DNA from: Paenirhizobium cremeum
GTDB taxonomy: Bacteria; Pseudomonadota; Alphaproteobacteria; Rhizobiales; Rhizobiaceae
Assembly (NCBI RefSeq): GCF_022884085.1
Contig: NZ_JAGGCS010000011.1
Location: forward strand, 2,576-66,575
Direction: 5' to 3'
DNA: 64,000 nt
A program made the position numbers and the translations under genes. Under the pieces are notes generated by a model, which saw nothing but the letters and a program-made list of their open reading frames with translations, was not told the DNA's origin and did no database searches. Shown here one piece after another: positions 1 to 64,000 of the stretch (position 1 is the stretch's first letter; each line of letters starts with the position of its first letter).

Positions 1-2
1 CG

Positions 3-211
3 GGTCACTTCTCAGTGCAAATCAACAGGCACCCGACGATATCGGCCCTGATCCGTAGAAATTTCCCATCTTCAAGGAAGCTCTAACTGATCTGTCACTG
101 ATGGAAAGCCTCGATGTTGCATTTTTCCGGGGTCCCGCATACTACCTTGAGCACGAGGTTGTCTGGTCACTGGACAGCGCCAGAAATCTGCAGCAATGCC
201 CTGATGGTTAA
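3..211 (+). pseudogene. possible 3' end of an upstream gene, apparently frameshifted
   Basis: Two overlapping open frames look coding-like by composition. Frame 3 is open from the window edge to a TAA at 84-86. Frame 2 is open from after a TAG at 56-58 to a TAA at 209-211 and contains a stretch reading AFFRGPAYYLEHEVVW. One single-base shift between 59 and 83 would join them into one tail of about 69 codons ending at 211. I do not recognise the product. A broken gene, a sequencing error or a chance pair of short frames are all possible. Confidence 0.25.
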
Positions 212-319
212 TGGTATCAAAGAGAACATTGCTCCTTGAATCCTTTCATGGCTTTGAACGCCATGGGTCCGGCGAGTCGAGGATGAATAGGAGCATCTGA
301 AGAGAGTATAAGAGGTTAA
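212..319. other. leader region before the first clear gene
   Basis: No convincing coding frame is seen here. An AGAGG ribosome binding site lies four bases before the ATG at 320. A short minus-strand frame at 167-361 is not supported by composition or a start signal. Confidence 0.4.
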
Positions 320-1297
320 ATGACCGAAGGTCGACCAGCGGATTTTACAATCTTTGCCCATGTCTTTTACCCTGACACATGGGAGGAAATGGTCAGTGAC
401 CTGGATGCAGTGATCCGACAGCCTTTTGACCTCGTCATTACGCGCCCCACGGGCTCCAGCGCAGTGGCGCGACCGCAGAGTGCATATCTTCGTTTTGTGA
501 CAGAAATCGAGGTCGAAAATCGGGGCCGGGATATCCTACCGTTTCTGACGGCCCTGAAGCACCCAACCGTCAAATCCTTCGATATCGGTTTGAAAATACA
601 TACCAAGCGGTCTCCCCATCGCCGAGATGGAAATGGGTGGAGACAGTTTCTGGTGGGGTCGTTGCTCGATACGGAAGACGACGGGTGCTTATCAGGCCAG
701 AAGTTACTGGCTTGCGAACCTGCGATTGGTTTGATAGCGCCAAGGGCTCATCTCCTGCCCCTCGGTGGACGTACTGCGCTGAATGAGAAGACCATGATGC
801 AAATTCTGCAACGAATTGAGAATTTGCATGCGTCGGAGAAAGGCGGAGTTGTGTCTCGGGAGTGTGACTTCCCTGACCTTGTCGAAGGTCGCCGCTTTTC
901 CGCTGGAGCGATGTTCTGGTTTCGCCGAACAGCCATGAAAACGGTAACGGATATCGACTTTACCGATCTTTTCGTTCGTGAAAGTGGTCAACTCGACGGA
1001 ACTGCCGCACACGCCTTCGAACGTATGTTTGCTGTCACCGTTGAGCGGGAAGGTATGATTGCGGCCGCAATGGAGAACGTCAGAGCGATCTTAGATCACC
1101 GCGATGCCTCGTTGTCACGGCGGGAACTGACCCAGCTTGTGAACGATAGCTTGGCGCATGACAATCCGTTTGTGCTGCCCTTGGCGGACTTCTGGCGCCG
1201 TCACCCCACCCTTTTGAAACTGGCGCACGGGATCTACACAAACCTGCCCCAAAGTTCGGTTCGGCTTTTACGGCGAAGCCTGGGGCGAGGATGGTAG
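320..1297 (+). CDS. RgpF-like rhamnan synthesis / glycosyltransferase
   Basis: A 325-aa protein resembling the rhamnan-synthesis protein F (RgpF) family, cytoplasmic transferases that extend rhamnose-containing surface glycans. Near the N-terminus it reads ADFTIFAHVFYP, followed by the family hallmark ENRGRDILPFL at about residues 66-76 and LKIHTKRSPH at about 91-100. There is no signal peptide or membrane segment. The ATG at 320 follows an AGAGG box. The gene overlaps the next one by seven bases, which suggests translational coupling, and rmlCBDA downstream supplies dTDP-rhamnose, which fits the family assignment. Acceptor and linkage cannot be told from sequence. Confidence 0.72.
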   Translation: MTEGRPADFTIFAHVFYPDTWEEMVSDLDAVIRQPFDLVITRPTGSSAVARPQSAYLRFVTEIEVENRGRDILPFLTALKHPTVKSFDIGLKIHTKRSPHRRDGNGWRQFLVGSLLDTEDDGCLSGQKLLACEPAIGLIAPRAHLLPLGGRTALNEKTMMQILQRIENLHASEKGGVVSRECDFPDLVEGRRFSAGAMFWFRRTAMKTVTDIDFTDLFVRESGQLDGTAAHAFERMFAVTVEREGMIAAAMENVRAILDHRDASLSRRELTQLVNDSLAHDNPFVLPLADFWRRHPTLLKLAHGIYTNLPQSSVRLLRRSLGRGW

Positions 1298-2445
1298 CTC
1301 TGTCCGAGGTTCGAATTGCTTTCATCGTGACCGAGGACTGGTTCTTCGTGTCGCATTTTCTACCAATGCTGCGCGCGGCAAAGGAACTCGGCCTAGGAGT
1401 CGTTGTGATTACGCGTGTGGGCAAGCATCGACACCTGATCGAGAATCTCGGGGCTCGGGTCGTTCCGCTGGACATTGAGAGGGGGCACCTCGGTTTTCTG
1501 TCAATCGGCTCGTCGATCGTCCGGATTGCGAAGACGCTGAGGCACGAAGAAATCGATCTCGTCCACTGCATCGCTCTTCGTAGTGTTGTCACTGGAGGCA
1601 TTGCGGCGATGCTGGGCGGGGTAAAAGGCAGAATCTTTGCGATCACCGGCGGGGGATTGCTGGCTGCGGATAAAAGCCCGAAGGCAGCCATAGGGCGTTT
1701 TGCTCTGCGATGCCTTTTCCGAATTACCCGCATGGGTGGGCGAAGCCACTTTCTGTTCGAAAACGTCACTGACCCGGAGACGTTCGGGCTGAAAGCAGCG
1801 GAGCCGGGCGTTACGGTTCTGGGCGGCGCTGGCGTGAATCCAGATTATTACACCCCGCTTCCCATGCCATCCGGCAACAGCCTCAAGCTTGCGATTGTCG
1901 GTCGGCTGGTGTGGTCGAAAGGTGTCGATCTAGCGGTGGAAGCCGTATCAATCGCTCGTGAGCGAGGTCACGATGTTACACTTTCGCTTTTCGGTCTTCC
2001 CGACCCATCCAATCCGCGGTCGCTTTCTGTCGAGGCGCTGGAAGCGTGGTCTCGTCTTCCCGGCATAAAGTGGCGAGGTTCGAGCAGCGATGTGCGGGAG
2101 GTCTGGGCAGAGCACGATATGTGCTGCATGCCGACACGCGGTGGAGAGGGCCTGCCCCGTTCCATTTTGGAAGCGGCGGCCTGCGGTCGACCGATCCTGA
2201 CAACCAATGTGCCGGGCTGCCGTGACTTTGTCCGCCACGGTCGTGAAGGATGGCTGGCGCCAGTGGATGACGCTGCAGCGTTGGCAGAGCGGATTTGCGC
2301 GTTGGCGGGAGATAAGGCGAGCATCGTCGCAGCGGGTTCCCGTGCTCGGGAACGCGTAATCGAGGGATTTACAGAGGCCCGCGTGATGGGACAGGTTCAG
2401 GACGTCTATCGCGAACTGTGCAAAGCGATCGGCCGACCACTCTGA
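1291..2445 (+). CDS. family 4 (GT-B) glycosyltransferase
   Basis: A 384-aa GT-B enzyme that transfers a sugar from a nucleotide donor to a growing glycan. The N-terminal Rossmann half begins FIVTEDWFFVSHFLPML. The C-terminal donor-binding half begins at VGRLVWSKGVDLAVEA (about residue 200) and carries the GT4 region GEGLPRSILEAAACG with an acidic residue in the usual E-x7-E position, followed by the switch to PILTTNVPGC. The length is normal for GT4. It starts inside the preceding gene and runs convergent to rmlA with only a 44-base gap. Donor and acceptor are unknown. Confidence 0.8.
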   Translation: MVALSEVRIAFIVTEDWFFVSHFLPMLRAAKELGLGVVVITRVGKHRHLIENLGARVVPLDIERGHLGFLSIGSSIVRIAKTLRHEEIDLVHCIALRSVVTGGIAAMLGGVKGRIFAITGGGLLAADKSPKAAIGRFALRCLFRITRMGGRSHFLFENVTDPETFGLKAAEPGVTVLGGAGVNPDYYTPLPMPSGNSLKLAIVGRLVWSKGVDLAVEAVSIARERGHDVTLSLFGLPDPSNPRSLSVEALEAWSRLPGIKWRGSSSDVREVWAEHDMCCMPTRGGEGLPRSILEAAACGRPILTTNVPGCRDFVRHGREGWLAPVDDAAALAERICALAGDKASIVAAGSRARERVIEGFTEARVMGQVQDVYRELCKAIGRPL

Positions 2446-2489
2446 TTAACGAAAATCTGCGCCGTCTTCTAGCTGCGGGAGCGCGTGCG

Positions 2490-3374
2490 TCACAGTTGGA
2501 TGTCTAACTCGGACTTTGCGATCTTCATCAGATAGTGGCCATAAGCGCTCTTGCCGAGTTCGGTCGCGAGATCTTGCAGCTGCCTTTCGTCGATATAGCC
2601 CATGCGGTAGGCTATTTCTTCGGGGCAGGCTATCTTGAAGCCTTGCCGCTTTTCCAGCGTGCCGACGAAGTCGGCGGCCTCTAGAAGGCTGTCCGGCGTA
2701 CCGGTATCCAACCAGGCATAACCTCGCCCCATAACTTCGACCGTCAGTTGGCCTCGCTCAAGATAGATGCGATTGACGTCGGTGATCTCCAACTCACCGC
2801 GTGGTGATGGCTTGAGGTTGGCCGCGATTTCAACCACCTGTTTGTCATAGAAATAAAGACCGGTGACTGCCCAACTGCTTTTTGGCTTTGCCGGTTTTTC
2901 CTCGATCGATAGTGCTTTCATGGTGCTGTCGAATTCGACGACGCCGTAGCGCTCGGGATCGCTGACGTGATAGGCGAAGACCCGTGCGCCGCTCACCGTG
3001 GAGGCACCAGCATGCAAAAGCTGCGGCAGGCCGTGGCCGTAATAGATGTTGTCGCCGAGAATCAATGCTGAGGGATTGGAGCCAACGAAATCGGCGCCGA
3101 TGATGAAAGCTTGCGCAAGGCCATCAGGGCTCGGTTGAACCGCGTATTCGATGGATATGCCCCATTGGCTGCCGTCACCGAGCAGTCGCTTGAAGGCTTC
3201 GCTGTCATGCGGCGTGGTGATGATGAGGATTTCCTTTATCCCCGCCAGCATTAACGTTGTGAGGGGATAATAGATCATTGGCTTGTCGTAAACCGGCATC
3301 AACTGCTTGGAGACGGCCTTTGTGATCGGGTAAAGGCGTGTGCCTGAACCGCCTGCCAGAATGATACCCTTCAT
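2490..3374 (-). CDS. rmlA: glucose-1-phosphate thymidylyltransferase
   Basis: A 294-aa first enzyme of dTDP-L-rhamnose synthesis, joining dTTP and glucose-1-phosphate. The nucleotidyl-transferase signature [18 protein letters not shown] lies at about residues 8-25, followed by [13 protein letters not shown], and the central LGDNIYYG and [11 protein letters not shown] blocks are intact. I use the ATG at 3374, preceded by AAGGAAAAGAT, rather than an upstream in-frame codon at 3389. It is the last gene of a minus-strand rmlC-rmlB-rmlD-rmlA run, 42 bases after rmlD. Confidence 0.95.
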
Positions 3375-3416
3375 ATCTTTTCCTTCCATGTGTGGGCAGC
3401 TCGAACAGGCCCTTGC

Positions 3417-4292
3417 CTAGAGCAGGCGATCCAATACGACATTTGTGGATTCCTTCCAGTCAGGCAGAACGATTCCATAGGCCTGTTTCAGTTTTTCGTT
3501 TGAAAGCCGTGAGTTGGCCGGGCGCTTTGCCGGTGTCGGGTAGTCTGCTGTCGTGATACGACCAACGGACACCGACTTGCCGCTCTTGTCCCGCAGAGCC
3601 GCAAAGATCGTCTCGGCGAAATCGGCCCAGGTCGCTTCGCCGCCGCCAGTCAAGTGGAACACTCCACGCAGCTTTGGATCAGGATCGTCACGCAGGCGCT
3701 TTGCTATGGCAATCACAGCATCGGCAATATCCAGCGCACTTGTCGGCGCTCCATGCTGATCGGCTACCACGTTGAGCGTATCGCGGGTTTCCGCCAGCCG
3801 CAGCATGGTTTTGACGAAGTTGTTGCCAAAAGGTGAATAGACCCAAGCGGTGCGCAGGATGGCATGGTTGGGATTGGCGGCAGCGACGCCTATTTCTCCT
3901 GCCAACTTCGAGCGGCCATAGACCGAAACCGGACCAGTCGCATCCGTCTCGACATAAACACCCTGCTTGTCGCCGGAAAATACATAATCGGTAGAAAGGT
4001 GTACGATAGGAATACCGAGTTCCCTGGCAACTTCAGCGATCGCCGTCGGCCCGGCAGCATTGACTGCGAAGGCAAGAGCCTCTTCGCTCTCTGCCTTATC
4101 GACTGCGGTGTAGGCGGCTGCGGAAACGATCGCATCCGGTCTGATGCCGGCGAGGACCGTGCGCATCGAGGCCAAATCGGTGAGATCCAGTTGCGGACGC
4201 CCAACCGCGACTATCTCGACGCCGGCGGCTGGACCACGTTCCAAAAGAGCCGAGACGACCTGCCCTTGTGTTCCCGTTACGGCAATGCGCAT
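3417..4292 (-). CDS. rmlD: dTDP-4-dehydrorhamnose reductase
   Basis: A 291-aa short-chain dehydrogenase that makes dTDP-L-rhamnose by NAD(P)H reduction, the final step of the pathway. The glycine-rich cofactor loop GTQGQV is at about residues 7-12, and the catalytic Tyr-x3-Lys lies in VYGRSKLAGE. LSTDYVFSGDKQG and a C-terminal RPANSRL block are typical of RmlD. The ATG at 4292 follows the rmlB stop after three bases; an in-frame GTG just upstream is less likely. Confidence 0.94.
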   Translation of the reverse strand: MRIAVTGTQGQVVSALLERGPAAGVEIVAVGRPQLDLTDLASMRTVLAGIRPDAIVSAAAYTAVDKAESEEALAFAVNAAGPTAIAEVARELGIPIVHLSTDYVFSGDKQGVYVETDATGPVSVYGRSKLAGEIGVAAANPNHAILRTAWVYSPFGNNFVKTMLRLAETRDTLNVVADQHGAPTSALDIADAVIAIAKRLRDDPDPKLRGVFHLTGGGEATWADFAETIFAALRDKSGKSVSVGRITTADYPTPAKRPANSRLSNEKLKQAYGIVLPDWKESTNVVLDRLL

Positions 4293-4295
4293 CAC

Positions 4296-5351
4296 TCAGT
4301 CCTTTTTCAGCACACCCAGGCGTTCTCCCGAATAGACGCCTTTCCTCAACGGCTGCCACCACCATTCGTTTTCCAGATACCAGCGGACTGTCCGTTCGAT
4401 GCCGCTTTCGAAATTCTCCTGTGCCTTCCAGCCCAGTTCCGTTTCCAGCTTGGTGGCATCGATTGCGTAGCGCGCATCGTGACCGGGCCGGTCGGTAACG
4501 AATGTGATAAGATCGCTGTGTGGCTTTGATTGAGGGCGCAATTCGTCCATCAAGGTGCATATGCGGCGCACCACCTCGATGTTGCGGCGCTCGTTGCGGC
4601 CGCCGACGTTGTATTTTTCGCCGGGACGCCCGCGTGATGCGATCAGGTCAAGCGCCCGCGCATGGTCATCAACGTAGAGCCAATCACGAATATTGGTTCC
4701 TTCGCCATAAACCGGCAGCTGCTTGCCCTCCATCGCGTTGAGGATGATTAGCGGGATCAGCTTTTCCGGAAAATGATAAGGTCCGTAGTTATTCGAGCAA
4801 TTCGATATAATCACCGGCAAGCCGTAAGTCCGATACCAGGCGATTGCCAAATGGTCACTTGCCGCCTTTGAAGCCGAATAGGGCGAGGATGGATCGTAAG
4901 CCGTAACCTCCTCAAAGAGGCCTTCATCACCAAGTGAACCATAAACCTCATCCGTAGACACATGCAGGAAGCGGAACGCTTCCTTCCCGGCGGGCGGCAG
5001 GCTGTTCCAATAGTGACGGGCGGCCTCAAGGAGCGAAAACGTGCCCACTACATTGGTCTGAACGAACTCGCCCGCGCCGTTGATGGAACGATCGACGTGA
5101 CTTTCCGCGGCCAGATGCATAATGCGGTCGGGTTGGAACGTGTCTATTGCCGAGCGCATCTTTGGGAAATCGCAGATATCGGCCTGTAGGAAACTGTAAT
5201 TCGACGCGCCTTCAATCTCCTTAAGCGAAGCCAGATTGCCGGCGTAAGTCAACTTATCCACGTTCAGGATTTCCGCGCCAATGTTCTTGACCAGATGGCG
5301 CACGAGAGCGGAGCCGATAAAACCTGCTCCGCCGGTGACGAGAATACGCAT
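4296..5351 (-). CDS. rmlB: dTDP-glucose 4,6-dehydratase
   Basis: A 351-aa extended short-chain dehydratase converting dTDP-glucose to dTDP-4-keto-6-deoxyglucose. It shows the NAD loop [12 protein letters not shown] at about residues 7-18, the catalytic STDEVYG triad region, and [11 protein letters not shown] with the Tyr-x3-Lys pair. The [18 protein letters not shown] stretch is characteristic of RmlB. It sits 33 bases after rmlC and three bases before rmlD, consistent with one transcript. Confidence 0.96.
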
Positions 5352-5384
5352 GATCTACTCCGCTTGCAGCCGTAAGGCAGATGG

Positions 5385-5942
5385 TCAGAATGAAAAGAAC
5401 GGCGGTAAGTCCGCAAGTTTCGGCTGCACCTTGTCCTTCTCCGACAAAACCGCATTGTCGAGGGGCAGCGGCCAATCGATGCCGATTGCAGGATCGTTCC
5501 ACAGCAGGCCACGGTCGCTGACGGCGCTATAGGGCGCTGTTACCTTGTAAGAAATGATGCAATCCGGCACGAGTGTGGCAAAGCCATGGGCAAATCCCGC
5601 AGGGATCCACAGTTGTTCTCCATTTTCCTTGGAAAGCTCGATCCCGTACCACTTGCCATAGGTTGGCGAACCAACGCGGATATCGACGGCGACGTCGAAA
5701 ATGCTGCCGGCGATGCAGCGAACCAGCTTGCCCTGCGCGAACGGATCGAGTTGAAAATGCAAACCGCGCACCGTACCAACCGCCGCGGAAAGTGATTCGT
5801 TTTCCTGAACGAATGTTACGTCCGCCACATTTTCGCGAAACCAGGCGTCCTTGAACACTTCCGAAAAATATCCGCGATGATCGCCCAATCTCGTCGGGGT
5901 GATCTTGGCCAAGCCGACCAAAGGCAAAAATTCAATCTTCAT
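5385..5942 (-). CDS. rmlC: dTDP-4-dehydrorhamnose 3,5-epimerase
   Basis: A 185-aa cupin epimerase acting between RmlB and RmlD. It carries GDHRGYFSEVF near the N-terminus, FVQENESLS, VRGLHFQ with the catalytic histidine, and a PAGFAHGFATL block. The length is standard. I place the start at the ATG at 5942; the GTG immediately upstream is in frame but redundant. It is the promoter-proximal gene of the rml run; the 85 bases upstream hold no gene. Confidence 0.95.
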   Translation of the reverse strand: MKIEFLPLVGLAKITPTRLGDHRGYFSEVFKDAWFRENVADVTFVQENESLSAAVGTVRGLHFQLDPFAQGKLVRCIAGSIFDVAVDIRVGSPTYGKWYGIELSKENGEQLWIPAGFAHGFATLVPDCIISYKVTAPYSAVSDRGLLWNDPAIGIDWPLPLDNAVLSEKDKVQPKLADLPPFFSF

Positions 5943-6030
5943 CACGTACCTGCATCTTTCCTCAGGTCCGTTCTAGTTGGCTGGCATCAGTTTGCAAGAG
6001 GCATCGGATGATTGCCCGGGAATCGCCATC

Positions 6031-7830
6031 CTAACCAGACACCGGCTCTGCCAGTTGTCGTTTGTTTGTCCTGGCTTCTGCAGTTCCATCGAGCAGTTGC
6101 TCAACGAGATCCCGTGCATTGGCGGCGCCGAGCACCATGGGCGATCCGTCGTTCCGCAGCAACGAATGTGCGGAGATGGCAGTTCCATCTCCAGGCGCGA
6201 CCAGCCCGAATGTCCTTACCCCGCGCGCGGCGGCAATCCTGACCACGGAAGCAGTCAGACTTTCCGGGTCCTTTAGGGAATCGCCGGCCGTCAGCAGAAA
6301 ATCTACGGTGCGCAGTATGCGATCATCCTCGGCCATGATGGGTTCGGCCTCGAGGGCGTATGGAATTATCTGGCGTTGGATCAGGGGCCGTGTGGAACCG
6401 GCAAGTGCATGCGGCGTCACCAGGACTCGTAAAAGAACATCCTCTCGGTGACGCAGTTCATCGATAACGGACAAAAGCTGTTCGGAACTCTCCGGGGCAT
6501 CGAGCAACACCGCGACCTCTCCCGCATATGGAGTCTTTACATAACCTGGGCGAATCTTTGTTGTCGCATCGTCGATGAGGGTGGCCCAGGCCTTGCCGAT
6601 GGCTCTGGGGGAATAGGTTGCGGCCAATATTGGCCGAGCAGCGGCGATTGCGGCGGCGCGTTCTTTTGCTCCATCCTTTCCAAGGAAACGACGCAGGCCC
6701 GCTTCCCAGTCGTCGAAGCCCACGGCTCCCGCCAAGGGCTCCATCGAAGCGAGACGGGTTGTCACCACTGGCACGCCATATTCAAGCGCAAGCACTGCCC
6801 GGTTCGCAGACTTCGTGACAGAGAAAGCGTCCATGCCGAATGGCAGCAGACATATGTCGGCCTCTTTGAGGCTGTCAAAAACAGCTTCCGTGGACCAATT
6901 TATATAACGCGTTGGGACGTCGATTTGAGCGATTGCGCTATCGAACAGATCCTTCTTGTTTGAGATAACCGTCAGTTCCAGCGGAATATCTTTGTTCACG
7001 GCTTCAAGAGCCGGAGCTGCAAGCAAAAGAGCCAACATGCCGAAATCGCTATGTGCCGCACCGTAATTTCCGAACCACACGACGGATTTCAGGTGGCCCT
7101 GGGTGGCGCTGTTTGCGCATGCAGACTTTAATTCGTCAACGGTTGCAGCCTGAGGGCCTTTGCTCGGCGGAGGAGGGGTTCTGCGGTCGAGTCGGGAAAG
7201 CCTCGTGCCGAAGAGCCTGAACGCGGTTGAGATTTTGCGTCTCAGGATCATCATCGCGTCTGCCGGATGGCGTGCTGCATGAGCCGCAAACCGAGAGCCG
7301 CGTTGCGCGATGGCGGCAGGCCGTTTCTCGGCGGGTTTTACCGCCTCCTCCTGAAGTCGCTTTGCTGCTGCGAAGCTGGTCCTTGTCTCAATCTGATCGG
7401 GAATGACGACGAAGCGCGCCCCCGGTCTCAATATTGGTCTTAAGGCTTCAGAGAGCGCCGGGCTCGGAACGACGATTGCATCAGCGAAAGCACCAATACC
7501 GGCGAAACGAAGGGCCGGGTGCAGATCGGGTGTTTTGGGGTAGTTCGCCACAATGATATTGTCGCACAGATCGATCAGTACCTTGACGCCCTGATCCTTG
7601 GCCAAGCCTGCCAACTTCACGCTGTCGCTGTCGAGAAGTTTGACGAAAACAATCGCATCGAGCCCTTTAAGGTGTGGAATTACCTCTTTCGAGGAGCGGT
7701 AGAATACGCTTTCTATGTCAAGTTCGCCTAAGGCAAGCGCAGGATAATAACAGCGGTAGCGCGTGCTCGCCACCATGTAGCTGAGCTGGGGGCTGACCCA
7801 GGCAACTCTGGCGCGGGGGAGATCTGTCAT
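6031..7830 (-). CDS. large GT-B-like glycosyltransferase with extra C-terminal module
   Basis: A 599-aa soluble protein with a GT-B layout. The N-terminal half (about residues 8-165) reads STRYRCYYPALALGE, then VLIDLCDN and a VPSPALSEALR block. Residues 170-245 are a basic, proline-rich linker. The C-terminal donor half begins VVWFGNYGAAHSDFG and includes ICLLPFGMD and ALEYGVPVVTT. After about residue 440 comes a further 150-residue alpha/beta-looking module that is not part of a standard GT4. A transferase role in O-antigen assembly is inferred from fold and context; the substrate is unknown. Confidence 0.6.
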   Translation of the reverse strand: MTDLPRARVAWVSPQLSYMVASTRYRCYYPALALGELDIESVFYRSSKEVIPHLKGLDAIVFVKLLDSDSVKLAGLAKDQGVKVLIDLCDNIIVANYPKTPDLHPALRFAGIGAFADAIVVPSPALSEALRPILRPGARFVVIPDQIETRTSFAAAKRLQEEAVKPAEKRPAAIAQRGSRFAAHAARHPADAMMILRRKISTAFRLFGTRLSRLDRRTPPPPSKGPQAATVDELKSACANSATQGHLKSVVWFGNYGAAHSDFGMLALLLAAPALEAVNKDIPLELTVISNKKDLFDSAIAQIDVPTRYINWSTEAVFDSLKEADICLLPFGMDAFSVTKSANRAVLALEYGVPVVTTRLASMEPLAGAVGFDDWEAGLRRFLGKDGAKERAAAIAAARPILAATYSPRAIGKAWATLIDDATTKIRPGYVKTPYAGEVAVLLDAPESSEQLLSVIDELRHREDVLLRVLVTPHALAGSTRPLIQRQIIPYALEAEPIMAEDDRILRTVDFLLTAGDSLKDPESLTASVVRIAAARGVRTFGLVAPGDGTAISAHSLLRNDGSPMVLGAANARDLVEQLLDGTAEARTNKRQLAEPVSG

Positions 7831-8055
7831 TAAAATCTCTCGACTTGATGGAAGTTACCAGCCAATAATCACAGACCTTGCGCGCATACAACAGCATAGC
7901 GCAACTTTTGAGTACGGTTCGCAATGGTTTCAAGATGTTGTCATGTTTATGACGAAATTGCCTGCGTTTCCCGAAAGACGTTATTTTCAGCAACGCCGAC
8001 AGATGATGCCAGAGCAACGCTTCCGCTTTACACTGTAGATGGCAGCGGTTCGGCC
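7831..8055. other. intergenic region, mostly featureless
   Basis: This stretch separates two minus-strand glycosyltransferase genes and is less GC-rich than its neighbours. I see no convincing gene or clear promoter. It probably holds the promoter of the 599-aa gene, whose ATG at 7830 has only a weak GAGAG ribosome binding site. Confidence 0.35.
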
Positions 8056-8184
8056 CTAAGCGGCAGCCGCCTTCTCCGCCTCCAGCAAAATAGGGCAGGC
8101 GGATTTCCACACGCTCCAGTCTGCGTCTTCCAACATGCGAATTGGCCTGGCTTCAGAGCTGTTGATTGATCTCCGGCCTGTCAT
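8056..8184 (-). CDS. small ORF, or detached C-terminal tail of the preceding glycosyltransferase gene
   Basis: A 42-codon frame starts inside the 3' end of the 413-aa glycosyltransferase gene and continues past its stop. It contains MLEDADWSVWKSACPILLEA and ends in a lysine/alanine run. The tryptophan and acidic content looks like real protein rather than a GC-rich shadow. It could be a tiny overlapping gene. It could also be the true C-terminus of the upstream protein, displaced by a one-base shift near 8155-8184. Nothing identifies its function. Confidence 0.25.
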   Translation of the reverse strand: MTGRRSINSSEARPIRMLEDADWSVWKSACPILLEAEKAAAA

Positions 8185-9394
8185 GGTATCTGGAGATGAT
8201 TGCGGCGCGCTCCGTGGCAAGTCCAGCAAGCTTCAATACGCGCTCAAGCTGAGCGGCCATATGGTTGAGCCCGTGATGACTGATGAGCCGTTCGCGCGCG
8301 TTTGCAAGTGTTCGTTCTGCCAGCGCGCGGTCAGCAAGAACTTTCGGAAGTTCTTCGGTCCATTGCGTATCGCCAATCCGCACTGCTGCACCATTCTGAC
8401 TGCAATCTTGATAGATTGGGTGATCCGAGACGATGGTCGGGATACCAGATGCTGAATATTCCACCCATTTCGTATCGGTCTTGGCCTCGTTGAACCGGCC
8501 GGGGCGCAGCGGGGCCAGTCCCCAATCCCAGCGCATGGCGGCAAGCTGACGCAAAAATCCGTCGTAATCGCCGACGGCGGGCAAGTGCTCGACGCGTGCA
8601 CCGAAGGCACCTAGCTCCGGCGGAGGCTGCAACGAGCCGAAGACGGTGAAGTGCAGATCCGGATTGCTGGTAAGGGCTGCGACAACGCCAGGTAATGCAA
8701 GCTGGAGATCGGCGGCGTGACTCGACGACGCCATATAACCAAATCTGGGTCTGATCGAGCCAGCGGAGCCAAGCGTTGAAATCGGATCGCTTGCGCTAGC
8801 AATTTCTCCGACGAACAAGCGAGCAGAGATCTGTGCATGCTCACGCAGTTGTTCAGCCAGTCTTGCCGTCGAGAGGTATGCGGTATCTGCCCCCTTGAGC
8901 AAGGTTCGGATTGCCTGTTGGCGCGCCGGAGCGCCGTATTTCCTGGCTTTTTCGACGCCAGCCTCGGGCGGAACCTCGAAAAGGTTGTCATCGATATGAT
9001 AAACAAGCGGCACGTTCTTATCGGCGCATATTTGCAGAAGCGTTTCGGCAAGCGAGCCGCCATAGCGGCTGACGAATATGAGATGTGGGGCCGCTTGCTG
9101 CCAGGCGTCGGCAAAAAGTTGTTGAGCCGTCCTTCCTGATTTCACAGCAAGACGTTCGTCTTCCTCCGTTACGACCACCATTCGCAGATCGCCAGCCGCT
9201 ACCGCTGCTTGAGCTGGACGAAGAAGATTGATCTGAAGGGTTGCCCCCGCAGCGTCGGCAACTACCAGCAAGCGGAGCTTTGCCCTGTCGGGATCTTCCG
9301 GTCCCAGCAAACGCCCAACCGAACTGGATGATCGATAGCGTCGCTTGGCCATCGATATCAGTCGAGCAAACGAGTCCTCTATCCACTGTGCCAT
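8153..9394 (-). CDS. family 4-like glycosyltransferase
   Basis: A 413-aa GT-B protein. The N-terminal half contains LIFVSRYGGSLAETLL and VYHIDDNLFEVPP, a loop often seen in GT4 enzymes of O-antigen loci. The C-terminal half has FGYMASSSHAADLQL, FTVFGSLQPPPEL and LAPLRPGRFNEAKTDTKW, where a Lys and acidic pair mark donor binding, followed by YSASGIPTIVSD. There is no membrane segment. The ATG at 9394 is the natural start. The last residues overlap another open frame (8056-8184), so the C-terminus may not be complete as read. Confidence 0.72.
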   Translation of the reverse strand: MAQWIEDSFARLISMAKRRYRSSSSVGRLLGPEDPDRAKLRLLVVADAAGATLQINLLRPAQAAVAAGDLRMVVVTEEDERLAVKSGRTAQQLFADAWQQAAPHLIFVSRYGGSLAETLLQICADKNVPLVYHIDDNLFEVPPEAGVEKARKYGAPARQQAIRTLLKGADTAYLSTARLAEQLREHAQISARLFVGEIASASDPISTLGSAGSIRPRFGYMASSSHAADLQLALPGVVAALTSNPDLHFTVFGSLQPPPELGAFGARVEHLPAVGDYDGFLRQLAAMRWDWGLAPLRPGRFNEAKTDTKWVEYSASGIPTIVSDHPIYQDCSQNGAAVRIGDTQWTEELPKVLADRALAERTLANARERLISHHGLNHMAAQLERVLKLAGLATERAAIISRYHDRPEINQQL

Positions 9395-9515
9395 AGCTAG
9401 GTACTCTTATCACTCAGGTCGCATATCAAATTGCACCATCGCTCTATTCGAGCGTTGATGCTTTTGAAGCGGGGCGCGGCAATGCCTGTTTCTCTGCCGA
9501 ACGGTCTCGGTCATT

Positions 9516-10592
9516 TCACTCGCTTCCCATATTGGGATCACGCCACAAGATCCAGCCAAAGTCCTTGTTGTTCGGAGATGTGCTCAGGAAAAAGTTTGAG
9601 AACAGCCCTTTCTCGATTGCGATCATAGCCAACTGGCGGAACGCGCTCGGAGTGTAATAGTGCGCGTGGATGGAATAATTTCGCGCGGCCAGATCCTCCG
9701 GGGTGTTATACGGAGCCGTATACTTGCACCATTTCTCGTATTTTGCCGACGTCAGCGCCCAAGCGCCTGCTTCATACTCCGAGAGCCAGTCCGTCGGTGT
9801 GCTCGCCGGTTGGCGCAAATCGAAACAGTAGCGCAGGTCAGGTACGACGCCCACGACAACACCTGTCGGTTTGAGCCTGTTCGACCAGTTTTCCAAAACC
9901 CCAAGCGGATTCATGAGGTGTTCGAAAACATGGTTTGAAAAAATGAAGTCGAGACTTCCCGTTTCGCAGCATTCGATGCGTTGAGCATCGCCAAGGATGT
10001 AACGAGACCACAATTCCTGCTTTTCGGGGGTAACTTCAATATGTTTACCGTAATTTCGCAGCCATTCGTCGATGGGCAGCGCTTCCAGATAGCGTACATC
10101 CACGTCGGCACTCGGCTTCACGAAGGGATTGCTTCCGGGGCCGACTTCAATGCCCGTGCCCCGGAGATAGCCGCGTGTCGCCGCACGCGGGTCGAAGACA
10201 GGGCCTGATTTCAATTCGAGAGGCTTATCGCTCGAATTGACGATCTCGAGATCGTATCCATCGGTGTAGCCGATCCAGCTTGGCCACGTGAGCAAAATGG
10301 CGCCTTTCGAATCAAGGCTCGCGACCGAATCCGCTCGGCGACCATCGGAGGAACAGACATTGATTTTTATAGGCGAGGGGGTGTTTTCGGCTCCCACGAG
10401 GCTCCAGCCAAAATCGCGCGGGAATGTTTCCATCACAGCGAACTCGTCAATCCGCTTCAACTTCAACCGCGCGCCGGGCTGTAGGGTCACACCGCAGAAC
10501 CATTGTGGTTTATCATAGCGAAAGGGCTCGACGCTCCCGTCAAGGATCTCTACACATCGATCATTGCGTTTGACGATATCGAATAGATTCAC
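9516..10592 (-). CDS. SAM-dependent methyltransferase with N-terminal beta-rich domain
   Basis: A 358-aa protein. The N-terminal 150 residues (WFCGVTLQPGARLKLK onward) look like a beta-sandwich of unknown role. From about residue 155 a class I methyltransferase follows: GIEVGPGSNPFVKP for the SAM site, LDFIFSNHVFEHLMNPL for motif III/IV, and VVGVVPDLRY. A methyltransferase next to glycosyltransferases suggests O-methylation of a sugar or capping of the chain, but the target is an inference. The start is a GTG at 10592 with a weak ribosome binding site, so the exact N-terminus is uncertain. Confidence 0.7.
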   Translation of the reverse strand: MNLFDIVKRNDRCVEILDGSVEPFRYDKPQWFCGVTLQPGARLKLKRIDEFAVMETFPRDFGWSLVGAENTPSPIKINVCSSDGRRADSVASLDSKGAILLTWPSWIGYTDGYDLEIVNSSDKPLELKSGPVFDPRAATRGYLRGTGIEVGPGSNPFVKPSADVDVRYLEALPIDEWLRNYGKHIEVTPEKQELWSRYILGDAQRIECCETGSLDFIFSNHVFEHLMNPLGVLENWSNRLKPTGVVVGVVPDLRYCFDLRQPASTPTDWLSEYEAGAWALTSAKYEKWCKYTAPYNTPEDLAARNYSIHAHYYTPSAFRQLAMIAIEKGLFSNFFLSTSPNNKDFGWILWRDPNMGSE

Positions 10593-10900
10593 ACGAATAC
10601 TCTGCTTCTAGGAGGGGATGGGCTGCTGCCCTATAGTCCATACCCCGTGTCGGTCTCCTCGCCAACACCGCCGCGCGGTGCTTCTTTAACGCAAACGTGG
10701 AACCTCACAGGCAAATCTGCCTCACCCGACCCAACGGCAACCCGATGAAGTCGTTTGGGCGGGAAAATATATAAAGATTTCACGCTTCAGCCACGCATGC
10801 ACGTTTGCCACGGCGGGGAAGATCGAGACGGGCGAGGCTGGGGTTCCAAAGCCGAGGCACTGAAGAAGGCTGCTCTCCAGCGCCTCGTGCAAAGGGGCAT
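10593..10900. other. intergenic region without a supported gene
   Basis: About 300 bases lie between two minus-strand genes. A plus-strand frame ending at 10904 has a plausible composition over its last 36 codons but no ribosome binding site and overlaps the neighbour's stop, so I do not call it. An AT-rich patch sits near 10763-10780. No clear terminator is seen. Confidence 0.35.
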
Positions 10901-11911
10901 TTAGCCCATGATGCGGCGTTTCAACGAACTCAAGGTTCCCAGGATGCCGCTGCTCGCCGCGTGGGCAACGGATGCGGCTGGCCCTTTTTCCTTCGCAAGC
11001 TTGGCCTCGTAGGCTTTCACGGCTGCCGCTCGCTCGCGCGCTGCCTCGTAGACCGCTTTATGCTTGACAAAGCCGGCAGCCGCGTCGATGGCCTCATAGC
11101 GCTTAACCTGTTCCGGCGTGATCGCCCGCACAGGGCCGGCTCCGGCATCCTTGATCTCCTGGATCACGGACGGGCGGATGTAGCCCAGATTGACCTCTTC
11201 CTCAATCTGGCTCAACTTCATCGAGCCATTCTCAAGCATGATGCGAACTTCTTCGAGGAAGAGGTAGCCGGTCGGGTTGTTGGCAAAAACCCAGGGCTGC
11301 GTGTTCATGTCCGTCCAGTGGATCAAGCCGGTCTTGTTGGGCTCGTAGTGCTCCAGGCTATTCCACTCGAACGGCACGCCGTAGTTGATCTCCGACTCAT
11401 CCAGAATGCACATGTCGTAGAGCAGATCCTGATAGGTGTATTGCCCATCGAGGCCGGCAATTATCTTTACCGGATCCCAATCGGAAAGAGCTTCGCAATC
11501 GAGCAGCATCACAGAGCATTGTTTGACGCGCTTCTTGAGTGCGCCGGGCTTAGATTGGTTCTGTGCCTGATCCGGCAGTTCCTCTTGGATGATGACCTTG
11601 GCGCCGTTGAAGGGCAGGTTCCACAACTCCCGGAAGTCGCGGAAGACCAGCATGTCGGCATCAAGGTAGATGGCCCGGCCCTTGTATCCCATCAACTGCG
11701 GAATGGCGAAGCGCGTGAAGGAAAAGCCGGTACGCTTTCCTTGCCTTATATCCTTGGGATCAGGCAGCACCACGTCATGCATCGACCGCAGCTTGATATT
11801 CATGCTGGTGTGGCGCTTGATGGAATGCTCGAGAACAGGGACCGCGAGAAGCTGTGATCGGTCCGAGCCCACGAATATGTAGGCGGTGTCGCTGTCATTC
11901 TCGTTCGTCAT
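10901..11911 (-). CDS. family 8-like glycosyltransferase
   Basis: A 336-aa GT-A enzyme resembling the GT8 family, which uses UDP-hexoses. It opens with TAYIFVGSDRSQLLAVPVL, has the metal-binding DxD in AIYLDADMLVFRD and carries LLDCEALSDWDP and GLIHWTDMNTQPW later. The C-terminal 60 residues are charged and helical. I choose the ATG at 11911 because it follows GGAG with six bases of spacing, trimming 13 residues from the longest frame. It diverges from the methyltransferase gene at 12162, so the region between them probably carries two promoters. Confidence 0.7.
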   Translation of the reverse strand: MTNENDSDTAYIFVGSDRSQLLAVPVLEHSIKRHTSMNIKLRSMHDVVLPDPKDIRQGKRTGFSFTRFAIPQLMGYKGRAIYLDADMLVFRDFRELWNLPFNGAKVIIQEELPDQAQNQSKPGALKKRVKQCSVMLLDCEALSDWDPVKIIAGLDGQYTYQDLLYDMCILDESEINYGVPFEWNSLEHYEPNKTGLIHWTDMNTQPWVFANNPTGYLFLEEVRIMLENGSMKLSQIEEEVNLGYIRPSVIQEIKDAGAGPVRAITPEQVKRYEAIDAAAGFVKHKAVYEAARERAAAVKAYEAKLAKEKGPAASVAHAASSGILGTLSSLKRRIMG

Positions 11912-12161
11912 GCCGAACTCCATTCTTGCCTGAAATAATTCCTCGCGCACGAGTAGCGCCGGACTCTAAGCACCTTTAGCGTCGTAAGCAAGCCATACGC
12001 TCGGCCGTTCACCGGGCTGAATACAGATTGATTGTCATGGATTTAGCATTTCGCAACTTGTTATGCGATGTCGCTCGAGCCGCCTGAGCCAAGGACCAGT
12101 CCGGATACCGGCTTGAGTAACAAGGCCTCATGCGGTACAGAGCGGTCGAAGGGAAACGGAA

Positions 12162-13085
12162 ATGAATGTCTTGAAGAAGATTTTGAAGTCTTTCAGCGGT
12201 TCTTCCGCGAACCGTGTGAATGAGATGCCTGTCGCCCATGAGGTACAGGTGCCCGCCAAGGATGAGGCCCCGGCACCTGCCGCGCCTCAGAAGGTGGAGG
12301 AGAAGACGGTTTATCCGGCAGGCGAGGTTCCGATCCCTGGCGTCGACAATCTTCCTGACGACGAACTCGATCGCTTGAACAAGCTGCTGCCGTGGGCGGC
12401 TTTTGTTCTGGATAGCAAGGGGCGCCAGTTCGGTGTCGCGCATTCCGCGATCAAGCGCAACGTTCCGCAGGCAATGCCTGATCCGCGTATCGTCGAGCTT
12501 GATCGGCGCATTCCGTTGCGTGATCTGACCGTGTTTGAGATCGGCTGTTTCGAGGGTATTCATACCTCCGCGCTGGCAATGCGCGCCCGGCGTGTGCTGG
12601 CCTGTGACAGTCGCATCGAAAACGTTGTCAAGAGCATCGTCCGCTGTGCCATGTACGGAACGTCTGCGCACATCTTTCGCTGGGATGCTGAGGAAGCCTT
12701 GCCTGCCGGCGTTTCGGTCGATTGTGATGTGCTGCACCATGTGGGCGTTCTGTATCACCTGACGGACCCGGTCGGACATCTGAAGACGTTGTTGTCGCAC
12801 GTGCGCAAGGGGGTCATGCTCGACACCCAGATCGCGCCAGAAGATGCAAAGGCGCTTACCTACGAATCCGGCGGACGGACATACCGATATCATCACTATC
12901 GCGAAGCGGGTCGTGAAGCGCCGTTTGCCGGCATGCTCGATCACGCCAAGTGGTTGTTCAAGGACGATTTGCTGGCGCTTTTGGCCGAGGCTGGCTTCGA
13001 TTCCATCGATGTGGCCAATTTCGAGATACAGCGCAACGGTCCCCGTATCCTGATCTATGCAACTCGCAGCAGCAGTGGCAGCTGA
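12162..13085 (+). CDS. class I SAM-dependent methyltransferase
   Basis: A 307-aa protein. Residues 1-60 are low-complexity and rich in Pro, Ala and Glu. The catalytic part resembles CmoB-like/Methyltransf_23 enzymes: LTVFEIGCFEGIHTSAL for SAM motif I, RVLACDSRIENV for motif II and DCDVLHHVGVLYHLTDP for motif IV. It heads a plus-strand operon with an ABC exporter, a second methyltransferase and an acyltransferase, so sugar or terminal-residue methylation during O-antigen synthesis is more likely than tRNA modification; this is inference. The ATG follows a GGGAAACGGAA stretch. Confidence 0.7.
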   Translation: MNVLKKILKSFSGSSANRVNEMPVAHEVQVPAKDEAPAPAAPQKVEEKTVYPAGEVPIPGVDNLPDDELDRLNKLLPWAAFVLDSKGRQFGVAHSAIKRNVPQAMPDPRIVELDRRIPLRDLTVFEIGCFEGIHTSALAMRARRVLACDSRIENVVKSIVRCAMYGTSAHIFRWDAEEALPAGVSVDCDVLHHVGVLYHLTDPVGHLKTLLSHVRKGVMLDTQIAPEDAKALTYESGGRTYRYHHYREAGREAPFAGMLDHAKWLFKDDLLALLAEAGFDSIDVANFEIQRNGPRILIYATRSSSGS

Positions 13086-13152
13086 GACGGTCGGAAAGCC
13101 GCTGGTAGCGGGCGCGCAGCTAAATTCAGGCAATGAGAAGGCCGCGAAAGCA

Positions 13153-13953
13153 ATGATGCAAACCTTTGGCGAGATCTCGCGCAGCGCTCGGCTGGCGTGG
13201 GATCTTGCGCATCGCGACATAGCCAGCCGCTATGGCAATTCCATCGGCGGTCTTTTGTGGCTTGTAATCACCCCCGTGAGTTTCGCGGGGATTTACTGGA
13301 TGGTTTTTGGCTATTTCCTGCAACTTAAGTGGCTCAACCCTGCAACGGGGGTGCAGGTTCCTTACATCGTGCCGCTTTTTGCTGGTTTGGCAACCTACCT
13401 GCTTATCAATGACGTTGTCATGTCGTCGTTGTCGACCTTCAGGATGAAGCGGGAATATGTCAGGAGGGCCGCGGTTCCCATATGGGTGCTGTGGCTTTCG
13501 ACGCTGATGCGCGTTGCTGTCGGTTCGGTGGTGAATTTCGTGGTTCTGGCTGCCATGGCCTTTTTCACGGGGCTTATGTCGCTGAATTCTCTATTGGCGA
13601 TTCCCCAGGCGTTCCTGCTGGTGGTGGTCGCCGCAAGCGCTCTTTCTCTCTTTCTTTCGCTGCTTGGCCCGTTTTTCAAGGATCTTGACGAGCTTTCGCG
13701 TATTCTTCTGCGCGTGCTGTTCTATACTTCGCCGGTTACGTATCCCCTTAGCGCGGTGCCCGAGCGTTTTTCTGGCTTTATGTGGGCCAACCCTTTGACT
13801 GTTCTCGTCGAAGCTATACGCAATTCGTTCGTTTTCGGATTGCCGCCAGCGCCTGTTTCTTATGTCGTGACGTTCGCTTCTTCCGTGGCACTTTTTGGGG
13901 CGGGAATTTGGCTTTATTCACGCCTGAGAGGACCGATCGTCGATGTCGTCTGA
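13153..13953 (+). CDS. wzm: O-antigen/polysaccharide ABC exporter permease (Wzm-like)
   Basis: A 266-aa inner-membrane protein of the ABC-2 type that forms the channel for undecaprenyl-linked polysaccharide. The cytoplasmic N-terminus carries LAHRDIASRYGNSIGG, typical of Wzm/TagG. About six hydrophobic segments follow, beginning LLWLVITPVSFAGIYWMVFG. The SPVTYPLSAVPE loop and VLVEAIRNSFVFG are also characteristic. I use the ATG at 13153, which has an upstream GAGAAGG, rather than a frame opening at 13057 inside the preceding gene. It overlaps the ATPase gene by 11 bases. Confidence 0.88.
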   Translation: MMQTFGEISRSARLAWDLAHRDIASRYGNSIGGLLWLVITPVSFAGIYWMVFGYFLQLKWLNPATGVQVPYIVPLFAGLATYLLINDVVMSSLSTFRMKREYVRRAAVPIWVLWLSTLMRVAVGSVVNFVVLAAMAFFTGLMSLNSLLAIPQAFLLVVVAASALSLFLSLLGPFFKDLDELSRILLRVLFYTSPVTYPLSAVPERFSGFMWANPLTVLVEAIRNSFVFGLPPAPVSYVVTFASSVALFGAGIWLYSRLRGPIVDVV

Positions 13954-15178
13954 TGTGCTTCTGCAAGCTCACGGTGTCTCCAAGACATATTCCATGTCAT
14001 TGTCTCCTCGCGAGCGATTTTTCGAGGCGGTCTTTGGCTGGAGACCGAACAAGCCGCACCATGTGGTGCTGGAAGACGTGGACATCGAAGTTCGTCGGGG
14101 TGAGACGCTTGGCATCATGGGCCGCAACGGCGCGGGCAAGACCACGCTGCTCGGCATTCTTGGTAATGTAATCGAGCCGTCTGCCGGCACCATCACGCGC
14201 CATGGCCGCATCGCCGTCCTGCTTGCTGTAGGGGCCGGCTTCAATCCACAGTTTACCGGTCGTGAGAATGCCGAACTCTTTTGCAGCCTGATGGGTCTGA
14301 GCAACGCAGAAACCGCCGAGCGCATGAGTTCCATTATCGCGTTCGCCGATCTTGAAGACTACTTCGACATGCCGCTCAGAACCTACTCGTCAGGCATGAT
14401 GGCGCGCCTCGGTTTCGCTTGTGCGATCCATGTCGATGCTGATGTTATCATTATTGATGAGACTTTGGCGGTCGGCGATGCCAATTTCCGTGTCAGATGC
14501 TATGAGCGTATCAAGCACATGCAGGATAGTGGCCAGACATTCCTTCTCGTCAGCCATAGCCCAAACCTGATCGCCAACTTCTGCACGCGGACGATTGTCA
14601 TCGAGAAAGGCCGAAAGGTGTTCGACGGCTCTCCCCTGGATGGACTCAACACCTATAAGGATATTCGCGAAAATCTTGCGGCCGGGAAAAAGCCTGCCAC
14701 GGGGGGTGTCAACGGCTCCGATCTCGTGGCGCCAAAGCTTCGACTTGAGAATGTTCGCTTCAACGAGGTTACGGGCGACAACGGTGTCAAACGTGGCATT
14801 TTGACCTGTGAACTGTTTGCTGAGGCCGATGTTGCAAATCCTGTCGTGAGTTTCGGCATCCGCAACCAGGAAGGGATCGTGATCTGCAGCTACGACAGCG
14901 AGCGTGACGCGAACCAACTGAAGCCGCTTTCGAGCGGTGAACGGCTGCCGCTGGTGCTGCAGTTCGACAATATCCTGCTCGCAGGAGCCTATTTTATCAG
15001 CGCGCGTGTAGCCGAACAGGTCGGTGACGTGACGCTTACCCTCGGGACCCATCACAACGTCGCCCGTTTTGACGTCGTAAGTAGAGGGACAAACTCGGGG
15101 CTGGTTAATCTCAACGCAACGCTGGCTACGGCCAGCGCTTCGCATAATGACGGTACGTCACAGGTAGCAATTGGATGA
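13943..15178 (+). CDS. wzt: O-antigen ABC exporter ATPase with C-terminal Wzt domain
   Basis: A 411-aa ATPase partner of the permease. The N-terminal 240 residues are the nucleotide-binding domain: Walker A GRNGAGKTT at 60-68, signature YSSGMMARLGF and Walker B ADVIIIDETLAVGD. From about residue 265 to the end is a beta-sandwich like the Wzt C-terminal domain, which in known systems binds a terminal modified sugar and couples chain capping to export. Flanking methyltransferase genes fit a methyl-capped chain, though that is inference. Start and stop overlap the neighbouring genes. Confidence 0.9.
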   Translation: MSSDVLLQAHGVSKTYSMSLSPRERFFEAVFGWRPNKPHHVVLEDVDIEVRRGETLGIMGRNGAGKTTLLGILGNVIEPSAGTITRHGRIAVLLAVGAGFNPQFTGRENAELFCSLMGLSNAETAERMSSIIAFADLEDYFDMPLRTYSSGMMARLGFACAIHVDADVIIIDETLAVGDANFRVRCYERIKHMQDSGQTFLLVSHSPNLIANFCTRTIVIEKGRKVFDGSPLDGLNTYKDIRENLAAGKKPATGGVNGSDLVAPKLRLENVRFNEVTGDNGVKRGILTCELFAEADVANPVVSFGIRNQEGIVICSYDSERDANQLKPLSSGERLPLVLQFDNILLAGAYFISARVAEQVGDVTLTLGTHHNVARFDVVSRGTNSGLVNLNATLATASASHNDGTSQVAIG

Positions 15179-15930
15179 CAACAACAAAAGATCCCGCCAA
15201 GACCCCGAAGCGGCCGCCGGTATACAGCGTCCGACAGGAACTTCCCCACAATCGGCCTTACGAACTCTATTATGCCGAGAAAGTACCTTTGCTTCAGGTC
15301 TTTGAGAAGGCTGCTCTGGCTTGGGACAACCGCTCGCGTTCGGGTATTCTGGGAAAGCTGGCGCGGTCGGCTGGCCTCGGGAGGCCGATGCAGGCCGCGG
15401 AATGCGGAGTTTACCGCGGGCATTCGCTGGTCGCATGTCTGCGGATTGCAAGGGATCTGCGCGTGCCGGTCAATTTTGTCGGGCTGGACAGCTTCGCAGG
15501 CTTGCCATCGCTGGTCGAAGAGGACCTGAAGGTCGCGCCCGAAAACGCGCCTTACCGGAAAAAGGTGCTCTTCGATGACACCTCGTTCGAGGCCGTTAGC
15601 GAACTCGTCAAATCCGCCGGTTTTGCTGGCAACGCCAAATTGATCCGCGGCTTTTTCGTGGATACTTTGCCGACGCTCGAGGAAGCCCGTTACGACTTCG
15701 TCAACATTGACTGTGATCTATACGCGCCGCATATCGAGTGCCTCGAATATTTTTATCCGAAGATGAACCCAGGCGGCATTATCTTCTTTGATGATTATCA
15801 CTCTCACGATTTTCCGATGGCCAAGGACGCCATCGATAAATTTCTGGAGGATAAACCGGAAATTCTTCTGCACCTGCGGTTCGGACCAGAGGGTACCAAC
15901 CATACCAAGTGCTACATCGAAAAGCTGTAG
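15175..15930 (+). CDS. TylF/MycF-like macrocin O-methyltransferase family protein
   Basis: A 251-aa protein resembling the TylF/MycF family of sugar O-methyltransferases. Motif I appears as QAAECGVYRGHSLVACL and the family motif NFVGLDSFAGLPSLVEED is intact. RYDFVNIDCDLYAPHIE supplies acidic residues that in this family bind a divalent metal, followed by GGIIFFDDYHSHDFP. It overlaps wzt by four bases (ATGA). Methylation of a chain-terminal or internal sugar recognised by the Wzt C-terminal domain is a reasonable hypothesis. Confidence 0.8.
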   Translation: MTTTKDPAKTPKRPPVYSVRQELPHNRPYELYYAEKVPLLQVFEKAALAWDNRSRSGILGKLARSAGLGRPMQAAECGVYRGHSLVACLRIARDLRVPVNFVGLDSFAGLPSLVEEDLKVAPENAPYRKKVLFDDTSFEAVSELVKSAGFAGNAKLIRGFFVDTLPTLEEARYDFVNIDCDLYAPHIECLEYFYPKMNPGGIIFFDDYHSHDFPMAKDAIDKFLEDKPEILLHLRFGPEGTNHTKCYIEKL

Positions 15931-15948
15931 CAGGGGAAACATGGCCGC

Positions 15949-16446
15949 ATGTCGGAAAGTGTGACTATTGATCCCACCGCTCGCATCGATGAACGCGCAG
16001 TCATCGATGCTGGCGGCGGTAGCGTAAAAATAGGACGCAAGACCACAGTCGCTTCCTTCGCAATGATCCTTGCGCATGGAGGTTCCATTGAGATTGGCGA
16101 CTTTTGCAGCGTCAACCCGTTTTGCGTTTTATACGGCCATGGTGGTCTTAAAATCGGAAATTATGTGCGTATCGCCACGCATACCGTGATAATTCCGGCG
16201 AACCATGTTTTCGATGATCCCGACACCCCGATCACAAGCCAGGGATTGACCAAGCTCGGCGTCACGATCGAAGATGACGTTTGGATTGGTGCTGGTGCCC
16301 GTATCCTTGACGGTGTGACGATAGGAAAAGGCGCGGTTATCGGGGCAGGGGCCGTCGTGACAACGAACGTGCCGGAGCTGGCCATTTTTGCCGGCGTTCC
16401 CGCACGCAAAATCGGGGAACGTGGCGCGAACCGGTCGACGACCTGA
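15949..16446 (+). CDS. hexapeptide-repeat acyltransferase
   Basis: A 165-aa left-handed beta-helix acyltransferase of the WbbJ/maltose-acetyltransferase type. Hexapeptide repeats run through most of the protein, with the active-site histidine region [15 protein letters not shown] and a C-terminal [19 protein letters not shown] coil followed by GVPARKIG. Probable role: O-acetylation of a sugar in the growing glycan. It lies 18 bases after the TylF-like gene in the same operon. Confidence 0.82.
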
Positions 16447-16469
16447 CGTGGTGCCGGTTTCTTGCGTCA

Positions 16470-18533
16470 ATGGTAGCTGAGGCCGCAATCTCAGGGAGTG
16501 TTCGTGTGGCCGAAAACGACGGGCGAGTTGAGTTAGCAGACAAGGCGGCGAAGGTTTTACCTCGGCAACTGCGCATCGCGGTGGTGGCGCGGGATATAGA
16601 CGGGGTAAATGAGCGGCTTATTCGGCGAGCGTTGTGGCCAGCGTCGATCTGGCAATCGGCTGGCTATAGGGTCGACATTCATCTGACGCCGCCGCCGCGA
16701 AAGCGGCTGAAGCGTTACGCCGCGCTTGTGATGATCGAGCCCTCACTTACAGACGAGTTGAACTGTTGCGACGAGGCAGTCAGGCTCGGCTTGGCGCTCG
16801 TTATCGATGTCGGTTTACCTGAAGCAATCCGTCTTTCCGGTCAGAGCCGGCTAGCCGCAATTTCTGCGACGACCCGTGATTGCCTGGCATTGGCAACGGT
16901 CATCACAGCGAGGTCTTCTGCAGCGGCGGAAGACCTCGCCAGCCTTGTGCCTGTCGACGTGGAAACGGTGGTGATTCCGGATCCATCTGAGGCTGCTACT
17001 CGGAAAGCCCGGTTGTTGGAGGTCTTCCGGGGTGAGCTTCGCGGAGCAAGGATACGAAGCCGCTTGTCGTCGGTGCCGCAGCAGTGGCTGTCGCCGCGAA
17101 GTCCGCTTGTTGCTCCATGGCGCATGTTCAATATGGCGCGCTCGATTCCGTTTTCCTGGTGGCTGACGCGCGTGCCCAGCGCAGTGGCAAGACGGATTTT
17201 GAGGCGATTTGGGTTGATCGCTGGTCGGGCGTCCGAAGCGTCATCCGAAGTAGAGGCAAAGCCGGCATCGAAGGCAGCGGACCATGGCGTTGTGGCCACG
17301 CCCGTCGCAGATGCCAGCCGTCAACTCACGCCGCATGTGGACCCGGCGACAAGTGCGCGGCAATGGATCGACGTTATGGAGCGCGCCCTACTGACCGCCG
17401 CGACAGGGCTAAAGCAGGCACCGCGGGTTAAAGTCCTATTTTTGCTGGACCTGATCCAGGATCTTGATGTGCTGTTGCCGATTGTGGAGCGGATGCGCAC
17501 CGATCGCCGTTTCGCATTAACAGTTGCAGTCACAGACTGGCTGGACAAGGTTTCCCCGCGGGTATCGCGCGAACTGTTCGCTCGGTCGGTGATCCCGCTG
17601 GTGATTACCAAGAAGGACGCTATCGAGGGGTCGGAGCCTGACCTCGGCCGAATAAATGCTGTCGTCACGGCCTGTGAAACCAATCACCCCGCGCATCGCG
17701 TACCCCATGCGGTTGTGCGTCGCGCCAACAGTCGCGGCATTCCGACTTATACGCTCCAACACGGGCTGGAGAATGTCGGGCTTACCTATTTCGAGTCTTA
17801 TCCCGATCACGAAGGTCCGATCGAAATGGCTTCCTCGACCATTCTGACCTGGGGGCCAGTCGAGAAGCTGCCGGCAGAGATGAACCCCATGATGCGGGTA
17901 CGCTGTCTGGCTGTCGGGACGCCTAAGCCACCGCAGGCAACAAGGGTGGAGTTGCCTCTTCGGTCGCAGGGGATGGTCGTGGCAGTGTTCGAGAACCTGC
18001 ATTGGGAGCGTTACACCGATATCTATCGCGGCGCCTTCATCCGGGATCTTTGCGAGGTCGCGGCCGCGCGCCCGGCCATAACGTTCCTTTTAAAGCCACA
18101 TCACGCGGGCAAATACCTTGCCAAAAACAATCATCTGCTGGCGGATGCCCCGAGCAACATCGTTTTGGCCGATCCTTCGGTGCAGCCTTGGGAAGCCTAC
18201 ACAGCCAGCGCAATTATCGGCTCTGTCGATGCGGTTATCACAACGCCGTCCACGGTCGCTCTCGATGCTGCCCGAGCAGGTTGCGCCGTCGCGGTTGTTG
18301 GTTATGGAATGGCGCTGCCGGTTTATGAACCTTTGCCGGTTTTGACCGGCACTGGCAATTGGCTGAGTTTCATCGATGACGTTACCGCCAGGTCGATCGA
18401 TTTGCAGTCTCGTCTGGAAGAATTTCGCATGCGACATGTTGTGGAGGGCGACGCCGTTGGTCGTATCCTTGATAAAATTCTCGCGGACGCCGGCCGCGTT
18501 AGCGAAGTGAAGCGGTCAGAACAAAAGGCATGA
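16470..18533 (+). CDS. two-module glycosyltransferase-like protein
   Basis: A 687-aa protein with two recognisable parts. Residues 35-175 look like the N-terminal half of a GT4 enzyme (LRIAVVARDIDG, ALVIDVGLPEAI, VITARSSAAAEDLA, VVIPDPSEA), matching the layout of the 599-aa protein at 6031-7830. A variable linker follows. From about residue 315 a GT-B-like module reads VKVLFLLDLIQDLDVLLP, then YTLQHGLENVGLTYFESY, FLLKPHHAGKY and DAVITTPSTVALDAARAG, resembling CDP-glycerol/Kdo-transferase-type folds. A GTG at 16506 behind GGGAG is an alternative start. Substrates are unknown. Confidence 0.55.
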   Translation: MVAEAAISGSVRVAENDGRVELADKAAKVLPRQLRIAVVARDIDGVNERLIRRALWPASIWQSAGYRVDIHLTPPPRKRLKRYAALVMIEPSLTDELNCCDEAVRLGLALVIDVGLPEAIRLSGQSRLAAISATTRDCLALATVITARSSAAAEDLASLVPVDVETVVIPDPSEAATRKARLLEVFRGELRGARIRSRLSSVPQQWLSPRSPLVAPWRMFNMARSIPFSWWLTRVPSAVARRILRRFGLIAGRASEASSEVEAKPASKAADHGVVATPVADASRQLTPHVDPATSARQWIDVMERALLTAATGLKQAPRVKVLFLLDLIQDLDVLLPIVERMRTDRRFALTVAVTDWLDKVSPRVSRELFARSVIPLVITKKDAIEGSEPDLGRINAVVTACETNHPAHRVPHAVVRRANSRGIPTYTLQHGLENVGLTYFESYPDHEGPIEMASSTILTWGPVEKLPAEMNPMMRVRCLAVGTPKPPQATRVELPLRSQGMVVAVFENLHWERYTDIYRGAFIRDLCEVAAARPAITFLLKPHHAGKYLAKNNHLLADAPSNIVLADPSVQPWEAYTASAIIGSVDAVITTPSTVALDAARAGCAVAVVGYGMALPVYEPLPVLTGTGNWLSFIDDVTARSIDLQSRLEEFRMRHVVEGDAVGRILDKILADAGRVSEVKRSEQKA

Positions 18534-20338
18534 TGAAGGTTCCCGATATGCCAACGTTACCCCGGCGCCTCCTTGCGGCTCTGCGCAGACGACTTGGCGA
18601 AAGCTCGAAGGCTCCCCCCCAGGCACATGCTGAAGGCCCGTTGACGTATGCCTATTGGGTAAGCCGCTACGCGACAATCGGTTCCTCCGAGCGCCGCCGT
18701 CTCGTTGATCTACAGCAGAAACTCGTCAGGCCGCCGCTGATGTCGGTGCTGATCGACGCGCAGAATGCCGGTCCCGAGCAAATCGAGCTGACCCTGCGTT
18801 CCATAAGTGAGCAAACCTATGATCGCTGGGAAGTAATCCTCGTCAATCTCCCTGCCGAATGCCGAATCCGGAAGGACGGGGTACAAGTCAAGATGTTTAC
18901 GGCCAAGCGGTTCGATAGCGGGGTCGTTGAAAAGTTGCTGGAGATCGCCTCGGGTACGCTTCTCGTGCCGGTAACTGCAGGGGATCAGTTGTCCCCGGCA
19001 GCTTTGACGGTTTTCGCGCTTGGATTTGCGGAAACGCCCCATGCGGTCGCGCTCTACGCAGATGAGGATCGCATCGATTTAGCCGGGCGACACACCGATC
19101 CCTGGTTCAAGGGCGCCTGGAGTCCCGATCTAGTGTTGGCCCAAGCCTATACCGTAAGGTCATGCGCTTTGAACCGCGAGGTGGTTGAGGCTGCAGTCTC
19201 GCAAGTCATCGATTCATGCTCGTTGACAAGCGTAACCTATGCGATCTGGCTGTGGATTGCTGCACATGACGAGCTTTCGATCCGGCATCTGCCGTTCCCG
19301 CTTTATCATCAAAGGGCCGATGCGCCTCGCACGGAGCCTGCCGCCTTTGCTGATGTAGTCCGGACTTCACTTTTCGTGCGACAGCATGGCCTTGAAATTC
19401 GCAGCAATGACAACACGGGAGCCGGCTTCCGTCATGTTGTCTGGCCTACGCCGTCCCCTGCTCCACGAATATCCCTTTGTGTCCCGACACGCGATCGTGT
19501 GGAATTGCTCTCGAACTGCATCGAAGGGCTGCGTCACCGTACCGACTGGCCTGATCTCGAGATACTCATTGTTGATAATGGTAGTGTCGAGGCAGAAACC
19601 CTTGCCTATCTCGGCAGCCTTGTGAGCGACCCACGGGTAAAAGTGCTGCGTGATGATGGTCCGTTCAACTTCTCGCGGCTTAACAATCTTGGTGCTGCAG
19701 CCTCAACCGGCACGTTGTTCGGCCTCATCAATAACGACCTCGCCGTCAAGGAAGCCGGCTGGCTGCGTGAAATGGCAAGCCTTGCCGTGCGTCCGGATGT
19801 CGGTGCCGTCGGAGCGCTGTTGCACTATGGCAACGATACGGTTCAGCATGCTGGCGTCGTGATGGGAATCGGCGGTCTGGCTTCCCATATCCACAAGGGC
19901 CTACCCGCCGGGCAGCAGGGCTATCAGGGTCGCGTGGCGGTAACGCAGGATGTGACATGTGTCACCGCGGCGTGCCTTGTCACGCGGCGTGATGTTTACG
20001 ACCGTCTCGGTGGACTGGATGAGGAGCGTTTCCCCGTTGCATATAATGATGTGGACTTCTGTCTGCGTGTGCGCAGCGCCGGGCTCAGGGTGATTTATAC
20101 CCCACATGCCCTTTTATATCATCTGGAGTCTGCTTCTCGCGGGCGTGATGATGGAGGGGCGCGCCGGGCCCGGCTTGAGCTCGACAAGGCAGCCATGCGG
20201 GAAAGATGGGGAGAGAAACTCGCTGAAGATCCATTCTACAGTCCAAATCTCTCCAACAAGGCCACGGATTGCCGACCGGCATTTCCTCCACGTGTCTTGC
20301 CGCCATGGGCAGAGGCCTTCGGGGATCAGGGTGTTTGA
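18530..20338 (+). CDS. two-domain family 2 glycosyltransferase
   Basis: A 602-aa protein. Residues 60-300 form an N-terminal GT-A-like domain (MSVLIDAQNAGPEQIELTL, then ALYADEDRIDLAGR). Residues 315-540 form a clear GT2 domain: RISLCVPTRDRVELLSNCI, LIVDNGSVEAET, LFGLINNDLAVKE in the DxD position, and YNDVDFCLRVRSAGLRVIY. Such tandem GT2 proteins are common in O-antigen loci, where they may add two residues. It overlaps the preceding stop by four bases and is the last gene of the plus-strand operon. Confidence 0.8.
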   Translation: MMKVPDMPTLPRRLLAALRRRLGESSKAPPQAHAEGPLTYAYWVSRYATIGSSERRRLVDLQQKLVRPPLMSVLIDAQNAGPEQIELTLRSISEQTYDRWEVILVNLPAECRIRKDGVQVKMFTAKRFDSGVVEKLLEIASGTLLVPVTAGDQLSPAALTVFALGFAETPHAVALYADEDRIDLAGRHTDPWFKGAWSPDLVLAQAYTVRSCALNREVVEAAVSQVIDSCSLTSVTYAIWLWIAAHDELSIRHLPFPLYHQRADAPRTEPAAFADVVRTSLFVRQHGLEIRSNDNTGAGFRHVVWPTPSPAPRISLCVPTRDRVELLSNCIEGLRHRTDWPDLEILIVDNGSVEAETLAYLGSLVSDPRVKVLRDDGPFNFSRLNNLGAAASTGTLFGLINNDLAVKEAGWLREMASLAVRPDVGAVGALLHYGNDTVQHAGVVMGIGGLASHIHKGLPAGQQGYQGRVAVTQDVTCVTAACLVTRRDVYDRLGGLDEERFPVAYNDVDFCLRVRSAGLRVIYTPHALLYHLESASRGRDDGGARRARLELDKAAMRERWGEKLAEDPFYSPNLSNKATDCRPAFPPRVLPPWAEAFGDQGV

Positions 20339-20354
20339 GGTCCAAAAGAGCCCG

Positions 20355-20374
20355 GCTGCGGGATCTTTCGCAGC
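20355..20374 (+). terminator. weak hairpin between convergent genes
   Basis: GCTGCG at 20355-20360 pairs with CGCAGC at 20369-20374 across an eight-base loop, in the gap between two convergent genes. There is no T-run, so termination here is only a possibility. Confidence 0.3.
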
Positions 20375-20409
20375 GGCATAACCTGGAGCGAATGGCGGTG
20401 GCGTAGTGT

Positions 20410-21012
20410 TCAGGCGCCTTGGGGCTGGACGTTTCCCACGGTCATGCCTGAGAGCTCGATGGTGTAGATGACTGTCTCTTCTTCCGGGGAAAGGTCGACA
20501 CGGTCTCCGCGCCGTATTCCCGTCAGAGTGTCCATGGGAGCGGCAGGGAAGTGATCTTGTCCAACTCTGGCCATAACACGGCCTTCGAAGACGAGAATCA
20601 TGTCGTCGCATTCGACGTCGATTGCCGCCGATTGCCTGATGACGTGCCTTTTCATGATGTGCGTGAAATAGCCGCGTCGGGTCATGACATTGAGGTCGGT
20701 GGTTTCGCCGGCGATCACTGTGGCCTCGATCGGTGTTTCGCCGGAGAAGGAATAGGGCGCGCTGTCGTGACCGAGGGTTATTTCGCTTCCGTTGGAATTC
20801 AGGAGGATGCCGTTTCCCTGCAAGACTGCGATCGTCCGGTCTATGCCTTCGAATTGCGAGAAAGGTCCGGGCCTGGCAACCGTCGCCATGCTGATCCGCC
20901 AGAGAAATTCCGGATGGATTTCTCGGTCCAGGTGGACGGCTATCTCTCTGGTCAATCCGCCGCCATTCTTCCAGGGAGTGACCGGAAGATCGTCGTAACG
21001 TAAAAGTCTCAC
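20410..21012 (-). CDS. hutD: HutD family protein
   Basis: A 200-aa cupin-like HutD protein found in many hut operons; its role is thought to be in limiting urocanate-driven induction, and it is not an enzyme of the five steps. Family features include PWKNGGGLTREIAVH near the N-terminus, FLWRISMATVARPGPFSQF and GIDRTIAVLQGNGI. I place the start at the GTG at 21012, six bases after a GGGAG box. The GTG at 21018 lies directly against that box. It follows hutU after a hairpin-bearing gap. Confidence 0.85.
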   Translation of the reverse strand: MRLLRYDDLPVTPWKNGGGLTREIAVHLDREIHPEFLWRISMATVARPGPFSQFEGIDRTIAVLQGNGILLNSNGSEITLGHDSAPYSFSGETPIEATVIAGETTDLNVMTRRGYFTHIMKRHVIRQSAAIDVECDDMILVFEGRVMARVGQDHFPAAPMDTLTGIRRGDRVDLSPEEETVIYTIELSGMTVGNVQPQGA

Positions 21013-21030
21013 CTGCACCTCCCGGTGTTG

Positions 21031-21063
21031 GGCAAAGGCCTTCCGGGGACGAAGGCCTTTGCC
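21031..21063 (-). terminator. intercistronic hairpin between hutU and hutD
   Basis: GGCAAAGGCCTTC at 21031-21043 and GAAGGCCTTTGCC at 21051-21063 form a perfect 13-bp stem with a seven-base loop. It starts seven bases after the hutU stop. There is no T-run on the minus strand, so it is more likely an attenuator or a 3'-end stabiliser for the upstream mRNA than a full terminator. Confidence 0.6.
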
Positions 21064-21069
21064 GGTTCA

Positions 21070-22746
21070 TCAGTTTCCGAGAATACCGGGGAGACGAAGC
21101 CCCTTCTCGCGGGCGCAATCGGCTGCGATGTCATAGCCGGCGTCGGCATGGCGCATGACGCCGGTCGCCGGGTCGTTCCACAGAACACGCTCGAGGCGGC
21201 GGGCGGCATCATCGGTACCGTCGGCGCAGATGACCATGCCGGAGTGCTGAGAAAAGCCCATGCCGACGCCGCCGCCATGATGCAGCGAGACCCAGGTCGC
21301 ACCGGACGCACAGTTCAAGAGCGCATTGAGCAGCGGCCAGTCTGATACGGCGTCGGAGCCGTCCTTCATCGCTTCCGTCTCCCGGTTCGGGGAGGCGACG
21401 GAGCCCGAATCGAGGTGGTCGCGGCCGATGACGATCGGCGCCTTGAGCTCGCCGTTGCGGACCATCTCGTTGAAGGCGAGACCCAGCTTGTGGCGATCGC
21501 CGAGGCCGACCCAGCAGATGCGGGCGGGCAGGCCCTGGAAGGCGATGCGTTCGCGCGCCATGTCCAGCCAGTTGTGCAGGTGCTTGTTGTCGGGAAGAAG
21601 TTCCTTCACCTTGGCATCGGTCTTATAGATGTCCTCCGGATCGCCGGAAAGCGCCGCCCAGCGGAAGGGCCCGATGCCGCGGCAGAAGAGCGGACGGATA
21701 TAGGCCGGCACGAAGCCCGGAAAGGCGAAGGCGTTCTCGAAACCTTCCTCCTTGGCGACCTGGCGGATATTGTTGCCATAGTCGAGCGTGGGGATGCCCA
21801 TGTTCCAGAAATCGACCATTGCCTGCACATGCACTTTCATGCTGGCACGCGCCGCCACTTCTACCGCCTTCGGGTCGCTTTCCTGCTTCGCCCGCCATTC
21901 GGCGACTGTCCAGCCGGACGGCAGATAGCCGTGGATCGGGTCGTGGGCGGACGTCTGGTCCGTGACGATATCGGGCTTCACGCCGCGGCGCACGAGTTCA
22001 GGGAAAATCTCTGCGGCATTGCCGAGCAGGCCGACGGATTTGGCTTCGCCGGCCTTGGTCCACTGGTCGATTAGTGCCAGCGCCTCGTCCAGCGTATGCG
22101 CCTTGGCATCGACGTAACGGGTGCGCAGGCGGAAATCGATGCGGGTCTCGTCGCATTCGACGGCAAGGCAGCAGGCTCCGGCCATGACGGCGGCGAGCGG
22201 CTGGGCGCCGCCCATGCCGCCGAGGCCGCCGGTCAGGATCCACTTGCCCTTGAGGTTGCCCCCATAATGCTGGCGGCCGGCCTCCACGAAGGTCTCGTAA
22301 GTGCCCTGCACGATGCCCTGGGTGCCGATATAGATCCAGGAGCCGGCGGTCATCTGGCCGTACATGGCGAGACCCTTCTTGTCCAACTCGTTGAAATGAT
22401 CCCAGGTCGCCCAGTGAGGCACGAGGTTGGAATTGGCGATCAGCACCCGCGGCGCGTCTTTGTGGGTGCGAAATACGCCGACCGGCTTGCCGGACTGCAC
22501 CAGCAGCGTCTCGTCTTCCTCCAGCGTCTTCAGCGTGGCGACGATGGTGTCGAAATCGTTCCAGGTGCGGGCCGCGCGTCCGATGCCGCCATAGACCACC
22601 AGCTCATGCGGGCGCTCGGCGACATCCGGATCGAGATTGTTCATCAGCATGCGCAGCGGTGCTTCGGTCATCCAGCTCTTGGCGTTCAGCTCCGTTCCGC
22701 GCGGGGCACGGACATCGCGGATGTTATGACGTGGGTTGGAAGTCAT
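21070..22746 (-). CDS. hutU: urocanate hydratase
   Basis: A 558-aa NAD-dependent enzyme converting urocanate to imidazolonepropionate, the second step of histidine breakdown. The length matches the family and conserved segments run throughout: [67 protein letters not shown], and [19 protein letters not shown] toward the C-terminus, where the active-site cysteine is expected. It lies 24 bases after hutG in the minus-strand operon. Confidence 0.97.
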
Positions 22747-22770
22747 GCGGGTTCCCCTGTCGAATGATGG

Positions 22771-23571
22771 TTATCGTTTCAAGTCCGGCGCGATCTCTTC
22801 CATGCGCACCAGAATGTTTCTGAGGTAAGTTCGGAGACGTTCCGCCCTTGTCGCATCGTAAGCGAAGGGCGGCGCCTCGGTCTGAAGATGGGTCGATTGG
22901 GCAAGTTCCATCTGGATCGCGTGAACGCCATCCTCCGGCCTGCCGTAGTGCCGGGTGGTCCAGCCGCCCTTGAAGCGGCCGTTCAGGATGCTGCTGTGGT
23001 CGGTTGCCGCTGCGGTGATGTCGACGGCGATCTTCTCGATTTCCGGGGCGCAGGTGCGGCCCATGTCCGTGCCGATGTTGAAATCCGGTAGCCTTCCTTC
23101 GAAGAGAAAAGAGATGCGCGAGCGGATCGAGTGGCAATCATAGAGGATCGCCACCCCGTGAATGGCTTTAACCCGCTCGATCTCGGCCGTGAGAGCGGCA
23201 TGGTAAGGCGCATGAAATTGCTCAAGCCGCCTCGCGATCTCGGCTTCATCCGGCGCTTCGCCGTCCTTCCAGATCGCCGTGCCGTCGAAATCCGTTTCCG
23301 GCACGAGGTCGGTCGTGTTCTGGCCGGGGTAAAGGCTGACGCCTTCCGGATCGCGGTTTGCATCGATGACATAGCGGTGGAATGTGGCCCGAACCGTCGT
23401 TGCCCGGGGTAGCAGGCCGGCATAGAGTTCGTGGATATGCCAATCGGTGTCGGCAAGAATCCTGCCGTTGTCGTTCAACCGTTCCCAAATGTCGGGCGGA
23501 ACTTCGGTTCCGGTATGCGGAAAGCCGAGAATGACAGGGGAACTGCCTTGCTGGACCTCAAATACGTCCAT
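22771..23571 (-). CDS. hutG: N-formylglutamate deformylase
   Basis: A 266-aa amidohydrolase releasing formate and glutamate from N-formylglutamate, the last step when HutF is used. The N-terminus MDVFEVQQGSSPVILGFPHTG contains the family SxPHSG-like block, and ILYDCHSIRS supplies metal-binding residues. YVIDANRDPEG is also typical. I use the ATG at 23571, one base after the hutH stop, instead of an upstream frame extension into hutH. Confidence 0.93.
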   Translation of the reverse strand: MDVFEVQQGSSPVILGFPHTGTEVPPDIWERLNDNGRILADTDWHIHELYAGLLPRATTVRATFHRYVIDANRDPEGVSLYPGQNTTDLVPETDFDGTAIWKDGEAPDEAEIARRLEQFHAPYHAALTAEIERVKAIHGVAILYDCHSIRSRISFLFEGRLPDFNIGTDMGRTCAPEIEKIAVDITAAATDHSSILNGRFKGGWTTRHYGRPEDGVHAIQMELAQSTHLQTEAPPFAYDATRAERLRTYLRNILVRMEEIAPDLKR

Positions 23572-23572
23572 A

Positions 23573-25108
23573 TCAGCTCTCCAGGACCGGGAGGATATCG
23601 GCCGAGACGGAGGCATTCAATGCTCCGGTGGCGATGAGATCGCTCGCCGCCTTGAGATCGTCGGCCATGTAGCGATCAAGCTCAAGGGTCGGAATTGCCT
23701 CGCGGATCGTGGCGATCGCTTTTTCAAGTTCCGGGCTCGTTGCAAGCGGGGCCCGAAATTCCACACCCTGCGCTGCGGCCAGCGCCTCGATGCCGATAAT
23801 GCCGAACAGGTTTTCAGTCATCTGCAGCAGCCGGCGGGCGCCGTGGCAGGCCATGGAAACGTGATCTTCCTGATTGGCCGAAGTCGGCGTGGAGTCGACC
23901 GAAGCCGGATGTGACATCTGCTTGTTTTCGCTCATCAGCGCTGCCGAAGTCACTTCAGCGATCATCAGGCCGGAGTTGAGGCCGGGTTTCTTGGCGAGGA
24001 AGGCCGGTAGGCCATAGGACAGCGCGGGATCGACGAGAAGGGCGACACGCCGCTGGGCAATCGCGCCGATTTCACAGACGGCAAGGGCGATCTGGTCGGC
24101 GGCAAAAGCCACCGGCTCGGCGTGGAAATTGCCGCCGGAAACCACCGAATTGTCCGAGAGCACCAAAGGGTTGTCGGTGACGGCGTTCGCTTCGATTTCC
24201 AGCGTGCGTGCCACCGAGCGCAGGAGATCGAGGCAGGCGCCGTCGACTTGCGGCTGGCAGCGGATGCAATAGGGATCCTGCACGCGTTCGTCGCCCTCGA
24301 TATGGCTCCGGCGAATGACGGAATTATCGAGCAGGGCGCGAAGCGTTGCAGCTGTATCGATCTGTCCCTTATGCCCGCGAAGCGCATGGATGTCCGGATG
24401 GAATGGTGCGGAAGATCCCATGGCCGCATCGGTCGACATGGCACCGGTAATCAGCGCCGCCTGTGCCGCCCGGTGCGCCCGAAAGAGGCCGGCAAGCGCC
24501 AGCGCGGTTGAGGTCTGGGTGCCGTTGATCAGCGCCAGACCTTCCTTGGCGGCCAGTACGACCGGCTCCAGTCCCGCCCTTTCGAGGGCGGCGGCGCCGG
24601 AAAGCCGCTCGCTGCCGAAGAAGGCTTCGCCTTCACCCATCATCACGGCGGCCATATGAGCCAGTGGAGCAAGGTCGCCCGAGGCTCCGACGGAGCCTTT
24701 TTCCGGAATGACCGGTGTTACGCCTTTTTCCAGCATGGCCTCGATGAGGCGGATCAGTTCCAGCCGCACACCGGAGGCGCCGCGACCGAGCGAAACCAGC
24801 TTCAGCGCCAAGATCAGGCGAACGACGTTTTCCGGCAGGGGAGCGCCGATGCCGCAACAGTGGGAGAGGATCAGATTGCGCTGGAGTGTCGCCACGTCGG
24901 CGCTGTCGATCTTGATTGAAGCGAGCTTTCCGAAGCCTGTATTGATGCCATAGACGGGTGCATTGCCCTTGGCGATCTCGGCGATGCGGGCCGCGCCCCT
25001 GGCGATGTTGTCGTCGGCGGCGCGATCGAGTATCGCCGCTTCGCCATCCCAATAGACAGCGGCAAGCTGCGAGAGCGTTACGCGACCGGGAATGAGCGTG
25101 ATGGTCAT
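23573..25108 (-). CDS. hutH: histidine ammonia-lyase
   Basis: A 511-aa enzyme that deaminates histidine to urocanate. The Ala-Ser-Gly triplet that self-cyclises to the MIO cofactor lies at 142-144 in [15 protein letters not shown], and the active-site tyrosine is in [10 protein letters not shown] (about 51-60). [14 protein letters not shown] near the C-terminus is conserved. The start at 25108 overlaps the hutI stop (ATGA) and gives the standard family length; the longer upstream frame would intrude into hutI. Confidence 0.97.
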
Positions 25109-26367
25109 GCCTTGATCCTTTGTCCCTTGTAAACTCTTGCATGAAGCGGGTTGAAGCCGATGCGGTAGACAAGCTCGGCGGGGGTCTCGACATTCCAGAT
25201 CGCGAAATCGGCGGATTTGCCGGCTTCGAGCGTGCCCGTTTCCTCCAGCAGCCCGAGGGCGCGGGCGCCCTCGCGGGTCGCGCCGGAGATGCATTCCTCG
25301 ACGGTCAGGCCGAAGAGTGTCGCGGCCATGTTCATGGCCAGCAGGAGGGATGTCAGCGGAGAGGTGCCGGGATTGCTGTCGGTGGCGACGGCGATGCGCG
25401 TGCCGGCGTTGCGGAGGGACTGGAGCGGAGGCTTCTGCTTCTCTCTGATGGCGTAGAAGGCGCCAGGCAACAACACGGCGACGGTGCCGGCCTTCGCCAT
25501 GGCCCTCGCGCCCTCGTCATCGAGATATTCGAGATGGTCGCAGGACAGTGCCCCGTAGGAGGCCGCCATCTTCGCTCCCCCCAGATTGGAGAGCTGTTCG
25601 GCATGCAGCTTGACGGGGAGGCCCAGCGACTTTGCCTTGTCGAATACGCGTCGCATTTCGTCCACCGAAAAGGCGATGCCTTCGCAAAAGCCGTCGACCG
25701 CGTCGACGAGACCCTCGGCGTGAGCCGCTTCCAGGCCCGGCAGAACGATCTCGGCGATGTAATCGCCGTTACGGCCCTTGTACTCAGCCGGCGTCGCATG
25801 GGCCGCCAGCCAGGAGGTGATGACGCGCACCGGGCGGATTTCCTGAAATCTGCGCGCAGCCCGCAGCATCTTCAGCTCTCCTTCGATGTTCAGGCCGTAA
25901 CCGGATTTGACCTCGATGGTGGTCATCCCTTCCGCCAGCAGCGTGTCCAGACGCGGTAGCGCAGTCCTGACGAGACCTTCGACATCGAGCGCATTGGTGG
26001 CCTGGACGGAGGAGACGATGCCGCCGCCGGCCCGGGCAATCTCTTCATAGGTCGCTCCTTCAAGACGCATTTCGAATTCGCGCGCGCGGTTGCCGCCATA
26101 GACGATGTGGGTGTGGCAATCGACCAGGCCCGGAGTGATCCAGCGGCCGTCCAGGTCGTGCCGCGAAGCAGCGTTCCGTGCTTCCGGGGGCAAGTCGGCC
26201 ATCTTTCCGACCCAGGCGATACGTCCGTCGCGAACCAGCAGCGCGCCGTCGTCGATGATGCCGAGGCCCGTTCCTGTGGGAGCGAGCGTTGCGATACGGG
26301 CGTTGGACCAGAGCGTTTCCCGCTCCAGGCGTTCGTCGTCCGATATGGAAGTATCGTTCCCGGTCAT
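25105..26367 (-). CDS. hutI: imidazolonepropionase
   Basis: A 420-aa metal-dependent amidohydrolase opening imidazolonepropionate to formiminoglutamate, the third step. Metal ligands appear in [27 protein letters not shown] and [15 protein letters not shown], and the [16 protein letters not shown] block supplies the catalytic Asp. VKSGYGLN is typical. The ATG at 26367 has AAAGGG nine bases upstream; another ATG at 26385 would add six residues. It is the first gene of the minus-strand hutI-H-G-U-D operon, reading away from the operator at 26397-26408. Confidence 0.95.
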
Positions 26368-26372
26368 TTGCG

Positions 26373-26402
26373 TTGACCCTTTCATTTGTTGAAAACATGT
26401 AT
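26373..26402 (+). promoter_or_regulatory. candidate hutF promoter overlapping the hut palindrome
   Basis: On the plus strand TTGACC (26373-26378) and ATGTAT (26397-26402) are 18 bases apart. The -10-like element overlaps the palindrome, which would place the repressor on the promoter. The match to consensus is only moderate. Confidence 0.4.
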
Positions 26403-26408
26403 ATACAT
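26397..26408. promoter_or_regulatory. hut operator, 12-bp palindrome ATGTATATACAT
   Basis: This perfect 12-bp inverted repeat lies between divergent hutI and hutF. HutC repressors of the GntR family bind short palindromes containing TGTATATACA-like cores, and a hutC gene lies just downstream of hutF. The site overlaps candidate -10 elements on both strands, so one repressor dimer could block both operons. Confidence 0.7.
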
Positions 26409-26425
26409 AATAGGTCGATTGGCAA
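26398..26425 (-). promoter_or_regulatory. candidate hutI operon promoter
   Basis: On the minus strand TTGCCA (26425-26420) is followed 16 bases later by TATACA (26403-26398). The -10 lies within the palindrome, consistent with HutC repression of the hutIHGUD operon. Confidence 0.5.
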
Positions 26426-26492
26426 GGCCGAATTTGAAATCGGCGGCGGTGCCGGCAATAGTGGTCCGCGCAAACTGGAGATGACGCCCTTG

Positions 26493-27836
26493 ATGACGAT
26501 CCACGCAAAGTCCGCCTTCCTGGCCGATGGTTGGGCCAGCAATGTCAGGATCGACCTCGAGGGGTCCATCATTTCCGGGATCACGCCGGACGCGGACGCG
26601 CAGCCCGGAGACGACCGGCGGGATGTCGTGGTGCCGACGCTTGCCAACCTCCACAGCCACGCTTTCCAAAGGGCCATGGCGGGACTGGCGGAAACTCGCG
26701 GCCCGTCCGACGACAGTTTCTGGAGCTGGCGTACGACCATGTATCGCTTTGCGCTGTCCATGACGCCCGATCATGTCGAGGCCGTCGCTGCGCAGCTTTA
26801 CATGGAGATGCTTGAGGCCGGTTATTCGCGCGTCGGCGAATTCCATTATTTGCACAATGACAGGGATGGCGCCCGATACGGAGACGTCGCGGAGATGGCC
26901 AGTCGTATCGCCGCCGCGTCGGCGGAGACGGGCATCGGTCTGACCCTGCTGCCGGTCTTTTATGCTCATTCGGGTTTCGGGGGGCAGCCGCCCATCGATG
27001 GCCAGCGGCGGTTCATCCATTCGCCTGAGAGTTTCGGCCGGCTGATTGAGCGATGCCGGGACATTGTTGCGTCGCTTCCCGGCGCGGTGCTCGGCATTGC
27101 CCCCCACAGTCTGAGGGCTGCAACGACGGAAGAGTTGCGTGCCGTGCTGCCGCTTGCCGGTGCGGGTCCCGTGCATATTCATGTCGCCGAGCAGGTGAAG
27201 GAGGTTGAGGACTGCCTTGCCTTCTCGGGGGCGAGACCGGTCGAATGGCTGCTCGACAACATGCCGGTAGACGACCGCTGGTGCCTCATCCACGCTACCC
27301 ACATGACCGAAGATGAAACGAGGCGAATGGCGCAAAGCGGCGCGACCGCCGGCCTTTGCCCAATCACCGAGGCCAATCTCGGCGACGGCGTGTTCAATGC
27401 GCCGCTTTTCCTGGCCGAAGGCGGGCGATATGGCGTCGGCTCGGACTCGAACGTCCTGATCTCGGTCCCGGAAGAATTGCGCATCCTCGAATATTCCCAG
27501 CGGCTTGCCCGGCGCGCCCGCAATGTGGTCGCCGATCCCGGCGGGTCTACCGGCCGCAAGCTCTTCAACGAGGCCCGGCTCGGAGGCAACGCGGCCCTGC
27601 AATGTGACACCGGACTTCAGGTCGGCGCCGATGCGGATATCGTCGCATTGAATGCCTCTCTGGTGCCGCATGTCGGACGCGACCGGCTGCTCGATCACTG
27701 GATCTTCGCGGGCGGCGTGTCGGTGGATGCGGTCTGGGCAGCGGGACGAAAACTGGTCGAGGGCGGGCGGCATGCGAAACGAGAGGCGATCTCGGCGCGG
27801 TTCCGTGCGACCATGGCGGAACTCCTTCGCGACTGA
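26493..27836 (+). CDS. hutF: formimidoylglutamate deiminase
   Basis: A 447-aa amidohydrolase that deiminates N-formimidoylglutamate to N-formylglutamate, which HutG then cleaves; this pairing defines the five-step hut route. Metal-binding motifs are [44 protein letters not shown] and [19 protein letters not shown] prefer the ATG at 26493, 12 bases after a GGAG box; an in-frame ATG at 26481 abuts that box. It is transcribed away from hutI and followed by hutC. Confidence 0.93.
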
Positions 27837-27922
27837 CGGAGCGGCGCGAGACAATATTTCCTTTCGATCGGGTCCCTTGCTGCGCTACATCAGCGCGAGA
27901 GCTACACAGAAAGCGACGAATC

Positions 27923-28648
27923 GTGGCGGACACCAACGGCAGGGAGCCCACCCTGCACCAGCGCATATTGAACGATATCGAAGGCAAGATCGTTTCCGGC
28001 GAATGGCCGCCGGGTCACAGGCTGCCGTTCGAGGTCGATCTTGCCGCACAATACGACTGTTCTCGCATGACGGTGAACAAGGTGATGACCCAGCTTGCCA
28101 AGGGCAGGCTGATTGAACGGCGCAAGAAGTCCGGCAGTTTCGTCACTCAGCCGCAGGCGCAATCGGCGGTCCTCGAAATCAACGATATCGAGGCGGAGGT
28201 CAGATCGCTGAACCTCCCCTATTCCTTCACGCTGAAACGCCGTGAGCTGCGCAAGGCGACGGATGCGGATGTCCGTCTGCTCGAGGTCGCGACCGGAACC
28301 AGGGTGCTGGCCATGACCTGCATTCACTTCGCCGGACCACGGCAGTTCTGCGTCGAAGAGCGATTGATTAACCTTGCCAATGTACCGGAAGCGGCGACAG
28401 CCGATTTCACCAGCACGGCACCGGGCCAATGGCTGATCGGTCAAGTACCCTGGAGTACGGCCGAACACCGGATCCGGGCGGTCTCCGCTGCCGCTGAAAT
28501 GGCATCCATGCTGGGCATTTCGAAGGGAGCGGCCTGCCTCGTCGTCGAGCGACGCACCTGGAGCGGGCTTGGATCGATCACGCATGTGCGCCTTACCTAT
28601 CCGGGAGACACGCACGCGCTCGTCGCCCGGTTCACTCCTGCTTCATAG
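27923..28648 (+). CDS. hutC: histidine utilisation repressor (GntR family)
   Basis: A 241-aa regulator of the HutC subfamily of GntR. The N-terminal winged helix (PTLHQRILNDIEGKIVSGEW through FEVDLAAQYDCSRMTVNKVM) binds DNA. The C-terminal UTRA domain, which senses urocanate in known HutC proteins, includes RVLAMTCIHFAGPRQFCVEE and ACLVVERRTWSGLGSITHV. The start is a GTG at 27923, 86 bases after hutF. It most likely represses both hut operons through the palindrome at 26397-26408. Confidence 0.93.
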   Translation: MADTNGREPTLHQRILNDIEGKIVSGEWPPGHRLPFEVDLAAQYDCSRMTVNKVMTQLAKGRLIERRKKSGSFVTQPQAQSAVLEINDIEAEVRSLNLPYSFTLKRRELRKATDADVRLLEVATGTRVLAMTCIHFAGPRQFCVEERLINLANVPEAATADFTSTAPGQWLIGQVPWSTAEHRIRAVSAAAEMASMLGISKGAACLVVERRTWSGLGSITHVRLTYPGDTHALVARFTPAS

Positions 28649-28692
28649 CAAAGGCAATCTCAGCCGGCAGACCCGCTATTCTGTCGTGCGGC

Positions 28693-28714
28693 GAGGAAAA
28701 TGATCGTTTTTCTC
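28693..28714. repeat. imperfect inverted repeat
   Basis: GAGGAAAA and TTTTTCTC flank a central GATC, giving a 22-base imperfect palindrome with two wobble pairs. It could be a weak terminator for hutC or an operator for the next operon. There is no T-run after it. Confidence 0.3.
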
Positions 28715-28728
28715 GCGGGGCGCAGCCG

Positions 28729-28750
28729 TTTCATGACGATTTCATGACGA
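28729..28750 (+). promoter_or_regulatory. PHO-box-like tandem repeat
   Basis: TTTCATGACGA occurs twice in perfect tandem at 28729-28739 and 28740-28750. The TTTCAT half-sites repeat every 11 bases, as in PhoB boxes (CTGTCAT repeated after four bases). It sits 114 bases before a metallophosphoesterase gene that heads an ABC importer operon, so phosphate-starvation control by PhoB is likely. Confidence 0.65.
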
Positions 28751-28863
28751 AATTGGAAGAAGGCTGAAAAGTACCGTTAAGCGGCTGACACGGATAGCAC
28801 CTACACACATCGCAAACAGCGCGGACAAGGTCCCGCCTCCTCTGTGTCTCAAGGTGCCGCCCC

Positions 28864-29700
28864 ATGAAGATCGTTCAGATCAGCGATACGCATTTCAGCC
28901 CGTCCAAGCCGCATTTCAACGGCAACTGGGAGCCGGTCCGCCGTTGGATCGAGTCGGTGAAACCCGATCTCGTCGTACATACCGGCGACCTCACCATCGA
29001 CGGCGCCGACAAGGAAGACGACATCGTCTTCTCGATGGCGCTGCTCGATGAACTCGATCTGCCGGTGCTTCTGGTGCCCGGCAATCATGATGTCGGCCAC
29101 ATGCCCGGCTCTCACCAGCCGATCAACGATGAGCGCATTGCCCGTTGGCGGTGCCTTGCCGGTCCCGACCGTTTCGCCAAGGATGTAGGCGGGTGGCGGC
29201 TGATCGGCATCAACAGCCTGCTCGTCGGCTCCGGCCATGCCGAAGAGGCGATGCAGCTCGACTGGCTGGCGGAACAGTTGGAGACACGCGATGGCCGCCG
29301 CGTGGCGATGTTTGCCCACAAGCCGTTGTTCGTCGACGATCCGGCCGAAGGCGATACAGGCTATTGGGGCGCGCGGCCGCTGGAACGCCAGCGGCTGATC
29401 GATCTCATTTCGGCGCATGATGTCGCGCTTTACGCCAGCGGCCATCTGCACTGGACGTGGCAGGGCGCGCTCAACGGCACGAAGCTTGTGTGGGCGCCGC
29501 CGACCTCGTTCATCCTCGACAAGCTCGAGCGTGAAATGCCGGGCGAACGCCTCGTAGGCGGTGTGGTGCATTATCTCGGCGACGAGGTTACGAGCGAGAC
29601 CGTCGCTGTCGAGGGCACCATCGCCCATGTTCTCGACGATGTCATCGACGAGGTCTATCCGCGCAACATCACCGCGGTTCCGGTGGAGGCGGCCCAATGA
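28864..29700 (+). CDS. calcineurin-like metallophosphoesterase
   Basis: A 278-aa two-metal phosphoesterase resembling CpdA/GpdQ-type phosphodiesterases. Motifs in order are ISDTHF (residues 5-10, D-x-H), HTGDLT, VPGNHDVGH and the C-terminal SGHLHWTW (G-H-x-H). It has no signal peptide, so it acts in the cytoplasm, plausibly on a phosphodiester brought in by the ABC importer encoded immediately downstream. Its stop overlaps the start of the ATPase gene by four bases. The natural substrate (cyclic nucleotide, glycerophosphodiester or other) cannot be decided from sequence. Confidence 0.82.
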   Translation: MKIVQISDTHFSPSKPHFNGNWEPVRRWIESVKPDLVVHTGDLTIDGADKEDDIVFSMALLDELDLPVLLVPGNHDVGHMPGSHQPINDERIARWRCLAGPDRFAKDVGGWRLIGINSLLVGSGHAEEAMQLDWLAEQLETRDGRRVAMFAHKPLFVDDPAEGDTGYWGARPLERQRLIDLISAHDVALYASGHLHWTWQGALNGTKLVWAPPTSFILDKLEREMPGERLVGGVVHYLGDEVTSETVAVEGTIAHVLDDVIDEVYPRNITAVPVEAAQ

Positions 29701-30866
29701 GCGCCTTCAGCCTTCGCGGTATTGAAAAATCCTATGGCGGCAACAGCATCCTGAAGGGTGTCAGCCTCGAAGCCGAGGCTGGCGAGTTCATCGCGCTGGT
29801 GGGGCCGTCCGGCTGCGGCAAGAGCACGCTTCTGCGTATCGTTGCCGGTCTCGACCATGCCGATCGCGGCGAGATCGTGATCGGCGGTGCCGATGTGGCG
29901 CATAAGGCGGCCGGCGACCGCAACGTCGCCATGGTTTTCCAGTCCTACGCGCTCTATCCGCACCTGACCGCCGCGCAAAACATCGCCGTGCCACTCGCCA
30001 TGCGTCGCCTGAGCACGGCCGGCCGTTTGCCTGTGATCGGCGGAATGATCGGCAGCCAGCGCCAGATCCGCGCTGATATCCAGCGTCAGGTCAACGAGAT
30101 GGCGACGTCGCTCAAGATCGACCACCTGCTCGACCGCAAGCCGGGGCAGATGTCCGGCGGCCAGCGCCAGCGCGTGGCCCTTGCCCGCGCCATGGTGCGT
30201 CATCCCAGCGTTTTCCTGATGGACGAGCCGCTTTCCAACCTCGACGCGAACCTTCGCGTTCACGCTCGCGGCGAGATCGTCGAACTGCATCGCAAGGCCG
30301 GCGTGCCGACGCTTTACGTTACCCACGACCAGTCGGAAGCGCTTTCCATGGCGGATCGCGTAGCGGTGATGATCGGCGGCCGGATGCTCCAGCTCGATAC
30401 GCCCCGCAACATCTATGACGATCCTGCCCATATCGAGGTCGCCCGTTTTCTGGGCCAGCCGCGCATCAACGTGATCTCCACCCGCGTCGATGACAGCGGG
30501 CTGGTTCAGGCTGGTGACATCCGGCTTGCCACGCGCAGCTATCTCATTGCGGGCGCACCGGTTTCCGTTGCCTTCCGGCCGGAATTCGTCCGGCTGACGG
30601 CAAGCGGCGAAGGCGGTTTGGCAGCGAGCGTCGAACGACTGGAATTCCTCGGTTCGGAAGTGGTGGTGTTCACCCGGCTTGCGGCGATGGAAACCGTCGT
30701 TGTCGCGAAGATATCGCCGGCCGAGGCCATCGGCCTGTCGGCCGGCCAACGTGTCGACCTGAAGATCGATCCCGCAGCATTGATGGTCTTCGATGAAAAC
30801 GGCGCAAGGCTGCCGGCGGACGTCGCCTCGGTCTCCGGACACCGGGCGGAGGTGCTTCATGGCTAG
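29697..30866 (+). CDS. ABC importer ATPase, UgpC/MalK type
   Basis: A 389-aa cytoplasmic ATPase energising the importer. The nucleotide-binding domain has Walker A GPSGCGKST at 36-44, signature MSGGQRQRVALARA and Walker B VFLMDEPLSNLDANLRV. A C-terminal OB-fold (MOP-like) regulatory domain follows from about residue 240. The segment between Walker A and the signature is slightly longer than in MalK. It overlaps the flanking genes by four and eight bases, so phosphodiesterase and importer are translated together. Confidence 0.88.
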   Translation: MSAFSLRGIEKSYGGNSILKGVSLEAEAGEFIALVGPSGCGKSTLLRIVAGLDHADRGEIVIGGADVAHKAAGDRNVAMVFQSYALYPHLTAAQNIAVPLAMRRLSTAGRLPVIGGMIGSQRQIRADIQRQVNEMATSLKIDHLLDRKPGQMSGGQRQRVALARAMVRHPSVFLMDEPLSNLDANLRVHARGEIVELHRKAGVPTLYVTHDQSEALSMADRVAVMIGGRMLQLDTPRNIYDDPAHIEVARFLGQPRINVISTRVDDSGLVQAGDIRLATRSYLIAGAPVSVAFRPEFVRLTASGEGGLAASVERLEFLGSEVVVFTRLAAMETVVVAKISPAEAIGLSAGQRVDLKIDPAALMVFDENGARLPADVASVSGHRAEVLHG

Positions 30867-31794
30867 CCTTGCTTTCGACGGGATCAAGGCTGCAACGGCA
30901 CACTCTCCGGCAAAGGTCGCGCGGCGCCGGGAGGCGCGCATTGCACTTCTTCTGTCCGCACCGGCGCTCGTGCTGATGCTGCTTTTCATCATTCTGCCGA
31001 CGATTGCGGTAATCTTTCTCGGCTTCACCGATTTCGAACTGGGCTACGGCAGCTTCCGTTTCGTCGGCTTCGAGAACTATGCCGACCTGATCGGCGACAG
31101 GACCTTCCGAAAGTCCCTGTGGAATACGATCGTCTATGCCGCCATCGTCGCCCCGACATCCATGGCGCTCGGCCTTGGCATCGCTCTGCTGATCGAGGCG
31201 GAAGGTTGGGGCAAGGGATTTTTCCGCACGGCCTATTTCCTGCCGGTCGCATCGCTGCTCGTCGCCATGGCGACCGTCTGGCAATATCTCTTCCACCCGA
31301 CCATCGGCCCGATCAATGCCCTCCTCGGTCTTGTCGGCATCGCCGGGCCGAACTGGCTCGGCGCGTCCAGCACGGTGCTGACCAGCCTTGCGATCATCGG
31401 CATCTGGCAATCGACCGGTTTCAACATGGTGCTGTTTCTTGCCGGCCTCTCCGCGATCCCGCGCGAACTCTATCAGGCGGCGGAGATTGACGGCGCCCGT
31501 TCGACCTTCTCCCGTTTCGGACTCGTGACGTGGCCGATGCTCGGGCCGACCACGCTCTTCGTCACCACGATCAGCATCATCAACGCGGTCAAGGTGTTCG
31601 AGACGGTCAAGACCCTCACTGAAGGCGGCCCGAACAAGGCTTCCGAGGTCCTGCTTTTCACCATCTATCAGGAGGGCTTCGTCTATCTCCGGGTCGGCTA
31701 TGCCTCGGCCATGACGGTGATCTTTCTCGCGATCCTCGTGTCGCTGATGTTCCTCCAGTACCGCGTCATGGACCGGAAGGTGCACTACGCATGA
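30859..31794 (+). CDS. ABC importer permease, CUT1/UgpA type
   Basis: A 311-aa inner-membrane subunit. After a basic N-terminus it has about six transmembrane segments, starting IALLLSAPALVLMLLFIILP, and the cytoplasmic EAA loop RELYQAAEIDGARSTFSRF that docks the ATPase. The ATG at 30859 overlaps the ATPase stop by eight bases and is preferred to a longer frame starting inside that gene. It forms a heterodimer with the next permease. Confidence 0.88.
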   Translation: MASLAFDGIKAATAHSPAKVARRREARIALLLSAPALVLMLLFIILPTIAVIFLGFTDFELGYGSFRFVGFENYADLIGDRTFRKSLWNTIVYAAIVAPTSMALGLGIALLIEAEGWGKGFFRTAYFLPVASLLVAMATVWQYLFHPTIGPINALLGLVGIAGPNWLGASSTVLTSLAIIGIWQSTGFNMVLFLAGLSAIPRELYQAAEIDGARSTFSRFGLVTWPMLGPTTLFVTTISIINAVKVFETVKTLTEGGPNKASEVLLFTIYQEGFVYLRVGYASAMTVIFLAILVSLMFLQYRVMDRKVHYA

Positions 31795-32627
31795 CGAACG
31801 ACACTCTCTCCCTCGGCCGCATCCTGCGACTTTCGGTTCTGACAATCGGAGCTATCGTCTTCCTCGCTCCCTACATCTTCATGATCTCCACGGCCGGCAA
31901 GGCGCAGAGCGATATCTTCTCGTCGTCGCTCTCGCTCATCCCGCAGACCTGGTTCTATGTGGAGAATTTCTCCAAAGCCCTCAGCCGCGTCTCCATGGTT
32001 AGCCTGCTTCTTAATGGCGTGGTCGTCTGTGGCCTGATCCTGATCGTGCAGGTGGTGGTCGCCATTCCCTGCGCCTATGCCATGGCAAAGCTCTCCTTCC
32101 GGGCAGCGCGGCTGATGATGGCGCTGGTCATGCTCGGCCTGCTGGTGCCGATTCATGCGACCGCGCTGCCGCTTTATGTCGCCTTCGACAGGATGTCGGT
32201 GCTGAACAGTTACTTCGCCCTTGTCGCGCCCTTTTCGATCTCCGTCTTCGCCATCTTTCTCTTCCTGCAGTTCTTTCGCGGCATTCCTGATGACCTGATC
32301 CATGCGGCGCGGCTCGACGGCATGTCGGAGACGGGCATTGTGATGAGGGTCATCGTGCCCAATGCCTGGCCGGCGATCACCGCCTTCTCGATCTTCTCGG
32401 TGGTGGCCCACTGGAACGACCTGTTCTGGCCGCTGATCGTAGTTACCAACCAGGCCTATGCGACGCCGCCGCTCGGACTTCTCTATTTCCGCGCCGCGGA
32501 AGCCGGCGACGACTACGGCGCGCTGATGGCCGCGACCCTCATCATCACTCTTCCCCTCGTTCTCGCCTTCCTGCTTGCGCAGAAGCGGTTCGTCGAGGGT
32601 ATCACCATGACCGGTCTGAAAGGCTGA
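31791..32627 (+). CDS. ABC importer permease, CUT1/UgpE type
   Basis: A 278-aa second permease with six hydrophobic segments, the first being LTIGAIVFLAPYIFMIS. The EAA loop reads DDLIHAARLDGMSETGIVM. Its start overlaps the first permease stop by four bases. Size, order and motifs match MalG/UgpE proteins. Confidence 0.88.
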   Translation: MTNDTLSLGRILRLSVLTIGAIVFLAPYIFMISTAGKAQSDIFSSSLSLIPQTWFYVENFSKALSRVSMVSLLLNGVVVCGLILIVQVVVAIPCAYAMAKLSFRAARLMMALVMLGLLVPIHATALPLYVAFDRMSVLNSYFALVAPFSISVFAIFLFLQFFRGIPDDLIHAARLDGMSETGIVMRVIVPNAWPAITAFSIFSVVAHWNDLFWPLIVVTNQAYATPPLGLLYFRAAEAGDDYGALMAATLIITLPLVLAFLLAQKRFVEGITMTGLKG

Positions 32628-32651
32628 TCGGTCCAACCCAGGAGCACAGCG

Positions 32652-33917
32652 ATGACTCTCTTCAAAAAGGCGATTGCCGCGGCGGCCGTGACGCTGGCGA
32701 CAATCGTTCCGGCCCATGCCGAAACGACGCTCAATGTTCACTATCCGATGCCGGGCTTCTTCAAGGACGTGATGGACACGATCTCGAAGAAATTCATGGA
32801 AGAAAACCCGGATATCAAGATCACCTTCGCCAATCCTTCCGCGACCTATGAGGAAGGTATCCAGACCATCATGCGTCAGGCCGGTACGGCGGAAATGCCC
32901 GACGTCACGTTCATCGGCCTCAATCGCCTGCGCATGGTCAATGAGCGCGACATCCCGGTCGATCTCGCTCCGTTCATCGCCAAGGACGGCAATATGGCCG
33001 AGCAGGGCTTTTCGGACAACATCCTGAAGCTCGCCCAGGTCAAGGGCAAGCAGGTCGGTCTCGCCTTCGCGACGTCTAACCCGATCATGTATTACAATGC
33101 CGACCTCGTTCGCAAAGTCGGTGGCAACCCGGATACCCCGCCGAAGACCTGGGACGAAGTGATTGCGCTTTCCTCCAAGATCAAGGCGCTCGGCGACGGC
33201 AATGAAGGCATCGATTTCCGCTGGCAGGGCGACGACTGGATGTTCTCCGCGCTGCTGTTCGGCGCCGGCGGCAAGATGCTGAACGATGACGAAAGCGCCG
33301 TCGCTTTCAACGGTCCGGAAGGCCAGAAGGCCATCGAACTGCTGGACCGCATGGTCAAGGAAGGCGGTCTGCCGGTCTTCACCAAGCAGGCCGGCGAGCA
33401 GGCCTTCGTGGCCGGCAAGGTCGGTTTTGCCTTCCAGACCACCGGCGCGCTGCGCAACACCATCAAGAACGTCGGCGACAAGTTCGACCTGCGCACCGCC
33501 CAGATCCCGCTGATCGATCCGGTGAACGGCAAACTGCCGACCGGTGGCAACGCCGCCGTCATGCTGACCCGCGACGCTGCCAAGCAGGATGCCGCCTGGA
33601 AGTTCATCAAGTTCGCCGCCGGCCCGTTCGGCGCCTCGGTTGTCGTGCCGGGCACCGGCTACGTGCCGAACAACGAACTTGCCGCCAAGTCTCCGGAATA
33701 TCTCGGCAACTTCTACAAGGAGAATCCGCTCTTCGTCGCCGGCCTCTCGCAGATGCCGCGCATGATCCCGTGGTATGCCTTCCCTGGCTCCAACGGCGTG
33801 AAGGTTACCCAGACGATCGTCGAGAACCTGTCCCGCGTCGTCGAGCAGACGGCTTCGCCGAAGGAAGCACTCGACGATGCGGCTGCCGAAGTCGAAAGCC
33901 TGCTGCCGCGCAGCTAA
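32652..33917 (+). CDS. periplasmic solute-binding protein, UgpB-like family
   Basis: A 421-aa extracellular solute-binding protein (family 1). Residues 1-23 form a signal peptide (basic MTLFKK, hydrophobic core, AHA cleavage). The mature part has the usual two-lobe pattern with NPIMYYNADLVRKVGGN and PPKTWDEVIALSSKI. It is the last gene of the operon, after the permeases, and is followed by a strong hairpin. The PHO box, the phosphoesterase and the Ugp-like architecture suggest a phosphorylated or phosphodiester ligand rather than a plain sugar, but this is inference. Confidence 0.85.
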   Translation: MTLFKKAIAAAAVTLATIVPAHAETTLNVHYPMPGFFKDVMDTISKKFMEENPDIKITFANPSATYEEGIQTIMRQAGTAEMPDVTFIGLNRLRMVNERDIPVDLAPFIAKDGNMAEQGFSDNILKLAQVKGKQVGLAFATSNPIMYYNADLVRKVGGNPDTPPKTWDEVIALSSKIKALGDGNEGIDFRWQGDDWMFSALLFGAGGKMLNDDESAVAFNGPEGQKAIELLDRMVKEGGLPVFTKQAGEQAFVAGKVGFAFQTTGALRNTIKNVGDKFDLRTAQIPLIDPVNGKLPTGGNAAVMLTRDAAKQDAAWKFIKFAAGPFGASVVVPGTGYVPNNELAAKSPEYLGNFYKENPLFVAGLSQMPRMIPWYAFPGSNGVKVTQTIVENLSRVVEQTASPKEALDDAAAEVESLLPRS

Positions 33918-33943
33918 GGCACATTCTTCACGAGGAACCGAAG

Positions 33944-33969
33944 AAGCGCCGCCCAAAAGGGCGGCGCTT
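33944..33969. terminator. bidirectional terminator hairpin
   Basis: A perfect 11-bp stem (AAGCGCCGCCC / GGGCGGCGCTT) with an AAAA loop sits between the binding-protein gene and the convergent LacI gene. It is symmetrical, so it can serve both directions, although neither side has a long T-run. Confidence 0.75.
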
Positions 33970-33999
33970 CAGCTTGCAGGTCGGAAATAGAACGACGCG

Positions 34000-34986
34000 T
34001 CAGTCCAATCGACGCACGGTGCCGCCGGCATGCAGTTTGTAGCCGATCATCAGATGACGCGGCGTGGCGGCGTTGTCGGCGATATCGAGCAACAGCGAGG
34101 CGGCGGTCGCGCCCATGCTGGTATCGGGCATTTCGATTGTGGTGAGCGGCGGATCGACGAGGCGGCCGATGGCGATCCCGTCGAAGCCGACGACGGACAT
34201 ATCCTTCGGGACGGAAAGCCCCTCCTGCCTGATCGCGCTGATGACGCTGAGGGCGAGAAGATCGTTGGAGGCGATGATTGCCGTCGGTCGCTGGCGCTTC
34301 AGCGTGTCGGAAAGATCGAGTTCAGCATGGCCGGTCACGAAGGGGATCTGCAGCGCATCGAGCGCGGGCAGGCCGGCGGCTGCCATGGCCTCGCAATGAC
34401 CGTCATACCGCAGCTTGGCCCGGTCGGACGCCTCGAAATGCCCGGAGACGAAGAGGATGCGCCGGTGGCCGTGTGCGATCAGATGTTCGGTGATTTCCTC
34501 TCCGGCGCGTCTGTTGTCGGTGGTCACGGCGGCCGGAAAGCGCGGCGTCGGCAGGTTGTTGAGCAGCACGGTCGGCGGCATGGCGAAGGGCAGGGCCAGT
34601 TCGCTCTTCAGCGGGTTGCACACCGTAAGAATAAGGCCAGTCGGCTTTTCGGAAAGGAGGTATTCAATGGCTTCCGCTTCGCGTGCGGGATCGTAGTCCG
34701 ACTGCGCGATCAGCACGCCGATTCCGGAAACCCGCATGCGGTTCTGGATGCCGAGCAAGGACGCGGCAAAGACGGGATTGGTGATGCTCGGGACCAGCAC
34801 GCCGATAGCTGAACGGCGGCGGATCATCGGGGCGGGGCGTTCCGTTCGACGATAGCCGAGGTCGGAGACCGCCTTGCGCACACGCCGCACCATGCTTTCG
34901 CTCACCGGGCCGCTGCGGTTCAGGACCCGGCTGACGGTGGCTGTCGAGCAGCCGGCTCTCGATGCGATGTCCTGAAGTGTCGACAT
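34000..34986 (-). CDS. LacI family transcriptional regulator
   Basis: A 328-aa repressor. The N-terminal helix-turn-helix reads TLQDIASRAGCSTATVSRVL with the hinge helix region following RRVRKAVSDLGYRR. The periplasmic-binding-like effector domain starts at IGVLVPSITNPVFAASLLG and ends with the GKGGTVRRL-like tail. It is convergent to the ABC importer operon, separated from it by a shared terminator, so it may regulate that operon or a distant one. No matching operator was found upstream of the phosphoesterase gene. Confidence 0.85.
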   Translation of the reverse strand: MSTLQDIASRAGCSTATVSRVLNRSGPVSESMVRRVRKAVSDLGYRRTERPAPMIRRRSAIGVLVPSITNPVFAASLLGIQNRMRVSGIGVLIAQSDYDPAREAEAIEYLLSEKPTGLILTVCNPLKSELALPFAMPPTVLLNNLPTPRFPAAVTTDNRRAGEEITEHLIAHGHRRILFVSGHFEASDRAKLRYDGHCEAMAAAGLPALDALQIPFVTGHAELDLSDTLKRQRPTAIIASNDLLALSVISAIRQEGLSVPKDMSVVGFDGIAIGRLVDPPLTTIEMPDTSMGATAASLLLDIADNAATPRHLMIGYKLHAGGTVRRLD

Positions 34987-35276
34987 TGGCCCTCGGCGTG
35001 ATTTCGGAGTCCTTCAATCCCTGTCGGATCTGCCTGGCGATGACCCGATAGCGGGTCGTTGTGACATTGGTTTGAAGGTCATCACATGGGGTGACTGCCG
35101 CCGGCGGGTGTTTGCGACGGCAGACGGACCTGTCGCTCCGCAGCGAGGGTGGTCTTGCGAGCGTTCAGCGCTTTGAGGATCGCGCGCGTTGGATGCAGAC
35201 AGCGCGCACCGGCTTCCGGCCGGATTGGCACGCGGGCCCGCGGCCGACCGCAGACCCGTTAAGGCGGGTGATGTCC

Positions 35277-37133
35277 CTAGGTCAAATTCCACGCCGGTCT
35301 CGGATCGGCGCACTTGCGCAGGAACGGCTGCGAAATCTTGATGATGCCCTGTCCCGAAACCCGCCGATTGATGTTGACCACCAGCGGGCGGGTCGCGATG
35401 CGAAGCGTCGTCGCATCGATGCCAACCGGCACCTGGAAAGGCGGGATCTTCAGCCAGCCTGCGAAACCCTCGGTGGCGAATGGCAAGTCCTGTGTCGTAT
35501 AGTCGGCATTCTGTAGGCCACCGCGGGCAATGAAGACCTGAGCATTGGCGTTATTGTAGAATTCCATTTGCCAATAGACGGAGAGCCAGCCTTCCCAGGC
35601 GTTCAGTTCCACATGGATACCGGATTCCAGCCAATCCACGCCGGGTGTGATGGCGACCGCCGATAGCGTCAAGGCTGCGGTTCTGGCGATGCGCCATTCC
35701 TCGTGCCGGTTGCCTGTTGGAGTACCGCTCGGCGTGAAAGCGACTACCTGCTTTTTATAGTTCTCGGCGGCTTCGACCGAACATGTCGCGACACTGTCGC
35801 CGCTGGCGCGGGATATCGAGAGCGTGCTGACGCGGGTGCCCGAGGCACCGGTGCCTCCCGCCGGACTTGAGGATGCAAAAGCCGCGTCGCTCCAGAGATT
35901 GGAGCTTGCGAGCACCGCCGTCTCCGAGAGATCCATATGGTCGCCGGCTTGCACCATGTCCTGCAGGATCGGCAGGAGGACGTCTGCCATCCGTTCCGCG
36001 CCCTTGGGATTGGGATGAAGGACATCGCCGCCGAACAGGGTCGTGTCGAAGTCCGGATAATTAAAGCCAGCATGGGTGAGGTCGCAGACACGCACGCCTT
36101 CGCGCGTCGCCTGCGCCTTGATCCATTCGTTAACGCCGGCAACGATCGATGCCTTTTCGGATCCCTCCGGCCATGGGCCGCGATCGGTGATGGTCTGGAT
36201 CACGGTCCAGATGCCCTGATTGCGCAGCAGGCTCAGTTGCCTGTCGAGGCGCTCGATCATCTTTCGGGGAGAATCCACGCCGGCGCCGCTCGATATGTCG
36301 TTCGTGCCGATATCGAGATACACGATACCCGGCCGCAGGGAGGCGACATAGGGTGTGCGTCCGAGCGTTCCGGGTGCATTGCCCTCGCGGACGACATGAT
36401 CGCCGCCGCGCCCCTGGAAAGCGCCGGTGATAAAGTTGTCCTGGCCCAGGTTGTTGGTCAGATCGGGCCAGGCGTCGAGGTTGAAGCGATTGTCGCGCAG
36501 CCTGATCCAGGGGAGCACGCCGCGCACGATGCTTGTGGCCACGTCTTTTGGCAGGCCGCCTGCAACGATCGCCCACCCGCCGCGCTGAATGAACGAATGG
36601 CCGAAGCCCACGACCTTTGCGCCGGTCGCCAATGGCAGCGCCGGGAGAGGGCGACGGACATTGATGACAAAGGATTGGCGGATACTGTGTTCCCCGGCGG
36701 TGGCCGTGATCGTGATCCGTGGAAACGGAACCGCGTCATGATCCAGTGCAGTCGAACCGGTCACGAGGGCATTCCCGGACAAAGCAAACATGCCTCCGGC
36801 ATCTTCCTCAAGCGTAAAGCTCCAGGGAGCCGCGGTCGTGTTTTCCACGGAGATCGTCGCAACAGGCGAGGCGGCAGGGCTGTCGTCATCGATTGTCTGC
36901 CCAGAAAGGACGATAAGGGGCCGGCTGCCCGCAAGAGCATGCCCCGTCAATCCAAGCCCGATCCCGATCATGGCCGCACCTCCCCGGAGAACGGTGCGGC
37001 GGGTGGCCGGAAGCGAGGATTTCGGTGCATGCTTCGGTTCATGGCAATTTCCTTCGTGAAGAACTGCCTTGAAGCCTAGCCGGGTTTGGGACGAGGGGGA
37101 CGCGAGGCCCCTTCCGGACTGCCGGTTTCGCAT
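35277..37133 (-). CDS. exported multidomain SGNH hydrolase
   Basis: A 618-aa protein. Residues 44-70 look like a twin-arginine signal (ATRRTVLRGG, hydrophobic stretch, HALA). A cadherin/Ig-like domain follows (about 72-160), then an SGNH hydrolase: nucleophile block VVGFGHSFIQRGGW, block III YLDIGTNDISSG, and GGDVLHPNPKG with the catalytic Asp/His. A C-terminal 170-residue beta-rich domain may bind glycan. The ATG at 37133 follows AGGAG with six bases of spacing, but gives an unusually long n-region. A possible role is periplasmic ester removal or transfer on the polysaccharide made by the adjacent cluster. Confidence 0.65.
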   Translation of the reverse strand: MRNRQSGRGLASPSSQTRLGFKAVLHEGNCHEPKHAPKSSLPATRRTVLRGGAAMIGIGLGLTGHALAGSRPLIVLSGQTIDDDSPAASPVATISVENTTAAPWSFTLEEDAGGMFALSGNALVTGSTALDHDAVPFPRITITATAGEHSIRQSFVINVRRPLPALPLATGAKVVGFGHSFIQRGGWAIVAGGLPKDVATSIVRGVLPWIRLRDNRFNLDAWPDLTNNLGQDNFITGAFQGRGGDHVVREGNAPGTLGRTPYVASLRPGIVYLDIGTNDISSGAGVDSPRKMIERLDRQLSLLRNQGIWTVIQTITDRGPWPEGSEKASIVAGVNEWIKAQATREGVRVCDLTHAGFNYPDFDTTLFGGDVLHPNPKGAERMADVLLPILQDMVQAGDHMDLSETAVLASSNLWSDAAFASSSPAGGTGASGTRVSTLSISRASGDSVATCSVEAAENYKKQVVAFTPSGTPTGNRHEEWRIARTAALTLSAVAITPGVDWLESGIHVELNAWEGWLSVYWQMEFYNNANAQVFIARGGLQNADYTTQDLPFATEGFAGWLKIPPFQVPVGIDATTLRIATRPLVVNINRRVSGQGIIKISQPFLRKCADPRPAWNLT

Positions 37134-37181
37134 CGTTTTCTCCTCTACTCCGTTGTTTTGCCTTGCATGGCGGATGCCCCG

Positions 37182-37856
37182 CTAGGGCGTTGTTTTCCCC
37201 GGTTTGCAACCATTTCCCGCGAGGTAACGAGACAGGATCGGCGCCATGACCGTGCCGGCCTTTTCCGGCTGTGGGTGAAGTCCGTCGGGGATCGCTTCCT
37301 CGCGGTCTGCCTCGGACAAGGCGTTCCAGGCCGGCCTGAAGTCGACGAAGCCCATGCCGCGGCTTTCAGCTTCCTCGCGATGGGCGTCGATATAGGAGGA
37401 GAGAAATGGCCGCATCCAGCCGCGCAGACCTGAAACGGGGTTCATCGCCATGACCACGATCCGCGCCTGGGGTGCTCCCGCGCGCAGTCCGTCAAGAATT
37501 GCCGCGATATTGGACCGGCTGGTCGAGACGCTCATCCAGCGGTTGATGGCTGCGTCGTTGGCATAGAATTCCACGAGAACGATATCAGGCTTTTCCTCGG
37601 TCACGCGGGCGATCTGGCCGAGCGCCCAGTCGGTGGTGGAGCCCGCCAGCGCGACCGTCTTCACCGTGACCGGCTCCTGCAGGCAAGCGGAAAGCTCTTC
37701 CCCGAGCATTTCCGGCCAGCCGCCTCGGGACGTGAGGGAAGTACCAAGCGCGACGATTTTCAATGCCGAGGGCTCCTCCTCAGAGATACCAGTTGAGGGT
37801 TGCGACAGGAGCAGCGTGGCGCATAAAAGCGAGAGCGTCGTTTTTTTCGAAATCAA
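37182..37856 (-). CDS. small exported SGNH hydrolase
   Basis: A 224-aa protein with an N-terminal signal peptide (ISKKTTLSLLCATLLLSQPS). The SGNH core shows the nucleophile block IVALGTSLTSRGGW, a degenerate block III VEFYANDAAI (Asn-Asp kept) and IPDGLHPQPEK with catalytic Asp and His. The RGGW after the serine matches the larger neighbour downstream, indicating a related pair. The start is a TTG at 37856, behind GGAGA; an in-frame TTG at 37868 is possible. Probably a periplasmic esterase acting on the polymer. Confidence 0.65.
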   Translation of the reverse strand: MISKKTTLSLLCATLLLSQPSTGISEEEPSALKIVALGTSLTSRGGWPEMLGEELSACLQEPVTVKTVALAGSTTDWALGQIARVTEEKPDIVLVEFYANDAAINRWMSVSTSRSNIAAILDGLRAGAPQARIVVMAMNPVSGLRGWMRPFLSSYIDAHREEAESRGMGFVDFRPAWNALSEADREEAIPDGLHPQPEKAGTVMAPILSRYLAGNGCKPGKTTP

Positions 37857-37897
37857 TCGACTCTCCAAAATTGCTGCCGGGTATTACCCCTTGAACT

Positions 37898-39094
37898 TTA
37901 CCGCAGTCTCGGTTCCGTTGCCGGTCCGATCACGGACGCAGCTTTTACTGGCTGAGCTGTTGGTCTTCCGCGGGCGACGGTCTGTCGACGGTAGGAGAAT
38001 GCAAAAGAAGCAAGTACCAGCATGAGCGGCGTGGTCGTCGAACTGATGGCATTGTCGGTGCTGCAGTAGACAAAGAAGCTCAGGCACATGAGAAGAAAAG
38101 CGAAGTTGCGCCCTGTGGCTGGCCGCAGCCATATGGCCAGGCACATGATGGCGAGGAGGGCAAAGATGGCCGTCGCGCCAACGTATCCGGTCTCCACGGT
38201 TATACGAAGATATTCGTTATGGGCCGCCATCGTGCGTGCAAGAAATGCGACATCGCCGGGAATAACGAGAATCTGGTGCCCAAGCCCGATGCCGAAATAG
38301 GGGTAGGCATCGACAACGCGTTGTAACGCTTCCCATATCAGGTCGCGGCCACTGAGGGATTCGCTTCCAAAACGTGTAAGAATGGAATCGCCAAACAGAA
38401 GCACGAAACCCGCTGCCGCCGGTATGACTGCACCCACCGATGCCGCACGCATGAGAAAACTGCGATTTACCATGATGAAATAGACATATCCGCAAATCGC
38501 AACGGCGAGAGCAAGCGGCATGCGAGCGGCAGAGAGAACGAGAATAATCAGGTTCACAAACGCCAGCGGAAGATAGACCTTCTTGTTCAAGAAGGCCGCT
38601 CCAAGCATGGCTGCCACAGAACCCAGGTAGCCGGCGGTTCCCAGGCCTGCGGGAATACTGGTGCCCTGCAGTCGGGGTGCTCCAAGAAAGTCGACGTAGA
38701 AGAGCGGCCTGATGCCAGCCACCTGGTACAGGCTGCCGACGACGATCATCATGACCGGAAGCGCGGCGAGGAGGCGGACGATCGTGTCGCGATCCTTCTT
38801 GGTTGGTTCTCCGGCCAGCAACAGGAATGTCGCGCTCAGACTGAAGGCCGATCGCATATAGCGATTGAAGCTCAAGTTGTAATAGGAAGACAGCAGCGCA
38901 GATATCAGCGTCATCAGCAGCATGAGCGCGATCAGCACGAGAATGTCCCAACGGATCTTGCGCGTTAGCAGGAAAACGGCACCCAGAACGAAAAGCATCA
39001 TCTTCTCGACGGGATTGGAATCGATGTGGACAATGTTTCCTACGCCGATTCCGACGAAAATCACGAAGAACGTCAGTGCGTAGCGAAACAGCAT
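37898..39094 (-). CDS. wzy: O-antigen/exopolysaccharide polymerase, Wzy-like
   Basis: A 398-aa integral membrane protein with about ten to twelve hydrophobic segments. The large loop typical of Wzy/O-antigen ligase proteins is present: RFGSESLSGRDLIWEALQ, then YFGIGLGHQ and AHNEYLRITVETGYVG, a pattern shared with ExoQ-like polymerases. It would join repeat units at the periplasmic face. The ATG at 39094 lies 11 bases after AGGAG, better placed than a TTG at 39103. A ligase function cannot be excluded. Confidence 0.78.
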   Translation of the reverse strand: MLFRYALTFFVIFVGIGVGNIVHIDSNPVEKMMLFVLGAVFLLTRKIRWDILVLIALMLLMTLISALLSSYYNLSFNRYMRSAFSLSATFLLLAGEPTKKDRDTIVRLLAALPVMMIVVGSLYQVAGIRPLFYVDFLGAPRLQGTSIPAGLGTAGYLGSVAAMLGAAFLNKKVYLPLAFVNLIILVLSAARMPLALAVAICGYVYFIMVNRSFLMRAASVGAVIPAAAGFVLLFGDSILTRFGSESLSGRDLIWEALQRVVDAYPYFGIGLGHQILVIPGDVAFLARTMAAHNEYLRITVETGYVGATAIFALLAIMCLAIWLRPATGRNFAFLLMCLSFFVYCSTDNAISSTTTPLMLVLASFAFSYRRQTVARGRPTAQPVKAASVIGPATEPRLR

Positions 39095-39216
39095 CGAACA
39101 CAAATCTCCTTCCGCTCAACGGCGTGCAAACTCATCGGGTTTATCTGGCCCCTCAGGGGGAAGGCGCCGGATCTTCCTCCGTTTACGTCATGCAATTTAA
39201 CGGATCAGGCTCTGCT

Positions 39217-40242
39217 TCAGAGCTGAGCTCTGACCTTGTCCAGTCTCTCCGACAGATTGTCCACGGCTGCATTGAGAAAGCGATCCTCGCTCAGGAATGT
39301 CGGTCCCTTTGCCGCGGCGCTCATGGCTGCTGCTGCGCGATCAATATACCTTTCCTCCATCCTCGGCAGCAGCATTTTCCGGGGTGCGGACCTGAGCCAC
39401 GGCGAGACTGCAAGCTTATGGACGCGAAGGCCCCACCGGAATTTCCGTGCTGCGCTTTCAGAATTACGACGCTCCTCTGCCTTGCTGTATATCGAAACAA
39501 CGTCCGATCCCGGATGGAAAGCGAAGGATTGATGTTTTCCAGCCGCGACAGAGAAAAAGTTACGGGAGGCCTCGACCGGATTGCTGCTCGGAAGGTTGAC
39601 CGGCATATAAGGCAAATTCAGGGACATGGTCCAATCCAGCCATTTAAACGTGCTGGTATTCGGTGATACGGACACGGGGACCCACGGCACTCTCATGGCA
39701 TCCGCAACAATTGCCGCATGCATGGCGTCTGCGATGACCAGCTTTGCCCTTCGGATCCTTTCCAGTGTTTCGATACTGTCGGAGCGCGGGCTTACATATT
39801 CAATTCCTGCACGCTGGCAAACGGCCTCCCAATCTCCATAGTGGAGTGCCGAGTGGTGCGGCATGAATATGGTGCCATTTCGCTCCACTTCCGGCAGTGG
39901 CGCGAACTCGGGCAGCCTTCTGAGCAACATCGCGCCGTCGCATACGGCGGTTTCCGGCGCAAGCCTGAGGAGTTGCGCAGTAAGCGGGCCGCGTACGCAG
40001 GCGATATTCCAGTTCTTTCCACCGAATCCGGTTGGCAACGGGCCGTAACCCACGCCGCTGCCGAATACAGTCCACTTGCGGTCGGCAAACGGTTGCATCA
40101 GAGGCCCGATAATGGTGCCTATACCGGCAAAGAGACTTGAATCGTCCTCATCCCATACACCCGGAAGCAACCGCTCCCAGATCCATTCGTTGAGGTCGTC
40201 CCCAAAGTTCTTCTGCGGATCCTGGTAGTAGAAGACCTTCAT
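39217..40242 (-). CDS. polysaccharide pyruvyl transferase (ExoV-like)
   Basis: A 341-aa enzyme that adds a ketal pyruvate from phosphoenolpyruvate to a sugar of the repeat unit. The N-terminus MKVFYYQDPQKNFGDDLNEW is close to ExoV-type proteins, and FGSGVGYGPLP, ACVRGPLTAQLL and VIADAMHAAIVADAMRVPW are family blocks. The ATG at 40242 follows AAAGGG. It is one of two pyruvyl transferases in this locus, suggesting two pyruvylated positions or two successive decorations. Confidence 0.8.
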   Translation of the reverse strand: MKVFYYQDPQKNFGDDLNEWIWERLLPGVWDEDDSSLFAGIGTIIGPLMQPFADRKWTVFGSGVGYGPLPTGFGGKNWNIACVRGPLTAQLLRLAPETAVCDGAMLLRRLPEFAPLPEVERNGTIFMPHHSALHYGDWEAVCQRAGIEYVSPRSDSIETLERIRRAKLVIADAMHAAIVADAMRVPWVPVSVSPNTSTFKWLDWTMSLNLPYMPVNLPSSNPVEASRNFFSVAAGKHQSFAFHPGSDVVSIYSKAEERRNSESAARKFRWGLRVHKLAVSPWLRSAPRKMLLPRMEERYIDRAAAAMSAAAKGPTFLSEDRFLNAAVDNLSERLDKVRAQL

Positions 40243-40259
40243 TTCGTACCCTTTGCGAT

Positions 40260-41219
40260 TCAAGCTCTTTGTTTTATTTTTTGGGAGATTGCCGTAACTA
40301 TCACTCCCGGATTGGATATTGCTAGGAAAATTGCCCCCTTATAATCTCTGGATTTGTAATATTTTCTCATCAAGATTAGACTTATTTCCCTGGATGCCTT
40401 GTTTTTTATTTTTGATATTGTATCTTTTTGATTGATTGTTAATTTTTCTTTGTATTTTTTTTCAAAAATATTGTATACATTTATGGCTTGGAACATTTTG
40501 TCCCCGGTTTTTGATGTTCCTGAATTCAAGCCTGATGTCGTTCCATATGGCAGTGTATATCTGTAGAACGCGTCTGGAATTAACATTCCTCTGGCGCCGT
40601 TCGCTATTATTTCAGAATAAAAAAGAAAATCCTCAGCAAATCTGAATTCTGTATTGTATCTTATTTTTCTTTCTTTCACGAAATCCGCGCGGAACATCGG
40701 CTTTAGCAGGCCGCTGGTGAATCCGTTTCCCCATCCCTTTAGTTCCTGCTGCAAATGAGCATCAAGGTCCCACCGTGATTTTGCTGCATCTAGTGGAAAT
40801 GCCGTGCGGGTTACTTGTCGTGCCTGCGCATCATAAAATAGCTGATTGTCTGCAATGAAATCCAAGCCTTCTGCTTCCGCTATGGTTAGAAGCTCAGAGA
40901 GCCTTCCCGGTTCGTAAAGATCGTCCGCATCCAGAAGGGCGATCCACTCCCCGCGCGCGGCATCGATGGCCGCATTGCGCGCTGCCGCTGGCCCCTGGTT
41001 CTTGGAAAGTTGAATGACCCGAACCCGGCTGTCCTGATCGCTGATACCGGTTACGACCTCAACCGTATTGTCGCTTGATTGATCGTCAACGATGACAAGT
41101 TCCAGGTCAACGCCCTCCTGATTCAAGGCGCTTTCGATTGCTTCGGTCACAAAGCCTGCCGCATTATAGACCGGCATGATGACGCTGATGCGTGGGCTGG
41201 AATTGCTTTCTTTCATCAT
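40260..41219 (-). CDS. family 2 glycosyltransferase (ExoO/ExoW-like), AT-rich 3' half
   Basis: A 319-aa GT2 enzyme. The nucleotide-binding start RISVIMPVYNAAGFVTEAI is followed by VIVDDQSSDNTVE and the metal-binding ALLDADDLYEPGRL. The middle (GLLKPMFRADFVKERKIRY) resembles the paralogue at 44710-45636. Roughly from 40680 down to the stop at 40260 the DNA becomes strongly AT-rich and lysine-rich (NIFEKKYKEKLTINQKD), unlike the rest of the window. The ATG at 41219 follows AGGGATAGG; a second ATG at 41216 is equivalent. Confidence 0.8.
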   Translation of the reverse strand: MMKESNSSPRISVIMPVYNAAGFVTEAIESALNQEGVDLELVIVDDQSSDNTVEVVTGISDQDSRVRVIQLSKNQGPAAARNAAIDAARGEWIALLDADDLYEPGRLSELLTIAEAEGLDFIADNQLFYDAQARQVTRTAFPLDAAKSRWDLDAHLQQELKGWGNGFTSGLLKPMFRADFVKERKIRYNTEFRFAEDFLFYSEIIANGARGMLIPDAFYRYTLPYGTTSGLNSGTSKTGDKMFQAINVYNIFEKKYKEKLTINQKDTISKIKNKASREISLILMRKYYKSRDYKGAIFLAISNPGVIVTAISQKIKQRA

Positions 41220-41304
41220 CCTATCCCTTGTGCGGTCGTCATTTTTCAGCAGATCCGTGGGCAGTTGCCGAATTTCGGTTCTGGGAACATTGCTTCTCCG
41301 GCAA

Positions 41305-42114
41305 TCAGGAAAGCGTGCCGAAAAACTCATCCCTTTGCTTGCTGCCGAGGAACCGGAGCCGTGTCAGGTTTCTCAGCACGTTGCGGGGGTGTTTCAGCGC
41401 TTCCATGCTCAGGAAATACTTCTGCAGGAGGCTGGGTGCGTTGCTGTGGGAACCTTTGTGGGCCACGCGATAGACAGCACCGCGGAACGGCAATGCTTTC
41501 AGCGGCTTGCCCTTTTTTGCCAGAAGCCCTTCGATGCGCACATGGCTCCCGAGCATGTCCTTGATCCAATCCACGGAAGCCGCTTCGAAGCTCTCCGGTA
41601 TCCCGTAAGCCTCGGAGCTGATAATCAGCGATGTTCCGCAAAGATGGTTGAAATGGTTGTAACCAAGCAGCAGCTTGCCGCCGTCGTCCCAGATATAGCC
41701 CTTGTTGATGGTCCAGCCGTTTTCATTCGGGTGCTCTGATACGTACTGCACGATCCGGGAGCTGACGAAGTCGTCGTCATCGACAATCATGAAGAACTTG
41801 CTGTCTGGTGCGTCCAGCATGCCGGACAATACACGGCGTCCCTTGTCGAAGCGGAAGGCATCGAGAAAGTCGTCCTGTGTGGCATTTCCGCGTTCGTGAA
41901 TGTCGTTCGGTGGAAAGGTGACGCGGGTCACGGAAAATTTGTCCGGCAGGGGGGGCAGATCGGCACCCTCGTTTGCAACGATGATGCCCCTCCAGTCGGG
42001 ATTGGTCTGGTTGGAGATCGAAGCCACGGTCTGGGCAAGATTCTTCTTGAGCAGGCCCCAGTCGCGGGCATTTTTCTGGTGCCTGACGGGAATGATGAAT
42101 GTGAGAAGGCTCAT
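41305..42114 (-). CDS. glycosyltransferase, GT-A type
   Basis: A 269-aa protein beginning LLTFIIPVRHQKNARDWGLL, a GT2-like opening, with a four-aspartate metal site in FFMIVDDDDFVSSRIV. The LDAFRFDKGRRVLSGML and NKGYIWDDGGKLLLGYNHFN stretches resemble small galactosyl/GalNAc-transferase-like proteins of exopolysaccharide clusters. The ATG at 42114 follows GGAG with eight bases of spacing. Sugar specificity is unknown. Confidence 0.68.
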   Translation of the reverse strand: MSLLTFIIPVRHQKNARDWGLLKKNLAQTVASISNQTNPDWRGIIVANEGADLPPLPDKFSVTRVTFPPNDIHERGNATQDDFLDAFRFDKGRRVLSGMLDAPDSKFFMIVDDDDFVSSRIVQYVSEHPNENGWTINKGYIWDDGGKLLLGYNHFNHLCGTSLIISSEAYGIPESFEAASVDWIKDMLGSHVRIEGLLAKKGKPLKALPFRGAVYRVAHKGSHSNAPSLLQKYFLSMEALKHPRNVLRNLTRLRFLGSKQRDEFFGTLS

Positions 42115-42133
42115 GGCTGGTTCTCCGTTCCGG

Positions 42134-43135
42134 TCAGGTCTGGTTGGCGGCCGCCTGCGCTTTCGCCCAGGCCACACCGTCGTCGAGGGATGTCGCGCGG
42201 TAGGAAAGATCGGTCCCACCGGAAAATGCATTCATGAAACGCTGGATCTTCCCGTAGCTGTTGTCGAGAACGGCATGGGGGCGACCGATGAGAAGCGAGC
42301 AGATATGAACATGAAGCCTGTCGGTGACGATAGCGCGACCGCGGGAAATCTGACGAATGCCGCGATTGAAACGATTCTGCGCCGCCGCATCGAGCTTGCG
42401 GAACGCGAGTTCGGATGGACGGAGCCGCAGCAGGGCCGATGCGGCGCCGAGAGCCTTGGCGATGCGCACTTTGCGTCTTGATTCCGTGATCCAGTCTTCC
42501 TTCGGGATCTCCGGATAGATGGAATAATCGACGGTGCCGACCTGCTCCTTGTCCTGCCGAAGCATTGCCAGAACCGGAAACTGTGGAGCATCGGGTGTTA
42601 CCTCGCCAATGCAAAAGGCCATATCCGGGCAAAGCTGCACCCGGCAGTCGAAATGTTTCTGAGAAAAATGCAGGGATTCTTCGTCGCGGACGAGCAGGAC
42701 GAAGTTCTTATGCCGTCCGATAGCGCGCGCGCTTTCAAGGATACGCTGCTCGGATTTATAGTGAATGGACTGAGGGAACTGGATGATCTGGCGATCCGGA
42801 AACATATCCAGAATCCGTTCCCTGAAGTCCTGGTGGGAAACCCAGATATCGCCGAAGTTTCCGCCGCCATGGATGAAGATCGGACCGGTGGGCGCCACCC
42901 TCTTGAGTTCGCTCTCGGAAAAATCCTCGATGCGCGAGACATAGGACGGGATCTTGCCGTGCCTGTTTTTCAGGTAGGCGATCTCGCCAAGCCAGATGGC
43001 AGAGTCCCCGCAATTCTTGATGTCGGGAAAATCAAGGATGGCAAGCGGCTCGTCGGGCCTGATGAATTCCTTCAGGCAATCGTCGGTCTTATCCTGCAGC
43101 TTTCTGATCAGTTCCGATCGCGATAGGCTTGGCAT
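42134..43135 (-). CDS. second polysaccharide pyruvyl transferase
   Basis: A 333-aa member of the pyruvyl-transferase family. LAILDFPDIKNCGDSAIWLG near the N-terminus, IFIHGGGNFGDIW, IIQFPQSIHY, CPDMAFCIG and AIVTDRLHVHICSLLIGRPH are the diagnostic blocks. It differs from the neighbour at 39217 in the N-terminal half, so the two probably act on different sugars. The ATG at 43135 follows GGAG with five bases of spacing. It lies between a glycosyltransferase and the flippase. Confidence 0.82.
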   Translation of the reverse strand: MPSLSRSELIRKLQDKTDDCLKEFIRPDEPLAILDFPDIKNCGDSAIWLGEIAYLKNRHGKIPSYVSRIEDFSESELKRVAPTGPIFIHGGGNFGDIWVSHQDFRERILDMFPDRQIIQFPQSIHYKSEQRILESARAIGRHKNFVLLVRDEESLHFSQKHFDCRVQLCPDMAFCIGEVTPDAPQFPVLAMLRQDKEQVGTVDYSIYPEIPKEDWITESRRKVRIAKALGAASALLRLRPSELAFRKLDAAAQNRFNRGIRQISRGRAIVTDRLHVHICSLLIGRPHAVLDNSYGKIQRFMNAFSGGTDLSYRATSLDDGVAWAKAQAAANQT

Positions 43136-43178
43136 AATCTCTCCATCTTCTGAATTGGCACAGGGGAACCGCGTCGGT

Positions 43179-44666
43179 TCAGCCCCGACCGCGCAGTTTC
43201 GTTAGAATCTTGACGACCAGTTTCTGTATCTCCGTTTCCGGTCCGGTGGGGCGTTTCGCCAGAATCCACAGGAGAAATGTCGAACCGCAATAAATCACGC
43301 CGCCAAGAGCAATGAGAGCGGCAAGCTGGATGATCCTTTCATAGAGGCCATCCACCGGTCCCCACATATCGAGCACTGCATACACGCCTGCCGCCATGAG
43401 CGCGGAACTGAAGAGCGCACGGAAATTCGCCGCGAGTTGGACAAGGACCGACACGCCCACGAATTTCTTCACGATAAACATATTGATTACCGCACTGAGG
43501 AGGCCGGTGAAAACGCGGCAGATGACCAGACCCTGCAGTCCGTAAAGCAGCAATCCCGCGGCAATGATCGGAACGCGGATGATGAGCATCTGCGTATCGC
43601 GGATGAATAATGTGCGTGTCTTGCCGAGCGCCATGCCCAGCGGCTGTACTAGCGATCCGAGCGTTTGCAATGCGTAGACCGAGGCGAGGGCCTGAATGAT
43701 GGGGACGATATCTATCCATCGTTCCCCGAGAGCGAGCCGGACCAGCGGATCGCCAACAACGGCAAAACCAATGCCGGCCGGAAGTGCGATAGCGGCAAGC
43801 ATGGCCTGCGCACGCTGGTAGGCATTGGCCAGCCGCTGGGGGTCATTTCGGACATTCGAAAAGCCCGGATAGATCGTGGCCGTCAGGGGGGCGGTCGTCT
43901 CTCTGGTTGGCATCATCGCCAGCGTGCTGCCGAGCGAGTAGTAGCCAAGCGCCGAGCTGTCCAGGTATTTTCCGGTGAGCAGGTAGTCGAAACGCCAGTT
44001 CAGCGTGTTGACGATCTGGCCGGCGGTCAGCCACACCGAGAAGGAAACGAACTCCCGCATATGTCGGAACGTTATTCTCGGGCGGAAGGGGAGAACCATA
44101 TAGGAGGTAATCACGTTGGTCGCCTGCATTACCAGTGTGCCCACCACGAGCGCCCAATAGCTCTGATAGATGACTGCGACGGCGACGGTCGCCACAAAGC
44201 CGGCGATCTTCTGCACGACGTTCAGCACAAATTCCTGCCAGAAGATCAGGTCGCGCTGCAGCATGAAACGCTTTGGATTGGCAAGGCCGTTAATCAGCAG
44301 GCTAAGGCTGAGCGCCAGCATGACGTCGAAAAGCCGCGGATCGTTGTAGATGACCGATGACGGATATGCGATGCCGGCAAAGACAAGGCACAACAGCAGA
44401 CCACGGGTCGCGCCGAGCGTCCAGGCGGCGCTGAAATGGGATTCCTGCGGATTTTCGTGACGTATCAGAGCCTGACTGAGCGAAAGGTCCGTCACGGTGG
44501 TCACAATCGCCAGCATTGTGGTCGCAAGCGCGACGATACCGAAATCGGAGGGCAACAGGTACCAGGCGAGAATGATCGTGCTCAGGCTCGATAGCCCGTT
44601 CACGATGGCTCGTGAAAGGCTGATCAGGAGGCTGCCTTTCATCAGGCGGTCGGCAACATTACTCAT
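43179..44666 (-). CDS. wzx: polysaccharide flippase, Wzx/MOP family
   Basis: A 495-aa integral membrane protein with about 12 to 14 hydrophobic segments, beginning GSLLISLSRAIVNGLSSLSTIILAWYL in two parts. The pattern and the repeat LIRHENPQESHFSAAWTLG match MOP-superfamily exporters such as Wzx/ExoT. It would flip the lipid-linked repeat unit to the periplasm for Wzy. Its presence, with wzy, marks this cluster as a Wzx/Wzy system distinct from the ABC-exported glycan at the left of the window. Confidence 0.85.
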   Translation of the reverse strand: MSNVADRLMKGSLLISLSRAIVNGLSSLSTIILAWYLLPSDFGIVALATTMLAIVTTVTDLSLSQALIRHENPQESHFSAAWTLGATRGLLLCLVFAGIAYPSSVIYNDPRLFDVMLALSLSLLINGLANPKRFMLQRDLIFWQEFVLNVVQKIAGFVATVAVAVIYQSYWALVVGTLVMQATNVITSYMVLPFRPRITFRHMREFVSFSVWLTAGQIVNTLNWRFDYLLTGKYLDSSALGYYSLGSTLAMMPTRETTAPLTATIYPGFSNVRNDPQRLANAYQRAQAMLAAIALPAGIGFAVVGDPLVRLALGERWIDIVPIIQALASVYALQTLGSLVQPLGMALGKTRTLFIRDTQMLIIRVPIIAAGLLLYGLQGLVICRVFTGLLSAVINMFIVKKFVGVSVLVQLAANFRALFSSALMAAGVYAVLDMWGPVDGLYERIIQLAALIALGGVIYCGSTFLLWILAKRPTGPETEIQKLVVKILTKLRGRG

Positions 44667-44709
44667 CGCTTACTCGACAATTGATACCAATCGAATTGCT
44701 GGACAGGCT

Positions 44710-45636
44710 TCAAAGCCCGCGTTCCTGCAGCCTGCGGCGGACGAAGTTCTTCACCATGAAAACCAGCGTAGGATCGCCAAGCAGCAGCCCGGTCGCCTTC
44801 TTCAGATCTTTCGCTGAAAGCGCCTGCCTGAAGTCTTTCCACCGTGCGTGCTTGATGATGACCTTCTTGCGAGTTTCCAACGCCTTGACCGAGGCCGGTG
44901 TGAGCCGGCTGCCAAGTCTGGCGATCAGCTCATCGGACATGGCGGCCAGATTCTGGAGAGAGCTCCCGGACCGTGTCAGCGAATTGGGGCGTCGGAAATA
45001 GATGTAGCCGGCATAGCTCGTGCCGTAAAATTTAGGATTGAGGGTGACGAAATCCGAATAGAGCAGAAAGTCTTCCCCGACCCGGCAGTCTTCCTGATAG
45101 CGAAGCTTGTTGCGGATCAGATAGTCGCGGCGGAACATCGGCTTCAAATAGCCGGAATTCATAAAGGCGACGGGGACGGTTTCGCGGAAAAACAGTTCCT
45201 GGGAGATCGGGATCGGATTGCTTCCCTTCAGAAACCCGAAAGCATCGAAGACATGGCGGTCGTCGCCGAAGTTTCGAACACTCTGATTGTCGACGACGGC
45301 GTCCGCGTCCGTTTTGCGGGCCAGATCGAGGAGAACCTCCAGCCTGTCCTCCTTATAAAGATCGTCAGCGTCGAGCAAAGTGATCCACTCGCCGGTCGCG
45401 ATGTCGATGGCCTTGTTGCGAGCGGCCGAGGGACCTGCATTCCGGTCCAACAGGATCGGGACGACCCTTTGATCCTTCTCGCTGATCGCAAGGATAATCT
45501 CTCGCGATCTGTCCCTGGATGCATCGTCAATGACAATGCACTCCACGTCCGTGTGGGTCTGATTAAGCACGGAATGGATGGCTTTCGCCACGAAGTCCTC
45601 GCCGTTATGGCACGGAATGATAACGGATACTTTCAT
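44710..45636 (-). CDS. family 2 glycosyltransferase (ExoO/ExoW-like)
   Basis: A 308-aa GT2 enzyme with MKVSVIIPCHNGEDFVAKAI, CIVIDDASRDRSREI and the metal site TLLDADDLYKEDRL. The second half (SGYLKPMFRRDYLIRNKLRY, then CRVGEDFLLYSDF) parallels the enzyme at 40260-41219 over its whole length, so the two are paralogues. Base composition here is normal. The ATG at 45636 follows AGAGG. It follows a small acyltransferase gene and precedes wzx. Confidence 0.83.
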   Translation of the reverse strand: MKVSVIIPCHNGEDFVAKAIHSVLNQTHTDVECIVIDDASRDRSREIILAISEKDQRVVPILLDRNAGPSAARNKAIDIATGEWITLLDADDLYKEDRLEVLLDLARKTDADAVVDNQSVRNFGDDRHVFDAFGFLKGSNPIPISQELFFRETVPVAFMNSGYLKPMFRRDYLIRNKLRYQEDCRVGEDFLLYSDFVTLNPKFYGTSYAGYIYFRRPNSLTRSGSSLQNLAAMSDELIARLGSRLTPASVKALETRKKVIIKHARWKDFRQALSAKDLKKATGLLLGDPTLVFMVKNFVRRRLQERGL

Positions 45637-45669
45637 CGGGCCTCTTCGCATTTGAAGGGAATACGGATT

Positions 45670-46116
45670 TCAGTCATCCTCGTTCACCCGGTCCTTCAGG
45701 CGTCCGAACTTCAGGGTTTCAATGCCGCTGCGAATGACTTGCGCCGGATTGCCGGCGACAGCGCTGTTGGGCGGAACGTCCTTGGTTACCACGGCTCCGG
45801 ACCCGATGACGCAGTTGTCGCCGATCGTCACGCCGGGCAGAATGATACTGCGGGCACCAATGAAGCAGTTCTTGCCGATCCGCGTGTCCGTCTTGATGGC
45901 GCGTGTCATGTCATGCGTCAGAATGGCGGCATCAAAGGCGATGTACGTCAATTCCCCGATATGGATGCCGCGCGGATGCGTCTTGTCGAGGCGTGCGCTC
46001 AGGGACATGACCACTGTGGGGTGGATGTCCATGCCCCAAACCTTGGTCAGATAAAGGCGCTTGCAGCCGACCACGAAGCGCTGGAGTTTGATGAATTGGT
46101 TCAACGAACGAAGCAT
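45670..46116 (-). CDS. hexapeptide-repeat O-acetyltransferase
   Basis: A 148-aa left-handed beta-helix enzyme of the WcaF/serine-acetyltransferase-like group. It has [20 protein letters not shown] and [20 protein letters not shown] repeat coils and ends with [14 protein letters not shown]. The histidine in LTHD is the expected catalytic base. It probably acetylates one sugar of the repeat unit. The ATG at 46116 follows AAGG. Confidence 0.82.
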
Positions 46117-46153
46117 GGGAGACCTTATCGTTTAATGAACGGACGCATCGGCA

Positions 46154-47005
46154 TCATCCGGCAAAGGCGCGGGTCAGGGCGGAGAAGTAGTCCTTCCAGG
46201 GCATTTGCCCGCGGGCGGCGAGCAGGCTTCCGACCAGAAGCTTACGGCCGAGCGCCTGAATTTCAGAAGGACGTGTGCGGACGTTCTTGGCGATCGCGCG
46301 CAGCGAACCTGGATAATATTTCGCCTTCAGAGCCTTGTTCGGATCCCGATGGCCGATGCAGCGCGCATCGACATAAGCCGCCTTGCGGGCCTCCTGAAAG
46401 GCGCGGATCGCATAGTCCGTGTCCTCTCCGCCCGAAAGGGCTGCGCCCACGCCGAGCTGTTCGTCGAAGCCGCCGATCCTTGCCGCGAGCGGGCCGCGCA
46501 GGAAGATGGTGTTCGACGATGCGAAGGAGATGACGGTCTGGAGGCGAGGCTGGGTTGCGGTGAAACTTGCAGCCGATCGCGGTTCCATGCCGTAGCGGCA
46601 GAACCAGAAATCGAGCGAAGGGTCGGTCGAGAAGGCCCTGTGGATGGTGTCGAGCGTATCCTCGGGATACCAGCAGTCGTCGTCGGGGAAAGCTACGATG
46701 CCGTTGAGTGCGAGGCGGCCCCTGGCGTCCTCCCCCGTCAGCAGCATGTTGCGGGCCGCCGAAAGCGATCGGCGATCCGGAAGGAAGGATATCTGCGCCC
46801 ATGATGGGCCGGATGCGATGAAGTTCTCTGCAGCTCCCGCGTCGCAGCGTTGCAGCAGGAGGAAGAGGGTAAGGTCCACGGCGGGATTGCGCTTCCGGAA
46901 GGCTTCGATGGAAGCGATCATTCGCGCAATATCGTCGCTGCGGCCCGATTGCATATCCGTGGTCGAGAACAGGGTTACCGGCAGCGCTGTACGGGTCTCA
47001 CTCAT
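46154..47005 (-). CDS. family 2-like glycosyltransferase
   Basis: A 283-aa GT-A enzyme. It opens ALPVTLFSTTDMQSGRSDDI rather than with a classic GT2 start, but carries RRSLSAARNMLL, the metal site VAFPDDDCWYPEDTL and the acceptor-side GGEDTDYAIRAFQEARKA. The ATG at 47005 follows AGGA by nine bases; a longer frame beginning at 47122 has no ribosome binding site. It is the first gene of the minus-strand polysaccharide operon. Confidence 0.75.
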   Translation of the reverse strand: MSETRTALPVTLFSTTDMQSGRSDDIARMIASIEAFRKRNPAVDLTLFLLLQRCDAGAAENFIASGPSWAQISFLPDRRSLSAARNMLLTGEDARGRLALNGIVAFPDDDCWYPEDTLDTIHRAFSTDPSLDFWFCRYGMEPRSAASFTATQPRLQTVISFASSNTIFLRGPLAARIGGFDEQLGVGAALSGGEDTDYAIRAFQEARKAAYVDARCIGHRDPNKALKAKYYPGSLRAIAKNVRTRPSEIQALGRKLLVGSLLAARGQMPWKDYFSALTRAFAG

Positions 47006-47575
47006 GGGCACGGTTCCTGCAACTCGAATACGCTGTTGTTCCGGGAAGCCCGCGAAGAGTTCGCGGCATAGATCGTCCGGCGGAAGCTTGAGCGGCTGCC
47101 CGCAACTTTCGCCTTCATGCACGGCGATGGATCAGGCCGATAGTGGCGGTCGTCAGGAGCGACCGGCCAATTCTGGAGGAAAGCTCGCAAGCTGCCGAAG
47201 GCCAATAGAACAACGCACCCGCTATCTTTCGTTTCAGGCTGGCGCATGTATCTTGGCATGGGCATTGTTGCTGGCTGCAACGTGTTTCCGTTCAAGTTTC
47301 TCAGCCCCAGATTGCTTTTCAGCTATGGCTATTTTGCGGGTCCGCGCGACTTCTCTTGCAATTTCGCAGTCATTATTCATTCAAAACGAAGGCCTCCGGA
47401 AAAGCCATTGGTTCCGTTTTGCACTCCAACTGGTAATACTATAGTCCGAGCCGCAGCGGATCATCAACCCCGATTTGCCGCACTGCACAATAAACCTGAC
47501 GCGGCCGGCGCGAACATCCCGGTATCGGCCACTTTGGAGGGTCGCCCGCCCGATATCGCTGCGGTAGCAATCCGC
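47006..47575. other. 570-base non-coding region upstream of the second polysaccharide operon
   Basis: No gene is supported on either strand. It is less GC-rich around 47280-47450 and contains a good minus-strand promoter candidate. Its size leaves room for regulator sites controlling the downstream polysaccharide genes. Confidence 0.5.
47438..47467 (-). promoter_or_regulatory. candidate promoter of the second polysaccharide operon
   Basis: On the minus strand TTGATG (47467-47462) is followed by TATAGT (47443-47438) with an 18-base spacer. It points toward the glycosyltransferase gene starting at 47005, leaving a leader of roughly 430 bases. Confidence 0.5.
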
Positions 47576-48562
47576 CTAACCCAGCATGTTGGACGAAGAG
47601 TGCCACCGCCAGGCCGTGCTGATGATGTCCTCGAGGGAGGAGTGGGGCTCCCAGCCGAGAACTTCACGCGCCTTTTCGTTGTTGGCAACGAGCGCCGGCG
47701 AGTCGCCTTCGCGGCGATCGACATAATCGACGGGGAAGCTCCGCCCCGAGACGTCTTCGATCGTCTGCAGCAGTTCCTTTACCGTTGTGCCGGTTCCGGT
47801 GCCGAGGTTGAGGGCCACGGAAGGCCCGCCGTCGAGCAGGTATTGCAGTGCCCGTACATGGGCGTCGGCAAGGTCCAGCACGTGAATGTAGTCGCGTACG
47901 CAGGTGCCGTCGCGTGTTTCGTAATCGCTTCCGAACACCTTGAAGCCTGCCCGACGACCGAGCGCGGCTTCGATCGCAAGCGGGATGGCATGGGTTTCCG
48001 GCGTGTGCCATTCGCCGATCCGACCTTCCGGATCGGCGCCGGCCGCATTGAAATACCTGAGAACCGCGGAACGCAGGCCGACATAGCTGTCATAATCAGA
48101 AAGCGCCTGTTCGATGATCCACTTGGTGCGGCCATAGGGGTTGATCGGTTGCTGGCGGTGGGTCTCGTCCATCGGAACTTGTTCCGGCAGGCCATAGGTC
48201 GCGCAGGTCGAAGAGAAAACGAAGGCTTTGACGCCAGCGGCCTGTGCCGCCGACAGAAGAGTCAGGGAGCCGATGACGTTGTTTTCGTAGAAGGATGGCG
48301 GGTCCTTGACGCTTTCGCCGACCTCGATCAGGGCGGCGAAATGCATGATAGCCGCGGGCTGATATTTTCTAAGCACTTCGTCGAGCCTTGCGCGGTCGCG
48401 GATGTCGCCTTTTTCGAGGGGACCCCATTTGACGAATTCCGCATGTCCGTTCGAAAGGTTGTCGTAGACAACAGGAAGAAAGCCTTTTTGGGAGAGTTGC
48501 AGGCAGGTATGCGAGCCGATGTAACCAGCGCCGCCGACGACCAGAACAGGCGTTTCCGTCAT
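47576..48562 (-). CDS. galE: UDP-glucose 4-epimerase
   Basis: A 328-aa extended short-chain epimerase interconverting UDP-glucose and UDP-galactose (called exoB in some rhizobia). It has the NAD loop VVGGAGYIGSHTCLQL, the catalytic FSSTCATYGLPEQ serine/threonine region and NPYGRTKWIIEQ with Tyr-x3-Lys. RYFNAAGADPEGRIGE is diagnostic. The ATG at 48562 has GGAG 11 bases upstream. It lies upstream of, but separated by a long gap from, the polysaccharide operon, to which it would supply UDP-galactose. Confidence 0.94.
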   Translation of the reverse strand: MTETPVLVVGGAGYIGSHTCLQLSQKGFLPVVYDNLSNGHAEFVKWGPLEKGDIRDRARLDEVLRKYQPAAIMHFAALIEVGESVKDPPSFYENNVIGSLTLLSAAQAAGVKAFVFSSTCATYGLPEQVPMDETHRQQPINPYGRTKWIIEQALSDYDSYVGLRSAVLRYFNAAGADPEGRIGEWHTPETHAIPLAIEAALGRRAGFKVFGSDYETRDGTCVRDYIHVLDLADAHVRALQYLLDGGPSVALNLGTGTGTTVKELLQTIEDVSGRSFPVDYVDRREGDSPALVANNEKAREVLGWEPHSSLEDIISTAWRWHSSSNMLG

Positions 48563-48619
48563 AAATAACCGGGCTCCGTTGCAGTGCACACTTTTCTAGG
48601 GACTGTATCGGGAAAAGAC

Positions 48620-48643
48620 AAGCCGGCAGTTTCCCGCCGGTTT
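48620..48643 (-). terminator. terminator downstream of ftsK
   Basis: An eight-bp stem (AAGCCGGC at 48620-48627 with GCCGGTTT at 48636-48643, one wobble pair) is followed on the minus strand by GTCTTTTC. It lies 77 bases after the ftsK stop. Confidence 0.55.
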
Positions 48644-48719
48644 TGCTTTCGACGCTTTGGTCGGATGCCGAATAGAGTGACGACAGGCCGCCCGTCGGCA
48701 CCTGTCGCCCGTTTCCCGT

Positions 48720-51455
48720 TCAGAAATCCGTGTCGGCGCCCGGAACTTCGGCGCTGTCGCGCCCACCAATGATGATCGACCTTTTGCCCACATGGTTGGC
48801 CGGGCCGACGAGGCCCTCCTGTTCCATGCGTTCGACCAGCGAGGCCGCCTTGTTATAGCCGATCGAAAGGCGACGCTGGATGTAGGATGTCGAGCACTTC
48901 TTGTCGCGCAGGACCACCTTGACCGCTTTTTCATAGAGGTCGCTTGCGTCCTCCTCGCCCATGGCCGATTTGTCGAAGACGGCACCGCCGTCGTCCGCCG
49001 TCTCTTCGACCTCATCGGCATCTTCGGTTACGGTGCCGAGATATTCGGGGCGGCCCTGTGTTTTCAGGTGAGCCACGACTTTCTCGACCTCCTCGTCCGA
49101 CACGAAGGGGCCGTGGACGCGGGCGATGCGTCCGCCACCCATCATGTGCAGCATGTCGCCCTGACCGAGCAGGTGTTCGGCACCCTGTTCGCCGAGAATG
49201 GTGCGGCTGTCGATCTTCGAGGTCACCTGGAAGGAGATGCGGGTCGGGAAATTTGCCTTGATGGTGCCGGTGATGACGTCGACCGAGGGACGCTGGGTCG
49301 CCATGATGAGATGGATGCCGGCGGCACGCGCCATCTGGGCGAGGCGCTGGATCGCACCTTCGATTTCCTTGCCGGCGACCATCATCAGGTCCGCCATCTC
49401 GTCGACGATGACGACGATGTATGGCATCGCGGCGAGATCCATTTCCTCCTGCTCGTAGACGGGTTCGCCCGTCGAACGGTCGAAACCGGTCTGGACGCTG
49501 CAGAGGATCGTCTCGCCCTTGGCGCGGGCCGAGGCGGCGCGCGCATTATAGCCGTCGATGTTGCGGACGCCGAGCCGCGACATCTTGCGGTAACGGTCTT
49601 CCATTTCGCGCACGGCCCATTTCAGCGCCATGACAGCCTTCTTCGGATCGGTCACGACAGGCGTCAGCAGATGCGGAATGCCGTCATAGACAGAGAGTTC
49701 CAGCATCTTGGGATCGACCATGATGAGGCGGCATTCTTCCGGGCGCAGGCGATAAAGCAGCGACAGGATCATGGTGTTGATGGCGACGGATTTACCCGAA
49801 CCGGTGGTGCCGGCGACCAGAAGGTGGGGCATCTTGGCGAGTTCGGCGATCACAGGCTCGCCGCCGATGGTTTTGCCGAGCGCCATGGCGAGTTTGAAAC
49901 GGGTTTCCGTGTAATCGCGGGACTCGATCAGTTCGCGCAGATAGACGGTTTCGCGAACGGGGTTCGGCAGTTCGATGCCGATGACATTGCGGCCGGGAAC
50001 GACTGCGACGCGCGCCGAGAGGGCCGACATGGAGCGGGCGATATCGTCGGAAAGACCGATGACGCGGGAGGATTTCACGCCTGGGGCCGGTTCGAATTCG
50101 TAGAGTGTCACGACCGGGCCGGGGCGGACGTCGATGATCTCGCCCTTGATGCCGAAATCTTCAAGGACGCTTTCCAGGAGGCCGGCGCTCTGCTCCAGCG
50201 CTTCGGGAGTCATGGTCGTCGTCTCCTGGAACCGGGGCTCCTGCAGAAGATCGATCGGCGGGAATTCGTATTCGCCCTCGGCAAGCGTCGACAACCGACG
50301 GAAGACCGGCTGGCTCGGCTGCTGCATGGGAACGGCTTCCACGGCCGTGCTCTCGGCCGGTGCATCCATCGCCGTTTCCTGACGGATTGCGGCTTCGGCG
50401 GCCTCTTCGCCGGTGGCGCAGGGTGTCGCGGCCGGATCGGCTTCACGCAGCCCGACTTCGCGATAGAGCGCGATGACCGACCAGTCCGGCGCCTGGAACG
50501 TCGGCAACGCTACGCCTGGCTGATTGGGGGCGGGTTGGGGGACGAGGCTCTGCGCCCTGACGACGGTTGCCTTCACGACTGGAGGCGTACGCGCCGGTGC
50601 AACTGCCATATGGTTCGGCTGCGCGACTTTGACGGGGCCCGGGGTTGGTGGCGCGACGCTGACCGGGCCAGCGCGAGGCGGTTCGATATCGTCTGCACTG
50701 CCGTCGAGGTTCATCGCCTCCCAGAAAATGTGATCCGAGAGATAGGCGGCATAGGCTGGCAGGGCCGGGGCGGCTGTGGACGGCAATGCGACACCTTTGC
50801 CAGGCTCCTGCGGCGCTATCGGAATGTTCGGCTGCGGCGGCGTGGCAATGACGGTGCCCGGTTTGGGCTCATGCATCGCGGGAGCCGGCGCTGTCGCCGG
50901 ACGTCCGGCTGCCGGAGTGGCGACTTGCTGCAGACCGGCCGATGCCGCCTCTTCCTGCTGGCGGGCGAGTTCGCGCCGGAGTTTGTAGGTGAGGGCGCGT
51001 GCGCCGGTGGCATCCGGCGGCTGGGGCAGCATGACGGAGAGCCCCGCGCGGCGTTCTTCACGAGGGGCGACAGGCTGTGGCGACGCTGCCTGCACGGTTA
51101 CAGGCGCTGGCGATGCCGGGATGACGACCGGAACCGATGCTGGCGTCGGCTCCGGAGCGGCCGCCGTCGGCACGGCGCTTTCCCTTGTTGTGCGACGTCC
51201 CAGGGCATTTTCGGGTGTCCGGGTGAAACGCACATTGGGGGCCATGGCAAAAGCGCTCTGCCAGATCGGCATTTCGGAACGCCCTTCGATCTCGCTGGCA
51301 GCGAGTTCGTCAGTGTGGCGGCCGTTTACTCTTGCGGGCAGCTTTTCCTCTGGCGCGGCCTCGATGCGACCGGCTGCGGACGGAGCCGGTTCGCGGGCCT
51401 TTTCTTCCCCTATGTTATTGTCGGAATTTAAGAAATTGGAGCGGGGGAGATGCAT
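48720..51455 (-). CDS. ftsK: FtsK/SpoIIIE-type DNA translocase without membrane domain
   Basis: A 911-aa motor. Residues 1-450 are charged, then proline/alanine-rich and unstructured, with no transmembrane helices. Then come the alpha/beta motor domains: Walker A GTTGSGKS at 549-556, [18 protein letters not shown], and Walker [16 protein letters not shown], followed by [13 protein letters not shown]. The C-terminal gamma winged helix ([18 protein letters not shown]) recognises KOPS-like sequences. Typical FtsK has four N-terminal helices; their absence suggests a soluble paralogue, as known in some rhizobia. The ATG at 51455 follows AGG weakly. Confidence 0.88.
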
Positions 51456-51722
51456 GGTAACCTGTACACTCGTTATACGCGGACAATTAACATCTCTTCT
51501 CAATAGAAAATAAACGTTAACCAGCCCTTGCCGAGGCAGGGGCCAGCTCCCCTTCCGGGACGCGCCGGGATGCTGCAAGTCATGATTTTCCGAGCAGCTT
51601 CAAGGCATCCCGCCCCGCTAAATTTTTTGTGGAATCCGCTTTTGAAGGCTTGTCGTCGCGCTGCGTGGATCAGCCGGCTCAATCCAGCCTGAATGCTCCG
51701 AGGTGGAACGTCCGGTCAAGCG

Positions 51723-52958
51723 CTAAGCGACGTTGCCGGCCGCTTGGGGGCGCAGTTGCACGATGTCCTGGTCGATCAGCGCCAGCGCGTGATCGAGATG
51801 ACCTTCGAAAACCAGGGCTCCCTCGTCAAATGCCACCGAGATCTCCGGCATGCCGGAAAACCGGACGATATGGGATTGAGACAAACCTTCCTCTATCCCC
51901 TGGCGCAACAGATCGTAATAGCGCGTGCCGGGGCCGGTGATGGTGATCGGCATGTGTTCATAGAGGCTTAGAAGCCGCGACAGGCCGTTGCCGAGCGCAA
52001 GGCCTGCCTGCCGGAAGGCATGCACGCTGCCGCGGTCGCCGCGGTGGGCAAGAGCTGCGATCTTGTCCACTTCCGAAAGGGGAACGAACTTTGCCGGCAG
52101 GGTATCCGTCGGCACCTCGAAGGCGGTCCGCAAAATGGCGTAGAAACCGGCATAGGCCTCAATGCAGCCCCGGCCTCCACATCGACACAGCGCGCCGTTC
52201 GCCTGGTGCAGCATATGCCCGAAATTCGGAGAGATGACATTATAGCTGCCGCTCGGCGATTGGGTCGCGACGCCCAGCCCTATGCTGTGGCCGAGGGACA
52301 GGGCGGCAAGTGCACGTGGGCCCGTTTGTCCCGACCTTTTGGCACGGCTCGCCAAAGCGCCTGCGACGAGTTGGGTTTCATTGGCGAGCAGGACCCGCCC
52401 ACTCCAGTCCGCCGCAAGCAGTGACCCGAAATCGATCCGTTCCGTTCCGAGCACTGGCGACCAGAGCAACAGCGGCCGTTCGGTGTCGACAAGGCCCTTG
52501 CTGCTGATGGAGATGGCCAGCACGGAAGACTGGGCGAGGTCCGCGCGGGTTACAGTTTTTTCCAGGCCGGACCTCAGAGCCATTGAGAAAGCCAAAGCGC
52601 CGCCCGATGTAACCCGGGACTCGGAGAATCGGTCGATCAGCCGGGCGGAATAATCCACGAGCGAATATTCCAGCGCATCCGAAGAAATGCTGACAACGAT
52701 GAGGTAGCCGCAATTACGGCGCGGTTCGAACAATACGCGCGGACGTCCTCGTCCGCCAACGGGTTGATGCTCGGATTTCACCAGGATCTCGGCGCGCTCG
52801 AGTTCCGCCGTGATGGCGGAGACGGTGGCGGAGGAGAGGCCGGTTGCCGCAGACAGTTCAGTATGGGCGAGCCGGCCGCCGCGCCTCAGCGCTGAAAGCA
52901 CGAGCGCGCTGTTTTGCCGACGGATGATTTCCGTGCTGCTGGATTTCGTCGGAAACAT
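51723..52958 (-). CDS. xylR: ROK family repressor, probably of xylose transport
   Basis: A 411-aa NagC/XylR-type ROK regulator. The N-terminal winged helix has RRQNSALVLSALRRGGRLAH and LSAATGLSSATVSAI. The ROK domain follows, with LSLGHSIGLGVA and the zinc-binding CRCGGRGCIEAYAG cysteine cluster. The ATG at 52958 is preferred to an ATG at 53027 because a GGAGG box precedes it. It is divergent from xylF, and a 21-base palindrome lies between them. The symbol rests on this context; the effector is not proven. Confidence 0.8.
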   Translation of the reverse strand: MFPTKSSSTEIIRRQNSALVLSALRRGGRLAHTELSAATGLSSATVSAITAELERAEILVKSEHQPVGGRGRPRVLFEPRRNCGYLIVVSISSDALEYSLVDYSARLIDRFSESRVTSGGALAFSMALRSGLEKTVTRADLAQSSVLAISISSKGLVDTERPLLLWSPVLGTERIDFGSLLAADWSGRVLLANETQLVAGALASRAKRSGQTGPRALAALSLGHSIGLGVATQSPSGSYNVISPNFGHMLHQANGALCRCGGRGCIEAYAGFYAILRTAFEVPTDTLPAKFVPLSEVDKIAALAHRGDRGSVHAFRQAGLALGNGLSRLLSLYEHMPITITGPGTRYYDLLRQGIEEGLSQSHIVRFSGMPEISVAFDEGALVFEGHLDHALALIDQDIVQLRPQAAGNVA

Positions 52959-53125
52959 GGACCTCCGTTCCTGCCAGTCCCGGATCTTGGAGGCGTGGCG
53001 AATATCCGCCACAACAACCGAAGGCATCCGCCTGTCAACCTGAAAAGCCGATGAGCCGCTTTTCCGCCGTTTGTGACCTGTGCAGGCCTGGTGTTGTCGG
53101 CGTCATTTCAGCGGAAATTGCCGTG

Positions 53126-53131
53126 TTGACA
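53126..53131 (+). promoter_or_regulatory. candidate -35 element of the xylF promoter
   Basis: TTGACA on the plus strand lies 24 bases before the 21-base palindrome. The -10 would fall at about 53149-53155 (CATCTAT), poorly conserved but next to the operator. Confidence 0.4.
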
Positions 53132-53154
53132 GTCCCGATGATCTCTGACATCTA

Positions 53155-53175
53155 TTTTCTCGACTGTCGAGAAAA
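53155..53175. promoter_or_regulatory. XylR-type operator, 21-bp palindrome
   Basis: TTTTCTCGAC and GTCGAGAAAA are perfect 10-bp arms around a central T. The site is between divergent xylR and xylF, just after the probable xylF promoter, and AT-rich palindromes of this length are typical for ROK repressors. Confidence 0.7.
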
Positions 53176-53255
53176 ATATTGGAGGCTCGACGGCGCAATC
53201 GTGGCAGCCGGCGGGAGCAGTGGATGCATCCGGTCGCCAACATCGGGAGGACATC

Positions 53256-54299
53256 ATGAAGTCTATTTTCAAGCTGATGGCAGGGGCTGCCATCATTGTT
53301 TCCTTGCACTCCGCCGCAGCCATGGCTGCGGATGTCGTTGTCGGCGTTTCCTGGTCGAACTTTCAGGAAGAACGCTGGAAGACCGACGAGGCCGCAATCA
53401 AGAAGGCTCTCGAGGCCGCCGGGGCGAAATACATTTCCGCTGACGCGCAGTCTTCGGCCGCCAAGCAGCTCACCGACGTCGAATCGCTGATCTCCCAGGG
53501 CGCCAATGCGCTGATCGTGCTTGCCCAGGATTCCGACGCCATCGGGCCCGCCATCGAGAAGGCTACCGCGGAAGGTATTCCGGTGGTCGGTTATGACCGT
53601 CTGATCGAGAATCCGGATGCCTTCTACATCACCTTCGACAACAAGGAAGTGGGCCGCCTGCAGGCGCGCGAGGTGTTCAAGGTGAAGCCCGAGGGCAATT
53701 ACGTCTTCATCAAGGGCTCGTCTTCCGATCCGAACGCCGACTTCCTCTTCGCAGGTCAGCAGGAAGTGCTGAAGGAAGCAATCGACGCCGGCAAGATCAA
53801 GAATGTCGGTGAAGCCTATACGGATGGCTGGAAGCCGGAAATCGCCCAGAAGAACATGGAGCAGTTCCTGACTGCGGCTGACAACAAGGTCGATGCAGTC
53901 GTCGCTTCGAACGACGGCACGGCCGGCGGCGCGATCGCTGCTCTGGAGGCTCAGGGTCTTGCCGGTTCCGTGCCGGTTTCCGGCCAGGACGCCGACAAGG
54001 CTGCCTTGAACCGTGTTGCGCTCGGCACGCAGACCGTTTCGGTGTGGAAAGACAGCCGCGAGCTTGGCAAGAATGCCGCCGAGATCGCGCTTCTTCTGGC
54101 GAGTGGCAAGACCATGGATGATGTGCCTGGTGTCATGACCTTCAACGGCGGTCCGAAGGGCGTCGCGATGAAGTCCGTCTTCCTTGCCCCGCTTCCGATC
54201 ACCAAGGACAACCTCAATGTCGTGATCGACGCCGGCTGGATCAGCAAGGCGGAAGCCTGCCAGGGCGTCAAGGCTGGTTCCGTCGCTGCCTGCAACTAA
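53256..54299 (+). CDS. xylF: D-xylose-binding periplasmic protein
   Basis: A 347-aa protein with a signal peptide ([19 protein letters not shown], then AMA) and a mature domain very similar in layout to E. coli Xyl[65 protein letters not shown] and [19 protein letters not shown], which include the ligand-contact Asp/Asn/Arg positions. The ATG at 53256 follows GGGAGG with five bases of spacing. It heads the xylFHG operon. Confidence 0.92.
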
Positions 54300-54320
54300 G
54301 CAGGCGGGCCTATCAGTCCG

Positions 54321-54353
54321 GAATGCCGCAGCGGGGTTCCCGTTGCGGCATTC
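54321..54353 (+). terminator. intercistronic hairpin after xylF
   Basis: GAATGCCGCAGCGGG at 54321-54335 and CCCGTTGCGGCATTC at 54339-54353 form a 15-bp stem with one G-U pair and a three-base loop. It lies 22 bases after xylF and 70 before xylH. With no T-run it most likely protects the binding-protein message, or attenuates the permease genes, so that XylF is made in excess. Confidence 0.65.
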
Positions 54354-54423
54354 GTCGCGCGATCAGTAGACTATGAGGCAGGTTTTGCCAGCAATGAATG
54401 AAGAGTGGAGGGGCGGCAACGCA

Positions 54424-55737
54424 ATGGCCGGCATGATGCAGACCACAACATCCAAGAATGCGGGAGTGTCCAGCGGTGTGGCGATCGCCTCGTTCTTCAG
54501 GGCGACCGAAATCGACACACGCCTTCTCGGCATGGTCGGAGCTCTTCTCATCATCTGGGTGGGCTTCGAGATATTGACCGGCGGATTGTTCCTGACGCCC
54601 CGCAACCTTTGGAACCTTTCGGTGCAGACTTCATCGGTGGCGGTGATGGCGACCGGAATGGTTCTGGTCATCGTCACCCGTAACATCGACCTTTCCGTCG
54701 GTTCCATTCTCGGCTTTACCGGGATGATTATGGGCGTGCTGCAAGCCAAGCTTTTGCCCGGCATCCTCGGCTTCGATCATCCTGCCACATGGGTTCTGGC
54801 GCTGGCCGGAGGCATCGTGGTCGGCGGGCTGATCGGCATGTTCCACGGCGCGATCATAGCCTTCCTCAACGTACCGTCCTTCATCGTCACGCTCGGGGGG
54901 CTGCTGGTCTGGCGCGGTGCGACATGGTTTGTCACCAGCGGTCAGACGGTTGCACCCATGGATGCCAATTTCCGCCTGATGGGCGGCGGCACGGAAGGCT
55001 CCATCGGCTGGACCGCAAGCTGGGTCGTCGGTGTCATCGCCTGTATCGGTATCGTCGCCGGCATCATTCATTCGCGCCACCAGCGTAAGCGCTTCGGTTT
55101 TCCGCAAAGACCGCTCTGGGCGGAGTATTTTCTTTCGGCGCTCGGCTGCTTCATCGTTCTCGGCGCTGTCGCCGTCGCAAACAATTATTTCTGGCCGACG
55201 AATATCGCCCGTCGCTATGCCGACGCCAACGGCATTGCTTGGCCCGATGGTGGGCTGCTGATTTCCCACGGCGTTGCGGTTCCGGTTCTGATCGCCCTCG
55301 GTGTCGGTCTCATCATGACTTTCGTCGCCACCCGTCTGCGGTTCGGACGCTATGTTTTTGCGATCGGCGGCAATCCGGAAGCGGCTGAACTCGCCGGCAT
55401 CAAGACCCGTTGGGTCACCGTCCGCATTTTCGCGATCATGGGCATTCTCTGCGCCATTGCCGCAGCGATCTCGACCGCCCGCCTCAACGCCGCGACCAAT
55501 GCGCAAGGCGAACTCGACGAACTCTACACCATCGCTGCAGCCGTGATCGGCGGCACGTCCCTTGCCGGCGGCACCGGCACCATAGCCGGGGCAATGCTGG
55601 GGGCGCTGGTGATGCAGTCGCTTCAGTCCGGAATGGTGCTCCTCGGCATCGATACCCCCTTCCAGCGCATTGTCGTCGGCGTCGTCCTTGTTGTCGCCGT
55701 CTGGCTCGACACCGTCTATCGCGCCCGCGCAAAGTAA
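54424..55737 (+). CDS. xylH: xylose ABC importer permease
   Basis: A 437-aa CUT2-type permease with about ten or more hydrophobic segments. TGMVLVIVTRNIDLSVGSIL is the conserved CUT2 motif and VPSFIVTLGGLLVWRGATWF another. An extra segment (IHSRHQRKRFGFPQRPLW, then a hydrophobic stretch) marks XylH-type long permeases. AAVIGGTSLAGGTGTIAGAM is near the C-terminus. The ATG at 54424 is placed behind a GGAGG box; in-frame ATGs at 54394 and earlier are alternatives. Confidence 0.9.
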   Translation: MAGMMQTTTSKNAGVSSGVAIASFFRATEIDTRLLGMVGALLIIWVGFEILTGGLFLTPRNLWNLSVQTSSVAVMATGMVLVIVTRNIDLSVGSILGFTGMIMGVLQAKLLPGILGFDHPATWVLALAGGIVVGGLIGMFHGAIIAFLNVPSFIVTLGGLLVWRGATWFVTSGQTVAPMDANFRLMGGGTEGSIGWTASWVVGVIACIGIVAGIIHSRHQRKRFGFPQRPLWAEYFLSALGCFIVLGAVAVANNYFWPTNIARRYADANGIAWPDGGLLISHGVAVPVLIALGVGLIMTFVATRLRFGRYVFAIGGNPEAAELAGIKTRWVTVRIFAIMGILCAIAAAISTARLNAATNAQGELDELYTIAAAVIGGTSLAGGTGTIAGAMLGALVMQSLQSGMVLLGIDTPFQRIVVGVVLVVAVWLDTVYRARAK

Positions 55738-55752
55738 TCAGGAGTTTCCATC

Positions 55753-56535
55753 ATGACGGAGCAACGCACGCCCCTCGTGGAAATGAAGGACATTTCCATC
55801 TCCTTCGGTGGCATTCATGCCGTCGACAGGGCTTCTGTCGATCTCTATCCCGGTGAAGTCGTGGCCCTTCTCGGCCATAACGGCGCAGGCAAATCGACGC
55901 TGATCAAGATCCTCTCCGGCGCCTACAGACGTGATAGCGGCGATATCCTGATCAACGGCGAGCCGGCCGATATCCGCAATCCGCGTGACGCCAAGGCCTA
56001 TGGGATCGAGACGATCTACCAGACGCTTGCTGTTGCAGATAACGTGGATGCCGCCGCCAATCTCTATCTCGGTCGAGAACTGAAGACGCCCTGGGGCACG
56101 CTCGACGACGTTGCCATGGAGGCGAAGGCCCGAGAGGTAATGGGACGGCTCAATCCCAACTTCCGCCGCTTCAAGGAACCGGTAAAGGCGCTTTCCGGCG
56201 GCCAGCGGCAATCGGTTGCGATCGCGCGAGCGATCCTGTTCGATGCCCGCATCCTCATCATGGACGAGCCGACCGCAGCGCTTGGGCCCCAGGAGACCGC
56301 ACAGGTCGGGGATCTCATCCGTCAGCTGAAGTCGGAGGGTATCGGCATCTTCCTCATCAGCCACGACATCCACGATGTCTTCGATCTCGCCGACCGGGTC
56401 TTTGTCATGAAGAATGGTCAGGTGGTCGGACATGCGCGTACGCAGGATGTGACCAAGGACGAAGTGCTCGGCATGATTATCATGGGCAAGTGCCCGCCCG
56501 GCGCGATTCCGGGACCGGGAGCGATGCGGGGCTGA
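55753..56535 (+). CDS. xylG: xylose ABC importer ATPase, single-domain form
   Basis: A 260-aa ATPase with Walker [10 protein letters not shown] at 41-49, signature [15 protein letters not shown], Walker [15 protein letters not shown] and the H-loop [11 protein letters not shown]. Classical XylG and RbsA have two fused ATPase domains of about 500 residues; here there is only one, and no second half follows, so the protein would have to work as a homodimer. This form also occurs in rhizobial fructose (FrcA-type) importers. It follows xylH by 15 bases behind AGGAG. Confidence 0.88.
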
Positions 56536-56542
56536 CGGCGCA

Positions 56543-56566
56543 TCTCCGGCGCAGAGGCGCCGGAGA
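56543..56566. terminator. terminator between xylG and the convergent regulator
   Basis: TCTCCGGCGC at 56543-56552 pairs perfectly with GCGCCGGAGA at 56557-56566 around an AGAG loop. It lies seven bases after the xylG stop and 14 before the end of the opposite gene, so it may serve both directions. Confidence 0.7.
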
Positions 56567-56579
56567 CCGGCCATGCCGG

Positions 56580-57623
56580 TCATCCCTCCGACTCGATGCC
56601 GGCGAAGAGGTCGTCATCGAGATGTACGAAGCCGTTGTCCTTCTGCCGTGATCTGAGGACGTTCGGCGTGCAGCCGAAGGTCTGCCGGAAACGCCTGCCG
56701 AAATGGCTGGAATTGGCGAACCCGACTTCAAGGGCGATATCGATCAGCGGTTTCGAGGTCTGAAGGACGAGGCTTCGCGCGCGTCGCATCCGCAGTCTTG
56801 CATAAACCGCGCCTGGCGACATCTTGAGCCGTCGGTGGAAGAGCCGTTCCATCTGTCGACGCGAAAGGTTCATCGATTTCGCCACATCGTCCATCGAAAC
56901 GGGCTTGTCGAGATTGTTCTCCATGAAGATCAGCGCAAGGCGCATCTTGGAGTCCTTGTGCTCGGTCGACAGTGGATTGCGCGGCTGGATTTCACGCCCC
57001 TCGCGCCGGCGCTCGATCTGCAGGATCTGAAGGGCGTTCTTTTCCGCCGTATTGCCGATATGCCGGCGTACGAGGCTTGCGGCAAGATCCGCCACCGCGC
57101 TTCCCCCCGCGCAGGTGATGATGTCACGATCCTCGACGTAAAGCTGGTTGCTGACCAGTCTGTGATCGGGGAAACGGTCGAGATAATCGTGGTGATGCAG
57201 CCAGCTCACGCAGGCAGTCCGGTTCTTCATCAGGCCGGCCTTGGCCAGAATGAAGCTGCCGGTGCAGACACCGATGACCTTGACCTTTTCGCTGATCGCC
57301 CGTTTCAGATAGCGTTCCATCTCCGCATCGATCGGGTCCTCGACATTCAGCAGTCCCCCGACGACGGCCAGATAATCGAATTCTCTCGGAGCCGGCAGTC
57401 CGGTTCCCGGTGCTATCTGCACACCGCAGCTCGAGCGGATGAAATGGCCATGGGCGCTTAAGATCTGCCAGTCGCAGTGTTTCCGCGTCGAGCGATCTTC
57501 GTCATCGCTCGCCAGCCGCAAGGTGTCGACGAAAAGCGCAAAGGCGCTGAGTGTGAAGCTCTTGCTCAAAATGAAGCCGACCTTGAGAGGCGGGCGCGGC
57601 TTGGCGGGTTCGGAACTGGACAT
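56580..57623 (-). CDS. GlxA/FtrA-type transcriptional regulator
   Basis: A 347-aa regulator combining an N-terminal DJ-1/PfpI (class I amidotransferase-like) domain and a C-terminal AraC helix-turn-helix. The first domain shows LKVGFILSKSFTLSAFALFV and GVCTGSFILAKAGLM with the cysteine elbow. The second has SMDDVAKSMNLSRRQMERLF and IDIALEVGFANSSHFGRRF. Relatives control amine, choline or carnitine catabolism, but nothing nearby identifies the target. I use the ATG at 57623; a frame reaching 57701 begins with an arginine-rich stretch. Confidence 0.82.
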   Translation of the reverse strand: MSSSEPAKPRPPLKVGFILSKSFTLSAFALFVDTLRLASDDEDRSTRKHCDWQILSAHGHFIRSSCGVQIAPGTGLPAPREFDYLAVVGGLLNVEDPIDAEMERYLKRAISEKVKVIGVCTGSFILAKAGLMKNRTACVSWLHHHDYLDRFPDHRLVSNQLYVEDRDIITCAGGSAVADLAASLVRRHIGNTAEKNALQILQIERRREGREIQPRNPLSTEHKDSKMRLALIFMENNLDKPVSMDDVAKSMNLSRRQMERLFHRRLKMSPGAVYARLRMRRARSLVLQTSKPLIDIALEVGFANSSHFGRRFRQTFGCTPNVLRSRQKDNGFVHLDDDLFAGIESEG

Positions 57624-57794
57624 GTTGGATCTGCAAAGCTTCCCGCTATCGGCACGGCAATGTCGGCGACGTGTCCCGTGACGGGCGCCGGTCGCAGTCA
57701 TCTCCGTTATTCAAGGGAAGCATTGGCTCGCAGAACATGAAATATGTCAATGCCTACCAGCGGCGGCATCTGTTCGCGGTGCGGCTATCGATTT

Positions 57795-58568
57795 TCAGGC
57801 CGGGGCTTCGGTTTGCTGGATGCGGTTGCGCAGCAAGGCCCGGTAACGCGCCTGGCTGCCCTTCAGATGCTGGCGCATGGCAAGCCGGGCGGCTTCCTCA
57901 TCGCCTTCCATGATGGCGCTGACGATCCGTTCGTGCTCGGCATGGATGCCGCGAAGATAATCGTCGGAAACGGTCTCCTGCCCTGTCGCCCGGAGCGAAC
58001 GCCGGGGAATGACGTTCGGACCCAGCATCGTCAGGAATTCGCGAAAGCGTGGATTGTTGGTCGCATCAGCGATGGCAAGATGCAGTTCGAAGTCAGCTTC
58101 TCCTGTCGGGAGGCCCTGACGGGCGAGGCGGTCGATTTCGCGGAAGCGTTCAACGATCCTTTCCTCCTGGGATGGGGAGCGTCGTTGCGCGGCAAGGCCC
58201 GCGGCCTCCACCTCGACCGCGGTGCGGAGTTCCAGAAGTTCGATGACGGAGGAAATGCGCACGAAATCGATGTTCTGGAACGGTACCTCCAGTTCGGGCA
58301 CCGGTTCGAGGACGAAGACACCTGCTCCCTGGCGAGGTTCAACCAGTCGGTCGGCGCGCAGAGCGGCGATCGCCTCGCGAACGACCGTGCGGCTGACCCC
58401 GAACTCGCGGGTGAGTTGGGCTTCGCTCGGCAGGCGTTCACCCGGCTTGTAGGCGCCCGCCTCGATCTGCTGCTTCAGGGCATCGCGAAGCGTGACGACC
58501 AGATTCCGGCTTTTCGTTGCGACGCTAATGGGTGGCACTCCTCTGTCTTCGTTCACAATGCCTATCAT
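57795..58568 (-). CDS. FadR-type GntR regulator of uronate catabolism
   Basis: A 257-aa GntR protein of the FadR subfamily. The winged helix reads LRDALKQQIEAGAYKPGERL, then SEAQLTREFGVSRTVVREAI and LVEPRQGAGVFV. The all-helical FCD effector domain carries the metal-binding Asp and His residues around HLAIADATNNPRF and GIHAEHERIVSAI. It follows udh on the same strand after 185 bases and is likely to regulate udh and kduI-kduD. A GGGATATCCC palindrome at 58587-58596, just upstream of its start, could be an autoregulatory site. Confidence 0.85.
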   Translation of the reverse strand: MIGIVNEDRGVPPISVATKSRNLVVTLRDALKQQIEAGAYKPGERLPSEAQLTREFGVSRTVVREAIAALRADRLVEPRQGAGVFVLEPVPELEVPFQNIDFVRISSVIELLELRTAVEVEAAGLAAQRRSPSQEERIVERFREIDRLARQGLPTGEADFELHLAIADATNNPRFREFLTMLGPNVIPRRSLRATGQETVSDDYLRGIHAEHERIVSAIMEGDEEAARLAMRQHLKGSQARYRALLRNRIQQTEAPA

Positions 58569-58753
58569 ACCTGTGGTGAAATCTCAGGGATATCCCGAAT
58601 GCATCGCGGGATTTCCCCCGAAGCCCTGCTTGGAGCGCATCGCGATCCTTCAGGTTCGCTCCCTATCCTTCAAATCTTCATTTCACCGCATGTCGTCACC
58701 GCAGGACCGCTCAACGCTTTTTCGCGACCTGTTTCAGGAAGCCAAGCGTGGCC

Positions 58754-59554
58754 TTATTCGTCCTCCGGGAATATTGGGTCCTGCGTGAAGAGCCCGCCTT
58801 GCCAGCGGGCGGCCGGATCGTCTGGGCCGGGGCGCTCGCAAGCGGCTTCGATCTTCGAACGGAAGATTTCGGCATTGTCTTTCGGCTTCCAGCCGAGAAA
58901 GCCGGCGGTGGAATTGTCCCACCAGCCTGCATCGTTGTTCGATGCGCCCCAGATGACGGGGCAGCCGAGTTTCGGCGCGCGGAATACGGCCTCGATCAGC
59001 GAGACGAAATCATCGTAGGAAAACCAAGTGGAAAGCATGCGGTGGTTGACCGGTTCGGCCACGCAGGACCCGATGCGCACGAGCGCCGTCTCCTGCCCGA
59101 ACTTCTCATGGTACATCTGCGCCAGAGACTCACCGAAACATTTCGATACGCCGTAGAGCCCGTCCGGACGATAGGGATGGTCCACCGACAACCGTTCGGT
59201 CTGTGGATAGAATCCGATGGTGTGATTGGAACTTGCAAAGACGATGCGCGGCATCCGATGCGCGCGGGCGGCCTCGTAGAGATTGTAAAGGCCGACGATG
59301 TTGCCAGCGACGATCTGCGAGAACTTGCGCTCTACCGAGACGCCGCCGAGATGGACGATCCCGTCGCAATCCTCGACCAGGGCACGCACTGCCTTGGCAT
59401 CGGCAAGATCGCACTGGACGATTTCCTCGTTCTTCCGGGCCGCCCCGATCGGGGCGATATCGGATAGGCGCAGGATCGTTGCCATGGGTGCGAGCCTTTC
59501 CCGCATCACACGGCCCAGTGCACCCGCCGCGCCGGTAATCAGAAGTCTCTTCAC
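58754..59554 (-). CDS. udh: uronate dehydrogenase
   Basis: A 266-aa NAD-dependent short-chain dehydrogenase oxidising galacturonate or glucuronate to the aldarolactone. The sequence closely follows the characterised Agrobacterium enzyme: GAAGALGRVMRERLAPMA, CDGIVHLGGVSVE, FASSNHTIGFYPQTERL, the catalytic LYGVSKCFGE (Tyr-x3-Lys) and LVRIGSC. GWWDNSTAGFLGWKPKDNAE near the C-terminus is also shared. The start is a GTG at 59554 behind GGAGGGAG. It diverges from kduI. Confidence 0.93.
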   Translation of the reverse strand: MKRLLITGAAGALGRVMRERLAPMATILRLSDIAPIGAARKNEEIVQCDLADAKAVRALVEDCDGIVHLGGVSVERKFSQIVAGNIVGLYNLYEAARAHRMPRIVFASSNHTIGFYPQTERLSVDHPYRPDGLYGVSKCFGESLAQMYHEKFGQETALVRIGSCVAEPVNHRMLSTWFSYDDFVSLIEAVFRAPKLGCPVIWGASNNDAGWWDNSTAGFLGWKPKDNAEIFRSKIEAACERPGPDDPAARWQGGLFTQDPIFPEDE

Positions 59555-59583
59555 TGTCTTCTCCCTCCGGAATTCCTCAAGTC

Positions 59584-59591
59584 GTCATACA
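59584..59591. promoter_or_regulatory. candidate regulator half-site GTCATACA (first copy)
   Basis: This eight-base word recurs at 59724-59731 in the same divergent udh/kduI intergenic region. It lies close to the udh start. FadR-type GntR proteins bind short palindromic sites with central GTATAC-like cores, so it could be one of two GntR contacts; the evidence is only the repetition. Confidence 0.3.
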
Positions 59592-59706
59592 TGCTCTTCG
59601 CTGACGCTGTGCGTCAAGCTTGGAGACAGTGCGGCCTCCTTCGCATGCATCTTCCGTAATGGGATTCGATACCCCGTCGGGAGGAAGCACGTCTTGCCCA
59701 CGGCGC

Positions 59707-59757
59707 TTGACAGCATTCAACATGTCATACAAAACTGTCAACATATATTATGTTAAC
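59707..59757 (+). promoter_or_regulatory. kduI upstream control region
   Basis: TTGACA at 59707-59712 is followed by GTCATACA at 59724-59731 and by an inverted repeat, GTCAACATA (59737-59745) and TATGTTAAC (59749-59757), matching at eight of nine positions around TAT. The region is AT-rich within a GC-rich setting. It probably carries the kduI promoter and an operator, but which regulator binds is unknown. Confidence 0.5.
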
Positions 59758-59802
59758 TCGCTCTCCCCGGGTGGCGGGATTTATCAAGAAGGAGGTTCGC
59801 GC

Positions 59803-60627
59803 ATGCTGAACGTGGAAACGAGGCACGCCGTTCACGCTGATCACGCGAGATCGCTCGATACAGAGGGCCTTCGCCGGCACTTCCTGGCCCAGGGTCTGTT
59901 TGTGGAAGGTGAGATACGGCTGATCTATACGCATTACGATCGATTTGTCATGGGAGGCGCCGTGCCGTCCGGCACGCCACTCGTGCTCGATCATGTCGAG
60001 GAGACAAAAACGCCGGGCTTTCTCGACCGACGGGAGATGGGAATCGTCAACATCGGTGCTGAGGGCAGCGTGCGCGCCGGCAACGAAAGCTGGTCGCTGA
60101 ACCGAGGTGACGTACTTTATCTCGGCATGGGTGCCGGGCCGGTTACCTTCGAAGGCGCCGGGCGCTTCTACATCGTCTCGGCCCCGGCGCATCGCAGCCT
60201 GCCCAACCGGCTCGTCACGCTGGCCGACAGCAAGGAGGTCAGGCTTGGGGCTGTCGAGACTTCCAACAAACGCACCATCAATCAGTTCATTCATCCCCTG
60301 GTCATGGAAAGCTGCCAACTGGTGCTGGGATATACCACGCTGGAGGATGGCTCGGTCTGGAACACCATGCCTGCGCATGTGCACGACCGCCGCATGGAGG
60401 CCTATCTCTATTTCGGCATGGATGAGACGTCGCGGGTTCTGCATCTGATGGGCGAGCCGCAACAAACGAGGCATCTCTTCATCGCCAACGAGGAGGGCGC
60501 GATCTCGCCGCCGTGGTCCATCCATGCGGGAGCCGGCATTGGCAGCTATACCTTCATCTGGGCCATGGCCGGCGACAATGTCGATTATACCGATATGGAC
60601 TTCATCCAGCCGGGAGATCTTCGATGA
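59803..60627 (+). CDS. kduI: 5-keto-4-deoxyuronate isomerase
   Basis: A 274-aa cupin isomerase converting 5-keto-4-deoxyuronate to 2,5-diketo-3-deoxygluconate in pectin and uronate breakdown. Zinc ligands appear in NTMPAHVHDRRMEAYLYF (His-x-His and Glu) and PPWSIHAGAGIGSY. YLGMGAGPVTFEG and VTLADSKEVRLGAVETSN are conserved. The ATG at 59803 is six bases after GGAGG. It overlaps kduD by four bases. Confidence 0.94.
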   Translation: MLNVETRHAVHADHARSLDTEGLRRHFLAQGLFVEGEIRLIYTHYDRFVMGGAVPSGTPLVLDHVEETKTPGFLDRREMGIVNIGAEGSVRAGNESWSLNRGDVLYLGMGAGPVTFEGAGRFYIVSAPAHRSLPNRLVTLADSKEVRLGAVETSNKRTINQFIHPLVMESCQLVLGYTTLEDGSVWNTMPAHVHDRRMEAYLYFGMDETSRVLHLMGEPQQTRHLFIANEEGAISPPWSIHAGAGIGSYTFIWAMAGDNVDYTDMDFIQPGDLR

Positions 60628-61364
60628 GTATGTTTTCGCTTGCCGGCCGTCATGCGTTGATTACCGGCGCCAATACCGGCATCGGTCAGGCGATCGCCAT
60701 TGCCGTTGCTTCGGCCGGCGCCTCCGTGACCTGCGCGGGGCGCTCCTCTTCGGCGCAGACGGTCTCCATGATCGCCGGCGCGGGCGGAGAGGCAAGGGAG
60801 CTGGCGCTCGATCTTTCCGATCCCATGGCGGCAAGAGATGCTTTTGCCGAAAGCGCTTACGATCTCCTCATCAACAATGCCGGCATCATTCGTCGTGCCG
60901 ATGCAGTCGATTTCTCCGAGGATGACTGGGACGCGGTGATGGACGTGAACCTGAAGGCCGTCTTCTTCACCTCGCAAGCCTTTGCGCGGGCTCTCATGTC
61001 CAGAAACGCAAGCGGAAAGATCGTCAACATCGCATCCCTGCTGTCGTTTCAGGGCGGCATTCGCGTTGCCTCCTATACGGCCGCCAAGCACGGCGTGGCA
61101 GGCATCACCAAGCTGCTGGCAAACGAATGGGCGTCCCGCGGCATCAACGTGAATGCGATAGCGCCCGGTTACATCGCCACGAATAACACGGAAGCGCTGC
61201 GGGCCGACGAGGAGCGCAACGCGGCGATCCTCGCACGCATTCCGGCCGGACGCTGGGGGCGGGCGGAGGATATTGCGGGTACTGCCGTCTATCTTTGTTC
61301 GCCGGCAGCCGATTATGTTCATGGCGCCATTCTTAACGTCGATGGCGGTTGGCTCGCGCGCTGA
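60624..61364 (+). CDS. kduD: 2-deoxy-D-gluconate 3-dehydrogenase
   Basis: A 246-aa short-chain dehydrogenase reducing 2,5-diketo-3-deoxygluconate to 2-keto-3-deoxygluconate, the step after KduI. The cofactor loop is ITGANTGIGQAIA, followed by LLINNAGIIRRADAVDF, and the catalytic YTAAKHGVAGITK and NVNAIAPGYIATNNTEALR match KduD. The start overlaps the kduI stop (ATGA). Confidence 0.93.
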   Translation: MSMFSLAGRHALITGANTGIGQAIAIAVASAGASVTCAGRSSSAQTVSMIAGAGGEARELALDLSDPMAARDAFAESAYDLLINNAGIIRRADAVDFSEDDWDAVMDVNLKAVFFTSQAFARALMSRNASGKIVNIASLLSFQGGIRVASYTAAKHGVAGITKLLANEWASRGINVNAIAPGYIATNNTEALRADEERNAAILARIPAGRWGRAEDIAGTAVYLCSPAADYVHGAILNVDGGWLAR

Positions 61365-61371
61365 CGGCGTA

Positions 61372-62319
61372 TCAGACCGCCTCGCGCCGGGCGAGACGGG
61401 CCGCCTGTTCCGGCTCGTCCAGATGCAGCAAGGTGCCGTCGCGACTGCGGCGTACCTTCTCGATGTGATCGCGTGGACTCATCCCGACGATGCGCTTGAA
61501 CATGCGGGAGAAATAATAGGGATCGGCATAGCCGACTTCGGCCGCGGCCGCGGAGACGTTGATGCCGGTCTCCAGCAGGTGCATGGCCCGTTCCATGCGC
61601 TGGAGCTCCTGATATTTTCGGGGCGTACGACCGACCCGTTTCTGAAATTCCCGCAGGAAATAATCGCGATTGTAGGGAGCGGAGGCCACAGCGGTCTCGG
61701 CGATGTCGGGGTCGAGCGGCGCTGCTGCGATCTGCGAGGCAACCTTCATGACCGCCAGGTCCATCGCATCGCTGCCCTCCGGCTGGTAGGTTGCGGTGTC
61801 GCGCCAGTTCTCGAAGGCGTCCTCCACATGGGAGATCAGGAGATACATGAAGAGGTGATGCTGGGCGAGTGTGACCGAGCTTGGCGGAGCGCTCTGTCGG
61901 TAGTGCCTTACCAGCGGTTCCAGCAGAGGCCAGCGGGAGAGCCTGACCTTCGGTCTCAGTTTCATCTGAGCGAGAAGATCGTGGCGGCCATAAATGTCGA
62001 GCGTAAAATGCTGCGCGATACCGATATAGGTCTGCCGGCCTTCGTTCCAGCCAATGAAGCGGCTGTTGCGCGGAATGAGCATCGACTCGCCGGGGGAAAG
62101 AGAAAAGCGCTCGCCGTCGATCAGATATTCTCCGCGACCCTCGAGGCATATGAGAAGGTCGTCCACGGGGTTTTCCTTGTCGATGCGCCACGTCCGCGAA
62201 TGCTGCATTCGAATGGTGGCGCGTGTCAGGGTCAGGGTCAGCGCGCCGGGCGGAATACTCGACAGAATTCCACCTTCGATTTCGTCCATCTTTTTCCCCG
62301 CCTTTGTCAATTCTGTCAT
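61372..62319 (-). CDS. AraC family transcriptional regulator
   Basis: A 315-aa regulator. The N-terminal cupin-like sensor domain contains LLICLEGRGEYLIDGERF and SLSPGESMLIPRNSRF. The C-terminal pair of helix-turn-helix motifs has YNRDYFLREFQKRVGRTPRK and VSAAAAEVGYADPYYFSRMF. It is convergent to kduD, only seven bases away, and divergent from the sugar importer at 62501, which it most likely activates in response to an imported sugar or oligouronate. Confidence 0.87.
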   Translation of the reverse strand: MTELTKAGKKMDEIEGGILSSIPPGALTLTLTRATIRMQHSRTWRIDKENPVDDLLICLEGRGEYLIDGERFSLSPGESMLIPRNSRFIGWNEGRQTYIGIAQHFTLDIYGRHDLLAQMKLRPKVRLSRWPLLEPLVRHYRQSAPPSSVTLAQHHLFMYLLISHVEDAFENWRDTATYQPEGSDAMDLAVMKVASQIAAAPLDPDIAETAVASAPYNRDYFLREFQKRVGRTPRKYQELQRMERAMHLLETGINVSAAAAEVGYADPYYFSRMFKRIVGMSPRDHIEKVRRSRDGTLLHLDEPEQAARLARREAV

Positions 62320-62459
62320 TCACGGTCTTTTCATAGGATAACACGAAAGCTGGTTGATAAAACCGGATGGGACGGAGGAAACGTGCATATAAGGGCATCC
62401 GCATTCCTTGCCGAACAGGCACGGAAGCGGTTGGACTTCGGCTCTGGGAGGAGAGAATT

Positions 62460-62504
62460 TTGTACATTACCGTAGTATCTCACGGTGCCGGGAGGCAGCC
62501 GTGA
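62460..62504 (+). CDS. possible 14-codon leader ORF coupled to the permease gene
   Basis: A TTG at 62460 follows a strong GGGAGGAG box with six bases of spacing and opens a 14-codon frame. Its TGA overlaps the GTG start of the permease as GTGA. The arrangement resembles translational coupling, but the frame is very short and uses a TTG start, so it may be coincidence. Confidence 0.3.
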   Translation: MYITVVSHGAGRQP

Positions 62505-63382
62505 ACCGCCAACGCGTGCTCGGGCTCGCTTATCTTTCGCCGTATATCGCGGGTCTCCTCGTTTTCACGGCGATCCCGTTCATGGCGTCGTTCTATATGA
62601 GCTTCACGGACTACAACCTGATGAGCGCGCCGCGCTGGACGGGTTTGAAGAACTATGTGGAGCTCTTCACCGGGGACAGAACCTTTCGCCGTTCGCTTTC
62701 GGTGACGCTGATCTATGTTTTCCTGACGGTGCCGCTGAAGCTCGCCTTCGCGCTCTTCGTCGCATACATCCTGAATTACCGGCTGAAGTTCATCAACTTC
62801 TTCCGGACTGCATTCTATGTCCCCTCCATTCTGGGAGGCTCGATCGCGATTGCCGTGCTGTGGCGTTACGTCTTCGCGACCAACGGGCTCGTCAACATGC
62901 TGCTGGCGGCGCTGGGCTTTGAGCCGGTCAACTGGTTCGGCGATCCGCAGAATGCGCTTTTCACGATCACGCTGCTCAGATGCTGGCAGTTCGGCTCGGC
63001 CATGGTGATATTCCTTGCCGCTCTACAGTCGATCGACAAGTCGCTCTACGAGGCGGCGGCGATCGACGGGGCCTCTAAGTTCCATAGCTTCATCTTCATC
63101 ACCATCCCCCTCATCACACCGGTCATCTTCTTCAACCTTGTGATGCAGATGGTCCAGGCTTTTCAGGAGTTCAACGGTCCCTACATCATCACCGGCGGCG
63201 GTCCGTTGAAGTCGACCTATCTTCTCCCGCTCTACATTTACGACGAAGCTTTCCGCCGCTTCAACATGGGTTACGCCTCGGCGATCGCCTGGGTGCTTTT
63301 CCTGATTATCATGCTGCTGACCCTCGCTGCCTTCTGGTCGTCGAAGAAATGGGTCTTCTATGCCGGCGACAAGAGGAGTTGA
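62501..63382 (+). CDS. CUT1 sugar ABC importer permease
   Basis: A 293-aa MalF/UgpA-type permease with six membrane segments, beginning LGLAYLSPYIAGLLVFTAIP. The FTDYNLMSAPRWTGLKNYVEL segment and the EAA loop DKSLYEAAAIDGASKFHSF, which contacts the ATPase, are typical. The start is the GTG at 62501 behind GGGAGG; a longer frame from 62408 reads implausible sequence. No binding-protein gene precedes it; the binding protein and ATPase are probably beyond 64000. Given its uronate-rich neighbourhood, oligogalacturonide or a uronide is a plausible substrate. Confidence 0.88.
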   Translation: MNRQRVLGLAYLSPYIAGLLVFTAIPFMASFYMSFTDYNLMSAPRWTGLKNYVELFTGDRTFRRSLSVTLIYVFLTVPLKLAFALFVAYILNYRLKFINFFRTAFYVPSILGGSIAIAVLWRYVFATNGLVNMLLAALGFEPVNWFGDPQNALFTITLLRCWQFGSAMVIFLAALQSIDKSLYEAAAIDGASKFHSFIFITIPLITPVIFFNLVMQMVQAFQEFNGPYIITGGGPLKSTYLLPLYIYDEAFRRFNMGYASAIAWVLFLIIMLLTLAAFWSSKKWVFYAGDKRS

Positions 63383-63385
63383 GCC

Positions 63386-64000
63386 ATGGACATGCATGCA
63401 GCGGCCTCTTCTCCGGCACAGGCTCGTTCTTCCGGCGACATGGTAAGGCGTCGCGAACGAATGCAAGGATTTTCCGCCGCCGCCCGCTATCTGCTGCTGT
63501 TCGTGGTCGGGCTTGTTATGCTCTATCCGCTGATCTGGCTGGTCGGCGCATCGTTTAAAACGAATGCGGAGATCTTTTCGAGTCCGGGTTTCTGGCCGGA
63601 AAACCCGACCGTCGACGGTTACGTGAAGGGTTGGCAAACATCCACGCCCTACACGTTCGGCCGTTTTTTCCTGAACAGTTTCCTGATCGTGCTCCCGAAG
63701 ATGGCGGGTACCGCGATTTCCTGCACGTTGGTTGCCTATGGCTTCGCGCGCTTCGACTTTCCGGGTAAGAAAATCCTGTTCGGCTCCGTCATCGCGATCC
63801 TGCTCCTGCCGAATGTGGTGACGCGCATTCCGCAGTATATTCTCTTTCGCGATCTCGGCTGGCTCGACAGTTTTCTGCCGCTGTGGGTGCCTTCCGCGCT
63901 GGCGGGCGATGCATTCTTCGTCTTCATGCTCGTGCAATTCCTCCGTTCGATCCCTCGGGATACGGAAGAGGCCGCGCGCGTCGACGGGGCGAATTCCATT
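63386..64000 (+). CDS. CUT1 sugar ABC importer permease, incomplete at window end
   Basis: The first 205 codons of a MalG/UgpE-type permease run to the window edge. After a basic N-terminus come membrane segments YLLLFVVGLVMLYPLIWLVG and others, SFKTNAEIFSSPGFWPENPT, and the beginning of the EAA loop, DTEEAARVDGANSI, exactly at the end. The ATG at 63386 is three bases after the previous stop, with AGAGGAG upstream. It pairs with the preceding permease. Confidence 0.88.
   Translation, partial: MDMHAAASSPAQARSSGDMVRRRERMQGFSAAARYLLLFVVGLVMLYPLIWLVGASFKTNAEIFSSPGFWPENPTVDGYVKGWQTSTPYTFGRFFLNSFLIVLPKMAGTAISCTLVAYGFARFDFPGKKILFGSVIAILLLPNVVTRIPQYILFRDLGWLDSFLPLWVPSALAGDAFFVFMLVQFLRSIPRDTEEAARVDGANSI

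Follow-up and report, generated by a model that had tools for sequence, protein, structure and literature searches.

A 687-residue protein of a Paenirhizobium cremeum polysaccharide locus as one probable half of a duplicated and reciprocally stripped double glycosyltransferase

A reading frame of Paenirhizobium cremeum, located in a 64,000-nucleotide stretch of DNA (the window), raised the question of why one protein should begin like the N-terminal half of a GT4 glycosyltransferase and continue as a different GT-B-like module. The frame and its parts, with the basis of each assignment in brackets, were as follows:

16470 to 18533, plus strand: the 687-aa ORF, comprising the a_N remnant, a basic segment and a complete module B (ATG start, 687 open codons)
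16563 to 16994, plus strand: a_N, a degenerate acceptor lobe of GT4 module A, residues 32-175 (profile match to the A N-lobe)
16995 to 17249, plus strand: basic segment, residues 176-260, conserved and at the site of the basic insert found in several A modules (charge)
17421 to 17789, plus strand: B_N, the module B acceptor lobe, residues 318-440, with ETN..HR and TLQHGLENVGLT (alignment, lobe HMMs)
17757 to 17765, plus strand: QHG, residues 430-432, present without exception in the 14 aligned members (B alignment)
17955 to 18497, plus strand: B_C, the module B donor lobe, residues 496-676 (lobe HMMs, alignment, Kps match)
17991 to 18002, plus strand: ENLH, residues 508-511, 34 residues before KPHH, at about the site of QXXXD in the Kps family (alignment)
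18093 to 18104, plus strand: KPHH, residues 542-545, the likely equivalent of the (K/R)XHP nucleotide motif (alignment; motif from the available part of PMC12887879)
18246 to 18254, plus strand: PST, residues 593-595, a serine/threonine pair (alignment)

The same architecture was sought in other loci and was found as full-length orthologues in Rhizobium sp. CCGE 510 (locus L005, 71% identity) and in G317, a genome of the window's genus (L006, 63% identity), which brings the known carriers to three genomes including the window's. The gene order around the 687 gene was common to the window and L005. With the protein as the query, matches were obtained in 2 of 63 genomes of the genus and in 4 of 297 genomes of the order, the window's own being counted in each case; the other three in the order were two partial relatives and one chance match. 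The latter (G004, L004; E 1.2e-4, residues 201-322, one internal stop), which coincides in part with a 500-aa open frame in a different phase, was rejected. No relatives were found in the viral contigs and phages searched. Comparison of the 687-aa protein to Pfam, NCBIfam, PHROGs and PADLOC yielded no credible family for any part: Pfam returned no family at E values up to 1, and the only PHROG row (E 0.29) was not credible. The PDB sequences gave three chance-level rows (E 0.29 and above) for the whole protein and no match for two profiles of module B. AlphaFold models of residues 29-258 and 313-687, built from two-row alignments, were too poor to interpret (mean pLDDT of 43.8 and 35.7, respectively). 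The literature search returned no description of the A/B-type domain combination, the subscription literature being mostly outside reach, so that its absence is not proven, and no paper on strain CCGE 510.

The origin of the N-terminal region was determined by profile comparisons and lobe HMMs, the latter run on 26 proteins and on 471 frames of at least 150 residues from 12 sources, with 5,200 shuffled proteins and the same 471 frames reversed as controls. The initial annotation had noticed that residues 35-175 are laid out like the first half of a 599-aa glycosyltransferase encoded nearby, and this resemblance was traced to homology with the module A acceptor lobe over residues 32-175. The a_N profile (residues 31-250 of the three orthologues) matched the A_N profile at 94.9% (hhalign, E 4.4e-8, 143 columns), and scored 0.4% against the A donor lobe, below 1% against the B lobes and 0.2% against the N-lobe of the C-type GT4 described below. 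When the A_N set was divided, a_N matched the A_N of the intact A-B fusions (see below) at 91.1%, the 599-type A_N at 41.5% and three other A proteins at 5.5%; far A or C-type N-lobes gave 0.2%. Searched one sequence at a time, the A_N HMM found a_N weakly in two of the three 687 proteins (E 0.013 in the window's, 0.053) and scored C-type GT4 proteins alike (0.038 for the window's, and a better 0.0042 for the frame at its place in L005). The A_C profile picks out the 599 family as well as the fusions and further A proteins but found no GT4 donor lobe in 687, in agreement with the missing donor half noted earlier. Only 8 (window), 7 and 7 of the 30 A_N positions identical in four functional A copies were kept in the three 687 proteins, and the first D alone remained of DLCDN. 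With these losses and no donor lobe, the earlier suggestion of a bifunctional enzyme was not supported.

The segment that follows a_N carried a net charge of +13 in the window and of +14 and +9 in the orthologues, and may serve in docking. A membrane anchor or helix in residues 176-260 was considered and rejected, as the hydrophobic moment did not rise above that of shuffled sequences (the best value was reached by 149, 608 and 202 of 1000 shuffles in the three 687 proteins, and by 58 to 784 of 1000 across the 11 segments tested) and the positive charge alone stood out.

The second module had been placed near residue 315 and likened to CDP-glycerol or Kdo transferases. The alignment of 12 family members confirmed a start at about residue 318, with the complete module B covering residues 318-687, and the likeness was upheld by profile matches of 95-96%. 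The strings quoted in the initial annotation are present in the translation, and the pairing of a GT4 N-terminal half with a different GT-B-like module was borne out by this alignment together with the a_N match. Extended to 14 members (seven solo-type, five AB-type and two distant), the alignment contained 13 invariant columns, which included QHG, the H of ENLH and the R behind it, the H of (K/R)PH, the serine of PS(S/T) and the following D. The nucleotide motif read RPHP or RAHP in the seven solo-type, KPHH in the five AB-type and RPHR in the two distant members, and the S-S/T pair was present. None of the 14 rows had QXXXD 30-50 residues before (K/R)XH; stray copies lay nearer in three rows (-10, -16 and -29), and the 12 close members had ENLH or ENMH at the expected site. 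Module B is a family for which the Pfam, NCBIfam and PDB sequence libraries searched offered no credible match.

The 599-aa protein is encoded on the opposite strand of the same locus:

6031 to 7830, minus strand: the 599-aa partner, a complete GT4 module A and the b_N remnant (BLASTP, lobe HMMs)
7381 to 7818, minus strand: A_N of 599, residues 5-150 (lobe HMMs)
6556 to 7083, minus strand: A_C, the GT4 donor lobe of 599, residues 250-425 (lobe HMMs; Pfam PF13692 below its cut-off)
6151 to 6525, minus strand: b_N, a degenerate module B acceptor lobe, residues 436-560 (profile match to AB-type B_N)

Compared directly, the two proteins were most similar between residues 292-429 of 687 and 408-543 of 599 (BLASTP E 4e-5), which indicates that 599 also carries part of module B. 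Consistently, the b_N profile matched AB-type B_N at 95.8% (E 7.5e-9) and a wider B_N profile at 75.6%, while the remaining profile-profile comparisons of a_N and b_N reached at most 3.4%. With the AB-type B_N HMM, b_N was detected in each of the three 599 proteins (E 1e-7, 1.3e-5 and 0.0027). The B_C profile, which finds 687, the fusions and solo B, detected nothing in 599. The C-terminal extensions of five A proteins from solo-type loci did not qualify as b_N, at 0.2% to B_N. Of the 31 B_N positions that do not vary among five functional copies, 7 were kept in each of the two 599 remnants compared, with the 599 of CCGE 510 lying outside that alignment; the losses included Q330, D331, ETN, HR and the QH of QHG. 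The 599 and 687 proteins co-occurred in all three genomes known to carry 687.

The pair is surrounded by further polysaccharide genes:

2490 to 5945, minus strand: dTDP-rhamnose-type gene set of a nucleotidyltransferase, an RmlD-type protein, a dehydratase and an RmlC-type protein (annotation)
8153 to 9394, minus strand: C, a PF13524-type GT4 that accompanies A/B in several further loci (gene annotation, comparison)
10901 to 11950, minus strand: GT8-like gene, sharing 54% identity with its counterparts next to the A-B fusions (sequence comparison)
13057 to 15178, plus strand: Wzm/Wzt-type ABC exporter, its ATPase with a Wzt C-terminal domain (Pfam, NCBIfam searches)

The cluster also contains methyltransferases and a hexapeptide acyltransferase-like protein and, together with the rhamnose-type genes and Wzm/Wzt, this content fits an ABC-transporter-dependent O-polysaccharide. 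Immediately downstream, positions 18530-20338 encode a 602-aa protein with two GT2-like stretches, which shares 4 bases with the 3' end of the 687 gene and has a 42% identical relative at L025:33-1514, in a Pararhizobium sp. A13 locus with A and B. Histidine-utilisation-type genes (urocanase, N-formylglutamate amidohydrolase, aromatic amino acid lyase; 21070-25294) border the cluster, and a second polysaccharide locus with a pyruvyl-transferase-like and a flippase-like gene lies at 39217-44666.

The search for module B in other genomes revealed both modules intact in a single chain. Of 398 genomes searched with the B profile, five matched, the window's own counted, and one of them (G836, of the same phylum but another class) encodes an 803-aa intact A-B fusion. 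A search with the G836 sequence matched 2 of 119 genomes of its family, G836 counted, and identified a second fusion in G1118, 43% identical to the first and read as 806 aa from an internal ATG. The two proteins (L027 and L038/L039) contain A_N, A_C, B_N and B_C in one chain; the C genes near them are 30-32% identical to the window's, and the gene content of A(B), GT8 and C is common to the window and both fusion loci. The fusions thus resemble the window's pair in the A acceptor lobe, the B module, their order and the nearby GT8 and C genes, and differ in that a single undivided chain of about 800 aa retains both donor lobes; the papers searched contained no account of them. In these two genomes A and B are fused, whereas in the three rhizobium-like genomes they are split. 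In the fusion loci, the C-terminal part of a 660-aa protein (L027:649-2631) matched Capsule_synth (PF05159) and a 672-aa protein (L039:16739-18757) was matched by tblastn with a KpsS-like query; the N-terminal halves of both appeared GT8-like by eye.

The B family is rare: the B profile, run on a sample of 385 genomes from the window's class, matched the window's genome and no other. Seven solo-type B genes were found, with A directly upstream at five; the remaining two belong to G262, one having A two genes upstream and the other lacking A beside it. B was fused to a C-type GT4 in two genomes (L025:7989-10205; L003:1492-3867, L003/L029), and in L035 A was joined to a further GT4. In loci of several bacterial orders, B was either a neighbour of A (and often of C) or joined to it in one chain. 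Because the genes are adjacent, fused or split together across loci, a shared glycan is the most likely target of A, B and often C; for the window this would be a Wzm/Wzt-exported, probably rhamnose-containing O-polysaccharide. G262 also encodes an 837-aa (L035:3782-6295) and an at least 854-aa (L034:3-2564) protein, each consisting of a complete A followed by a middle domain and then another GT4-like module, Pfam having been run on the 837-aa protein alone. The middle domain, which might be a B_N remnant, gave 26.6% to B_N and 18.4% to AB-type B_N.

Both remnants appear to have remained under selection. Between species, the dN/dS of a_N was 0.16 and 0.21 (the third pair was saturated), that of b_N 0.20-0.25, and the working lobes gave 0.06-0.14, the linkers (687 residues 251-300; 599 residues 151-245) 0.34-0.60 and the 599 tail (residues 561-599) 0.35-0.90. 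Since dS was high (0.75-2.5) or saturated, in which case no ratio was calculated, weight was placed on the rank order of the values, which was the same in pN (a_N 0.19-0.32, b_N 0.20-0.24, working lobes 0.08-0.16, linkers 0.33-0.46). Both remnants are stripped of most invariant residues, yet are under continuing constraint. In single-lobe trees, b_N grouped with AB-type B_N, away from the solo type, and a_N with the near A set (100/100 each). The remnant branches were long, and alternative branchings inside these groups were not separated (AU p 0.15-0.54); dating of the duplication by these trees failed, and an origin of the remnants by recombination is also compatible with them.

From the anatomy of the two proteins and the intact fusions elsewhere, we infer that 599 and 687 descend from a duplicated fusion. 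The ancestor would have been a double glycosyltransferase with GT4 module A followed by GT-B-type module B, and its two copies would have been stripped reciprocally: the 599 copy would retain a whole, active A and the B acceptor lobe as a remnant, and the 687 copy a whole, active B and the A acceptor lobe as a remnant. Descent from a double glycosyltransferase that is intact elsewhere would explain the domain combination of 687, which had looked unfamiliar and possibly new. We consider duplication with reciprocal loss and retention of the remnants the best explanation overall, and a probable one. The remnants may survive as scaffold or docking surfaces that hold A and B together. A comparable case is offered by PssG and PssI of Rhizobium leguminosarum, two homologous, probably duplicated glycosyltransferases reported to interact and to have complementary functions (PMC9961541); in contrast to 599 and 687, they have the GT-A fold and serve the same reaction step, and the available text of that paper describes no reciprocal module loss. 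A bolder version, in which 599 and 687 would form an obligatory two-chain enzyme, each with the partner's dead lobe as its docking domain, and B would found a QXXXD-independent family of CMP-ulosonate GT-B enzymes, seems doubtful to us.

The composition of 687 could also have arisen by shuffling, a free A N-lobe having been joined to a solo B gene with no duplicated fusion behind it. Modules do recombine elsewhere, as the B-C fusions (L003/L029, L025) and the A joined to a further GT4 (L035) illustrate. However, the mirror remnant in 599 would require a second event, both remnants and B are of the AB type and none of the solo type, and the order of a_N and B_N in 687 is that of the fusion. Reciprocal loss is favoured because one ancestor explains both remnants, whereas shuffling needs two events, and we regard the latter as improbable. 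Far less plausible still is that 687 is an ordinary single glycosyltransferase with an unrelated, uninformative extension: the lack of a credible Pfam, NCBIfam or PHROGs match anywhere in the protein would agree with this, but the extension specifically matches the A N-lobe of the fusion by profile and is conserved in three genomes. Compatible with the duplication history, the N-terminal domain might instead be functional in acceptor binding or regulation, with 687 recognizing the product of A and adding the B sugar. The constraint on a_N and the basic segment (dN/dS 0.16-0.24) would be expected of such a domain, but 22-23 of the 30 residues invariant in functional A lobes are lost, which still leaves room for lectin-like binding, and there is no donor lobe to close the GT4 site; this role appears rather unlikely. 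If the duplication and reciprocal loss are correct, 599 and 687 would provide a concrete example of the breakup of a multi-module glycan synthase, with stripped lobes kept under selection, and they make it testable whether pseudo-domains hold successive transferases together in polysaccharide assembly.

Regarding the donor of module B, its profile resembles those of cytidine-nucleotide GT-B enzymes of the Kdo- and CDP-glycerol-transferase families, although it matches neither Pfam PF05159 Capsule_synth nor PF04464 Glyphos_transf directly. The B profile matched KpsC/KpsS-type donor lobes at 96.1% (115 columns) and PF04464-type loci at 95.3% (330 columns), with Epimerase_2 (57.3%) and GT4 A (3.6%) as controls. 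Upon removal of the two distant members, these values were 90 (Kps), 92 (PF04464-type), 0.3 (Epimerase_2) and 1.6% (GT4 A), and the seven solo-type sequences alone gave at most 5.3% to the Kps or PF04464-type profiles. The Kps set consisted of 17 sequences from 15 of the 17 frames tried, among 20 PF05159 loci (L055 and L061 were dropped), and has QXXXD by construction, because its sequences were chosen for QXXXD before KXHP. The L083 frame in the donor-family comparison covered 765 of 909 aa and ends at the locus edge. Genes for Kdo metabolism were searched for with Novosphingobium queries. kpsF was found near A-B in three of six solo-type loci (Parasedimentitalea, G218 and Novosphingobium), accompanied in Novosphingobium by kdsA and kdsB; no Kdo genes were found in the 64 kb of the window, L005, the 46 kb of A13, the G262 contigs or the two fusion loci. 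The Novosphingobium Kdo genes sit in a cluster with KpsC/KpsS-like genes, which could account for them. CMP-Kdo is present in a Gram-negative host, where it serves the lipid A core.

On these sequence comparisons, the donor of module B is likely to be a cytidine nucleotide, for which CMP-Kdo is the single best, though still tentative, guess; B would then transfer from CMP-Kdo, or from a similar ulosonic acid donor, and would do so without the QXXXD nucleophile that retaining Kdo transferases employ. Module B could alternatively be a polyol-phosphate transferase using CDP-glycerol or CDP-ribitol, given that its PF04464-type match is longer than the Kps match and that the AB-type rows alone favoured it (95.0% versus 91.3%). 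The PF04464-type set, however, comprised seven low-scoring family members (five over the cut-off) with donors not established, and the neighbouring pathway genes noted were kpsF, kdsA, kdsB and a NeuB-family gene, in a search that covered Kdo-type genes. A polyol-phosphate donor is hence the less expected of the two, and we doubt it.

Multi-module glycan transferases are a known kind of enzyme, whereas the B family is uncharacterised, and module B is a candidate cytidine-nucleotide transferase. According to the available text of PMC12887879, (K/R)XHP is common to sialyltransferases and retaining Kdo transferases, and QXXXD carries the nucleophilic Asp in WbbB, KpsC and KrkA. WbbB (a GT99 Kdo module with further GT modules) and KrkA (GT140) are O-antigen or capsule glycosyltransferases with several modules per chain, one being a modified GT-B that uses CMP-Kdo (PMC9587256, PMC12887879 and PMC11231755, in the parts available). 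Compared to them as described there, B lacks QXXXD, and the window's modules are split with remnants kept. In KpsC/KpsS (PF05159; KpsC is GT107), the (K/R)XH motif and the S/T pair align with those of B; in contrast, AB-type B has no QXXXD, HH in place of HP and no Pfam match. In another genome (G994, L033:5920-9229), a distant B relative of 410 aa adjoins the NeuB-family gene and a gene that appeared PseG-like by eye, without a Pfam match, which suggests that this relative may be a nonulosonate transferase.
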